The position numbers were made by a program, and so were the translations under genes. Source: Desulfobulbaceae bacterium (GTDB lineage: Bacteria; Desulfobacterota; Desulfobulbia; Desulfobulbales; VMSU01). From it: a stretch of 45,601 bases of DNA. This document shows, piece after piece, positions 1 through 45,601 of the stretch. Under the pieces are notes generated by a model. The model saw only the letters and a program-made list of their open reading frames with translations, was not told the DNA's origin and made no database searches. Position 1 is the first letter of the stretch. Every line of letters begins with the position of its first letter. The stretch lies in contig VMSU01000206.1 in NCBI GenBank assembly GCA_013792005.1, positions 1-45,601 on the forward strand, written 5' to 3'.

Positions 1-94
1 TATATCGGCCCTTTTGCTTAGCCATCCCGTGACTTTTTTGCGAGACCATCACACTTGATCAGTCGCCAAGAAAAAAACTATTCAGAAGCCAAAA

Positions 95-1207
95 TCAGAT
101 GAAATTCACCCCGAACGGTTGTTCTCCCTGGGGGTCCTGCAACTGCCGTTGACCTGTTTTCAACTCCCACAGGTACTCATTTACCTTGTGTTGCAGGCAC
201 AAGGTGCCGCACATGGAATGGGCATCGAAGTGACCAGAGGCAATCAGCCGCATGACCTCCCGGTAGCGCTCACCCTGCCAGATATCTTTGAATGAGGCGT
301 CGGCAATATTGCCGATATGGTAGGTATTATATTTACGATTAAACAACATGCCGCAAGGGGCCACTAGTCCGGAGCCGGAGAACTGCATAATGAAGGCCGG
401 GCCGTAGCACTTGCTGTAGTTGCGCTTGCCGCCGCTCAGGATCTTCGACCATTTGGCCTGGACCAGGTAGTCGCTATCGGAGAGCGCCTCCGCCTCTTTG
501 AGCAAAGAGACCAAATCAAAATAGCGCTCGTACTCAACTCCCAGGCTACCCCCCTCATCATCGCTGCAGTGCTTGATCACCAGGTAATCAACCCCCAGGA
601 CCTTGCCCAGGCGTGCAAGCGGCAGCACCTGATCGGCAAAATCAGGCATCAACACCATCTGCAGGCCGATCATGGTGGACAACTGCTGCTCTTTTTTAAC
701 CTTAACCGCGACCTTGACCGTTTCACACACCTCATGAAACAGCTCCTCCCGGCAGCCGTGTATCTCGGCATAGCGTTTCGCCTGACCTGCTGAGATGTTG
801 AAGCGGAGATAGGTCAAAGCCGACAAGATCTCGGGGATCCTCTCCCGCTGCAAGAGAGTGCCGTTGGTGCCGAGCGCCATATCAAGGCCATTGTGCCGAC
901 CATGAAGAATGGTGTGATAGAGATGCGGTGAACAGGTACTCTCGCCATCACTCACCAGGCTGATGGCCTTAACCCCGATTTCGGCCGAATCATCAAGAAA
1001 CCTGGAGATGGACTCCCGGGTCAAGCGCTTCTCGTCGTTAGCTTGGAGCTGCCCATAACAGTAGACACAACGCAGGTTACAGGCCCTGGTCAAAGCGCAA
1101 TCGATGGTGATCGGGGCGATATGCTCGCCGGCAAGCCAGGCCTCGACCCGCTCACGGTGCCATTCAAGCTTATGACCGTCGAGGATCAGGTTACTCGTCC
1201 CGATCAT
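95..1207 (-). CDS. Radical SAM/SPASM-like protein A
   Basis: Predicted cytoplasmic radical SAM enzyme of 370 residues, which would use a 4Fe-4S cluster to cleave S-adenosylmethionine. The cluster motif is C43-x3-C47-x2-C50 (RACNLRCVYC). The usual GGEP motif after it is replaced by SDGES. A C-terminal segment with CGMLFNRKYNTYHIGNI, then a 'FKDIWQGERYREVM' element and further Cys residues, resembles a SPASM/twitch auxiliary-cluster region. The reading frame opens at 1246, but I chose the ATG at 1207 because GGAGAGACC precedes it; it then overlaps the upstream E1-beta-like gene by 17 bases. It is homologous to the radical SAM gene at 2669-3727: both begin with a HKL-x2-H...RVxxW segment and share the motif change. 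Substrate unknown; the neighbours suggest sugar or small-molecule modification. Confidence 0.85.
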   Translation of the reverse strand: MIGTSNLILDGHKLEWHRERVEAWLAGEHIAPITIDCALTRACNLRCVYCYGQLQANDEKRLTRESISRFLDDSAEIGVKAISLVSDGESTCSPHLYHTILHGRHNGLDMALGTNGTLLQRERIPEILSALTYLRFNISAGQAKRYAEIHGCREELFHEVCETVKVAVKVKKEQQLSTMIGLQMVLMPDFADQVLPLARLGKVLGVDYLVIKHCSDDEGGSLGVEYERYFDLVSLLKEAEALSDSDYLVQAKWSKILSGGKRNYSKCYGPAFIMQFSGSGLVAPCGMLFNRKYNTYHIGNIADASFKDIWQGERYREVMRLIASGHFDAHSMCGTLCLQHKVNEYLWELKTGQRQLQDPQGEQPFGVNFI

Positions 1208-1718
1208 AAAGGTCTCTCCGCTCAACGAGCATAATGGGCGAATCAAGCTGCACAGCCAGCCGGTAAGCCTCTGTCACCTCGGCTGCGGTAGTCAGATCCA
1301 TAACCGGAAACGACAGCATACGTCTGAAGGCCTCGGTAAAATCTTGAGTATGCTGCGGCCCAGGGTCCAAGGGTTCCCGCCCACCAACCGTGGCCCGGAT
1401 GATAACCGGCGTCTTGAACTGACCCTGGGACATCGTTTCAATCTTATCCAAATGATTGACAATGGCATCCAAAGCATTGAGTACAAAATCATGGCGCTCA
1501 TAAAACAGCACCGGACGATAACCGGTAAGGGACATACCGATGGCCAGTCCCGCCATCAGATTCTCCGCCACCGGAGTCTCGATGCACATCGCCTCCGGCA
1601 CTCCACTTAACGTGCCATAGGCCCTCGACCCGAAGCGGACATTATAGCCAAGAAAAACTCTCCGCTCATCCTGAGCCAGGGTGGCCATCGCCTGTTGTAT
1701 CGCATCACGGTATGTCAT
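1191..1718 (-). CDS. E1-beta-like transketolase pyrimidine-binding subunit
   Basis: Predicted 175-residue ThDP-binding PYR-domain protein resembling the N-terminal half of 2-oxoacid dehydrogenase E1 beta subunits. The segment IETPVAENLMAGLAIG around E52 matches the conserved region holding the glutamate that activates ThDP. Normal E1-beta proteins are about 325 residues with a C-terminal transketolase domain; that domain is absent here. It probably pairs with the E1-alpha-like gene upstream at 2025-2672, giving a minimal PP + PYR two-subunit enzyme, as in the sulfopyruvate or phosphonopyruvate decarboxylase arrangement. Its stop codon lies inside the start region of the following radical SAM gene, so the two are coupled. 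A palindromic repeat separates it from the alpha subunit. The family assignment is firm; the reaction is not known. Confidence 0.8.
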   Translation of the reverse strand: MTYRDAIQQAMATLAQDERRVFLGYNVRFGSRAYGTLSGVPEAMCIETPVAENLMAGLAIGMSLTGYRPVLFYERHDFVLNALDAIVNHLDKIETMSQGQFKTPVIIRATVGGREPLDPGPQHTQDFTEAFRRMLSFPVMDLTTAAEVTEAYRLAVQLDSPIMLVERRDLYDRDE

Positions 1719-1748
1719 TTACATAGCAAGGATAAAGGTTGAATTATG

Positions 1749-1911
1749 GTAACTGCTCAGGTTGTCGGTTTACGGTTGACAGTTGACGGTAATTGGGTCC
1801 TGCCAATGGCTAAGAACACACTGACATTGAATATCATGCGATGATTTATGACTAACCATGATTCTTTTAACCGTAAACCGATAACTGATTACCGTTAACC
1901 TGTGTAGTTAC
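1749..1911 (+). repeat. Palindromic MITE-like repeat, copy 1
   Basis: Copy of a dispersed element of about 160 bp. It begins GTAACTGCTCAGGTTG and ends CTGTGTAGTTAC, so the ends are imperfect inverted repeats starting GTAACT. Inside, both arms carry degenerate 7-bp units of the type CGGTTTA/CGGTTGA. The centre holds ATCAT-GCG-ATGAT, a small hairpin. It occupies most of the 306-bp gap between the E1-alpha-like and E1-beta-like genes and has no coding capacity. Confidence 0.85.
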
Positions 1912-1937
1912 GAATAATTCATAATTTCTGTAAGTCT

Positions 1938-1983
1938 GTTAACCGTAAACCGGTAACTGATCACCGTCAACCTAGGTAGTTAC
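1938..1983 (+). repeat. Solo right end of the palindromic repeat
   Basis: A second copy of only the right arm of the element lies directly after copy 1. It runs from GTTAACCGTAAACCGG to GGTAGTTAC and matches the last 45 or so bases of copy 1 with a few changes. It looks like a partial tandem duplication or the remnant of another insertion. Confidence 0.7.
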
Positions 1984-2024
1984 GAATTACGAATGATGAA
2001 GGTGACCCCAAATCAACTCGCGGC

Positions 2025-2672
2025 TCAAAACGAAGATTCCTCGATCTTTTTGCCCCCAAACTCGATCATATTCCCGGTTCCGGTGCCAACATGAGGAAAG
2101 GTGGGGATGTACGAATAGCGGCGGACACAGGCAGGCCACTGCAGGGATGAAAGGCCATGGCGTTCTGACTTGGGGGTCTCCACCGAACGGTTGTTATCTT
2201 CCACAACAAAGACGCACGGCAAATCGTGACCATCCACATACCGCACCGCCTCATAAAAATGCCCCTCATCTTCGGCCCCGTCACCGCCAAAACACCAGAC
2301 TTTCACCTTACTCCCCTGCCGCTTCAACGCCAGGGCCACTCCAGCAGCGATAGCAGGGGCTCCGGCGACAATGGCCGAGGTTAAAAAATTTATCTTCCGA
2401 TCGAAGACATGCATACTGTCACCAGCCAGGATCATCCGTTCCAATTCTGCGGGAGCCCCACCGGCTAAAAGATAATGATAATGGCTGCGATGGGTCGAGA
2501 AGATATAATCTCCCGGATGAATCTCGCGGTAGATGGCGATCAACTCTCTCTCGTTCCCCCCAGACAAATGAATGGGGTATGGAATTTTAGCTTCTTCAAA
2601 CAGATCAAAGATCCGCTTTTCGAAACTGATCAAACTATCAATGAGTGATACTTCGGTCTGGTTTTCGTTCAT
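2025..2672 (-). CDS. E1-alpha-like ThDP-dependent dehydrogenase subunit
   Basis: Predicted 215-residue PP-domain protein of the pyruvate/acetoin dehydrogenase E1-alpha family. The ThDP/Mg2+ motif is visible as GDG at 130-132, followed after a normal spacing by EDNN at 158-161. The segment IFSTHRSHYHYLLAGG is typical of E1-alpha active-site loops. It is much shorter than usual E1-alpha proteins (320-360 residues) and stops soon after the ThDP motif. The frame opens upstream at 2753, but the ATG at 2672 overlaps the stop of the preceding radical SAM gene as ATGA, which indicates coupling. The likely partner is the PYR-domain gene at 1191-1718. No E2 or E3 gene is present, so a non-oxidative decarboxylase or carboligase role is as plausible as a dehydrogenase. 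Confidence 0.82.
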   Translation of the reverse strand: MNENQTEVSLIDSLISFEKRIFDLFEEAKIPYPIHLSGGNERELIAIYREIHPGDYIFSTHRSHYHYLLAGGAPAELERMILAGDSMHVFDRKINFLTSAIVAGAPAIAAGVALALKRQGSKVKVWCFGGDGAEDEGHFYEAVRYVDGHDLPCVFVVEDNNRSVETPKSERHGLSSLQWPACVRRYSYIPTFPHVGTGTGNMIEFGGKKIEESSF

Positions 2673-3727
2673 ATGAAATCGTCCCGCTCCTCTGGCGATA
2701 CCACCCGGTGCAGATACCGGTTGATCGCATCCAGCCGACACCCCTGTCGGCACTCCTTGATGTTCCGTTTTTTCATTGCCTCCAGCACCTTCTTCCGCTG
2801 CTCCCCGGTCCAGATCTCGGCAAAACTCTGCTGCTTCAGATCCCCATAGATAAATTCGGGATCATTATAGAAGAGATTGCAGGGGATGATCTGGCCATGG
2901 GCATTAATCAGTGCAAAAAAAGGCAGTCCATGACAGAGGCCATAGTCAGCGCTATCGGCCAGCCGCAGCATACTGTTGCTCCGAAAAAAAACCGTAAACG
3001 TCTCTGACTCAAAGGCCTTGAGCTGGGGTTCCAGATGAAGATACTGCTGATAATCCAGATAGTATCGATTAGAGCTTGATGGGTGCTGAGAATAAGGCTT
3101 GACCTGGAAATTGTCGGCCCCGGCATCTTTCACCAACTCGGCTAACTGAAGCACCCCATCAAAGGCTTCAGGCAACAACAGTATCTGGACCCCGATATCC
3201 ACCTTCAAATTATTCTGACGCTTAAACTCGGCGGCATAACGGATATTGGCCAGTACCCGCTCGAAATCCCCTGCTTTTGTTTGATGAATTGCAGCATACT
3301 GTTCGGCCGTCCCGGCATTAACACTGAAGCGTATCCACGACAGATAAGGAAGACAGGCTTCGGCCTTGTCCGGGGTCAACGGCACGCCATTGGTGGTTAC
3401 CGCAACCTTGATGCCATGAGCATTGGCCACCCGGATAAACAAAGGGGCATCCCGATGAAGGAGGGACTCACCCTCCCCGGCAAACATAATCGACTTGACT
3501 CCATGTGCCGCCATGTCGGCAAGTGACTGGACCAAGACCTCACTGTTAATGTCCACTCCGCCCCGCTCCAACCAGTCGAGGGCACAGAACACGCAACGGT
3601 GATTGCATCGGTTGGTCAGACCTATTTCGACATAGACCGGGAAGCAATCCCCCCGCTCCTGCCACTGGGCCACCCGGGCGGGATGATACTGGAGTTTATG
3701 AGAGTCTATTCGGTTTGTTTTTGACAT
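2669..3727 (-). CDS. Radical SAM/SPASM-like protein B
   Basis: Predicted 352-residue radical SAM enzyme with cluster motif C41-x3-C45-x2-C48 (NRCNHRCVFC). The GGEP position reads AGEGES. The C-terminal part carries CHGLPFFALINAHGQIIPCNLF, a 'FAEIWTGEQRKKVL' element and further cysteines (CRQGC), like a SPASM/twitch region. It is a clear paralogue of the radical SAM gene at 95-1207: both start with a HKL-x2-H...RVxxW segment and have a similar SAG/NAG motif near residue 150. I chose ATG 3727; an in-frame TTG at 3742 is possible, and neither has a strong ribosome-binding site. Its stop overlaps the E1-alpha-like start as ATGA, so the two are probably made together. Substrate unknown. Confidence 0.85.
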   Translation of the reverse strand: MSKTNRIDSHKLQYHPARVAQWQERGDCFPVYVEIGLTNRCNHRCVFCALDWLERGGVDINSEVLVQSLADMAAHGVKSIMFAGEGESLLHRDAPLFIRVANAHGIKVAVTTNGVPLTPDKAEACLPYLSWIRFSVNAGTAEQYAAIHQTKAGDFERVLANIRYAAEFKRQNNLKVDIGVQILLLPEAFDGVLQLAELVKDAGADNFQVKPYSQHPSSSNRYYLDYQQYLHLEPQLKAFESETFTVFFRSNSMLRLADSADYGLCHGLPFFALINAHGQIIPCNLFYNDPEFIYGDLKQQSFAEIWTGEQRKKVLEAMKKRNIKECRQGCRLDAINRYLHRVVSPEERDDFI

Positions 3728-3730
3728 AAT

Positions 3731-3825
3731 GTGACTACTCAAGTGGTCGGTTTGCGGTTATCAGTTGACGTTAGATTATTACCAGATGACTGGCACCATG
3801 AGTCTGTTAACCATCAACCAGAACC
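3731..3825 (+). repeat. Degenerate copy of the palindromic repeat
   Basis: The sequence GTGACTACTCAAGTGGTCGG followed by TTTGCGGTTATCAGTTGACG matches the left arm of the dispersed element with several substitutions. Around 3801-3825 there is a weak match to the right arm (GTCTGTTAACCATCAACC). The central hairpin is not recognisable. It sits just upstream of radical SAM protein B. Confidence 0.5.
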
Positions 3826-3990
3826 TCATCAAATATTTCGTCACCTCAGCATGACTTTAGCTGAGATCCAGTGGATCCAACGACCTGGATTCCGCATAGA
3901 ATCTTCGTAACCGTTCACCAGTGACATCAAAACCACAGGCAACCTCGAAGCTGTAAACGTTCAGCAGAGCTGCAGATTCACGGAATAATA

Positions 3991-4839
3991 TCACCGTATT
4001 TCCACAGCACAGCTCCCCATCTGGAGATAACGGTTGGTCTTGAGCTTAACATCACAGGGATTGCAGGCGCCAAAATTGTCGCACGGCCTGAAGGCATCAG
4101 TAATCTCAAGCTCCGAATCGATAACTGAAGCGATGCTACTCTCCCGGCGATAAAGATCCCGATGACAACGGTAGATACCGCCGCCCGGCCCGATCAGAAT
4201 TTCCTGGGTCCGGCACTCGACCTGCTTTAGCTTTCCATCCAAGGCCTCGGAATACTTGAAATGACCGAAAAGCCGCCCGTCAGACATCCCCAGAAAATCC
4301 TTCACAAAAAAGAATATTCGGTTATCACAGGCCATCTCAGCCATTTTCATGTTCTGTTCGATATTCGACGGATGGTTGAGTCCAAAAATCCCGATGCTGA
4401 ATCCCGCCTGCTGCAGCTTGATCACCTTGGCAAGCAGCTCAGACGCGTCCATGCGCTCAACATGATAACTCACCCGAATCGCCTTGTAGGCCGGGAGTTT
4501 GCAGCGGTTGAACCGCCCAGGCGAGGTCTTGGCGATGAAGGCGTCGATATCAAACTCAAGGTTTGTCAAAAGATCGATGGCAATATCCGGCCGCAAACGA
4601 TCGAGCAGTTCGAAAAACTCAGGATAGAGGGTGGGCTCACCTCCGCCCAAGGTCAGAGGATTATCACCGAATTCGATTCGGTTTAAGCCCTCGGCCCATT
4701 GCCTGGCGCTCAACTCCTCCCGCTTTCTGGCTGCCTTGCCCGAACGTTCATTAATACAGTAGACGCACCCCAGATTGCAGCGCAGGGTAAGATAGGCCTC
4801 AATATAGTTATACCGCTCCGGCAAGATCACCTTCTTCAT
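3991..4839 (-). CDS. Radical SAM protein C
   Basis: Predicted 282-residue radical SAM enzyme. The cluster motif is C21-x3-C25-x2-C28 (LRCNLGCVYC) and a canonical GGGEP follows at 65-69, unlike the two paralogues downstream. The C-terminal end is Cys-rich (CH...FRPCDNFGACNPC...GSC) and may bind an auxiliary Fe-S cluster. The start codon overlaps the stop of the upstream GT2 gene as ATGA, so the two form a coupled pair. It is more distant from radical SAM proteins A and B than they are from each other. About 250 bp with a degenerate repeat separates it from the next gene. Function unknown; the GT2 partner points to glycan or cell-surface metabolism. Confidence 0.85.
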   Translation of the reverse strand: MKKVILPERYNYIEAYLTLRCNLGCVYCINERSGKAARKREELSARQWAEGLNRIEFGDNPLTLGGGEPTLYPEFFELLDRLRPDIAIDLLTNLEFDIDAFIAKTSPGRFNRCKLPAYKAIRVSYHVERMDASELLAKVIKLQQAGFSIGIFGLNHPSNIEQNMKMAEMACDNRIFFFVKDFLGMSDGRLFGHFKYSEALDGKLKQVECRTQEILIGPGGGIYRCHRDLYRRESSIASVIDSELEITDAFRPCDNFGACNPCDVKLKTNRYLQMGSCAVEIR

Positions 4840-5558
4840 CCGATTGCTGTCCCTAGGTGTCGGTAACGATCCCTATTCCTGATCCGCACATCATAAACCA
4901 AAAGAGCGATGGTCCTGATGACCCCAAGGATATTGTTAATACTGAAAATTGCGGTCTTATTGGTCGGCTTGATCTGAACACCAAACTCGGTATAACTGCA
5001 CCCTGACTTGATCAGCTTGATCAGTATTTCAGCATTATAGGCAAAATCCTGAGATTTGACCTCAAGCCCCTGGAGCAGTTTGGTGGGATAGACCGCATTG
5101 CCATTGTAATATTTCAGCTTAAGCACGAACAGGTGGTTCAGCAACCAGACAAAGGCATTGGAAATAACCTGTCGATGCCATTGCCTGACCTCCATATTAG
5201 TCGTGTAGGAGATGATAATATCGGCCTTGCCCGCCAGGTTGATCGCTTGGGCAAGAGAGTGCCAGGAATTTTCATTGTCTCCGGGAAACAACACAAAATA
5301 GTCCATCCGCGCCGCCCTGACCCCTACCATGTAATTAGCGCCAAGACCAACCCACTGTGTCTGATGGATCACCCGAATCTTCGGATTGGCGACCGCAAGC
5401 TCGTCGGCAATTCGCCCCGTGTTATCGCTGCTGCAGGCATTGAGAATAATGATCTCGAAATCACCCCCATAGCCCTCGACCGCACTCAATGCCCCGGCCG
5501 TGGCATTGGCCAGATTGCTCTCTTCATTAAACGCAGGAATAAATACTGTAATCGACAT
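4836..5558 (-). CDS. GT2-family glycosyltransferase, atypical
   Basis: Predicted 240-residue GT-A fold transferase of family GT2. The start MSITVFIPAFNEESNL is typical of the family, and FPGDNEN occupies the DxD region. The nucleotide-binding segment that normally reads DDGSxDGT reads LNACSSDNT here, so the usual aspartates are missing. It lacks C-terminal membrane helices of the DPM3 or GtrB type apart from some hydrophobic stretches near 120-145. The open frame extends to 5666, but ATG 5558 is preceded by a clear GGAGG, so I chose it. It is the first gene of the minus-strand radical SAM operon and is divergent from the secreted module at 5776. It could be inactive, or use an altered donor site. 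Confidence 0.8.
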   Translation of the reverse strand: MSITVFIPAFNEESNLANATAGALSAVEGYGGDFEIIILNACSSDNTGRIADELAVANPKIRVIHQTQWVGLGANYMVGVRAARMDYFVLFPGDNENSWHSLAQAINLAGKADIIISYTTNMEVRQWHRQVISNAFVWLLNHLFVLKLKYYNGNAVYPTKLLQGLEVKSQDFAYNAEILIKLIKSGCSYTEFGVQIKPTNKTAIFSINNILGVIRTIALLVYDVRIRNRDRYRHLGTAIG

Positions 5559-5563
5559 CCATA

Positions 5564-5568
5564 CCTCC
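5564..5568 (-). promoter_or_regulatory. Ribosome-binding site of the GT2 gene
   Basis: GGAGG on the minus strand lies 5 bases before ATG 5558. It decides that start over the upstream in-frame ATG at 5666, which would add 36 residues with no family resemblance. Confidence 0.7.
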
Positions 5569-5775
5569 GGCGCCAACAACCAATTAAAGTTGCCCCAGCC
5601 ATGTTTTCTGTGTAGAGTTATCAGGAAGATAGCCCGAGCATATGTCTTAGCAGGCACAAAAACCAAGGAAGGCCGTTCCTGCTGTAAAGTGTGCGCACGT
5701 GTCGCCTGACTAACGCACTTTTTACCTCGAATATATTCATTGTACGATAACTTTCATTAAAAAGGAGGGTGTCCC

Positions 5776-6735
5776 ATGAAAAAAATTATTGCGTTTACGC
5801 TAGGGTTATTTCTGACTCTACTAGGAACTGGTATGGCCGATGTCCCCGGGTTCATGAAAGAACAGATGGGCACACTAAAAGGTATCGTCTACGTCAAGGA
5901 CAAGCCCTTCACCGACGCCATCGTCGCTTTTTTCGATAAAAATGGCGGCCCGCCGCCGATCACCGGCAGCGCCCGCCGGGTACCGGACGCCATCGACCGC
6001 TCAAGCGCCAAAGGAGAATTTTCCGCAAAACTGCTTCCTGGGACCTACTTCATGGCCACCATGCAACGCGATCCGAAGAAAGGCTTTGGTCCACCCCGAG
6101 AAGGAGAAGAATTCTTTTTCATGCGTGACGACACTGGCAAACTCCGTGAATTCACGATAGAAACCAAAAAGACGAACGATGTCGGCAGGACCGATGGCCT
6201 AGCCCCTGGCGCTTTTGAGGAGTTCAAAAGCTTTATCACCATTAAGGGCAAAGTGACCAGCGACGAGGGGAAACCTTTGGCCGGGGTCTTAGTCACCTTG
6301 AAAGACAACGTGGAGGCCCCCCGGCCTAAGTTTATCTCCCATGCCACTGGGGATGACGGCACCTTCTCCGTCAAAGTCCCACCGGGTAAATATTATGTCA
6401 TGGCTCGAGAATCAATTGGCGGTGGCAAGCCAGGGATCGGCACCTTCATCGGCTCTTACGGCAAAACCGACCCCCTTGGCGAGGCTGTGACCCCCAATAT
6501 GGGCAGTCAACCCGGCGCCTCTGCCGCGGCAAAAGATATACAAAGTGCCGGCAGCGGTCAGGCAATAGCGGTAGAAGGCAAAAATGGCGCGGTAATCGAA
6601 AACGTCAATATCCAGATGTTTAAGATTCCCGACCCAGTCGCGACCCGCGAAAAGTATGAAGCCGAGGCAAAAAGCCAGGCAGGCCTGCCCCAGCAGCCGC
6701 CAGTGTTCATCCTCGATCCTGCTGAAAAGAAATAG
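5776..6735 (+). CDS. Secreted two-domain carboxypeptidase-regulatory-like protein
   Basis: Predicted 319-residue exported protein. An N-terminal signal peptide (MKKIIAFTLGLFLTLLGTGMA) is followed by two beta-sandwich repeats of the CarboxypepD_reg type. The first is at about 33-110 (GTLKGIVYVKDKPFTDAIVAFFD... LLPGTYFMA). The second is at about 153-215 (ITIKGKVTSDEGKPLAGVLV... VPPGKYYVMA). The tail is Gly/Ala-rich and then Pro-rich. A strong AAAGGAGGG ribosome-binding site precedes the ATG. No enzyme active site is seen; such domains are structural or adhesive. It is homologous to the protein at 30949-31926. Together with the next two genes it forms a secreted module that recurs later in the window. 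Periplasmic or cell-surface location is inferred. Confidence 0.85.
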   Translation: MKKIIAFTLGLFLTLLGTGMADVPGFMKEQMGTLKGIVYVKDKPFTDAIVAFFDKNGGPPPITGSARRVPDAIDRSSAKGEFSAKLLPGTYFMATMQRDPKKGFGPPREGEEFFFMRDDTGKLREFTIETKKTNDVGRTDGLAPGAFEEFKSFITIKGKVTSDEGKPLAGVLVTLKDNVEAPRPKFISHATGDDGTFSVKVPPGKYYVMARESIGGGKPGIGTFIGSYGKTDPLGEAVTPNMGSQPGASAAAKDIQSAGSGQAIAVEGKNGAVIENVNIQMFKIPDPVATREKYEAEAKSQAGLPQQPPVFILDPAEKK

Positions 6736-6793
6736 TAACCCAACACCCAAGGTCCCCATTATTGTTGGGTTACGGCCTGGCGGCCTAACCCAA
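6735..6793. repeat. REP-like palindromes after the gene
   Basis: Two overlapping inverted repeats start at the last base of the stop codon. GTAACCCAACA pairs with TGTTGGGTTAC (6735-6745 and 6763-6773). The second arm then pairs again with CCTAACCCAACC to about 6793, across CGGCCTGGCGGCC. No T-run follows, so this looks more like a REP-type intergenic palindrome than an intrinsic terminator, though it could protect the upstream mRNA. Confidence 0.65.
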
Positions 6794-6833
6794 CCTACAA
6801 AGATACTCACACACCCCATATAGAGGAAGATTC

Positions 6834-9338
6834 GTGCCATCAGGAAGACCACCCCCCTTACTGCTCATCATGGTCCTACTGACTACCATTATCCTGCCGA
6901 CTCGGCTTCAAGCTGAAGTACTTACTGCCAATACCGTCTGGCAGGGACAAGTCCATCTTACCGACGATGTGCTCGTTCCTGCCGGAATTACCCTGACTGT
7001 CAAAGCGGGCGCCGTGATCACGGCCTCCCCTGCCGAGAGCACCAAGATCGACCCCGAGTATCTTTCCCATCAAACCGAAATCCTGGTCCGCGGCATCCTC
7101 AAGATTGAAGGCACGCCAGACTCTCCTGCTACCTTTGCCTCAGATAGCGTATCCGCAGACGATGATACCCGCTGGGCGGGGATCATCGTTGACGGCGGCA
7201 CCCTTGAAGCGACATTCGCAAAAATCAACGGCGCCGAGACAGGGGTGTATGTCTTTAAGGGACGAGCAGCACTGACTTCAGTTGTGGTAGACAAGAACCA
7301 TTACGGCATCATCGCCGACGGCAAAGATGCCCACATCACCTTGTCCCAAGCCACGATAAGCAAAAACGACTATGGTGTTTCCACCTTCAACCGGGCGATC
7401 ATCACTGAAGATACCGTCACCATCAAAGATAACCACAAAAAGGATCGCCTTGCCAGCCAGGCAACTGCGGCCCAGGTCGCCCCAATCTCCTTAAGCCTGC
7501 CTTCGCCCCCCCTCACCCACGCCTACACCAACGAAACTCTGATGGGAAACACCATCTGGCGGGGCCGCATCAGCGTTAACGGCCAAGTGCGGCTGCCACC
7601 GGAAGGACGGCTGATCATCATGCCCGGCACAATCATCGAGTTCGGCAAAACCGACACCAACGACGATGGCATTGGCGAAAACGGCATCTTGATCCAAGGC
7701 GCTCTGATTGCCAAAGGCACCAAGGAGCGGCCGATCCTCTTCCACTCTGCCGAGAAATCCCCGCAAATGGGCGACTGGGACTCAATCAATATCCTAGGTA
7801 GCGATCAACAACGTAATGTGATTGAGTTCTGTCAGATTGAAGATGCCTATCGCGGCTTCCACTTTCACTTTTCAGCCGTGGCGGTCACCAACTCGGTGTT
7901 GCGCAACAACTATCGCGGCGTCCAATTTCAGGAATCGGTGGTGGAACTTCGCGACAACCAATTCTACCACAACAAGAGCGGCCTGCAGTGCCGAGATTCC
8001 GATGTCACCCTGACACGCAATCAGCTCTTTGACAATATCATCGGCGCCAACCTGTACCGTCTCAACCTCCAAGCCCGCGACAACACCTTTGCCAATAACC
8101 GCTGGGATGGCTTACGGATTCGGGAGGGAGCGGCAACGGTCGAACACAACAAAATGATCGGCAACCGCTTTGGCCTGCAAGTGGCCGATGCCGTCTTTGG
8201 CCGGTTCAATCGCAACCTGATGACCGCCAACATCGAAACCGGCCTGGCGCTACGCAATACCGACAACATCGAGACCAGCGCCAACGCCATTGTCGGCAAT
8301 GGCATAAACGGCCTGATTATCCGCGAAGCGCGAGGGACCGTGACCGGCAACTTCATCGCCGATAACGGTGAACGCGGCATCGGCATTCAGTCCTTTATTG
8401 GTCAGATCAAGGCCAACACCATCGTTGATAACGGTCTCTACGGGATCGGACTGGAAGGAAAGGACGACATCGCAGCCACCGGCAACTGGTGGGGCGACTC
8501 AAACCTGGACAAAGAGATCTTTGACCACCATGATGACTTAAACTTGGGTCTGGTGACCTTTGAACCTCGTGCGACAGCGCCACTGCCCTTTGCCTGGCCA
8601 ACTGCCGAGATCCCAGTCAATCTCACCTTGAGCAACGAAATCACGGTCACCTCTACCATTACCGTGCCCCAGGGGGCAACACTTGCCATCAAACCGGGAG
8701 CCACCATCCGCTTCGCACCTGAGGCCGGGATGAACATTCTTGGCCGAATTGAGGCGGGGGGCACGAAAGAACATCGGATCACCTTTGCGCCTCTTGACGA
8801 CCACGGGCCATCCAGTTGGGGGGAGATCAAGATGGAGCGGGCCATGGGCAGCTTCTTTACCAACTGCGACTTCAGCAAGGCGACGTGGGCGCTCCACAGT
8901 CACTTTGTCGACCTCAAGGTCAGCCACTGCCAATTCGATGGTAACGATGGAGGTATCCGCATCAACAACGGCCCTGTTGATATCAGTCAATCCCGCTTTC
9001 GCAACAACCGTATCGGTTTCCGATCATTTCAGGGAATCGCCACCATCCACAACAACGAGTTCACCGGCAACGAGACAGCCATCTTTGTCAGAGAAAAAGG
9101 TAGCGGGACAATAATCAACCACAACAACCTTACGGATAACGGCATGTACGCTATCCGCTTAGGTGATTTCAATGACGAGGATGTTGATGCCCGCCACAAC
9201 TGGTGGGGAGGAAAGCCGGTCCTGGACCAGGTTTTTGACGGCCACCGCGAAGAGTATATCGGCACGGTGCTCTTTGATCCGGAACTTAAGGCGCCGATTA
9301 CCCTCGACTGGAGCCCCACGGGAGGAGACCGCCCATGA
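6834..9338 (+). CDS. Secreted right-handed parallel beta-helix protein (NosD-like)
   Basis: Predicted 834-residue exported beta-helix protein. The GTG start has GAGGAAG just upstream, and a signal peptide runs to about residue 27. Three homologous blocks each open with a 'TxWxG...G.TL.I.PG' cap (about residues 33, 236 and 600; the third is degenerate). Runs of short N-rich coils follow (xxNxFxxNxxGL). NWWG motifs close the helices near 548 and 785. A DTNDDGIGENG loop near 272 resembles an EF-hand/dockerin calcium site. The fold is shared with NosD and pectin-lyase-type proteins, but no catalytic residues are evident. It is homologous to the two beta-helix genes at 32346 and 36479 and is followed by an overlapping beta-sandwich gene. 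Likely a surface or periplasmic structural protein. Confidence 0.87.
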   Translation: MPSGRPPPLLLIMVLLTTIILPTRLQAEVLTANTVWQGQVHLTDDVLVPAGITLTVKAGAVITASPAESTKIDPEYLSHQTEILVRGILKIEGTPDSPATFASDSVSADDDTRWAGIIVDGGTLEATFAKINGAETGVYVFKGRAALTSVVVDKNHYGIIADGKDAHITLSQATISKNDYGVSTFNRAIITEDTVTIKDNHKKDRLASQATAAQVAPISLSLPSPPLTHAYTNETLMGNTIWRGRISVNGQVRLPPEGRLIIMPGTIIEFGKTDTNDDGIGENGILIQGALIAKGTKERPILFHSAEKSPQMGDWDSINILGSDQQRNVIEFCQIEDAYRGFHFHFSAVAVTNSVLRNNYRGVQFQESVVELRDNQFYHNKSGLQCRDSDVTLTRNQLFDNIIGANLYRLNLQARDNTFANNRWDGLRIREGAATVEHNKMIGNRFGLQVADAVFGRFNRNLMTANIETGLALRNTDNIETSANAIVGNGINGLIIREARGTVTGNFIADNGERGIGIQSFIGQIKANTIVDNGLYGIGLEGKDDIAATGNWWGDSNLDKEIFDHHDDLNLGLVTFEPRATAPLPFAWPTAEIPVNLTLSNEITVTSTITVPQGATLAIKPGATIRFAPEAGMNILGRIEAGGTKEHRITFAPLDDHGPSSWGEIKMERAMGSFFTNCDFSKATWALHSHFVDLKVSHCQFDGNDGGIRINNGPVDISQSRFRNNRIGFRSFQGIATIHNNEFTGNETAIFVREKGSGTIINHNNLTDNGMYAIRLGDFNDEDVDARHNWWGGKPVLDQVFDGHREEYIGTVLFDPELKAPITLDWSPTGGDRP

Positions 9339-10060
9339 ACAGACGTGCCCTGATGCTGGTCCTGACACTAATCACCCTCCTCTGTCCCAGCATGGTCGTG
9401 AGCGCGGACTTTGTCCTTTCCGGAGTCATCTCCGATGTCAACGGACAGCCTGTGAGAAGCGCTGAAGTATCGCTCTATCGCAGTAAGAACGTCAAGAAAC
9501 CCGCGGACTTCGCCTCCAACCGAACGACCGCCGATGGCGCCTATAGTGTCACCATCCCTCAAGGAAACTACTGGGCGGTTGCCGCCCTTCGCAAAGGGGA
9601 ACGTCGCTTTGGCCCGCTGGAACTCGGAGACAAACACTCCGGAGACCCCGTGGAAGTGATCGCCAAAGCAGAAATCGATCTGACTCACAACTTCATAGTC
9701 ATGGATCTGCGAGAGGCGGCAAAACAAAATCAGAAAAAAAACACCGATCTTTTCCAATTAAGCGGCCGGATAATAGACCAGAACGGCTCTCCTGTGGTCA
9801 TGGCCTATATCATGGCGGATAAAAACCCACGATTCAAAGAGATGCCGAGCTACATCTCGCCCTGGACCGACTCAAGCGGCGGATATCTACTCTTGCTGCC
9901 CCAAGGAAAATATCACCTCGGGGCTACCACGACATACCCTCCCGAGCCAGGCCAAACATTACCCATCGCAATTGACCTCTCTGTCGACACCGATAACGTT
10001 GATCTTAAGATAATCACAGAGGATACAGGCAAACCAACAGACCACACTGACGCCGACTAA
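9335..10060 (+). CDS. Secreted carboxypeptidase-regulatory-like protein
   Basis: Predicted 241-residue exported protein with a signal peptide of about 24 residues (cleavage near VVSA). Two beta-sandwich domains are visible: about 25-115 (FVLSGVISDVNGQPVRSAEV... IPQGNYWAVA) and about 140-230 (FQLSGRIIDQNGSPVVMAYI... LPQGKYHLGA). The start overlaps the stop of the beta-helix gene as ATGA, so the two are translationally coupled and probably work together. It is homologous to the 246-residue protein at 35721-36461, which also directly follows a beta-helix gene. Function unknown; an accessory or anchoring partner of the beta-helix protein is likely. Confidence 0.83.
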   Translation: MNRRALMLVLTLITLLCPSMVVSADFVLSGVISDVNGQPVRSAEVSLYRSKNVKKPADFASNRTTADGAYSVTIPQGNYWAVAALRKGERRFGPLELGDKHSGDPVEVIAKAEIDLTHNFIVMDLREAAKQNQKKNTDLFQLSGRIIDQNGSPVVMAYIMADKNPRFKEMPSYISPWTDSSGGYLLLLPQGKYHLGATTTYPPEPGQTLPIAIDLSVDTDNVDLKIITEDTGKPTDHTDAD

Positions 10061-10141
10061 AGATTACAGACACTGAGTGCCCAGCACACCAAAAGCGTCA
10101 ATGCCGACCGGGCATCATCAAGAATCCACCTCGACGACAGA

Positions 10142-11143
10142 TCACATTTCACTCTCAACCCGATTACGGCCGTTATTTTTTGCTCGATACAACGCCTGAT
10201 CCGCCCGTTGAATAATCTCCTCCCACGAAAACTCATCCCCACGAAAAATCGCCACCCCAAAAGAGGCGGTAAAACGGACCTGCAGAGAGGCATCCTCCCG
10301 GTGTTTCATAACCTGCGACTCAACCATCCGGCGCAACCGTTCTGCCACAAGCATAGTGCCTGGAGAGTCAGTTTCTGGCAGCAGCACCACGAACTCTTCA
10401 CCACCGTAACGATAAATAACATCCACTTCACGCAAGCAGGACCGGAGCATTCTGACAAAAGACTTCAATGCCTCGTCACCTACAGCATGTCCGTAGCTAT
10501 CGTTAATCCGTTTAAAATGGTCGATATCGGCCATGACAAGGCCGAACTGACGACCGTAACGCTTACAGCGAGCTAATTCATCAAAAAGATCTTCGGCCAT
10601 CGCAAACCTGTTCATGACACCGGTCAAGGGATCACATCTGGTTTTACGCTGTAATTGAGAAACCTGCTGTTCCTGACTCTTCAGTCGACTCTCTGCCTCC
10701 TCCAGTTGCACTTTCATCTGATTATTGGCATTACGCAACTCTGATAGATCTTTCTCAAGCAGTTCCCATACGACTGGTCCGACCAACTGCTGGATTACAT
10801 CATTTTTATCATCCAATTGACCGCCGTGTTGATCTATTCCGGCTCGGTACCGCTTGATCCCCTCATTGAAATCGATGATCATGGAGGTCAGTCCATTCAC
10901 CATGACTGTGGCTGCCTGACCTGTGGGAAGAGTCGCCACAAGGTGATTGACAAGCTCTGACTCCCCCATTTTTATAGCAGTATTGTAAAACACTTTTTCG
11001 TAGTTCGGAGGGATGGCAGGCATAGACTCTGACACCAGCTGAGTAAGAGCTTTTCTGGCAATTTCAGAAATCCTCACCAAATCCAGCAGCTCAGGATTAA
11101 CCGAATCATCCATTTCGTTACGTATCTTGTTGTCATTTTTCAT
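10142..11143 (-). CDS. GGDEF diguanylate cyclase
   Basis: Predicted 333-residue soluble enzyme making cyclic di-GMP from two GTP. The C-terminal GGDEF domain (about 165-333) has an intact GGEEF at about 247-251 and the inhibitory I-site RxxD just before it (REVD), so the enzyme should be active and feedback-inhibited. The N-terminal 120 residues match no sensor domain I can name; residues of about 125-165 form a predicted coiled coil (ELRNANNQMKVQLEEAESRL). No membrane helix is present. It ends 81 bp from the convergent secreted-module gene. Surface-structure genes on both sides make control of adhesion or glycan production a reasonable guess. Confidence 0.93.
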   Translation of the reverse strand: MKNDNKIRNEMDDSVNPELLDLVRISEIARKALTQLVSESMPAIPPNYEKVFYNTAIKMGESELVNHLVATLPTGQAATVMVNGLTSMIIDFNEGIKRYRAGIDQHGGQLDDKNDVIQQLVGPVVWELLEKDLSELRNANNQMKVQLEEAESRLKSQEQQVSQLQRKTRCDPLTGVMNRFAMAEDLFDELARCKRYGRQFGLVMADIDHFKRINDSYGHAVGDEALKSFVRMLRSCLREVDVIYRYGGEEFVVLLPETDSPGTMLVAERLRRMVESQVMKHREDASLQVRFTASFGVAIFRGDEFSWEEIIQRADQALYRAKNNGRNRVESEM

Positions 11144-11190
11144 ATGAGTTCTTTCATCTTTATTAAGAGAGCGCCATCATTTATTATTTT

Positions 11191-11346
11191 GTAACTACAA
11201 AGGTTAACGGTAATCAGTTATCGGTTTACGGTTAAAAGAATTATGATTAGTCATAAATCATCGTATGATACTCAATGTCAGTATGTCCTCATCCATTGGC
11301 AGGACCCAATCACCGTCAACCGTCAACCGACAACCTGAGCAGTTAC
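11191..11346 (-). repeat. Palindromic MITE-like repeat, copy 2 (inverted)
   Basis: Full copy of the dispersed element in the opposite orientation to copies 1, 3 and 4. It starts GTAACTACAAAGGTTAACGG and ends CAACCTGAGCAGTTAC. It fills about half of the 299-bp gap upstream of the diguanylate cyclase; the rest of the gap shows nothing recognisable. Confidence 0.85.
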
Positions 11347-11442
11347 ATTATTTTTATGTCCCGACCTGAGAGTTCCATCCCGGTTCCCACACCGGTCGCA
11401 CGAGATTTGTACCCTCTAGGGCCAACAACACACCAAGCGTAA

Positions 11443-13122
11443 CTATTTTTTTAAGTCCATGCCGTCCTTTGCCCCCATACCTTCCTGTGACAGATTGTGT
11501 GGCAGAGTAATCCTTATTAACTCCTCGTGCAACGCACGATCCTCTGCCGATGGAGCAACAACTGCGATTTCAGCGCCCCAATCAGCCATGGCCAGCGCCT
11601 CGGGGATACGCCCCAGGTTTTTAAGAATACTTGCTTCTACAAAGGCAATTTTAGAAAACACCTCATGCCGGTTTTGCTGCAGCGCACTCCGCATCGCCTC
11701 GCCAATATCCTCCAGCGCAAGCTGATATAAACCGGCGCGATTACGGTACACAGCCCGGACATAATAGACCTCGCCATAACGTTGAGGCTGCATTTCAATA
11801 ATTCTGGAAGTCAACGTCTCCGTCGTGCTCCAAACAGGAATCTGGCGCACGGTAAGAACGCAAAAAATCAGAAGCTGGCAGAGGATAAGGACCAATCCCA
11901 GCAATGAATAGCTGATCGTTCTTTTGGAGTGGAGGCGATCCACCAGCCAGACAGAACCACCGGCCCAGATAAGCGACAGACCAAGCGCCGGCAGATAGCT
12001 GTATCGATCAGCAACCCACTGACCTCCGACTTGAATCAGACCCAGCATTGGCATAAGCGTTACGACATAATAACAGAAAAGCGCGGGCCACATCCGCCAA
12101 CGCCTGCCGACCAGCGCCACCGTCAACAACAGTCCAGCCATCATCAGGAGATACAACAAATATTCACCTGGCGCTGTTGAGGCAACATTTCCAGGATGGC
12201 CATAAAAAGGTCCCAGATCGAAGGGCCAGAGGGTCTTGGTCAGGTAGAAAAAAAGAGCCTTACAGGCAATAAGCACCCTGGAGGACAGATCAAGCTCAGC
12301 GAACACCTTGGTGGCGCCCCGCTGGGACTGGAGCGCCAAAAAAGAAGCGATCACGGAGAGCATCACCAACGGGATTTTGTCGATCTGCGTGCGAATAAAA
12401 CCACCTCGTACCGAACGACGGCCAAGAGGATACCAGTCAATGATGCACAAAATACATGGCATGCTGACGGCTGCGGACTTGCTCATCAAGGCAAGGGATG
12501 ACAAGGCGAACGTAACCCAATAGCTTCTAAATCTCCAGAAAGGGACTGACACCCTGGCCTGAGACTGATAGGCGTAGCGAAGATACCACCAGATCGCCGC
12601 TGTCACAAAAAACAGACAGAGGACATCTTTACGTTCACTGATCCACACCACTGACTCGACCCGCAAAGGGTGAAGTCCAAAAAATAAAGCCCCGATAATA
12701 CTGCCGACCACTATGCCGCGCTGGCTTCGCCCCTCTTCTGGATGCTCCTTATAGGCTGCGCTGAGGAGCACGAAAAAGAGATGACAGGCCATCAGCACCG
12801 TAAGACTGTGAATCAGACTATTGGTAAGATGATAGCCAAATGAGTCAAGCTCCCAGAAATAGCGGTCAACCGCCAAGGACAACAGGGTCACTGGGTGCCA
12901 GTTGCCCTCATGAAAAGTGGTGAAGGCCCACCATACCGTACGCCAATCAAGCTGTGAAATATGTTGATTATTGACCACGTAGGCATAGTCGTCGAGGGCA
13001 ACGAATTGGTAGTTACGCGCGGAGAAAAAGAGCAGAAACGTCACCACTGCCGCCAGAAAAGCCCCATAGGAGAGCAAAACAGTGGAAGAGCACGCTGAAG
13101 GCATAATCTCAGTTCTTTCCAT
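11443..13122 (-). CDS. TMTC-like GT-C membrane protein, short TPR tail
   Basis: Predicted 559-residue polytopic inner-membrane protein of the GT-C/TMTC type. After the first helix the acidic pair ALDDYAYVVNN lies in the first outer loop. The family motif HPLRVESVVWISERKDVL is intact. GNWHPVTLLSLAVDRYFW matches the 'GxWxPxTxL' region of the subgroup that also includes 27880-29709. About ten hydrophobic segments are followed by a short C-terminal region with roughly two degenerate TPR-like helices pairs (from about residue 450). I chose ATG 13122 because GGAG precedes it; the frame opens at 13149. GT-C enzymes use lipid-phosphate sugars on the periplasmic face. The specific donor and acceptor are not known. 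A MITE-like repeat lies just upstream. Confidence 0.82.
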   Translation of the reverse strand: MERTEIMPSACSSTVLLSYGAFLAAVVTFLLFFSARNYQFVALDDYAYVVNNQHISQLDWRTVWWAFTTFHEGNWHPVTLLSLAVDRYFWELDSFGYHLTNSLIHSLTVLMACHLFFVLLSAAYKEHPEEGRSQRGIVVGSIIGALFFGLHPLRVESVVWISERKDVLCLFFVTAAIWWYLRYAYQSQARVSVPFWRFRSYWVTFALSSLALMSKSAAVSMPCILCIIDWYPLGRRSVRGGFIRTQIDKIPLVMLSVIASFLALQSQRGATKVFAELDLSSRVLIACKALFFYLTKTLWPFDLGPFYGHPGNVASTAPGEYLLYLLMMAGLLLTVALVGRRWRMWPALFCYYVVTLMPMLGLIQVGGQWVADRYSYLPALGLSLIWAGGSVWLVDRLHSKRTISYSLLGLVLILCQLLIFCVLTVRQIPVWSTTETLTSRIIEMQPQRYGEVYYVRAVYRNRAGLYQLALEDIGEAMRSALQQNRHEVFSKIAFVEASILKNLGRIPEALAMADWGAEIAVVAPSAEDRALHEELIRITLPHNLSQEGMGAKDGMDLKK

Positions 13123-13166
13123 CACAACAACTCCATGGGACAACACCATTAAATATTAAATCCATC

Positions 13167-13328
13167 GTAACTGCTCAGGTTGTCGGTTTACGGTTGACAG
13201 TTGACGGTGATTGGGTCCTGCCAATGGCTGAGGACACACTGACATTGAGTATCATGCGATGATTAATGTCAAACCATGATTCTTTTAACCGTAAACCGAT
13301 AACTGATTACCGTTAACCGTGTAGTTAC
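13167..13328 (+). repeat. Palindromic MITE-like repeat, copy 3
   Basis: Full copy, starting GTAACTGCTCAGGTTG and ending CCGTGTAGTTAC. The central part GACATT...ATCATGCGATGAT...AATGTC folds into a perfect nested hairpin. It separates two TMTC-like genes and lies about 45 bp upstream of the start of the 11443 gene. Confidence 0.87.
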
Positions 13329-13442
13329 AATCCATCATCATAACTGACAAACTCGTACCCACAGATCGGCAGGAACACCCCCACCAGAAGCAACAACAAA
13401 CGAATCGGATGGCGCCGGAAGTTCATGGATAATAGTCCTTGG

Positions 13443-15524
13443 TCAGTGATGATTCAGGTAAGGAACAAGAGTCTGCCAGTGGTCCTCATCAATAAGCCCC
13501 AACTCCCGAGCCCGCACACCATAGGTCACCGACTGCCGGTACTCCTTTCTGGCAAAGTACAGCCGGGACAAGTCGTTATACGCCGGGGCAAAAGTGGGAT
13601 CGACAGAAATTGCCTTTTTGAGCCAGGCAATGGCTTCATCGCTTTGACCCAAGGCAATCAAGGCCAACGCCAAATTACGCGTTGGCAAAGGATGATCAGG
13701 ATAGAGTTCCGCCGCCTTGCGGTAATACCTGATCGCCTCGGCGAACTTCTGCTCTGCGGCAAATAAGAACCCCAGATTATTGTAGACCTCGGCAAACTCA
13801 GGCCTTATGGTCAAGGCCTTATGGTAGGCATCAATGGCATCGGCGTTCCTGTTCAAGTCCTTGTAAACCGTGCCCAGGTTATTATAGCCTTCGGCAGAAT
13901 CAGGCTTGATTGCCAAAAACTTATTGTAACAGGAGGCGGCCTCCTCATTGTGCGAGAGTTCATGATACAGAGTGCATAGACTATAATAGACTTTAGCCGT
14001 GGATGACCCTGAGTCGATGGCCCACTCATAAGCGGCAATGGCCTCATCGTGCTGGGCATTCGCCCGATAGGCATCGCCCAAATTAATCGCGGCATCAACA
14101 TAATAGGGATTAATCTCCATCGCCCGGACAAAGGCATTGATCGACTTCTCCCAATGTTTCAAAGAGGCATACGTTGTACCCAAATTATTATAGGCCTCGG
14201 CATAATCGGGATCAATGGCGATGGCCTTTTCATAGGCCACAATGGCCTCGCCAGGCTGATTACTCTCCGCCAGAATATTACCGAGATTGTTGTAAGCGGT
14301 CCAACTCCTGGGATTTACCTTCAAGGCGTGATCGTAAAAGACCCTTGGCTCGTGCCAGAAGCGAATCTGAGCCATGGAGATACCGGCAAACAGGGCGAGC
14401 ACCACCACTACTCCCGCCCACACCGCCTTCGACCGGATCGGTGCAAGAACCCAAGTCAAGGCCAGGGCCGGCCCCAGCATGGCGAGATAGAGATAACGAT
14501 CCGCCACCGTTGAGATCTGCTGAAAGACAAAGGGGATTATCCCCGACACCGGCAGCAGCACACAGACAAAGATTCCGGTCGCGGCACGGCATGGTCGACT
14601 CCCCTTCCACAGCAAAAGAACGGCCAAGAGATAGGGAAACACACCGGTCAAATAACTCCAGCCATGATCGAGCACAAACTCCGGGGTCCTGCCATAATCT
14701 GGGGCAAGATTCACCGGCAGGAGAAGCTTACCAAGATAAAATGACAGGGAGTCACCGGCCACCAGAATACGCTGCCACAAAGCTGGCTGGTACACATGAT
14801 GAGGTTCAGCCTGGGCAACTCTGGTCACCATGACAATCGGGGCCGCTAGAACCACCCATGGCACAATGTCAAAAAGTGCTCTGACCGGCCTCCTGCCAAG
14901 CAATAAGACCCCGATAATCCATGCGAGCGCGGGCGTTGCCACAGCGCCAGGTTTAGAGAGCATCGCCAGTAGGAAAAAAATCGCAGCCGCGAGATACCAA
15001 CCCCACCTGTTTCCCTCTTCACCATCTTCCCTGACATATCGAACAAGGAACCAAAGGGCCATGAGCGAAAAAAAACCACTGAGCACGTCCTTCATGCCCG
15101 TGACCCAAGCCACTGATTCCACCTGGACGGGATGAATGGCAAACAACACAGCTCCGGCCCAAGCCGCCCAAGGAGCCCGGAACAGGTCACTCAGGAGCAA
15201 AAAGACCATACTGGCCCCGGCAAGATGAAGCAGCAGATTTACACCATGAAAAAGCGCGGGATTGAGTTGACCGACAACAGCGCCGGGAAGAACACCTGAT
15301 GCCTTGGCGAGTAACGCCCACAGGTTATAAGTAACCGGAATATAGAGATTAACATAGGGCGTGAGCCAGAAACTCAGCAACCCTTCGAGACTGAACTTGG
15401 TTACCTCGGGATTACTGGTAATATTAATCGCATCGTCATAGTCAAGAAACTCATGACCGATGACCGGCCCCAGGACGACAAGAACAACAACAACAAGAGC
15501 TATCCATGGTCTTGTATTCAGCAC
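13443..15524 (-). CDS. TMTC-like GT-C membrane protein with 8 TPRs
   Basis: Predicted 693-residue inner-membrane GT-C protein. The first loop has EFLDYDDAINITSNP (DD at 30-31). The family motif HPVQVESVAWVTGMKDVL is intact. About ten membrane segments reach to around residue 400, followed by about eight TPR units (WTAYNNLGN... NDLSRLYFARKEY), ending near the C terminus. This domain order is that of eukaryotic TMTC O-mannosyltransferases. The start is GTG 15524; its AAGAGGTAG ribosome-binding site overlaps the stop codon of the upstream TMTC gene, so the two are tightly coupled. The TPR tail probably faces the periplasm and binds protein acceptors. Family assignment is good; activity is inferred. 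Confidence 0.85.
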   Translation of the reverse strand: MLNTRPWIALVVVVLVVLGPVIGHEFLDYDDAINITSNPEVTKFSLEGLLSFWLTPYVNLYIPVTYNLWALLAKASGVLPGAVVGQLNPALFHGVNLLLHLAGASMVFLLLSDLFRAPWAAWAGAVLFAIHPVQVESVAWVTGMKDVLSGFFSLMALWFLVRYVREDGEEGNRWGWYLAAAIFFLLAMLSKPGAVATPALAWIIGVLLLGRRPVRALFDIVPWVVLAAPIVMVTRVAQAEPHHVYQPALWQRILVAGDSLSFYLGKLLLPVNLAPDYGRTPEFVLDHGWSYLTGVFPYLLAVLLLWKGSRPCRAATGIFVCVLLPVSGIIPFVFQQISTVADRYLYLAMLGPALALTWVLAPIRSKAVWAGVVVVLALFAGISMAQIRFWHEPRVFYDHALKVNPRSWTAYNNLGNILAESNQPGEAIVAYEKAIAIDPDYAEAYNNLGTTYASLKHWEKSINAFVRAMEINPYYVDAAINLGDAYRANAQHDEAIAAYEWAIDSGSSTAKVYYSLCTLYHELSHNEEAASCYNKFLAIKPDSAEGYNNLGTVYKDLNRNADAIDAYHKALTIRPEFAEVYNNLGFLFAAEQKFAEAIRYYRKAAELYPDHPLPTRNLALALIALGQSDEAIAWLKKAISVDPTFAPAYNDLSRLYFARKEYRQSVTYGVRARELGLIDEDHWQTLVPYLNHH

Positions 15525-15530
15525 CAGAAG

Positions 15531-17777
15531 CTACCTCTTGCGGTATGGAGCCAGGGCGTCCAACTGATCCCGGTCGGCATAGCCCAGTTTTTTTGCGCGA
15601 TCAGCAAACTCCACCGCCCGATCATAATCCTTAGTGCGCAGAAACAGCCGGGAGAGGGCAAGATAACCCGGCCCGAAGTCGGGATTGGCGGCCACGGCTC
15701 GCTGAAAGGCATCAAGAGCCTCTCTGTCCCGGCCCAACTCACCATAGAGCGTCCCTAAGGCATAGTGCGGAATTTCATTATCAGGACTCAAGACTCCCGC
15801 CTGCTGATACATCTGAATCGCCTCAGCATATCCCTCTGCTGAGGACAAGAGATAACCCAGATTAATATAGGCCTCAACCAGCCCGGGATCATGAGCCACT
15901 GCCTGACGAAAAGCCGCAATCGCCGCCGGGGTCTGCCCCAGTATTTTATAAGCCACCCCCATATTGGCATGGGCCTCGGCGAATTCCGGATTGACCTTCA
16001 CTGCCTTGCGGTAATAGTCAATCGCCTCTAGAAGTCTCCCTTCCTCAGCGTAGATAAGTCCAATGTCATTGGCCAACTCGACATTATTCGGCCGAAGCGC
16101 CAAGGCCTGCCGGTAGCTGGCAACCGCGTCTTCCGCTTTGCCAAGCACTCGGTAGAGGTTACCAAGGTTGGCATGAACCTCGGCGAATTCAGGATCAAGG
16201 GCCAATGCTTTTTGATAATAGCTGAACGCCTCGTCATAACGCTTAAGCCCCTTATAGATCACCGCAATATTGTTACACACCAAGGGATAGTTAGGTTTGA
16301 TCAAGAGCGCCTTTTTATAGGATTCAATCGCCTTATCCTTCTGGCCCAAGCGGTCATAAATCATCCCCAGATTATTATAGGCCTTAAAGGAGTTGGGCTT
16401 CAAGGCAAGCGCCCGTTCATAGTGCGCAATTGCCGTATCCATCTGCCCGTTCTCAAAATACCACAGACCAAGATTATGAAAAGCCAGCCAACTTCGAGGA
16501 TTGACCGACAGGGCATAGGTATTGAAAACGAAGGAATCCCGCCAGTGACGGGTCTGGGCAGCGCTGATCACTGCAAAGGTTATCAAGATGATAATAAAGG
16601 GGGCGATCACGACCCAACGGCCAGGCCACCGGCAGAGCGCCCATCCGCAAAACACGGCTGGCCCGATCATGGCAAGATAGCAATAACGGTCGGCGACCGT
16701 CGACATATCCTGAAAGGTAAACGAGAGAAAACCCAAAACTGGCGCCAAGACGACGACAAAAATCCCGACGGCCGCCCACACCCAAGCGTTACGACACCGC
16801 CAAAGCAGTATCCCCGCCAGCAGATACGGAGCAAGCCCGGTAAGGTACACCCAAGGGGTATCACCAAGAACCAACTCGGGAGTGCGACCATAGTCAGGCC
16901 CTAGCCGGAAAGGAAACAAAAATTTGCCAAGGTAAAAGGACAGGGTATCCCCTGCCACCAGAAACCGCTGTCCCAAGGTAGGCAAAAAAACCTGCTGAAT
17001 GTCTGGTTGCGCCCCCTTGGTCACCAGCGCCACCGGCGCCACCAGGACCAGCCAGGGAATCAGTTCCCGAACGACCACCCGCCAAGGCCTTGCCATCAGC
17101 ACAATCGCGATAATCCCAGCCACCAGCGGCAACACCACCGCTGAGGGCATGGTCAGCATGGCGGACACAAAACACCCAAAAGACGCCAAATAGAACAGTA
17201 ACCACTGGCCAGAGCTGGAAGACGCCCCTGTTTCACGTTCATTGCCATGCAGCACATACAACAACAACGTCATCAGTGAAAAAAACCCATACAGCACTGC
17301 CTTAAATCCTGTGACCCACGCCACTGATTCCACCTGCAACGGATGGAGGGCAAAGAGAAGCGCTCCTCCCACGGCAGGCCAATACGATTTAACCACCACC
17401 CGTAACAGACTGAAAAGGACGACCGTATTGGCCGCATGAACTAGAAGGTTTGCGGCATGAAACAGCTGAGGGTTAAAGATCCTGTCGTGGCTCCCGGGCA
17501 AAAAAGAGGAGATCTTGGTCAGCAGCGCCCAGACAGTATAGGTGAGTGGGATATAGAGACCCTCAAAAGGCTTCTGCCAAAAACGCAGCAGATTTGAGGC
17601 AGAGATGTTGCTGAGCAGGGGGTTCTCATACACATTGAGATTGTCATCATAATCAAGAAACTCAAAACCGACAACTCGGCCATAAACCACAGCAACAACG
17701 AGGACAAGCGCCCCCGCAGTCCATACCCACCGCCAACGCCCCGAGCACCGAGCCATTCTCGACCGGGCAGCGCTCAC
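15531..17777 (-). CDS. TMTC-like GT-C membrane protein with 9 TPRs
   Basis: Predicted 748-residue inner-membrane GT-C protein. EFLDYDDNLNVYENP places DD at 44-45. The second family motif reads HPLQVESVAWVTGFKAVL, with Ala where the paralogues have Asp. About ten membrane helices are followed by nine TPRs (WLAFHNLGLWYFENGQ... LALSRLFLRTKD). The open frame extends to 17858, but a GTG at 17777 overlaps the upstream stop as GTGA and has AGGGGAG in front, so I chose it. It is the middle gene of a coupled series with 17774-19657 and 13443-15524. The substituted residue may reduce catalysis or change specificity. Confidence 0.85.
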   Translation of the reverse strand: MSAARSRMARCSGRWRWVWTAGALVLVVAVVYGRVVGFEFLDYDDNLNVYENPLLSNISASNLLRFWQKPFEGLYIPLTYTVWALLTKISSFLPGSHDRIFNPQLFHAANLLVHAANTVVLFSLLRVVVKSYWPAVGGALLFALHPLQVESVAWVTGFKAVLYGFFSLMTLLLYVLHGNERETGASSSSGQWLLFYLASFGCFVSAMLTMPSAVVLPLVAGIIAIVLMARPWRVVVRELIPWLVLVAPVALVTKGAQPDIQQVFLPTLGQRFLVAGDTLSFYLGKFLFPFRLGPDYGRTPELVLGDTPWVYLTGLAPYLLAGILLWRCRNAWVWAAVGIFVVVLAPVLGFLSFTFQDMSTVADRYCYLAMIGPAVFCGWALCRWPGRWVVIAPFIIILITFAVISAAQTRHWRDSFVFNTYALSVNPRSWLAFHNLGLWYFENGQMDTAIAHYERALALKPNSFKAYNNLGMIYDRLGQKDKAIESYKKALLIKPNYPLVCNNIAVIYKGLKRYDEAFSYYQKALALDPEFAEVHANLGNLYRVLGKAEDAVASYRQALALRPNNVELANDIGLIYAEEGRLLEAIDYYRKAVKVNPEFAEAHANMGVAYKILGQTPAAIAAFRQAVAHDPGLVEAYINLGYLLSSAEGYAEAIQMYQQAGVLSPDNEIPHYALGTLYGELGRDREALDAFQRAVAANPDFGPGYLALSRLFLRTKDYDRAVEFADRAKKLGYADRDQLDALAPYRKR

Positions 17778-19657
17778 CGGACTCCCCTCTGAGCCTGTCT
17801 GTCGTACAGTGCAGCCACGCCATAGGCCAGGGCAAAAAGAGGCACGGCTAGCAAACAAATAAGATTAACTCGATCAGCCACTGCCTGCCAACGCGACAGC
17901 TTATAGGGAAAGGGATGAAAGCTGATAAACTGTTGCGCCTCGGACTTCTCAGCAACGCGAAAATGATCACCAGGCACACATCCGTTCTCATCAGGATAGA
18001 GGTAACAGGCAGGATTTTTTACATTAAGTTCCCCATCATACTCTAACAGAGTCGGCCCCGGCCTGATCCCTTTAAAAGGCAGAAACTCCAATCGAAACCC
18101 AAACATCGGCTCATAGCACAAAATCTGGGACTCGCCATGGATCAGGGCATCATTCCGAGCCTGGGTCAACGCCGGCTGACCTGCCTCATCCAAGCTCGCG
18201 ACCTGGGCGGCAATCACAGGAGGAGTTCCCTTTATCCGCGTCTGCCAGTAGGCTGAAACCACCGGCGCCGGATCATAGGGTTGATCATCATAGTAGGCGG
18301 TATCGGCGAAAAGAGTCTGAGCCACCACCCAAACAAGTGTTGCCCCCACCACCAAGGGAGCAATTCGCATAAGAAAAGGACTCTTCTCCACCGCCAGCGC
18401 CGCCAAAATCACCACACAGGGGATATAGATAATAATCCACCGAAAAAAATTACTTAAATTTCTGACCAAGGGGACCGTCTTCAATATCTGGTTCCATTCC
18501 GGCGAATAATAGTTCAAAGCCAGAGGAACGGCAAGAAGAGAGAGACAGAGCGCCAGATACGGCAACTGCCGAAGACCGACAACCGTAGCGAACACCCTCC
18601 GCCACCCGCCATTAAGCACCAACCCCAAGGCAATCAGCACAAAGGGGGCAATGGTCAAACCAAACTCAAATTCGTGGCGGCCAAGGGTCCATTGCGAATT
18701 GGCAATCATCGACTCGCTATCGACATGGACACCACCCACCGACAGCACCTGGAAAATAAAGGAAATAAGTTTCCCCACCCCCTCGACACCAGGCAGCAGA
18801 TAGGAATCACGCGGGAAATTGCCCAGAAACGACAACGAGGCCACAAGCTTTGACGCTGACAGCCCTAAAGCAACGGCGCCAGCAGAGACAAATCTGAACA
18901 CAAATCCCAAGCAATCGACATTGCCGCCAGGGGTCAAACGGGCAAGCCCGGCAATGATGACCACCGCGATCAACGAGGGCACAATAAGTTGCGCCATGCC
19001 GGACATGAAGGCATAGCTGAGCATAAGGGCAGCGCATAGTGTATTCCGGGCCATGCGCCACCACCCCCACCCGGATGCAAAAGATCCGCGCTGCAGCAGA
19101 CACCAGGCAATCCCCGGAGTCAGCATAAAGGCGTGAAACTCCAAGTGTCCCACCACAACCCGCCAGGCATACAGACCATTAAACAAAAACAGTCCCCCGC
19201 CCAGAAGGGCGGCCCAACTGCCAACAGCAAACACCCGACGCAGCAGGAGATAGAATCCCCAAAATCCAAGAGCTGCGAACAGCGCCAAGGTCAGACGGAC
19301 CCCGGTCAGAGGATCCGCCAGGAAGGTAAACCACTGCGCCGTCGAGACATAGAAGGTGGCCGGATTGGCCATCAGCGGCATACCACCGCAGAATGAGGGG
19401 GTAAACCAAGGCAGGGACAGCAGGCCGTTGTTGAGAAACCAGTAATAACCATCGAGCAGCAGCGGCAGATTGTACTGGTAATCGTGGCCAAGTTTCCCTT
19501 GAGCATTGGGGAAGAATTGACTAAAGATGAGATAATGGATAACGATCAGCAACCAGCCGACCGCCACAGGCACCATATTTCTGAGTGTTATAATTTGTCG
19601 CGCCATAATTGATTTAAGGTAATCGTTCACCAGAAGCGTTGAACGTGCAGATTTCAC
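17774..19657 (-). CDS. GT-C-like polytopic membrane protein
   Basis: Predicted 627-residue membrane protein with about 12 hydrophobic segments and no TPRs. The first periplasmic loop contains GKLGHDYQYNLPLLLDGYYW and LLSLPWFTPSFCGGMP, resembling GT-C/YfhO-like proteins in which an early Asp is catalytic. A larger soluble portion lies near the C terminus (about 490-600), followed by a last helix. The start is uncertain: GTG 19657 gives the full frame, while ATG 19606 gives 610 residues beginning MARQIITL; neither has a good ribosome-binding site. Its stop overlaps the next TMTC gene as GTGA. It is divergent from the GT2 gene across an inverted-repeat element. Probably another lipid-sugar-dependent transferase. 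Confidence 0.72.
   Translation of the reverse strand: MKSARSTLLVNDYLKSIMARQIITLRNMVPVAVGWLLIVIHYLIFSQFFPNAQGKLGHDYQYNLPLLLDGYYWFLNNGLLSLPWFTPSFCGGMPLMANPATFYVSTAQWFTFLADPLTGVRLTLALFAALGFWGFYLLLRRVFAVGSWAALLGGGLFLFNGLYAWRVVVGHLEFHAFMLTPGIAWCLLQRGSFASGWGWWRMARNTLCAALMLSYAFMSGMAQLIVPSLIAVVIIAGLARLTPGGNVDCLGFVFRFVSAGAVALGLSASKLVASLSFLGNFPRDSYLLPGVEGVGKLISFIFQVLSVGGVHVDSESMIANSQWTLGRHEFEFGLTIAPFVLIALGLVLNGGWRRVFATVVGLRQLPYLALCLSLLAVPLALNYYSPEWNQILKTVPLVRNLSNFFRWIIIYIPCVVILAALAVEKSPFLMRIAPLVVGATLVWVVAQTLFADTAYYDDQPYDPAPVVSAYWQTRIKGTPPVIAAQVASLDEAGQPALTQARNDALIHGESQILCYEPMFGFRLEFLPFKGIRPGPTLLEYDGELNVKNPACYLYPDENGCVPGDHFRVAEKSEAQQFISFHPFPYKLSRWQAVADRVNLICLLAVPLFALAYGVAALYDRQAQRGVR
17782..17788 (-). 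promoter_or_regulatory. Ribosome-binding site deciding a GTG start
   Basis: AGGGGAG on the minus strand lies 4 bases before GTG 17777, within the end of the upstream gene. It selects the coupled GTG start over the earlier frame opening at 17858 and the later ATG at 17756. Confidence 0.65.
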
Positions 19658-19663
19658 CGGACT

Positions 19664-19801
19664 GTAAACGTCTACCGGGTGCCCCAGATGCGCGATTTAT
19701 ATTGACCCGCTTCGTCGGTCAATAAAGCGGTCTGCGAAGTGTGCTAGTTGCACATGAGCAGGCCGATGACAAAGCAGATGGGGTGCCCGGTAAACGTTTA
19801 C
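19664..19801. repeat. 138-bp inverted-repeat element
   Basis: Arms of 28 bp at 19664-19691 (GTAAACGTCTACCGGGTGCC...) and 19774-19801 (...GGTGCCCGGTAAACGTTTAC) are inverted repeats with about three mismatches. Inside are a perfect 7-bp hairpin, ATTGACC/GGTCAAT at 19701-19723, and GTGC/GCAC at about 19741-19753. No coding capacity. It lies exactly between two divergent genes and ends 15 bp before the GT2 start, so it occupies the promoter or leader region. It differs in sequence from the GTAACT repeat family. Confidence 0.75.
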
Positions 19802-19816
19802 TATTTAAGAGACAGC

Positions 19817-20599
19817 ATGCCGGAACTAATGGATACCCCTGAACTTTTGGCCAGTATAATATTACCCACCTATAATGAAAAGGGTAATATCGAAAAACTG
19901 ATCCCGGCGCTAAGCGCTGTCTTGCCCTGGCCTGTGGAGTTTATCGTCGTTGACGACAACTCGCCCGACGGCACCGCCCAGGCGATCAGAGAGATCATAC
20001 CCACCGTCGCCAATATCAGACTGATCGTCCGGACTGAGGAACGGGGTCTGGTCAGCGCTATCCAGCGGGGCATTGACGAGAGCCAAGGCCGAATCGTGGT
20101 CTGGATGGACTGCGACTTCTCACTGCCGCCAACAACTGTGCCGCAATTAATCACCCATGTCCTTGACCACAACGCAGATGCTGCCATCGGCAGCCGCTAT
20201 ATCCCTGGCGGCGCCGATGAACTTTACGGCCACAAAGGGCCAATCGTGGTCATCCAAAAGTGCGCCACCCATGGCTTGAACTGGCTCACCACCCTCCTCA
20301 TGCAAACCCACTTTCATGACTGGACCAGCGGATTCATCGCCATCCGAAGCGAGGTGATCAAAGGCATCCCTCTCCATGGCGACTATGGAGAGTACTTCAT
20401 CATGCTGATGGCAGAGCTGATCCGTGACAACTACCGCTGGGTCGAAGTCCCTTACCAGAATATCCCCCGAACTATAGGCCAGTCAAAGACGGCCGAGACC
20501 TTCCTCGGCCTGATGGGACGCGGCAGCCAATACCTCCGCCACATCTTCAAGGCCCGAGCGCTAAAAAATAGCGCTCCATCTCGGCGAACCAGGCCGTAG
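19817..20599 (+). CDS. Dpm1-like GT2 polyprenyl-phosphate sugar synthase
   Basis: Predicted 260-residue GT2 enzyme resembling dolichyl-phosphate mannose synthase. Visible motifs are ILPTYNEKGNIEKL, VVDDNSPDGT (nucleotide binding), VWMDCDFS (DxD, metal) and GSRYIPGG. The family's R-x3-GxSK element appears as RTIGQSKT. No C-terminal membrane helices are present, as in soluble Dpm1. It would load a sugar, plausibly mannose, onto a polyprenyl phosphate at the inner face of the membrane. I chose ATG 19817; ATG 19829 is also possible, and the longer frame from 19748 runs through the inverted-repeat element and is unlikely. A TMTC-like gene follows after 7 bases, so enzyme and user of the lipid-linked sugar appear co-transcribed. 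Confidence 0.87.
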   Translation: MPELMDTPELLASIILPTYNEKGNIEKLIPALSAVLPWPVEFIVVDDNSPDGTAQAIREIIPTVANIRLIVRTEERGLVSAIQRGIDESQGRIVVWMDCDFSLPPTTVPQLITHVLDHNADAAIGSRYIPGGADELYGHKGPIVVIQKCATHGLNWLTTLLMQTHFHDWTSGFIAIRSEVIKGIPLHGDYGEYFIMLMAELIRDNYRWVEVPYQNIPRTIGQSKTAETFLGLMGRGSQYLRHIFKARALKNSAPSRRTRP

Positions 20600-20606
20600 C
20601 CTGACC

Positions 20607-22709
20607 GTGCTCCGCCACCTCACCATGCGCGACAACCGACTCCTTCTGCCTCTGGTCATCCTCGTCACGATCATGGTCTTTCTGCCGGTATGCGGTCACG
20701 AGTTTCTCGGCTACGACGACACGATCAACATCACCGAAAACACGTATCTCGAACATCTGTCCGTCGACAACATCCTCCACTTCTGGAAAGAACCCTTTCT
20801 CAAGCTCTACATCCCACTGACCTACACCCTGTGGTCCGCCCAAGCGTTTATCTCACGGCTTATCGACGGCGGCCCAGGACACCCCCTCAATCCACATCTC
20901 TTTCACTCGATCAATGTCCTGCTCCACAGCGCCACCACAGCCCTGGTCTTTCTCCTTCTCCGCCGATTACAAACTGTCCCCTGGGCAGCAGCGGCTGGGG
21001 CTCTGCTCTTCGCCATTCATCCAGTGCAGGTGGCTCCGGTGGCCTGGGCCACGGGATTAAAAGATCTGCTTTCCGGCTTCTGGTCGGTCATGGCCCTGTG
21101 GCAGTATACTCTGAGCGTCCAACACACCGAATCCCTACCCAAATCACGGTGGCGCTACTCTCTGGCCCTGATTTCATTTATCTTAGCAATGCTGTCCAAG
21201 CCCAACGCCGTAATCGTCCCCCTTCTTGCCGCAACAATCGGCTTCTTCGAGTTAGGACAGAGTCGCAAACGCCTGATCATAACTCTTTCTCCGTGGCTCC
21301 TTTGCCCCCTTCCTATTATCCTGATGACCCGGCAATCCCAACCGGTAACCGATCCCGATCTCCTGGCTCCCCTGTGGCAGCGATTTCTGGTGGCCGGGGA
21401 CGCGATTACTTTCTATCTCACCAAACTGGCGCTGCCGATCAATTTCGGCCCGGATTACGGGCGTACCTTTGAAGTGATTCTCGCTCAGCCAGCAATCTAT
21501 ATCACCGCCCTACTGCCCTACCTCTTGATTGCTTACCTGATCTGGAAACGACCCCAACCACTATTCACCTCCACCGGACTCTTCATCATCGCCCTGCTGC
21601 CGGTTTTAGGCTTCATCCCCTTCAATTTTCAGCAATTCTCAACCGTTGCTTGCCGCTATCTCTACCTCTCCATGCTCGGCCCGGCCTTCGCCGCATCCCA
21701 GATACTCACCCGATTCTCCGACACCAGAGCCAAGGGAATTACCCTTGCCGCCTTAGTCATCCTGGCCGGCGACACGATAATCCAGGCACGATATTGGCGA
21801 GACCCCCTGACCTTCAATCAACACGCTGTCACAATTAATCCCGACAGCTGGTTCTTCCACAACAACCTTGGCAACGCCTATCACGCCATTCACGAAACAG
21901 AAAAAGCCATTGAGAGCCTCAATAAATCAATCGCCCTCAAGCCGGAATACGAACTTCCCATTATTAACCTCGCCGTCGTCCACAAAGAGACCGGCAATAA
22001 AGAAAAGGCCATTGCCTACTATCTCAAGGCCCTCTCCATGAATCCCAACCTCCCCAATGCCCATAACGATCTCGCCATGGTCTACTACGATCTGGGCCAG
22101 CCGACAAAAGCCATTGCCCACTTAGAAAAATCACTGGCGCTCCGACCTGATTACGACAAGGCCTATGCCAACTTAGGCATTGTCTACAACAGCATCAACA
22201 ACCCCGATGCCGCTCTTGGCGCCTATCAACGAGCGGTGAAAATCAATCCCCGTTTCACCGAGGCATATATCAACTTAGGCGCCTTGAACAAGACTCTGGG
22301 AAACCTGGATGCGGCAATCACCTGCTTCCAAAAGGCCATTGCCCTGATGCCCAACCGCCCAGAAGCCTACAACAACCTTGGTCTCCTTTACCTGGAAACC
22401 GACCAAAACCATAAAGCGATACCCCTGTTCACCACGGCAACCGAGACCGGAGAAAAAAGCCCCATCCCATGGCACAACCTGGGAAAGGCCCTGCTGGCCA
22501 GTGGCCGCAACGACGACGCCATTACCGCACTCCGCCAAGCCATAACAATTGACCAGGGGTTCGCTCCTGCGTATAATACTTTATCAACGGCCTATCTCTC
22601 CACAGGGCGCTATCACCCCGCAGTTAAGGCTGCCGATCAGGCCAAGACCTTAGGCCTCTCCGACCCTGAGCAGATGCGGGCCGTTGAGCCCTATCGTTTA
22701 TCGCCATAG
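20607..22709 (+). CDS. TMTC-like GT-C membrane protein with 8 TPRs
   Basis: Predicted 700-residue inner-membrane GT-C protein. GHEFLGYDDTINITEN has DD at 37-38, and HPVQVAPVAWATGLKDLL is the second family motif, with AP replacing ES. About ten membrane segments are followed by eight TPRs (FHNNLGNAYHAIHE... NTLSTAYLSTGR). The start is GTG 20607, or ATG 20625. It begins 7 bp after the Dpm1-like GT2 gene, the best operon evidence in the window for a lipid-phosphate sugar donor feeding a TMTC-type transferase. A small CCCCTCAAGGGG hairpin follows at about 22741-22752. Acceptor proteins are unknown. Confidence 0.85.
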   Translation: MLRHLTMRDNRLLLPLVILVTIMVFLPVCGHEFLGYDDTINITENTYLEHLSVDNILHFWKEPFLKLYIPLTYTLWSAQAFISRLIDGGPGHPLNPHLFHSINVLLHSATTALVFLLLRRLQTVPWAAAAGALLFAIHPVQVAPVAWATGLKDLLSGFWSVMALWQYTLSVQHTESLPKSRWRYSLALISFILAMLSKPNAVIVPLLAATIGFFELGQSRKRLIITLSPWLLCPLPIILMTRQSQPVTDPDLLAPLWQRFLVAGDAITFYLTKLALPINFGPDYGRTFEVILAQPAIYITALLPYLLIAYLIWKRPQPLFTSTGLFIIALLPVLGFIPFNFQQFSTVACRYLYLSMLGPAFAASQILTRFSDTRAKGITLAALVILAGDTIIQARYWRDPLTFNQHAVTINPDSWFFHNNLGNAYHAIHETEKAIESLNKSIALKPEYELPIINLAVVHKETGNKEKAIAYYLKALSMNPNLPNAHNDLAMVYYDLGQPTKAIAHLEKSLALRPDYDKAYANLGIVYNSINNPDAALGAYQRAVKINPRFTEAYINLGALNKTLGNLDAAITCFQKAIALMPNRPEAYNNLGLLYLETDQNHKAIPLFTTATETGEKSPIPWHNLGKALLASGRNDDAITALRQAITIDQGFAPAYNTLSTAYLSTGRYHPAVKAADQAKTLGLSDPEQMRAVEPYRLSP

Positions 22710-22814
22710 CCCCCCAAAGCCACATGTGTGTTGGATGACACCCCTCAAGGGGGTACTGAGAAGAGCGGCCAAACTACAGCCTAACCCAACTTACGACGAC
22801 ATCCGGAAATATCA

Positions 22815-23285
22815 ATGATCCAGCCAACAACCCAAACTCTGTCCCCTCACCAAATTACCCACGAGGGACAGCTGTTAGCCATGATCATTCCCCATACCTA
22901 CACTCAACCAGGAGTAAACTTTTTCACCCCGAACACCTTTTCCCAGCAACTCGCCTACATGAATCACCCAGAGGGCCATACCATTGCAGCTCACTCCCAT
23001 AATCCACTACCCAGAAAAGTCACACTCACCCAGGAGGTGCTGATCCTCCGCAAGGGGCGATTGCGGGTGGATTTTTATGACACCGCCCAGACCTATCTAA
23101 AAAGCGTCGTCCTTGAAGCGGGTGACATCATTCTTCTTGCCGCTGGCGGCCATGGATTTCAGGTGCTGGAAGAGGTGGAGATGATTGAAGTCAAGCAGGG
23201 GCCATTCTCCGGCATAGACGACAAACGCCGCTTTCCCGGGGTGTTGCCTGATCAAGTCCAGATTATCCACTGGCCAACAAACTAA
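22815..23285 (+). CDS. Cupin-fold protein
   Basis: Predicted 156-residue protein with a single cupin barrel. The first cupin motif is visible around HTIAAHSHNP...LTQEVLILRKG and the second around GDIILLAAGGHGFQVLE, giving His and Glu ligands for a metal. The size and gene context resemble cupins found in O-antigen and surface-polysaccharide clusters (sugar isomerases or epimerases and relatives), but I cannot assign a reaction. It is followed after 13 bp by a DegT-type aminotransferase and then a methyltransferase, so it probably acts in the same sugar-modification route. Weak GGA ribosome-binding site; separated by 105 bp from the TMTC gene before it. Confidence 0.78.
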   Translation: MIQPTTQTLSPHQITHEGQLLAMIIPHTYTQPGVNFFTPNTFSQQLAYMNHPEGHTIAAHSHNPLPRKVTLTQEVLILRKGRLRVDFYDTAQTYLKSVVLEAGDIILLAAGGHGFQVLEEVEMIEVKQGPFSGIDDKRRFPGVLPDQVQIIHWPTN

Positions 23286-23298
23286 AGGACCAGACCTG

Positions 23299-24408
23299 AT
23301 GCAGATCCCGGTCAACGAACCGCTGTTAAACGGCAACGAGAAACGCTATCTCAGCGAGTGTATCGACTCGGGCTGGATCTCCAGCGAAGGCCCCTTTGTT
23401 GCCCGATTTGAAAAAGAGTTTGCCGCAACAGTCAGCCGGCGACACGGAATCGCCACCGCAAACGGGTCCGGCGCCCTCGACGTGGCAATTGCGGCCCTCG
23501 GCCTTGGTCCGGGGGACGAGGTAATCATGCCGTCCTTCACCATCATCTCCTGTGCCCAGGCCATCGTCAGACAAGGAGCAACCCCGGTGCTGGTGGACTG
23601 CGACCAAGCCAACTGGAACATGGATGCCGACCAGATTGAAGCCAAGATCACCCCACGGACCAGGGCCATCATGGCAGTGCACATCTACGGCCTTACCTCC
23701 GCCATGGAAAAGATTCTCGACCTCGCCAACCGATACCATCTGAAGATCATCGAAGATGCGGCCCAGGCCATCGGCCAGCACCACAACGGCCAACCGTGCG
23801 GTAGCTTCGGCGACCTCAGCATTGTCAGTTTTTACCCCAACAAACACATCACCACCGGCGAAGGTGGCATGGTCCTCACCGACAATCAGGAACTGGCCGA
23901 CCGTTGCCGCGCCCTGATCAATCTCTGTTTTCAGCCACAGAAACGATTCGTGCATAAGGAGTTAGGCTGGAATTACCGAATGACCAACCTCCAGGCCGCA
24001 GTCGGTTGCGCCCAGCTTGAACAATTGAGCCGCCACGTTGCCCGAAAACGGGAGATTGGCCATCTATATAACACCTTACTTTGCGATTGCCCCGTGCAAA
24101 GGCCCCTGCCCTCAGCACACGGCACTGAGAATATCTATTGGGTCTACGGACTTGTGCTACCAGACGATGCGCCGCTGTCTGCCACCAAGGCCATGAGCCG
24201 ACTTTCGACCAAGGGCATTGGCACTAGGCCATTCTTCTGGCCGATGCACCAGCAACCGGTGTTTCTGCAGATGGGTCTCTTCCAGGATCATCACCTCCCG
24301 GTATCGGAACGACTGGCCCGTCAAGGGCTTTATCTACCCAGTGGCTTGGCCATCACCGACACCCAAATTCAATATGTCGCAGATGAGGTAAAACGCATCC
24401 TCCAATGA
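23299..24408 (+). CDS. DegT/DnrJ/EryC1/StrS sugar aminotransferase
   Basis: Predicted 369-residue PLP-dependent aminotransferase of the nucleotide-sugar class. Full-length for the family. The PLP lysine is K182 in FYPNKHITTGEGG. An EDAAQAIG motif and the TANGSGALDVA segment near the start are also typical. These enzymes convert a keto sugar nucleotide to an amino sugar using glutamate. AAAGGA precedes the ATG. It lies between the cupin and the methyltransferase, whose start overlaps its stop, so the three form a cassette. The regiochemistry (C3 or C4) cannot be told from sequence here. A role in making a decorated amino sugar for the glycosylation machinery is inferred. Confidence 0.92.
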   Translation: MQIPVNEPLLNGNEKRYLSECIDSGWISSEGPFVARFEKEFAATVSRRHGIATANGSGALDVAIAALGLGPGDEVIMPSFTIISCAQAIVRQGATPVLVDCDQANWNMDADQIEAKITPRTRAIMAVHIYGLTSAMEKILDLANRYHLKIIEDAAQAIGQHHNGQPCGSFGDLSIVSFYPNKHITTGEGGMVLTDNQELADRCRALINLCFQPQKRFVHKELGWNYRMTNLQAAVGCAQLEQLSRHVARKREIGHLYNTLLCDCPVQRPLPSAHGTENIYWVYGLVLPDDAPLSATKAMSRLSTKGIGTRPFFWPMHQQPVFLQMGLFQDHHLPVSERLARQGLYLPSGLAITDTQIQYVADEVKRILQ

Positions 24409-25190
24409 GTACAATCTTTCAACAATACTCACACTATTACGATCTACTCAACACCGACAAGGACTATGGCCGGGAAACAGACTATGTTCTGGCCCTGGCC
24501 CAACGCTTCGCCTCCTCCCAACCCCTGATGGAGGTTCTTAATCTTGGCTGTGGCACCGGGTGTCACGATCTCCACCTGGCCGGCCAAGGCTACCAGGTCA
24601 CCGGGGTTGATCGCTCCGAGACCATGCTCACCATTGCTACCCGCGCTGTAGCTGAATCGGCCATCCACCCGGCGCCATCCTTCGTCCTGGGCAACATCAC
24701 CTCACTCAGGCTCGACAAAAAATTCGACCTGGTTCTCTCTCTCTTCCACGTCGTCAGTTATCATACCACCAACGAAGAGCTACAAAACGCCATGCATACG
24801 GCAGCTGCTCATCTCGAACCAGGAGGCCTGTTCATCTTTGATTTCTGGTACGGCCCGGCAGTCCTCCATGAAAAACCAACCGTCCGGGTCAAACGGGTGG
24901 AAGACGAAACGTTCGCACTCCGACGGATCACCGAGCCGGTTCTCCACGACAATACCAATACCGTCGAGGTTAATTTCGAGATCGACATCACCACCAAGAC
25001 CGATGGCTCCCGCCAGACCATGCGAGAAACCCACATAATGCGTTACCTGTTTCTTCCGGAAATAACAGCCCTCCTCCACCACGCAAACCTTACCCTGCTT
25101 AATGTCGAAGAGTGGTTGACCGGTCACGTCCCCAGCCTCAATAGCTGGAATGTGTGCTGTATTGCAAAAAAAAATCCCTCAAGAAAGTGA
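24405..25190 (+). CDS. SAM-dependent class I methyltransferase
   Basis: Predicted 261-residue Rossmann-fold methyltransferase. Motif I is LNLGCGTGCHDL near residues 46-56, followed by the acidic end of strand 2 in VTGVDRSETML and a FDLVLSLFHVVSYH motif IV region. The ATG overlaps the aminotransferase stop as ATGA, so the two are coupled. It resembles small methyltransferases of sugar clusters that act on amino or hydroxyl groups of nucleotide sugars. Substrate not known. It is the last gene of the cupin/aminotransferase cassette. Confidence 0.88.
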   Translation: MSTIFQQYSHYYDLLNTDKDYGRETDYVLALAQRFASSQPLMEVLNLGCGTGCHDLHLAGQGYQVTGVDRSETMLTIATRAVAESAIHPAPSFVLGNITSLRLDKKFDLVLSLFHVVSYHTTNEELQNAMHTAAAHLEPGGLFIFDFWYGPAVLHEKPTVRVKRVEDETFALRRITEPVLHDNTNTVEVNFEIDITTKTDGSRQTMRETHIMRYLFLPEITALLHHANLTLLNVEEWLTGHVPSLNSWNVCCIAKKNPSRK

Positions 25191-25278
25191 TCGACAAAAC
25201 AGGATAGAATTGTTCAAATATCGGAGAGAGAGAAAATGGTCAGATTCATACTGAAAAATCAACGAAAGGAAGGGGAAA

Positions 25279-25401
25279 ATGAGCGGACACGATAATCATG
25301 ACACAGGGCATCATGCAGAAGATCATTCAGTCAATGTAAAGGTTGGTGTATTTTTTATTCTGGTGATCATCGCTCTCTTTGTTATTGCCAAAATCAATTG
25401 A
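25279..25401 (+). CDS. Small His-rich single-pass membrane peptide
   Basis: A 40-residue open frame starting MSGHDNHDTGHHAEDH, with an excellent AAGGAAGGGGA ribosome-binding site. The first 16 residues hold five His and four acidic residues; residues of about 20-38 (VKVGVFFILVIIALFVIAK) form one transmembrane helix, and the protein ends right after it. This composition suggests an N-terminal metal- or proton-binding head with a membrane anchor, similar in layout to small accessory subunits of membrane complexes. I recognise no family. It sits alone in a 413-bp gap, between the methyltransferase and a convergent TMTC gene. The rest of the gap (25402-25603) holds nothing I can identify. Confidence 0.65.
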   Translation: MSGHDNHDTGHHAEDHSVNVKVGVFFILVIIALFVIAKIN

Positions 25402-25603
25402 TAATTTACGGTTTCGAGATAGAGCGCAATTTCTAGTCGCTACCCCGTGATCACTTACTTTTGATGTGGCCGACTCCTGTTCCCCCTGTGTCCTTGCTGA
25501 GCTGAGCCGAAAGGTAACCTCTGGTGCTCACCATACAGTGACGCACCCTCTCCCCAGTTCACACTTTGAAAATTCATGGTCCGGGGTCTCCTATTACTTT
25601 CCG

Positions 25604-27883
25604 TTACCTAATCAAAATCCCTTCCATCATCACATCGTGCTCTCCGAGGTCCTTGGCCTGTTGGTACATCCGCACCGCTTCCTCTCTCTTCCCGCTGCGC
25701 AACAGCGCTCGAGAGAGATTGAGATAGGCCGCAGCAAAAGCCGGATCAATCTTAATTGCCTGCCGGTAGAGAGCTATCGCCTCCTGTCTCTTGTTCAATC
25801 GTTCTGCCACCTCCGCTGCATAAAAGGCCGCCCAGACATGGCTTGTTTGAAGCGCAAGCGTCTTCTGGTAGGCGCTAGCAGACTCCTGATCCTGACCCAG
25901 GGCAAAATACGCATTACCAAGATTAAAATAGGCATCGGCATAGCCAGCATTTCTGGCAATGGCCTGCTGGCAAGCAGCAACAGCCTCAACACTTCGGTTC
26001 AACGAATTATACAACAGACAGAGATTGTTGTAGGGTTCAGCCGCGTCAGGAATCAATTCAATCGTGCGTAAATAAGCCGCTAGCGCCTTCTCTCCCTCTC
26101 TTGCCTCGACATAGACGTTGCCAAGACTATTAAAGGCCTCGGCCAATCCTGGATCAAGAGAGGTGGCCCGAACCAGATAGCCAATCGAGGCATCCAGCTG
26201 GTTCATCTCCAGGGTGAAACGACCGGCGATATTATAGAGCAAGGCCCTGCTCGTGTTATCAGCAGCAGCCTTAGATTGCCCCCCAATATTAATCCCCTTA
26301 GCCAAGTCTGGATCCACCTTCGGATCGACAAAGACCCTAACTGCCTGCTGAAAAATCGCCACCGCATCATTTCCCCGTCCCATAGCGAGGTAGAGATTGC
26401 AGAGATTGTTGTACGACATAAAAAAATAGGGTCCAGTCTCAATGGCCTTATGATAGGCCCATGCCGCCAGATCATTTTCATTCATCCTGGCCCTGACCAC
26501 CCCCAGATTATAGTAGGCAGTCACATAACCGGGATTTAAGGCAATTGCCCTTTCATAGAGCGCTATCGCTTCAGAAATGTTTCCCCGATCCATAGTGACC
26601 ACCCCAAGGTTGGTGGCAGCTGTCCAACTCTTTGGATTCTCTTTCAAGACAAAGGTATTAAACAACATCGAGTCGCGCCACGGCGGCAACTGCACAAGCG
26701 TTCGAACCACAAACACGATCAAAACCACAGCAAAGATCCACCATGTCCTGCGCCTGCCCTTAAATTTCAGCAGGAGTTGTCCCACCAGCCATGCCGGGCC
26801 GAGCATCGCCAAATAAAGATAACGATCCGCGACCGTAGACATCGCCTGATAACTGAAAGGCAGGATTCCGGATACCGGAAGAATGGCCACCACGAATAGC
26901 GCCACCCCACAAAGCACCCAGGGAGAACGGCTTCGCCAGAGGACCGTAGCCACCACGAGCCACGGCAATACCCCTGTGAGATAACTCAAGCCTTGTGCCA
27001 CCACGAACTGCGGGGTACGGCCATAGTCAGGGACTAGAGTCCAAGGGAAAACGAGCTTCCCAGCATAAAATGTTACGGCATCGCCGGCAACCACCAGTCG
27101 TTGCCACAGGGGAGGGATAAAGATCGCTTGAGTTTCTGGCTGGGCCATTTTGGTAATCAACACCACAGGCAAGGCCATGACCACCCAAGGGGCAAGCATG
27201 ATGACCAACTCCTTTGGTCTCAGCCGCAGCACATAAAAGCCGATCACCGCAGCCAACAACGGTGCCACCACCGCACTCGGTTTGGCCAGCAAGGCAGCGC
27301 CAAAGAAGATCAACCCGAGAGCGTAACGAAGGGACCGATTCATTGAATCATCCCTTTGAGCAAAGAGCACAAAATGCCACAGTGCCAACAGTGAAAAAAA
27401 ACCCATGAGCAAATCTTTCATGCTGCTCACCCAGGCCACAGACTCTACTTGCACCGGATGGAGCGCAAAGAGCAAGGCACCACCCAGAGCCGCCCATTCA
27501 TCCCTCAACAACCTCCGCAACAAAGCTGTCAGCGCCACGGTGTTCACCCCGTGAACAAAAATATTAGCGCCATGAAAGAGATGGGGATTCTGCGGATAGT
27601 CGGCATAAGGCAGCAGAGCAGAAATCTTTACCAACAAAGCCCACAGGCTATAGGTCAGAGGAACATAAAGCCCCTCATAAGGTGCGGACCATACCTGGGC
27701 GAAGACCCCAAGAAATTCGCCAACGAGTAAAGAGTTGGCATATACATTGACATTGTCATCATAATTGACAAAGTCAAAACCAACAGTTTGACCGTACACC
27801 GCTGCCACGACGAAAAAAGGCAACAACCGCATAAACCACTTTTTTTGTGTCAGCGGCCACACCTGTTGATCAAAATATTTCAT
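25604..27883 (-). CDS. TMTC-like GT-C membrane protein with ~9 TPRs
   Basis: Predicted 759-residue inner-membrane GT-C protein. FDFVNYDDNVNVYAN has DD at 42-43, and HPVQVESVAWVSSMKDLL is the second motif. After about ten membrane segments come roughly nine TPR units. A non-TPR insertion after the third (around FVDPKVDPDLAKGINIGGQS) splits the array. The ATG overlaps the upstream TMTC stop as ATGA (27880-27883), so the two TMTC proteins are produced together. The paralogues differ mainly in their TPR tails, which suggests that acceptor choice differs between them. Activity is inferred from family. Confidence 0.85.
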   Translation of the reverse strand: MKYFDQQVWPLTQKKWFMRLLPFFVVAAVYGQTVGFDFVNYDDNVNVYANSLLVGEFLGVFAQVWSAPYEGLYVPLTYSLWALLVKISALLPYADYPQNPHLFHGANIFVHGVNTVALTALLRRLLRDEWAALGGALLFALHPVQVESVAWVSSMKDLLMGFFSLLALWHFVLFAQRDDSMNRSLRYALGLIFFGAALLAKPSAVVAPLLAAVIGFYVLRLRPKELVIMLAPWVVMALPVVLITKMAQPETQAIFIPPLWQRLVVAGDAVTFYAGKLVFPWTLVPDYGRTPQFVVAQGLSYLTGVLPWLVVATVLWRSRSPWVLCGVALFVVAILPVSGILPFSYQAMSTVADRYLYLAMLGPAWLVGQLLLKFKGRRRTWWIFAVVLIVFVVRTLVQLPPWRDSMLFNTFVLKENPKSWTAATNLGVVTMDRGNISEAIALYERAIALNPGYVTAYYNLGVVRARMNENDLAAWAYHKAIETGPYFFMSYNNLCNLYLAMGRGNDAVAIFQQAVRVFVDPKVDPDLAKGINIGGQSKAAADNTSRALLYNIAGRFTLEMNQLDASIGYLVRATSLDPGLAEAFNSLGNVYVEAREGEKALAAYLRTIELIPDAAEPYNNLCLLYNSLNRSVEAVAACQQAIARNAGYADAYFNLGNAYFALGQDQESASAYQKTLALQTSHVWAAFYAAEVAERLNKRQEAIALYRQAIKIDPAFAAAYLNLSRALLRSGKREEAVRMYQQAKDLGEHDVMMEGILIR

Positions 27884-29709
27884 CGCCCCTCCCCTACTTT
27901 CAAAGATGCACTCAGTAAATTATCCTGGGCGCTCTGAAATGAGGGATCAAGCCTCACCGCTTCCTGGAATTGATGCACAGCATCAGCGTACCGCTCCTGC
28001 CCCATCAAAACCAACCCAAGACCATTGTAAGCATCGGCTGAACCTGGTTCCGCACGGAGCACGATGGCGAACTGTTCGCTGGCTTGCTCAAATTGCCCCA
28101 ACAGGTAGAGTGCGCCTCCGAGATTCAACCGTATCTTGACATTATCAGGCTGAAGCATCAGGGCCCTTTCGAAGGTTAAAACTGCCTCCTCGATCTTTCC
28201 TTGCTTGGCCCTCACAATGCCCAGATGGACATGGACCTGAATATCGGCGGCATTAAGCGCCAAAGTCTGCTGAAAATAACGCTCCGCCTCCTCGAATCGT
28301 CCCATCTGGCCATAGACGTCACCAAGATTCGATAATGCCTCATGGTTATTGGAGTCCTGCTTAAGCGCCTGTAAAAAATAATCTCTGGCCAACTCCAATT
28401 CACCCCCATCCCGGTAATAGGCGCCAAGCTGAAGCATGGCCTTGAAATTACCAGGATCTTCCTTGAGGGTGTGAGCAAAAAGGGTCGGAGTGTCGCGCCA
28501 AAAACTGGTCTGCCTGAAGGTTACAGCGCTTAAGGCAACGACTAAGCAGACGGCAATGGCAATCGACCACTCCCGCCGCCACCAAGGCAGCGCCGTGACC
28601 AAGGCTCCTCCCCCCCAAATCAACATCACGAAAACACCAATCAGCGGCAGATAGGTATAGCGGTCGGCCATGGCAAATTCACCCTGCTGGATAATGCCTA
28701 TCACCGGTAACAGCATCACCAGATACCAGAGCCACCCGATCAACAGATACGGGTGCTTGGGAAATTGCCACAGACAGTATAGGGTGATCAGGGTAAGCGC
28801 TGCCACCGCCAACCAAACCTGCCAGGGAAGCACATCGGGATAGGTATAAAACGGCAGCAGCGAAGTTGGCCAGAGGGTTTTCCCGAGATATCGGACATAG
28901 GAGAGCAGGGCATTGCCGACCCGCAAGGTCATCGGATAAGAAGTCAACGTGCCGAGGGTTCCTTGCCCCCCCTCTGCAAAAATGGTGAGTACGCCTGAAA
29001 TTAAGGCCATAATAAACAGGGGGATCTTCTCTCCAATCAGCGACAAGACCTTCTTCTTTTGCTGCAGAAGTTGGCCTAGACTGGTTGCAGACACCCGCTG
29101 TAACGGCCAGATGTCCAAGAGAAGGAAAATCAGTGGCAGAGTGACAATAATGGGTTTGGACATCAGCCCCCCCAAAAAACACAATCCAACCAACACGGCG
29201 TTACGCCTCTGGCGGTGGTGACACCAAATCCAATAACGCCACATGGTGAGCATCCACCACATACCGCTGAGCACATCACGCCGCTCTGAAATCCAAGCGA
29301 CCGACTCAACATGCAAAGGATGAATGGCAAAAAGAACTGCCACTAAAGAACTACGCCATATCGCCCCGGTATAGAGGTTGAGCACATAAAAAAGCAACGC
29401 GCTGTTAACAGCATGGACAACGACACTGACCAGGTGATGCCATGAGGGATTAAGGCCAAACATCTGGCAGTCCGTCATGTGAGAGAGCCAGGTTAGCGGC
29501 TGCCACGAACCTTGGCTAAAATCGGTGAAAGCCCAAAGCACGTTCTTGAGGGTTAGCCCATTGAGGACATACTGATTCTCGGTGACAAAAAAATGGTCGT
29601 CGAAATTGGTAAATTGAAAAGTTACGACTTGGGCGTAGATTACGAAGATCAGGAGAATAAGCGCTGCACAGATAAGTTTTGAACAATGGATGGAGGTCTG
29701 CTTAATCAT
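27880..29709 (-). CDS. TMTC-like GT-C membrane protein with ~5 TPRs
   Basis: Predicted 609-residue inner-membrane GT-C protein of the same subgroup as the gene at 11443. FTNFDDHFFVTEN has DD at 37-38. GSWQPLTWLSHMTDCQMFGL and HPLHVESVAWISERRDVL are intact family motifs. About ten membrane helices are followed by about five TPRs (FKAMLQLGAYYRDGGE... NGLGLVLMGQER). It is the first gene of a coupled two-gene unit with 25604-27883. A weak GCAGGT lies before the ATG. The 146-bp gap upstream is shared with the divergent PhnD-like gene. Confidence 0.84.
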   Translation of the reverse strand: MIKQTSIHCSKLICAALILLIFVIYAQVVTFQFTNFDDHFFVTENQYVLNGLTLKNVLWAFTDFSQGSWQPLTWLSHMTDCQMFGLNPSWHHLVSVVVHAVNSALLFYVLNLYTGAIWRSSLVAVLFAIHPLHVESVAWISERRDVLSGMWWMLTMWRYWIWCHHRQRRNAVLVGLCFLGGLMSKPIIVTLPLIFLLLDIWPLQRVSATSLGQLLQQKKKVLSLIGEKIPLFIMALISGVLTIFAEGGQGTLGTLTSYPMTLRVGNALLSYVRYLGKTLWPTSLLPFYTYPDVLPWQVWLAVAALTLITLYCLWQFPKHPYLLIGWLWYLVMLLPVIGIIQQGEFAMADRYTYLPLIGVFVMLIWGGGALVTALPWWRREWSIAIAVCLVVALSAVTFRQTSFWRDTPTLFAHTLKEDPGNFKAMLQLGAYYRDGGELELARDYFLQALKQDSNNHEALSNLGDVYGQMGRFEEAERYFQQTLALNAADIQVHVHLGIVRAKQGKIEEAVLTFERALMLQPDNVKIRLNLGGALYLLGQFEQASEQFAIVLRAEPGSADAYNGLGLVLMGQERYADAVHQFQEAVRLDPSFQSAQDNLLSASLKVGEGR

Positions 29710-29855
29710 ACCTGCAGTTTAATCGAAGAAGTGGTCTTTCATTTTTTTATCTTGCCCCAAAAAAAAAGACCAACTAATGTGGTCCTGTAAATGGCTTTTG
29801 GCTAACGTAACTAATCACAAGGTAGGCTTACCACCACCTTAACACAACAAAGTCG

Positions 29856-30776
29856 ATGCGCACACTCTCCCTGTTAGCAACTATAACAAAATTTCTGTTG
29901 CTTACCTGCGCCATTATTACGGTTTTATCCTGCTCCACGGAGCAGAAAAAAAGTCTGCCAACCTATCGCATCGGCTACATGATCTGCAACAGTGAGAAAG
30001 AAACCCTGGATCGATTCATTCCACTTACGATCTACCTCGGCCAACAACTGAACGTGCAGTTCGAGGCAGTGGCAATCGACACCCTTAATTTTGGCAAAGA
30101 GATCGACAACCTGCACTTTACCCACACCAACTCGATCCTCTACATTATTTACAACCGTTTCAACGGACTTGACATCCTTGCCCTGGAAAAGCGTGGCGAA
30201 TTAGGCGACCGCTCCAAGGGCTTGGTGGTCACGACCCAAAAAAGCGGTATCAAGAGCCTGGAAGACCTGAAGGGCAAGAGAATGATCTTCGGCCCGATGC
30301 TGGCGCCGACGACCTTCATGAGTCAAGTGTACGCCTTAAAAAAACTCGGGTTCGACATTGATACCGACCTGGCCTCCTACTCTTTTCCATCGGGTTCCTT
30401 CAAGCATGAAAAACTTATCTACTCCGTGGAGTTTGGAAAATACGATGCCGGCGCCTTTCCTTACCTCGACTTTGAAACAATGGAACAACAGGGGAAAATC
30501 AATCGAAATGACTATATCATCCTGGCGGAAGGTCCTCCTGTTCCCTACTGTAACTTCGCTGTCACCCAGAAAACAGACGAGAAACTTGCCCAGGAGTTCA
30601 AGAAAGTACTGCTGGGGATTCAGGCAGACCAGTTGGTCGAACTACCAAATGGAGAACGGGTCAACATCCTTGAACGTGCCCAACTAGACGGATTTACAGA
30701 TGCGAGAGACTCCGACTTCGACCTGCTCAGACAAATGGCCAAGGAAACCAACATGCCGCCTTATCAGAAATACTAA
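29856..30776 (+). CDS. PhnD-like solute-binding lipoprotein
   Basis: Predicted 306-residue periplasmic binding protein of the phosphate/phosphonate (PhnD) type. A signal peptide ends in a lipobox, VLSC, with C26 as the lipidated residue. The mature part begins YRIGYMICNSEKETLDRFIP, and typical segments such as GIKSLEDLKGKRMIFGP and a C-terminal 'LAQEFKKVLLG' are present. No permease or ATPase gene is nearby, so it may serve as a sensor, share a transporter elsewhere, or bind a ligand for the surface system. Single gene; no good ribosome-binding site before ATG 29856. The ligand is not predictable. Confidence 0.85.
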   Translation: MRTLSLLATITKFLLLTCAIITVLSCSTEQKKSLPTYRIGYMICNSEKETLDRFIPLTIYLGQQLNVQFEAVAIDTLNFGKEIDNLHFTHTNSILYIIYNRFNGLDILALEKRGELGDRSKGLVVTTQKSGIKSLEDLKGKRMIFGPMLAPTTFMSQVYALKKLGFDIDTDLASYSFPSGSFKHEKLIYSVEFGKYDAGAFPYLDFETMEQQGKINRNDYIILAEGPPVPYCNFAVTQKTDEKLAQEFKKVLLGIQADQLVELPNGERVNILERAQLDGFTDARDSDFDLLRQMAKETNMPPYQKY

Positions 30777-30948
30777 TCCGGTACACATTCAAGCCGAACG
30801 CTTTGTTGGCTGACTTATAATACAGCCCCTCGACATAACCCACTTACGCTTTCATCACTTACCGCGTGCCGTCACGGACTCAACGTAAATATTTACTGTA
30901 ATTCCCCTTGATGGCAATTTAGAACAACTGAGGCCATCACAGCAAAAT

Positions 30949-31926
30949 TCATTTTGGCCCGACGTTCTGTTCCCCACCTTTATACGACTGCTCACTTTCC
31001 TCAACGTTTCCACTCCGTTTCCGCTTCAGCGGCAAGGTATCAGGCAAGGAGTCCTTATCTATCTTCTTAGCCTTAACCTTGGCCTCTACTTCGGCACGTC
31101 GAACTTCTGGAATTGGGACCTTAAACATTGTGATATCAACATGTTCATAACTATGGCCGGCCAAACCGACAATATACGAGGCAGGCTCATCCGATTCTCC
31201 GCCCACACCAATCGGCTTGTTATGGCCCAGCGTCCCCATGAGTCCACCTGGCTTCGGCCTCCCCGCAACAGTCAACTCCTTTCTGGCAACAAAAAAATAC
31301 TTCCCGGGAGGAATTTTAAGTTCATATTTTCCGGTCAGATCAGTCTCCTTGGAGATAAACAGCCCTTTTGGGTTATCCAGGTCTTGTTTTACAACCACTA
31401 CGGCATTCTGCACCCCACGACCCTCTTCATCAATTATCCGCCCGGCAACAGTAAAAAACATCGTTAACTCTGGAAATTTCTCAGGCTCTTTAACCGAAAT
31501 GGTGCCAACATCAATCGTTTCTCCGGCTTTAACAACCACCACAAGGTATTTTCCCTCTGCGTCAAATGCAGAATACCTTTTTTCATTCTCCTTAGGCGGC
31601 CCACCCACCCAGCGTTCCCTTGGCAGTACACCAAGATAGTAGCTGCCCGCAGGAAACCAGTCCGTTTCCAATACCCCCCCTTCCTGCAAAAAAGCAATCA
31701 TGGCAGGGGATCGTTTACTCGCTCCGAAATCCATGGGATCGCCTTTATTACTATCAAAAAAAGAGACAAAACCCTTGGAAAGCGGAGCGCCTGCCACATC
31801 GACAATCTTACCCTTGACCTTACCCAAATCGGCAGGAACAGCATCACCTTCCGCAATCGCATCCTGAACAGAACAACACATCAGCATAAAAACCGACACA
31901 AAATAGAAAATTCTTTTCATTGTCAT
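30949..31926 (-). CDS. Secreted two-domain carboxypeptidase-regulatory-like protein
   Basis: Predicted 325-residue exported protein, homologous to the protein at 5776-6735. A signal peptide (MTMKRIFYFVSVFMLMCC... to about residue 25) precedes two beta-sandwich domains: about 32-110 (GKVKGKIVDVAGAPLSKGFV... FPAGSYYLGV) and about 158-225 (FTVAGRIIDEEGRGVQNAVV... IPPGKYFFVA). The tail is Lys/Glu-rich and low in complexity. ATG 31926 has AAAAGG upstream; ATG 31920 is an alternative. It is the promoter-proximal partner type of the secreted module, here separated from the beta-helix gene upstream by a 377-bp gap that contains a MITE-like repeat. Confidence 0.84.
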   Translation of the reverse strand: MTMKRIFYFVSVFMLMCCSVQDAIAEGDAVPADLGKVKGKIVDVAGAPLSKGFVSFFDSNKGDPMDFGASKRSPAMIAFLQEGGVLETDWFPAGSYYLGVLPRERWVGGPPKENEKRYSAFDAEGKYLVVVVKAGETIDVGTISVKEPEKFPELTMFFTVAGRIIDEEGRGVQNAVVVVKQDLDNPKGLFISKETDLTGKYELKIPPGKYFFVARKELTVAGRPKPGGLMGTLGHNKPIGVGGESDEPASYIVGLAGHSYEHVDITMFKVPIPEVRRAEVEAKVKAKKIDKDSLPDTLPLKRKRSGNVEESEQSYKGGEQNVGPK

Positions 31927-32071
31927 GATGAGACCTTTTAGTATTGTAATTTTCGACCTGACGATCAACCATCAAGGTAACCCGCAACACATCCCTTCAA
32001 GTTCCTGCCATCACTAAACAGGCTAATAAGAATTCATAGACCTTGTCAAACTAATACAATCTCACAATAGG

Positions 32072-32228
32072 GATAACTTGCTCAGGTTTACGGTTTACAG
32101 TTGACGGTGACTGGGTCCTGTTAATGACTGATGACACACTATCATGAGGTTCATGCGATGAATCATGACTAGTCATGATTCTTTTAACCGTAAACCGATA
32201 ACTGACTACCATTGACCTTCTAAGTTAC
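32072..32228 (+). repeat. Palindromic MITE-like repeat, copy 4
   Basis: Full but more diverged copy, starting GATAACTTGCTCAGGTTTAC and ending CTTCTAAGTTAC. Its central hairpin is TCATGA-GG-TTCAT-GCG-ATGAA-TCATGA, which differs from copies 1 and 3 yet still pairs. A further stray right-end fragment, CTGTGTAGTTAC, lies at 32326-32337. Together they account for most of the 377-bp gap between the beta-sandwich and beta-helix genes. Confidence 0.82.
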
Positions 32229-32345
32229 AAATCATTTATCGATATCTATATCTAAATGAAATCAAAAAATTTTCTGACAATTTGTATCTTTCATAATAAA
32301 TACCGGCGGCATCCCGGTTGGGAAGCTGTGTAGTTACAAATAGGG

Positions 32346-34820
32346 TTAGTTAGTTGTAAACTCCAATGCCTGTTGAGCAAAAGGTTCAAATAGTGCTCGA
32401 CCTAATCCTGGTTCTATACGATCATCAAATATGGTGTCCCCCGGCTTATCGGTACCCCAGAAGTTATCACGGACATCAATATTTTCGCCCTTATTGAAAT
32501 CACCCATTTTCAGGTTATATCTGGCATTGCTAAAAATATTGCTGTTGCTGATCTGCATCCCCCTGCCATCCTCTGCCCGGACCATAATCCCCACTTCGTT
32601 TTCAGCAATAATCGTGTTTCGCACCTCACCCCTGGCCTTGTTCAAGACCAACCCAAGGGCGTTTTCCCGGAAAATAGAGGAATTAACAACGACAGTTCCC
32701 CCCAGGCACAACATCATGCCGGTTTGATTATGAGTAAAACGCGTACTTACGACACGAAAATCAGAGGCATGGGTGTGCAGGGCTGTCTCACCATATTCAA
32801 AATCACAATAATCAAACACAGCCTGGGCCTTTTCCACCCTGATCTGGTGCCAGTGATCATCACCAGTACCATTTAGCCTGGTAAAGAGAATCCGCTGCTT
32901 TTCAGTGCCGATTGCCTCAATATTGCCATTGGCCCACATCCCCCGGTGGATTCCAAAGCGCACCGTTGTTCCCGGTGTAATACGCAAAGTGGTACCAGCA
33001 CTCGTATCGACCCTTTGCAAGATCTGTATTTCTCCATCCCATACCGTATCCACTAGCACGTAGGGGACCGGCCAAGTAAAGGCAACTGGTTTTTCCAGCG
33101 CCATTTCATAATCAACAAGACCCAATCCGGCCTTATCTTTGCGATCGAAAATAATCTTCTCCATATCAACGCCACTGCCCCACCAGTTGTTCGGGGCAGA
33201 GATATCACTGACTCCATCCAAACCAATGGCATAAAGCCCATTGTTGACAAAATTATTCCCTTCAATCAAACCCTTAAAGGAAATAACCCCGATACCGCGC
33301 TCACCGTTATCCGCAAAATGATTGCCCTGGATCTCGGCGCTGGCAGTAAGTATGCTCATTCCATTTACGCCGTTTAATTGCACAAAATTCCTTGAAACCT
33401 TGATATTATCAGTGCCCTTTAAGGCAATTCCGATTTCTTGGTTATACGAGATAATATTATCGTGAAAGGAACCAAAATTGGCATAAGCAACTGTCAAACC
33501 ATAGCGATTAGTGAGAATGGTGTTCTCCTTGACATCCAGGCCACCCTCACGAACCCGCAGCCCGTCGGATAAATTTCCGGAAAAAAGATTGCTGCTCACC
33601 TCACCCGTAATCCGGTACAAATTAGGCCCGAAATAATTGTCGAACACGCGGTTGCCGACAAAGCGCAGCTCAGAATCCCTTGCCCGAATTGCACTTTTAT
33701 TCCCATAAATTTCCGTTCCCTTCACTTCAACTAACGACTCTTGGAACTGCATCCCTCGGTAGTTGCCGCGAAACACTGAATTCCCTACATATACGTTGGA
33801 AAAATGGATATGTAGCGCTCGATAGGCATCTTCAACCTGCACATGCTCCAAGATATTTTGAAATCCATCGCTGGTATAGATGTTGATCGCATCCCAGTCC
33901 CCAGCCTGCCGATCTTTTTCAGCCGAGCGAAAAATAATCGGTTTTTCCTTGGTGCCCTTAGCAACCAGCATCCCCATGACCAATAGGCCATTTTCACCAA
34001 TGCCGTCTTCGTTGGTATCATTTTTCGTAAACTCGACAACAGTGCCGGGCATAATGATCAAACGACTGGTGGCGGGAATCCGAACCACACCGTTTACCCT
34101 CACCCTATTCTTCCAGATTACCGTTCCCAACAGAGATTCACTCTGGTATGGAGCATCCAGGGCAAGTTCAGGCAGGATATACTCTTTCCCTTCAGGCCGA
34201 TATTGAGGCAAACCTGCCTGCAGAAAATCCTTCTGCTTATTATCGGAAAAACTGGTCTCCTGCTGCGTTGCTGCCCCATTATTCAACAAAACCAGGCCAT
34301 AATCATTCCTCTGAAACGATGTTCGGGTAAACGTTGCTTTCGATTCAGCCGTAAGGATACTTACTCCGTAACGATTCCGCGAAAAAGAGGAATCCATTAC
34401 CTCTGCCTGACCGAGGATAACGGTTAAACCGGATTCAGCCCCGGACACCTGGCACCAGGACATGCTGACCTTCCCCCCATCAACGATGAGGCCGGCCCAT
34501 TCATGGTCAGAGTTGGCATCGACAGCATCAAAAATAATCGGCTTCTCCTTGGAGCCTTCGGCCTTCAAGTTGCCGCGCACTGTTATTTCGGTATAGGAGG
34601 AAAGGTACTCCGGTTCAGTGCGGGTGGTCTCAGAGGAATAGACTGTGACCTTGGTGCCGGGCGCAATAGTCAGAGTAGCGCCGGGAAGGATGAGCACATC
34701 CTCGGTGAGTTTCATCGCCCCGGACCAGACTGTGTCCTTGCTGATCAACAACTCACCCGCATATAACGAGTGAACACCAGCAAATAAAAAGAGCGATAGT
34801 GCGATTAATGTTCGGATCAT
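32346..34820 (-). CDS. Secreted right-handed parallel beta-helix protein, paralogue 2
   Basis: Predicted 824-residue exported beta-helix protein. Signal peptide to about residue 21 (HSLYA). Three homologous blocks begin DTVWSG (about 29), GTVIWKN (about 232) and DTVWDG (about 592). NNWWGSG near 547 and DNFWGTD near 785 are the closing motifs. A calcium-like DTNEDGIGENG loop lies near 266. The first 590 or so residues are nearly identical to the paralogue at 36479-38962, while the last block is clearly diverged. No enzyme motif seen. No clear ribosome-binding site. It follows the terminator of the solute-binding gene at 35039, so it probably has its own promoter within 34821-34936. Confidence 0.87.
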   Translation of the reverse strand: MIRTLIALSLFLFAGVHSLYAGELLISKDTVWSGAMKLTEDVLILPGATLTIAPGTKVTVYSSETTRTEPEYLSSYTEITVRGNLKAEGSKEKPIIFDAVDANSDHEWAGLIVDGGKVSMSWCQVSGAESGLTVILGQAEVMDSSFSRNRYGVSILTAESKATFTRTSFQRNDYGLVLLNNGAATQQETSFSDNKQKDFLQAGLPQYRPEGKEYILPELALDAPYQSESLLGTVIWKNRVRVNGVVRIPATSRLIIMPGTVVEFTKNDTNEDGIGENGLLVMGMLVAKGTKEKPIIFRSAEKDRQAGDWDAINIYTSDGFQNILEHVQVEDAYRALHIHFSNVYVGNSVFRGNYRGMQFQESLVEVKGTEIYGNKSAIRARDSELRFVGNRVFDNYFGPNLYRITGEVSSNLFSGNLSDGLRVREGGLDVKENTILTNRYGLTVAYANFGSFHDNIISYNQEIGIALKGTDNIKVSRNFVQLNGVNGMSILTASAEIQGNHFADNGERGIGVISFKGLIEGNNFVNNGLYAIGLDGVSDISAPNNWWGSGVDMEKIIFDRKDKAGLGLVDYEMALEKPVAFTWPVPYVLVDTVWDGEIQILQRVDTSAGTTLRITPGTTVRFGIHRGMWANGNIEAIGTEKQRILFTRLNGTGDDHWHQIRVEKAQAVFDYCDFEYGETALHTHASDFRVVSTRFTHNQTGMMLCLGGTVVVNSSIFRENALGLVLNKARGEVRNTIIAENEVGIMVRAEDGRGMQISNSNIFSNARYNLKMGDFNKGENIDVRDNFWGTDKPGDTIFDDRIEPGLGRALFEPFAQQALEFTTN

Positions 34821-34936
34821 GGAAGTATAATTCCCGCTAAACTATTAAAATTATTGTGCACAGACACCATCCGCGTTTCCACCGACAAAAAAACCCTAAG
34901 AAAAACATTATGTCTTGTCAATTTAAACTAAATGAC

Positions 34937-34980
34937 AAAAAAAAAGCACAAGACCACCTCAATTAGGTATTCTTGTACTC
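34937..34980 (-). terminator. Intrinsic terminator after the OpuAC-like gene
   Basis: On the minus strand a hairpin with arms around GTACAAGAATACCT and AGGTGGTCTTGTGC (loop AATTG) is followed by a run of nine T. It lies about 60 bp past the stop of the gene at 35039. Confidence 0.8.
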
Positions 34981-35038
34981 TCTTCTGGATAACAATAAAA
35001 ATCAAATCATCAAGCTATTTGTGGAATTAACAATCTCT

Positions 35039-35626
35039 CTAAATGAGTTTTTCCTTAACTAGAAAGTCCTTAGCAACCCTGGCAGGCTTATGGCCCTTTT
35101 CCTTCACCAGATCAAGGAGGGTGGCATTTGTCACCGGATCAATTTTTCCAACCAATTTATTCAATAACCTCGGCAAGGCCGGGAACTTTTCCAAAACAAC
35201 CTGAGCAAGCGCAGGGGAGAATGTACCACTCCGCATACTATCAGCCCCAACAGCAGGCACAATTGACTCAAGAAGAATCAGCTGCATATCGTCTCGGTAA
35301 ATCGCCTTTGCCGCCTCATAGCGCTCTGTGCTCTCCGCCGCTACCTTCTGCCCACGAACCAACAAAACTTCATTAATATCGACAAGGATCAGCTCAACCT
35401 GCTTTTCAGCAATAGCACTATGCAGCTCTTTATCGGTGGAATAATATTTGATAAGCGCCTTAGTGCCCGTACGTTCATGAATGAATATTGACACAACATG
35501 GGCGAAAAGCTGCCCCTCCGCAGAATCAATGGCACCAACATTAATATCAAGATTTACGCAGGCAGAACCAGTAGTCGAAAATGCCAGAAATAACCAGACA
35601 ACAGAAATAAATAATGCTCGTTTCAT
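35039..35626 (-). CDS. Short OpuAC-like solute-binding protein
   Basis: Predicted 195-residue exported protein with a signal peptide to about residue 22 (TTGSA). The N-terminal part (INVGAIDSAEGQLFAHVV...) and the C-terminal part (LVGKIDPVTNATLLDLV... VAKDFLVKEKLI) match the start and end of glycine-betaine/choline OpuAC-type binding proteins. It is about 80 residues shorter than usual, so an internal part of one lobe is missing, and ligand binding is doubtful. No transporter genes are next to it. It lies between the second beta-sandwich gene and the beta-helix gene at 32346 and ends at a terminator. It could be a repurposed or degenerate binding protein. Confidence 0.68.
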   Translation of the reverse strand: MKRALFISVVWLFLAFSTTGSACVNLDINVGAIDSAEGQLFAHVVSIFIHERTGTKALIKYYSTDKELHSAIAEKQVELILVDINEVLLVRGQKVAAESTERYEAAKAIYRDDMQLILLESIVPAVGADSMRSGTFSPALAQVVLEKFPALPRLLNKLVGKIDPVTNATLLDLVKEKGHKPARVAKDFLVKEKLI

Positions 35627-35720
35627 AATATTATCAACAAATTAATTTTGTAAAATGACTCAGGAAAAACATAAACAATTACGTCTGCACCAATAAATTT
35701 CGTTCTGCTCACAAAAAAAG

Positions 35721-36461
35721 TTAATCATTGACGACGGTTTCTTCCACAGGTTTATTCTTTACACCAACAAGTATCACCTCAAGGTTATCGAGATTACCTG
35801 CCACCTTAATTGGCTGGTCAGCCTTATAACGTTGATCAGATGTCAAGGAAACAGCCGCCCCCAGATTATAATTGCCATTTGGAAGATAGACAATAAATCG
35901 ACCATCATTCTCAGTCGAGGCTGAGAAAAAGTCGGGAACCGAGAGGGGCGATTGATGCTTATTGGCAAAGGCAAAGACATCCGTCAAAGGCTCACCTTTA
36001 TCATTGATGACTCTTCCACTAACCTTATTAAGATCCTCTCGTTTTTTTGACTTATTTTTAATCGTGTCGAGAAGGTCCATAACCGTAAAATCAAGTTCCA
36101 GCACTTCTCCAGGGGTTACCTCAATCTCAATCGGGTCTCCAGAAAATTTATCCTCAATCATCAATGGCCCCATATCAAAAGTGGCATTGCTTTTTAAACG
36201 AGCCAACACCCAAAATTGACCTGGTGGAACCTCTTTCTCGCAATAGCCGTTCTGATCCGTTACCGGCGAGACCAAATCAACAGCCCGTTTAGTGTCCGCG
36301 CTATCATAAAAAAATATGTATGCCCCTTTTACCGGTTTTTTATCCACATCAGTGACACGCGCTTTCACAAGCGCCATATTCTTGATGGTTTCAGCGCTGA
36401 CATTGATGCTCATCGCCCAAAAAGCGGTGAACCAGAAAAATAGTATGACTGACTTCTTCAT
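35721..36461 (-). CDS. Secreted carboxypeptidase-regulatory-like protein
   Basis: Predicted 246-residue exported protein, homologous to that at 9335-10060. A signal peptide to about residue 23 (INVSA) precedes beta-sandwich domains at about 27-110 (ALVKARVTDVDKKPVKGAYI... VPPGQFWVLA) and 140-225 (LNKVSGRVINDKGEPLTDVF... LPNGNYNLGA). ATG 36461 is chosen over the upstream frame opening because AGGGAG lies before it, overlapping the stop of the beta-helix gene. The beta-helix gene followed by this partner repeats the order at 6834-10060. Function unknown; probably works with the beta-helix protein. Confidence 0.83.
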   Translation of the reverse strand: MKKSVILFFWFTAFWAMSINVSAETIKNMALVKARVTDVDKKPVKGAYIFFYDSADTKRAVDLVSPVTDQNGYCEKEVPPGQFWVLARLKSNATFDMGPLMIEDKFSGDPIEIEVTPGEVLELDFTVMDLLDTIKNKSKKREDLNKVSGRVINDKGEPLTDVFAFANKHQSPLSVPDFFSASTENDGRFIVYLPNGNYNLGAAVSLTSDQRYKADQPIKVAGNLDNLEVILVGVKNKPVEETVVND

Positions 36462-36478
36462 TATGGCTCTACTCCCTA

Positions 36479-38962
36479 TTATTCCCAAGGCTCTATTTTT
36501 ATATCAAATTTTTCCGGTGCCGATGGTTCAAATTCAACAACACCAATACCGGCATCGTTGGTATCATCCCAGAACATGGCTGCTGGATCAGCAATTCCCC
36601 ACCAGTTATCGCGGGCATTGACGTTATGGCCTTCGTTAAAATCACCCATGCGTATATTATAACGACTGTTGGCAAAGATATTGTTTAACCGTACAACCAT
36701 GCCACCCCGACGTTCAGCCCGGACCATGATTCCCATCTCGTTTTTAGTGAAGATATTTTTTTCAATTACCCCTTTTGCTAGATAAAAAACCATCCCATAA
36801 ACATTTTCAACAAAGTAAGATTCAGTTACCAATATGGGACCGCCGCGGGCCCGAAAGCCGCTGTCATTTCTTCTAAACCGACAATTATTAACTTCTACAT
36901 TGGAAAAATGACTATGGAGAGCCATATTACCGTTTTGAAAATCACAGAATTTAAAAACCGCAGAATTTTTTTCCGTAGTGATTTGATCCCAATAGAGTTG
37001 ATCTTCCGTCTCTTTTTCGGCAGTAAACAAAATACGTTTATCAGGTAAACCGACAGCCTCGAATTTTCCAAAAAGCCAAAGGCTGACATCTTTACCAAAT
37101 TTTATAACAGAACCAGGCTTAACCGACAAAAAAGAACCCATCTGCGTATCAACCCGTTGTGGCAGAATAAACTCACCATCCCACACCGTATCCACCAAAA
37201 TTTGGGGGACCGGCCAAGTAAAGGCAATCGGTTTTTCCAGCGCAATTTCATAATCAACAAGGCCCAATCCGGCCTTATCTTTACGATCGAAAATAATCTT
37301 CTCCATATCAACGCCACTGCCCCACCAGTTGTTCGGGGCAGAGATGTCACTGACTCCATCCAAACCAATGGCATAAAGCCCATTGTTGACAAAATTATTC
37401 CCTTCAATGACCCCCTTAAAGGAAATGATCCCTATACCGCGCTCACCGTTATCCGAAAAATGATTCCCCCGGATCTCAGCGCTGGCATTAAGCAAGCTCA
37501 TTCCATTGGCGCCATTTAACTGCACAAAATTTCCTGAAACCTTGATATTGTCAGTGCCCTTTAAGGCGATTCCCATTTCTTGATTATGAGAAATAATATT
37601 ATTGTGAAAGGAACCAAAATTGGCATACGCAACTGTCAAACCATAACGATTAGTGACAATGGTATTCTCTTTGACATCCAAACCACCCTCACGAATCCGC
37701 AACCCGTCAGATAAATTCCCGGAAAAAATATTACCACTCACCTCACCCGTAATCCGGTACAAATTAGGTCCGGAATAATTATCAAACACTCGATTACCGG
37801 CAAAACGAAGTTCCGAATCCCTTGCCCGAATTGCACTTTTATTCCCATAAATTTCCGTTCCCTTCACCTCAACTAACGACTCTTGGAACTGCATCCCGCG
37901 ATAGTTGCCACGCAAAACTGAATTTCCTACATATACGTTGGAAAAATGGATATGTAGCGCTCGATAGGCATCTTCAACCTGCACATGCTCCAAGATGTTT
38001 TGAAATCCATCACTGGTATAGATATTAATAGCATCCCAATCACCAGCCTTCCGTTCTTTTTCCGCCGATCGGAAAATAATCGGTTGCTCCTTGGTGCCCT
38101 TAGCAACCAGCATCCCCATAACCAACAGGCCATTTTCACCGATGCCGTCTTCGTTGGTATCATTTTTCGTGAACTCGACTACCGTGCCGGGCATAATGAT
38201 CAAACGACTGGTGGAGGGGATACGAACCACACCGCTTACCCTCACCCTGTTCTTCCAAATTACTGTGCCCAACAGGGATTCACTCTGGTACGGAGCATCC
38301 TGGGCAAGTTCGGGCAGGATATACTCTTTCCCTTCAGGCCGATATTGAGGCAGGCCTGCCTGAAGAAAATCCTTCTGCTTATTATCGGAAAAACTGGTCT
38401 CCTGCTGAGTTACTACCCCCTTATTCAATAGGACCAGTCCATAATCATTCTTCTGAAACGATGTTCGGGTAAACGCTGCTTTCGATTCAGTAGTAACGAT
38501 GCTTGCTCCGTATCGATTCCGCGAAAAAGAGGAATCTATTACCTGTACCTGGCCCCGGATAACGGTTAAACCAGATTCAGCCCCGGACACTTGGCACCAG
38601 GAGATGCTGGCCTTGCCCCCATCAACGATAAGGCCGGCCCATTCATGGTCAGAGTTGGCATCAACCGCATCAAAAATGATCGGATTCTCCCTGGAGCCTT
38701 CGGCCTTCAAGTTGCCGCGCACAGTTATCTCAGTATAGGAAGAAAGGAACTCCGGTTCGGTACGGGTGGTCTCGGAGGAATGGACTGTGATCTTGGTGCC
38801 GGGCTCAATAATCAGAGTAGCGCCGGGTAAAATGAGTACATCCTCGGTCAGTTTCACTTCCCCTGACCAGACTGTATCCTTGCTGATCAGCAACTCCTCG
38901 GCATGCAACGAGTGAACATCAGCAAAAAAGATGAGCGATAGTGCAATAAATAATCGGATCAT
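36479..38962 (-). CDS. Secreted right-handed parallel beta-helix protein, paralogue 3
   Basis: Predicted 827-residue exported beta-helix protein. Signal peptide to about residue 21 (HSLHA). Same three-block layout as the paralogue at 32346, with NNWWGSG near 547, DNWWGIA near 786 and the DTNEDGIGENG loop near 266. Residues 1 to about 590 are nearly identical to that paralogue, at both protein and DNA level. The third block (from DTVWDGEF on) has diverged strongly. It is directly followed by its beta-sandwich partner at 35721. Its upstream side carries the terminator of the DUF1566 gene. Likely a surface or periplasmic structural protein. Confidence 0.87.
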   Translation of the reverse strand: MIRLFIALSLIFFADVHSLHAEELLISKDTVWSGEVKLTEDVLILPGATLIIEPGTKITVHSSETTRTEPEFLSSYTEITVRGNLKAEGSRENPIIFDAVDANSDHEWAGLIVDGGKASISWCQVSGAESGLTVIRGQVQVIDSSFSRNRYGASIVTTESKAAFTRTSFQKNDYGLVLLNKGVVTQQETSFSDNKQKDFLQAGLPQYRPEGKEYILPELAQDAPYQSESLLGTVIWKNRVRVSGVVRIPSTSRLIIMPGTVVEFTKNDTNEDGIGENGLLVMGMLVAKGTKEQPIIFRSAEKERKAGDWDAINIYTSDGFQNILEHVQVEDAYRALHIHFSNVYVGNSVLRGNYRGMQFQESLVEVKGTEIYGNKSAIRARDSELRFAGNRVFDNYSGPNLYRITGEVSGNIFSGNLSDGLRIREGGLDVKENTIVTNRYGLTVAYANFGSFHNNIISHNQEMGIALKGTDNIKVSGNFVQLNGANGMSLLNASAEIRGNHFSDNGERGIGIISFKGVIEGNNFVNNGLYAIGLDGVSDISAPNNWWGSGVDMEKIIFDRKDKAGLGLVDYEIALEKPIAFTWPVPQILVDTVWDGEFILPQRVDTQMGSFLSVKPGSVIKFGKDVSLWLFGKFEAVGLPDKRILFTAEKETEDQLYWDQITTEKNSAVFKFCDFQNGNMALHSHFSNVEVNNCRFRRNDSGFRARGGPILVTESYFVENVYGMVFYLAKGVIEKNIFTKNEMGIMVRAERRGGMVVRLNNIFANSRYNIRMGDFNEGHNVNARDNWWGIADPAAMFWDDTNDAGIGVVEFEPSAPEKFDIKIEPWE

Positions 38963-38995
38963 AGATTAGGAAGAATGTAGAAATAAAAAATGCAG

Positions 38996-39058
38996 AAAAA
39001 AAAAGCACGTAACATACGGACATGCTTTGCAAGCAATGCCCCTTACATTCCGTGCTTT
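38996..39058 (-). terminator. Intrinsic terminator after the DUF1566 gene
   Basis: On the minus strand, outer arms AAAGCACG and CGTGCTTT enclose a loop with a further weak stem (TTGCTTGCAAAG), and a run of nine T follows. It lies about 180 bp after the DUF1566 stop and 35 bp before the beta-helix start, so it may also act as a leader attenuator. Confidence 0.7.
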
Positions 39059-39238
39059 CGGTGATCATACTATTATATTCTTTCTTCAGTGGCCTAGAAC
39101 AGTTACTTTTGTGTACTATACAGTACATTAAAACATGCTGGTGTTAATAAGCCTTACTGTCTGATGATCTCACACCATGCAACTAATCAATTTCATATAT
39201 ACCAGTCAATACACTTACATCTTCCTAATCTCTAAATA

Positions 39239-39835
39239 CTACTTTTCGCCACCACGAACCGGCCAAACGTAAGCATTAACCAATTTCCCTGAACCAAGCC
39301 AATAGCCAAAGTTCATCTGCACTCGCCATGCGTGTTCCAGGTGATTAGCACGGGTTGTGGAAGACCAGTAGTTGTACCCTTCGACATTCTCGAAGCCTTG
39401 GGTATTCAGCCAGGCGGCAGAATCAGCCATTTCCTTATTGGGCAGCAAACCCAATTCAACTATGTTCGGCAGGCGCCAGTCGGTCTGGCCACAGAGCCCT
39501 CCCTTGGCATTCATCGCCGTGACCCAATTGAGCGCATCCTGCCACGGCATCGGTCCATTGGGCAAATTGGCATTTCTGGCCCACACCAAACCGGTTAAGT
39601 TATCAGTTACGCACTCGCCATTTGCCTCGAAACGCGGCTCAGGCCAGGCCTCACCGATCTGAGTTTCACCGTTCATCCCAGTGCCAGCGCAGTCAATCTT
39701 AACACCACCATTATCATAGCAGCTGGTTTGACCGGTCTTCGGCAAGCTGATAGTCCCACCCGCCATGGCGCTTAATGATCCAATTGCTATAAAGGCCACG
39801 ACAGCCAGAGAAATTATTGCTTTTTTTGTATTCAT
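39239..39835 (-). CDS. Secreted DUF1566 (Lcl C-terminal-like) protein
   Basis: Predicted 198-residue exported protein with a signal peptide to about residue 25 (SLSAMA). It carries one DUF1566 domain, recognisable by VTDNLTGLVWARN, a W-x-DAL segment, CGQTDWRLPNIVEL, YWSSTT and a final YVWPVRGG. The domain is common in secreted proteins of anaerobic Proteobacteria; it has a C-type-lectin-like appearance and no known enzyme activity. A GAGG ribosome-binding site precedes ATG 39835. Two cysteines near the start (SCYDNGGVKIDC) may form a disulfide. It stands alone between the cytochrome gene and the second secreted module. Confidence 0.88.
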   Translation of the reverse strand: MNTKKAIISLAVVAFIAIGSLSAMAGGTISLPKTGQTSCYDNGGVKIDCAGTGMNGETQIGEAWPEPRFEANGECVTDNLTGLVWARNANLPNGPMPWQDALNWVTAMNAKGGLCGQTDWRLPNIVELGLLPNKEMADSAAWLNTQGFENVEGYNYWSSTTRANHLEHAWRVQMNFGYWLGSGKLVNAYVWPVRGGEK

Positions 39836-40222
39836 ACCAGTCGCCTCATCATTTGTTATATATTAGTGAGTATACTAAAAAAGATTATTCTTTCCATAAA
39901 AATGCTGTCGCACAAAACATTTATTTCCTGCTTCACACCGGTCAGGAATTAGCTAACTCTTGTTTAACCATCGTATCACGATGGTGTGACCTGCTAACAG
40001 CAATACTTCAAACATACCAATTATCAAGTTTCAAAATACGTCCTTCCCACAATGCTTTTACACAGAAATCCATAACCTTTAGGATGCCCGATGGTCATTC
40101 GAGCATAGACGTCACACAGTACATTTGCTTGAGACCACCAAGGACCAAACATGATTTTGTGATGGAAGGTTTTATCAGGACCTTCCATCACACGGCGATT
40201 AATCATTAATAATCCACTGCCA
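39836..40222. other. 387-bp intergenic region with hairpins
   Basis: No convincing gene. A short perfect palindrome ACCATCGT-ATC-ACGATGGT lies near 39968-39986. A strong 12-bp hairpin, TGTGATGGAAGG/CCTTCCATCACA, lies at 40158-40169 and 40181-40192, about 30 bp past the end of the cytochrome gene. No T-run follows on either strand, so it is not a standard terminator. Open frames of 60-130 codons on both strands show no family resemblance. Confidence 0.6.
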
Positions 40223-43200
40223 TCAATTGCCTTCACTCAGGGTGAAGTAAGTCGGGCCGCTCGGTGTAGTGCTAAAAGTTGAGCCCCACAACAGAGCCGG
40301 ACGACCACTGCCATTATCTGTAAAGCTGATGACTAACACAACCCGATTGCCACTGGCTACGTTAAATTGAGGATTGTTCAGGGTAAGATTGACCTGCTGG
40401 CTGGCGGTAGTGTTGGCCATATTAACGGTTGCGGTACCCTTAACGCCACCGACAAAGCCAGTGGTATTATTGTACTCGTAAATATCAACCTTCACAAAAT
40501 CACCACTAGTGGCAGCATTGGCCAAATAGGCGCTTACCCTGGCCGTAGCATTTGCCGCAATTGTAGTGGCCGTGCCGTAGGCCGGAGTGTAGACCCTGGC
40601 ATATTCCCATGTGCCGGTAAAGGCAGCACCAGAACGGATACGGTTACGAGTAGTTCCGGACTCTGTTCCACTGCCAATGGCGGTCTGCTCCGCTAGATCC
40701 CGGAACTCGTTGGTGGTGTTGGTCGCTGTTAAGCTGGCTCCGACACTGCCAGTATCAAGATTGTCAGAACCATTTGTGCCGAGATCAGTGCCAGTCCCGG
40801 TGTTCATATGATACTCGTAATTGGTCCAGGCAGGTGCGTCATTATCGGTAATAGTAGTGGTGACCGTCACATCAGCGCCATTGACCAAACCGCCGGTAGT
40901 GCTGGTAACCGTCAGAATTATTGTCTCCGACGACTCAGTTACCGCATCATCCACCACGTTGATAGTGATGGTTTTATTGGCACTATCACCTGCAGCCCAG
41001 CTAAATACTGAGCTTGAAAGTGTATAGTCAGCCCCATTACTCGCTGTGCCAGTAGCAGTGACCGTAGCAGTAACCGCACCCACAGAGCCACCGGTCCGGC
41101 TGGCGGTAATAATTACCGCACCGACCGCTTCGCTCACCGAGGCATCGGTGGTGGTTATATTCACCGTTCCCGGACTGTCATTATCAACAATGGTAGTGGT
41201 TACGGTAAGATTAGTGCCGTTAACCAATCCGCCGGTGGTGCTGGTAACCGTCAGGATCACCGTCTCTGAAGTCTCTGTTAGCGCATCGTCTACCACGTTG
41301 ATGGTGATGGCCTTGTCGGCCGTATCGCCGGAAGCCCAGCTAAATACCGTGCTTGACAGGGTATAGTCAGCGCCGTTACTCGCCGTGCCACTGGCTGTGA
41401 CTGTGGCAGTAACCGCACCAGCAGAGCCTGCGGTCCGGCTGGCGCTAATAATCACCGCACCGACCGCTTCACTCACCGAGGCGCTGGTGGTAGTAATATT
41501 CACAGTACCTGGCTGATCATCATCAATAATGGTCAACACTGCCGTACTCGGTGAACCAAGGGTAGCTCCTCCGGTATTTCCAGACAGGGTGATATTAACG
41601 GTTTCATTGGCTTCAGTGATTGCATCATTAATGATACTGATGTTGAAGGTTTTAGCCGTGGTATCACCGTCAGCCCAGTTGAGGGTACCGGAAGTAGCGG
41701 TATAATCGGAACCTGCCGCAGCAGTCCCGTTTGAGGTTACATAATTAACCGCCACTGCTCCACTACCGCCATTACGAGTGACCGTGACGGTCACGGTTCC
41801 GCCAGCCTCCCCCACCGAATAAGTGGAGGCAGAAAGGGCGATGGCGCCAGGATTCAAGGCATTATTCACCACCGGGAATCCGAGCACACTCGGAGCACCG
41901 GTACCGGTGCTCCGAACATCCACAGTGGTGGGGATCGGAGCAATACCAGCTACAGTCTTCTCGCAGTAACCGGTAATAGAGTTAAGAGTCATGGCCCCAC
42001 GATTGACAGCGCCCGGCTGGGTAGTAACGGAAAGCAGACCACACCCCTGATCATTTTTGGCAATGACTATCAGTTGACCGCTAGCATTGACCTCGGCCGA
42101 GTTGACGAACACCCGATCATTGGGTGATGCCAAGGCGGTGAAGTACGGGATCTGTGTGGTGTCAGCAGGCTTATTAGCCACATTGAATCGAGTGTACGGG
42201 GCAGTGAAGGAGAGGGTATACCCCTTGGTCGCCCACTGGCCACCAGCCGTAGAACTGGTAGCTGCTGTGGTGTATTGCGTTGCCACAGCGGAACCACCAT
42301 AACCCATTTTTTCTGCGCCAGGCTGTACTGCCGGGTAAGGCTGACCGGTAGTTGGGAAGGCCGATGTCGTGCTGTCAAACCAACTCCGAAGCGCCAAGTT
42401 GATGACCGAGTTATTGGAGACAACCGCAGAAGCATTGGCCCAATGACCGGAAGAACCATAATACAGGCGAGCGTTATTAGTACGCGTAGCAGCGTTACGA
42501 CCAGTCAGAGCGTTATTCATCGGGTAGCCCTGAGCTGTCCCCGGGGTTGAGAACCGTTTAAAATTACGATGGCCCGGATGATAGAACTGGAATACAAGCG
42601 GCAGAGCATTACCACTCGCCTCATTGATCGGCATGGCATTAACACCGGAACCCCAGCCACCTTCGGTCGCAGAGCCGACAGCACCGGCGGCAACCCCGTT
42701 ATAGAGACCACCAGCAAGAACGGGCTTGCGGGTGTACCCTGCGATAGCGGTAGAATCCCACCAGACCTTATCGACAATGCTCCCCCTGACAACAGAACCT
42801 GGGAAGCCATGGAAAGGCGCGACCACCGGGGCCTGACGCACTCCATTATTGTAGACTCTGCCACCATGGCAATCAAAACACATCCGGTAGTCGTTGATCG
42901 CACTGCCGGTTACCCCGGCAATGGTGTGCGAGGTAACCACACCGGCAGTTGTAACACCGGCGGTAGTCCCCTTGATATTGGTCAACTTGGTCGGCCGCAG
43001 ACCATTGCCATTACCAAGCCTCAGACTGTAAACCACAATCTGGCCGGTTTCGTTGTTAATATTGACATGACAGGTCTTACAGGCAAGCTGCGATGGAGAC
43101 GCAGGACCAACACCAGTTGCGACCGTACCATCGTGACAGGACTGACAGGTACCAGCCGTGGTCAGGGAGCTGGTATGGTGCATGGCCTTCTTGGTTGCAG

Positions 43201-45601
43201 TATGACACTGGACGCAGTTACCTCCTCCATCATTAGTCGCTGCCGTACCAGGATTCATGGTGGTGACGCCCTTGGTACCGGGCGCTGTCACCAACGTGCC
43301 GTTATAGGCAGGAGCAGCAACAATCCGATGACAGGTGGTACAATCGTCATGGACTTTGGGATCGCCAGCAGCAACTGGAGCCGCCTTGCCAGCAAGGGCA
43401 GGAGTCAAACTGTGGCAGCCCTTACAGTTAGCAGGTGTATCTTTAACCAGATTCACATGATCTGAATTGGCATGGCAAGCAATACAGTTACTGGCATTAT
43501 ACGTGACGCTTCCGGTATTGTTATGGTGGATACCACCGATGGAAGCCGGAGTGACATTGACATTGGCAACATTATGACAGGTCAGGCAGGTAACACTGGC
43601 GTGCGGCGCAGCGCCGATGCCGAGGAGTGCGTTGCCATCACCGTTGACGCCAACCTTGGCTGTGCCTGTGCCGCCGGAAGCTGTGGCATGACACATGGTG
43701 CAGCTATTCTTGTGAATACCAGCAACCACGCCCAGGCCGCCATCGCTATGACATCCACTGCAGCTGGCATGGGTAGCAAAGTGAGTGGCATCATGGCCGC
43801 CATGGGTGGCAGGGGAGGTCTTTGCAGAATGACAGGACAGGCACGCAGTCGGGTTAGCCTTAACTGAGATCGCGGTAATAACCTCGGCTCGAACGCTACT
43901 GTGACACGTGCTGCAAACACCCAGATGCTCGGCATAGACCGAGGCCCAAGTGGTAAGGCCACTCGGGCTCGGAATATGACAGGTACTGCACAGCGAACCA
44001 GGCGCTGCTTGGGACTTATCATTAGCAGTCTGCGTTACAGTGTGAGCATGAGTATGACTGTTAAAATACTCACCATGGCAGATGAAGCAGTTACCACCAC
44101 CGTTGGTGCCACCGTTATCGCCGCCATTCTTACCGGAAGCCGATCCAATCAGACGACCGTTCAAGCCATGACAGGCAGAACAGGAGTCATGAACCTTCGG
44201 ATCGCTAGGACTAACCGTATTACCCACTGCCGTATGACAGGTGGAACAGTTGACGTAAGACGCCACCATGGTGGTATGCGCAACTGCCTGGTGGAAGCCG
44301 TTGAAGCCCAAAGTATGACAAGCCTCACAGGTACCGCCGCCGTTATTGGAACCGGCGCCACCGTTCGGCATAGCCTGGGCACGGCCATAGGCCACCTTCA
44401 ACACACCGTTGGCATCATGACATGAGGAACAGGCATCATGGATCTTATTATTAGCACCATTAACCGGAGCAGTAGTCGTTGTCCCGGCGTTTCCAGTGTG
44501 ACAATCCGCGCAATTAGTCGCCATGGAAACAAGAGCAACATGATTGGCATTGGCATGGCTGACAAAGTACTGACCATGACAACCCACACAATTACCAGCC
44601 GCCATGGCGATAACTGATGCTGCAGTTGCCGGATCATTGGCTGCGGCTACGCTCTTTAAGGCGCCCGTGGCGCTATGACAGGTGGTGCAGGCGTCATGAA
44701 CCTTATTGTTGGCGAGATCTACCGGCGCTCCACTTGCTGTGCCAGCAGTTGCCGTATGACAACCTGTACATTCACTTGAACCAGCAATGGTGAGTACATG
44801 GGTGTAAGTCGTGTGAGTTACACTGCCATGACAACCCACGCAGTTACCAGTTGCAGGCATGGCGGTAACTGTAGCGGCGGTGGCCGGGTCGTTGGCCTCA
44901 ACTACGCTCTTCAAGGCGCCGCTGGAAGTATGACACGTTGTACACGCGTCATGAACCTTATTGTTAGACGGATTAACTGGCACTCCACTTGCCGTACCAG
45001 CAGTCGCCGTATGGCAACCGGTACATTCGCTGGAATTGCCAACCGTAAGCGCATGGGTATAGGTTGTATGACTAATGGCGCCGTGGCAGGTAACACAGTT
45101 TCCTGTCGTCATAGCGATGACCGTGGCTGCGGTAGCCGGGTCGTTCGCCACAGCGACGCTCTTCAAGGCGCCAGTGGAGGTATGACAGGTGGTACAAGCA
45201 TCATGGACTTTATTGGCAGCAGGATTAACCGGGATTCCGCTTACCGTACCGGCAGTCGCAGTATGACAACCAATACAATCAGCAGAACCTGATACCCGAA
45301 CATCATGCGGCATATCCGTATGACTCACCGAACCGTGACACACAACGCAGTTGCCAGACGCCATCGCGATCACTGTAGCCTTAGTGGCCGGGTCATTTGC
45401 TTCGGCTAATGCCTTCAAGGCTCCGGTGGCGCTATGACAGGTGGTACAGGCGTCATGGACCTTGTTGCTTGATGGATTAACCGGAACACCACTTGCCGTA
45501 CCGGCAGTTGCTGTATGACAGTCAGTACATTCAATAGATCCTGCAACCGTGGTGGCGTGGGTGTAAGTCGTATGGCTGATGCTGCCGTGACAACCGACAC
45601 A
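40223..45601 (-). CDS. Giant multiheme c-type cytochrome with Calx-beta domains (5' end outside window)
   Basis: The frame stays open to the window edge, giving at least 1792 residues; start and signal peptide are not visible. From 45601 to about 42870 there are 32 CxxCH heme-attachment motifs. The upstream part is a tandem array of 84-residue units (252-255 bp), each with three CxxCH (of the type CVGCH, CTGCH, CTTCH). A heme-free stretch of about 330 residues follows. Then come three Calx-beta domains (about 41870-40840), the last two nearly identical with a 339-bp period, and a C-terminal beta-rich domain of about 200 residues. It would be exported and heme-loaded by the Ccm/Ccs system, probably for extracellular electron transfer at the cell surface. 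No obvious outer-membrane anchor is seen at the C terminus. Confidence 0.93.
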   Translation of the reverse strand, partial: CVGCHGSISHTTYTHATTVAGSIECTDCHTATAGTASGVPVNPSSNKVHDACTTCHSATGALKALAEANDPATKATVIAMASGNCVVCHGSVSHTDMPHDVRVSGSADCIGCHTATAGTVSGIPVNPAANKVHDACTTCHTSTGALKSVAVANDPATAATVIAMTTGNCVTCHGAISHTTYTHALTVGNSSECTGCHTATAGTASGVPVNPSNNKVHDACTTCHTSSGALKSVVEANDPATAATVTAMPATGNCVGCHGSVTHTTYTHVLTIAGSSECTGCHTATAGTASGAPVDLANNKVHDACTTCHSATGALKSVAAANDPATAASVIAMAAGNCVGCHGQYFVSHANANHVALVSMATNCADCHTGNAGTTTTAPVNGANNKIHDACSSCHDANGVLKVAYGRAQAMPNGGAGSNNGGGTCEACHTLGFNGFHQAVAHTTMVASYVNCSTCHTAVGNTVSPSDPKVHDSCSACHGLNGRLIGSASGKNGGDNGGTNGGGNCFICHGEYFNSHTHAHTVTQTANDKSQAAPGSLCSTCHIPSPSGLTTWASVYAEHLGVCSTCHSSVRAEVITAISVKANPTACLSCHSAKTSPATHGGHDATHFATHASCSGCHSDGGLGVVAGIHKNSCTMCHATASGGTGTAKVGVNGDGNALLGIGAAPHASVTCLTCHNVANVNVTPASIGGIHHNNTGSVTYNASNCIACHANSDHVNLVKDTPANCKGCHSLTPALAGKAAPVAAGDPKVHDDCTTCHRIVAAPAYNGTLVTAPGTKGVTTMNPGTAATNDGGGNCVQCHTATKKAMHHTSSLTTAGTCQSCHDGTVATGVGPASPSQLACKTCHVNINNETGQIVVYSLRLGNGNGLRPTKLTNIKGTTAGVTTAGVVTSHTIAGVTGSAINDYRMCFDCHGGRVYNNGVRQAPVVAPFHGFPGSVVRGSIVDKVWWDSTAIAGYTRKPVLAGGLYNGVAAGAVGSATEGGWGSGVNAMPINEASGNALPLVFQFYHPGHRNFKRFSTPGTAQGYPMNNALTGRNAATRTNNARLYYGSSGHWANASAVVSNNSVINLALRSWFDSTTSAFPTTGQPYPAVQPGAEKMGYGGSAVATQYTTAATSSTAGGQWATKGYTLSFTAPYTRFNVANKPADTTQIPYFTALASPNDRVFVNSAEVNASGQLIVIAKNDQGCGLLSVTTQPGAVNRGAMTLNSITGYCEKTVAGIAPIPTTVDVRSTGTGAPSVLGFPVVNNALNPGAIALSASTYSVGEAGGTVTVTVTRNGGSGAVAVNYVTSNGTAAAGSDYTATSGTLNWADGDTTAKTFNISIINDAITEANETVNITLSGNTGGATLGSPSTAVLTIIDDDQPGTVNITTTSASVSEAVGAVIISASRTAGSAGAVTATVTASGTASNGADYTLSSTVFSWASGDTADKAITINVVDDALTETSETVILTVTSTTGGLVNGTNLTVTTTIVDNDSPGTVNITTTDASVSEAVGAVIITASRTGGSVGAVTATVTATGTASNGADYTLSSSVFSWAAGDSANKTITINVVDDAVTESSETIILTVTSTTGGLVNGADVTVTTTITDNDAPAWTNYEYHMNTGTGTDLGTNGSDNLDTGSVGASLTATNTTNEFRDLAEQTAIGSGTESGTTRNRIRSGAAFTGTWEYARVYTPAYGTATTIAANATARVSAYLANAATSGDFVKVDIYEYNNTTGFVGGVKGTATVNMANTTASQQVNLTLNNPQFNVASGNRVVLVISFTDNGSGRPALLWGSTFSTTPSGPTYFTLSEGN
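40840..41505 (-). repeat. Tandem Calx-beta coding repeats
   Basis: Two adjacent Calx-beta domains within the cytochrome gene are nearly identical in protein and DNA, offset by 339 bp (113 residues). Both contain GTVNITTT, SVSEAVGAVII and ASNGADYTLSS. The third domain (41505-41870) is related but diverged. This points to a recent internal duplication. Confidence 0.8.
44390..45601 (-). repeat. Tandem 252-bp triheme coding repeats
   Basis: Four to five units of 252-255 bp lie in the cytochrome gene and run off the window. The phrase NKVHDACTTCH recurs at about 44691, 44946, 45198 and 45450. Each unit carries three heme motifs. The units are similar enough at DNA level to allow recombination and length change. 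Confidence 0.85.

Follow-up and report, generated by a model that had tools for sequence, protein, structure and literature searches.

The window, that is, the whole stretch of 45,601 nucleotides of a Desulfobulbaceae contig analysed here, carries near its first base an operon whose features are listed in Table 1. All six open reading frames were confirmed, on the minus strand and in the order GT2 glycosyltransferase, radical SAM protein (rSAM) C, rSAM B, ThDP alpha, ThDP beta and rSAM A. A preliminary description had them on one strand with ATGA overlaps. Such overlaps link GT2 to rSAM C (4836–4839) and rSAM B to alpha (2669–2672), but the arrangement is not tight throughout: 248 bp separate rSAM C from rSAM B, and 306 bp alpha from beta. 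Within the latter spacer lies a repeat of ~165 bp (about 1749–1911) with about 40 further copies genome-wide, mostly 84–99% identical. As the window is either the whole contig or its start, the operon may run on beyond base 1.

Table 1. Features of the operon, with positions in the window
Feature	Position	Strand	Start or content	Pfam match
GT2 glycosyltransferase	4836..5666	-	start probably ATG 5558	PF00535 (3.7e-20)
Radical SAM C, 282 aa	3991..4839	-		PF04055
Radical SAM/SPASM B, 357 aa	2669..3742	-		PF04055 + PF13186
ThDP alpha (PP chain), 215 aa	2025..2672	-		PF00676
Alpha/beta spacer	1719..2024	-	contains interspersed repeat	
ThDP beta (PYR chain), 175 aa	1191..1718	-		PF02779
Radical SAM/SPASM A	95..1246	-	370 aa from probable ATG ~1207	Radical_SAM + SPASM

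The minimal ThDP pair

The two ThDP chains lack the usual extra domains, as had been proposed. In Pfam, the match of alpha to E1_dh is limited to profile positions 8–172 of 300, and beta matches Transket_pyr alone (positions 3–172 of 174), without a Transketolase_C domain. Alpha contains the motif GDG...EDNN and a C-terminal family motif, YxYxxTxPHxGxG...F; its cofactor residues G130-D131...D159-N160 are kept across 38 alphas. In beta, Glu52 (in TPVAE), the catalytic Glu of the PYR domain, and His123 are invariant in 30 sequences. The pair thus possesses both the GDG...N(N) cofactor motif and the PYR glutamate expected of a functional ThDP enzyme. Because the final portion of the E1 PP domain is missing from alpha, activity cannot be assumed.

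Fold class, ThDP motifs and local similarity are shared with the alpha and beta chains of pyruvate dehydrogenase (PDH) E1, from which the pair differs in its truncated PP domain and in the absence of a transketolase C-terminal domain and of E2 and E3. Neither the full-length alpha (E1_dh, 300 positions) nor the beta with Transketolase_C that would mark a PDH-type E1 was found; no E2 or E3 is encoded among the six genes up to the contig end, and no other E1 alpha scored above the cut-off in the genome. A PDH complex was rejected on these grounds, in agreement with the earlier view that this is not a normal 2-oxoacid dehydrogenase.

The nearest relatives of the pair are phage genes. Against the 405-residue profile of phrog_34187, alpha matches positions 9–203 (238 bits) and beta positions 237–405 (202 bits), so that the pair shows the composition of this family: PP and PYR only, within 390–405 residues in total (215 + 175 here). 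The family is almost wholly phage-encoded, either as split chains (192–233 plus about 170–200 aa) or fused (388–402 aa), and has >500 IMG/VR matches; a 735-kb phage and the cyanophages S-SM2 and P-TIM68 are among its carriers. In S-SM2 and P-TIM68 the same minimal PP + PYR enzyme is annotated as 'transketolase central region-containing protein'. In contrast to this phage form, the pair of the window is split into two genes, accompanied by rSAM rather than a zinc-dependent alcohol dehydrogenase (Zn-ADH), and located on a bacterial contig. Alpha is 41–55% identical to equal-length phage alphas, beta 36–53% to phage betas, and in the tree alpha nests inside the short-phage clade. Single-sequence searches with alpha of the genome contigs, relatives, class, phylum and plasmids returned, besides the window, ordinary E1 alphas only; a profile search revealed one further bacterium with a short pair (G674; 210 and 181 aa).

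For the predicted model of a fused relative, Foldseek returned DXS, E1 beta and transketolase, with poor superposition of the whole chain (rmsd 12–18 Å); its PYR half alone fits E1 beta to 1.9–2.0 Å over about 178 columns. It had been considered that the genes might be pseudogenes, truncated in this genome only. The closest relatives are equally short, and truncation was rejected for this reason. Judged by its sequence, the pair is a natural minimal two-chain ThDP enzyme.

Radical SAM proteins and the recurrent cassette

Both rSAM A and rSAM B combine CX3CX2C with four auxiliary cysteines, the first two spaced C-x17-C, and match PF13186, as SPASM/twitch proteins do. In rSAM A, which bears the motif SDGES, 3 + 4 cysteines plus C227 are invariant among 29 members; in rSAM B, GEGE stands in place of GGEP, and cysteines 46/50/53 and 270/288/331/335 are invariant among 18. 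The two do share the DGE/GEGE variant that had been taken to mark one subfamily, but they are 29% identical and form distinct conserved families; a single subfamily was therefore rejected, and rSAM C represents a third. The latter is a small conserved family with CX3CX2C and five further invariant cysteines (21/25/28/209/225/253/259/262 overall; 14 members) and has a relative in a phage contig, L076 (258 bits). rSAM A is 57–59% identical to relatives on an Azospirillum plasmid and in L076, rSAM B 41% to one on a Solidesulfovibrio plasmid and 33% to one in L076. None of the NCBIfam radical SAM equivalogs (e.g. TIGR04317, MoaA, DesII) scored above its cut-off (best 74–78 bits versus 380).

The predicted model of rSAM A (pLDDT 89.6) has DesII as its top PDB match (E=3.9e-15, TM 0.64); BlsE follows closely (TM 0.72 on the target), and SkfB and SuiB are also among the fold matches. 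The profile of rSAM B matches MoaA, BlsE, DesII and BtrN (the last at 3e-06). DesII, BlsE and BtrN, like A and B, join a radical SAM domain to a C-terminal auxiliary-cluster domain and act on carbohydrates, BtrN being a two-electron alcohol dehydrogenase (PMC9012708). The four auxiliary cysteines and the profile match of B are compatible with a BtrN-type oxidation of a secondary alcohol. A and B differ from the three enzymes in carrying DGE/GEGE instead of GGEP, and identity in the fold matches of A is 15–18%.

A search for the neighbourhood in other genomes found the grouping of rSAM A, rSAM B and ThDP genes to be conserved. Relatives of rSAM A occur on 23 phage contigs, and in 15 of these a gene for a ThDP chain lies no more than about 5 kb away; the same proximity is seen in 6 of 7 bacterial rSAM A loci of the phylum (window included) and on the Azospirillum plasmid. 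Arrangements in phages are beta-rSAM-alpha, alpha-beta-rB-rA, rB-rA..alpha-beta and rA-alpha-beta, and in bacteria rB-E1alpha-E1beta-GT2-B12rSAM-GT9-rC; many phages have the cassette between head and tail genes. The families of rSAM A, B and C recur with two-chain ThDP enzymes of the minimal E1 type, the full-size E1 type and the transketolase type; pairs of the E1 or the transketolase type adjoin rSAM A itself, the transketolase type filling the ThDP slot in six loci (L216, L219, L220, L227, L076, L090). An ordinary E1 locus, L250, has no rSAM alongside.

The GT2 is DPM1/GtrB-like (phrog_841, 1.1e-15), shares a protein cluster with the GT2 of bacterial rB-E1alpha-E1beta operons (L216–L218, L222–L225, L229) and scores 188–203 bits against those of L248 and L249. 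Recurrent partners are an HldE-like kinase/nucleotidyltransferase (PfkB + CTP_transf fusion), a GmhA-like (SIS) isomerase, an NAD-dependent epimerase, DegT, GT2 and GT9; partner counts refer to homology clusters, and the ORF caller overlooked some genes (e.g. in L224 and L226). This gene company backs the preliminary reading of an unusual sugar. The frequent GmhA- and HldE-like partners also suit a non-branching chain extension. Neither gene is present in our operon as far as the contig reaches, its end being at base 1. Kinase, nucleotidyltransferase and phosphoheptose isomerase genes lie near the fused ThDP gene of S-SM2 and P-TIM68, and several phage cassettes consist of GT, beta, rSAM and alpha only, with isomerase and kinase absent nearby.

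Close to alpha, an rSAM alone was found 31 times, a Zn-ADH alone 15 times and both once (Fisher p=5e-7). The exclusion partly follows phylogeny, as every fused enzyme carries Zn-ADH; within unfused alphas only, p=0.04. Loci with neither mostly contain NAD-dependent dehydratase/epimerase genes. rSAM and Zn-ADH behave as if they yielded one kind of keto intermediate.

Proposed pathway and alternatives

A class of enzymes named alphaKADH2 (AviB1/AviB2, Pau11/Pau12, KbDH-alpha/beta) resembles the pair by description: these too are two-chain E1-like ThDP enzymes encoded among sugar genes without E2/E3. Transfer of an acetyl C2 unit to ketones, in vivo to keto-sugars, has been proposed or demonstrated for them (PMC12247030, PMC4753412), with AviB1/B2 and Pau11/12 as examples of branching (PMC4753412). 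For two-chain enzymes of both the E1-type and the transketolase-type class, attachment of acetyl or hydroxyacetyl branches to keto-sugars has been proposed (PMC12247030). The alphaKADH2 enzymes are known from antibiotic gene clusters, and the sections consulted do not mention SPASM radical SAM partners (PMC12247030, PMC4753412).

We give about even chances to the cassette serving sugar biosynthesis in which a keto-sugar formed by an rSAM receives a C2 unit from the ThDP pair and the GT delivers the product. A SPASM rSAM, most likely B, which is coded next to alpha, would form the keto-sugar by oxidising or rearranging a sugar that is phosphorylated or linked to a nucleotide, a task that Zn-ADH or a dehydratase would take over elsewhere. 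An alpha-keto acid or a ketose would then supply alpha/beta with the C2 unit (acetyl from pyruvate, if alphaKADH2-like), and its addition to the ketone would yield a sugar that is C2-branched or chain-extended, which rSAM A and C may change further and GT2 may transfer to polyprenyl-phosphate or directly onto a glycan. Substrate, donor, step order and product are all as we infer them, and the branched nature of the product is suggested by the alphaKADH2 precedent together with the rSAM/Zn-ADH exclusion. DesII and BlsE among the fold matches of A, and BlsE, DesII and BtrN among the profile matches of B, are all carbohydrate enzymes, in line with this pathway, and the E1- and transketolase-type partners of rSAM A are the two classes proposed for keto-sugar branching. 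The small ThDP enzyme most likely puts a two-carbon branch on a sugar that would decorate cell or virus surfaces.

It is doubtful, yet to be taken seriously, that a transketolase-like pair instead forms a heptulose or octulose phosphate, which GmhA-like and HldE-like steps would convert into an ADP-heptose-like donor, unbranched and tailored later by the rSAMs. The frequent HldE-like, SIS and GT9 (heptosyltransferase family) partners, the transketolase-type pairs occupying the same slot in the six loci and the sugar-phosphate genes of S-SM2 and P-TIM68 all speak for it. However, sedoheptulose 7-phosphate is already produced by the hosts, the minimal pair is of the E1 type, a class acting on alpha-keto acids, the mutual replacement of rSAM and Zn-ADH would be left unexplained, and several phage cassettes lack the isomerase or kinase. 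Simple decarboxylation of an alpha-keto acid for use elsewhere, PDH-like or sulfopyruvate-decarboxylase-like, in an incidental sugar-gene setting, appears improbable: although, among characterised proteins, the alpha and beta chains of PDH E1 are the best sequence relatives, the missing E2/E3 in the operon, the partial E1_dh, the beta without C-terminal domain and the genome without another E1 argue against it, as do the rSAM-free locus L250 and the linkage to rSAM and sugar genes in dozens of phages and bacteria.

We likewise hold it improbable that the SPASM proteins are RiPP-type maturases, acting towards a modified glycosylated peptide or directly on virion or host proteins. Peptide maturases commonly have SPASM domains, the fold matches include SkfB and SuiB, and many phage cassettes sit between head and tail genes; against this, an unsystematic look noticed no precursor peptide, DesII is the best fold and the profile of B points to BlsE, DesII and BtrN, four auxiliary cysteines suggest one auxiliary cluster versus two in classical SPASM peptide maturases, and sugar genes make up most partners. 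Decay or chance assembly, with the ThDP genes as remnants, is scarcely credible, for the repeat element between alpha and beta and the scarcity of orthologues among bacteria of the phylum are set against two intact ORFs that retain the stated identities to distant relatives, and phage relatives of equal length with invariant catalytic residues.

Going beyond the keto-sugar pathway itself, we tentatively suggest a modular cassette shared by phages and bacteria, in which an rSAM dehydrogenase generates a keto-sugar and an E1-type carboligase of ~390 aa branches it. Phages might use it to attach an undescribed sugar to their virions, or to mask receptors of the host with that sugar, and the bacterium studied here might be a rare cellular owner of the phage form. 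The proposal provides a candidate, testable function for the abundant phage family phrog_34187, listed under 'unknown function' in PHROGs v4, and likewise for the cyanophage sugar gene clusters, about which the question of function versus 'stuffer DNA' has been raised (PMC3037559). If true, radical SAM oxidation would be coupled to ThDP carboligation; our literature search found neither a published pairing of rSAM and ThDP enzymes nor a phage system of that kind. The very small carboligases would then also be a source for branched-sugar synthesis.

The operon and its surroundings

All six genes of the preliminary description were confirmed in the window, and its ATGA overlaps were found at the GT2/radical SAM C and radical SAM B/alpha junctions. 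The operon is broken by a 248-bp gap between C and B and by a 306-bp spacer between alpha and beta, the latter carrying an interspersed repeat. Because the window begins at contig base 1, genes downstream of radical SAM A are out of view.

Features of the window and their domain assignments
Feature	Position	Strand	Description
Radical SAM A	95-1246	minus	Radical_SAM + SPASM (Pfam)
beta (PYR chain)	1191-1718	minus	175 aa; Transket_pyr alone (Pfam)
Spacer repeat	1749-1911		~165 bp; mostly 84-99% identical across genome copies; ~40 or more other copies elsewhere in genome
alpha (PP chain)	2025-2672	minus	215 aa; partial E1_dh match (Pfam)
Radical SAM B	2669-3742	minus	Radical_SAM + SPASM (Pfam)
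Radical SAM C	3991-4839	minus	Radical_SAM (Pfam)
GT2	4836-5666	minus	GT2 (Pfam)
Paralogous gene sets, repeated on one contig	5776-10060 and 30949-38962		each: carboxypeptidase-regulatory-domain protein, 820-830-aa NosD-like beta-helix protein, second regulatory-domain protein
Row of large paralogous proteins	11443-29709		at 11443, 13443, 15531, 20607, 25604, 27880; several with TPR repeats, hydrophobic N-terminal parts resembling TMTC/GT-C glycosyltransferases
Second GT2	19748-20599		within 11443-29709
DegT aminotransferase	23299-24408		within 11443-29709
Giant multihaem cytochrome	40223-45601		at least 1792 aa, open at window end; Calx-beta and MtrC/MtrF-like domains

A natural minimal ThDP family

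No E1-alpha above the family cut-off was found in the genome besides the window alpha, and a search with alpha of 258 class and 395 phylum genomes returned, outside the window, matches only in larger ordinary ThDP proteins. The alpha/beta pair has its true relatives among viruses. Beta is 54% identical to IMG/VR phage proteins, a 735-kb phage encodes relatives of alpha (57% identity) and beta (52%), and in cyanophages S-SM2 and P-TIM68 the relative is a single fused protein. The pair matches PHROG 34187, annotated ‘unknown function’, and alpha has 504 viral relatives. A profile search added one more bacterium with the short pair, in a cluster lacking radical SAM genes.

All alphas in the first alignment end just past a YxY...PH motif, so the short PP domain is of normal length; the two-piece enzyme described earlier as minimal belongs to a natural family. 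The catalytic motifs (GD...EDN in alpha, Glu52 and His123 in beta) are kept and (nearly) invariant among 38 alphas and 30 betas. The window alpha is nested in a short-phage clade separate from full-size E1s; SH-aLRT support in this tree is moderate (87-94), and two of its outgroup branches are long.

Radical SAM families linked to two-chain ThDP enzymes

Radical SAM A and B had been taken as one subfamily; instead, A, B and C each form a conserved family of their own, and all three are linked to ThDP enzymes of the two-chain kind. Proteins encoded on an Azospirillum plasmid and on a phage contig (L076; L-numbers denote comparison loci) share 57-59% identity with A, which is present in 23 phage contigs and in six further genomes of a phylum sample. 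For B, a plasmid protein of Solidesulfovibrio shows 41% identity. The top match of the A structure model (pLDDT 89.6) is DesII, and the B profile matches BlsE, DesII and BtrN, the last catalysing two-electron oxidation of an aminocyclitol (PMC9012708). A and B each have three plus four invariant Cys, a pattern consistent with one fully Cys-ligated, BtrN-like auxiliary cluster.

The suggested radical SAM-ThDP neighbourhood does recur, in bacterial operons and phage contigs; searches of an open-access library turned up no published description of this pairing. The bacterial order is B-E1alpha-E1beta-GT2-B12 radical SAM-GT9-C (L222, L223, L225, L229, L248, L249), with B-type proteins directly adjoining full-size E1 chains. 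The window order, GT2-C-B-alpha-beta-A, is this set rearranged, its GT2 and C falling into the same protein clusters. A transketolase-type pair occupies the ThDP slot in L076, L090, L216, L219 and L220; as either type fills the same slot, the linkage outlasts a swap of ThDP subfamily. The bacterial operon is conserved across several families within the phylum (L222-L225, L229, L248, L249) and is often adjoined by a divergent 814-944-aa gene. The HldE/SIS/radical SAM B/transketolase set is repeatedly accompanied by a 318-335-aa protein with weak similarity to the Rossmann domains of ArgZ/deoxyhypusine synthase (L216:15152-16105, L227:2708-3715).

Proposed chemistry and phage cassettes

Among 55 alpha clusters, 31 have only radical SAM genes nearby, 15 only Zn-ADH, one both and eight neither (Fisher p=5e-7). 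This near-exclusion is partly phylogenetic, since every fused alpha carries Zn-ADH; with unfused alphas only, p=0.04. Of the remaining loci that could be evaluated, most have genes for an NAD-dependent dehydratase/epimerase. The simplest reading is that all three kinds of enzyme provide a keto-sugar. In PMC12247030 and PMC4753412, alphaKADH2 enzymes (two-chain, E1-like) and split transketolases are the two-chain ThDP classes put forward as keto-sugar branchers in antibiotic clusters.

Frequent partners are nucleotidyltransferase-PfkB fusions, SIS isomerases, NAD-dependent epimerases, DegT aminotransferases, GT9 and GT2. The main rival is that the ThDP pair extends a chain to a heptulose or octulose phosphate feeding GmhA/HldE-like enzymes. 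The near-exclusion of genes, the DesII/BlsE/BtrN matches, the Cys pattern and the two-chain precedents are best explained by a pathway in which the radical SAM enzyme would form a keto-sugar, alpha/beta would add a C2 unit and GT2 would transfer the resulting sugar; the sequence of steps is our inference, as are the substrate, the donor and the product.

A 2010 cyanophage study raised two possibilities for sugar clusters of this kind in phages, that they have a function or that they are ‘stuffer DNA’ (PMC3037559). In closely related phages (L113-L170, e.g. L115:5934-10600) a five-gene cassette, GT2-(GT9-like)-beta-radical SAM-alpha, is flanked by the major head protein gene on one side and tail genes on the other; its 250-aa protein, which matches nothing in Pfam or PHROGs, is GT9-like in our reading. 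This placement suggests virion decoration or glycosylation.
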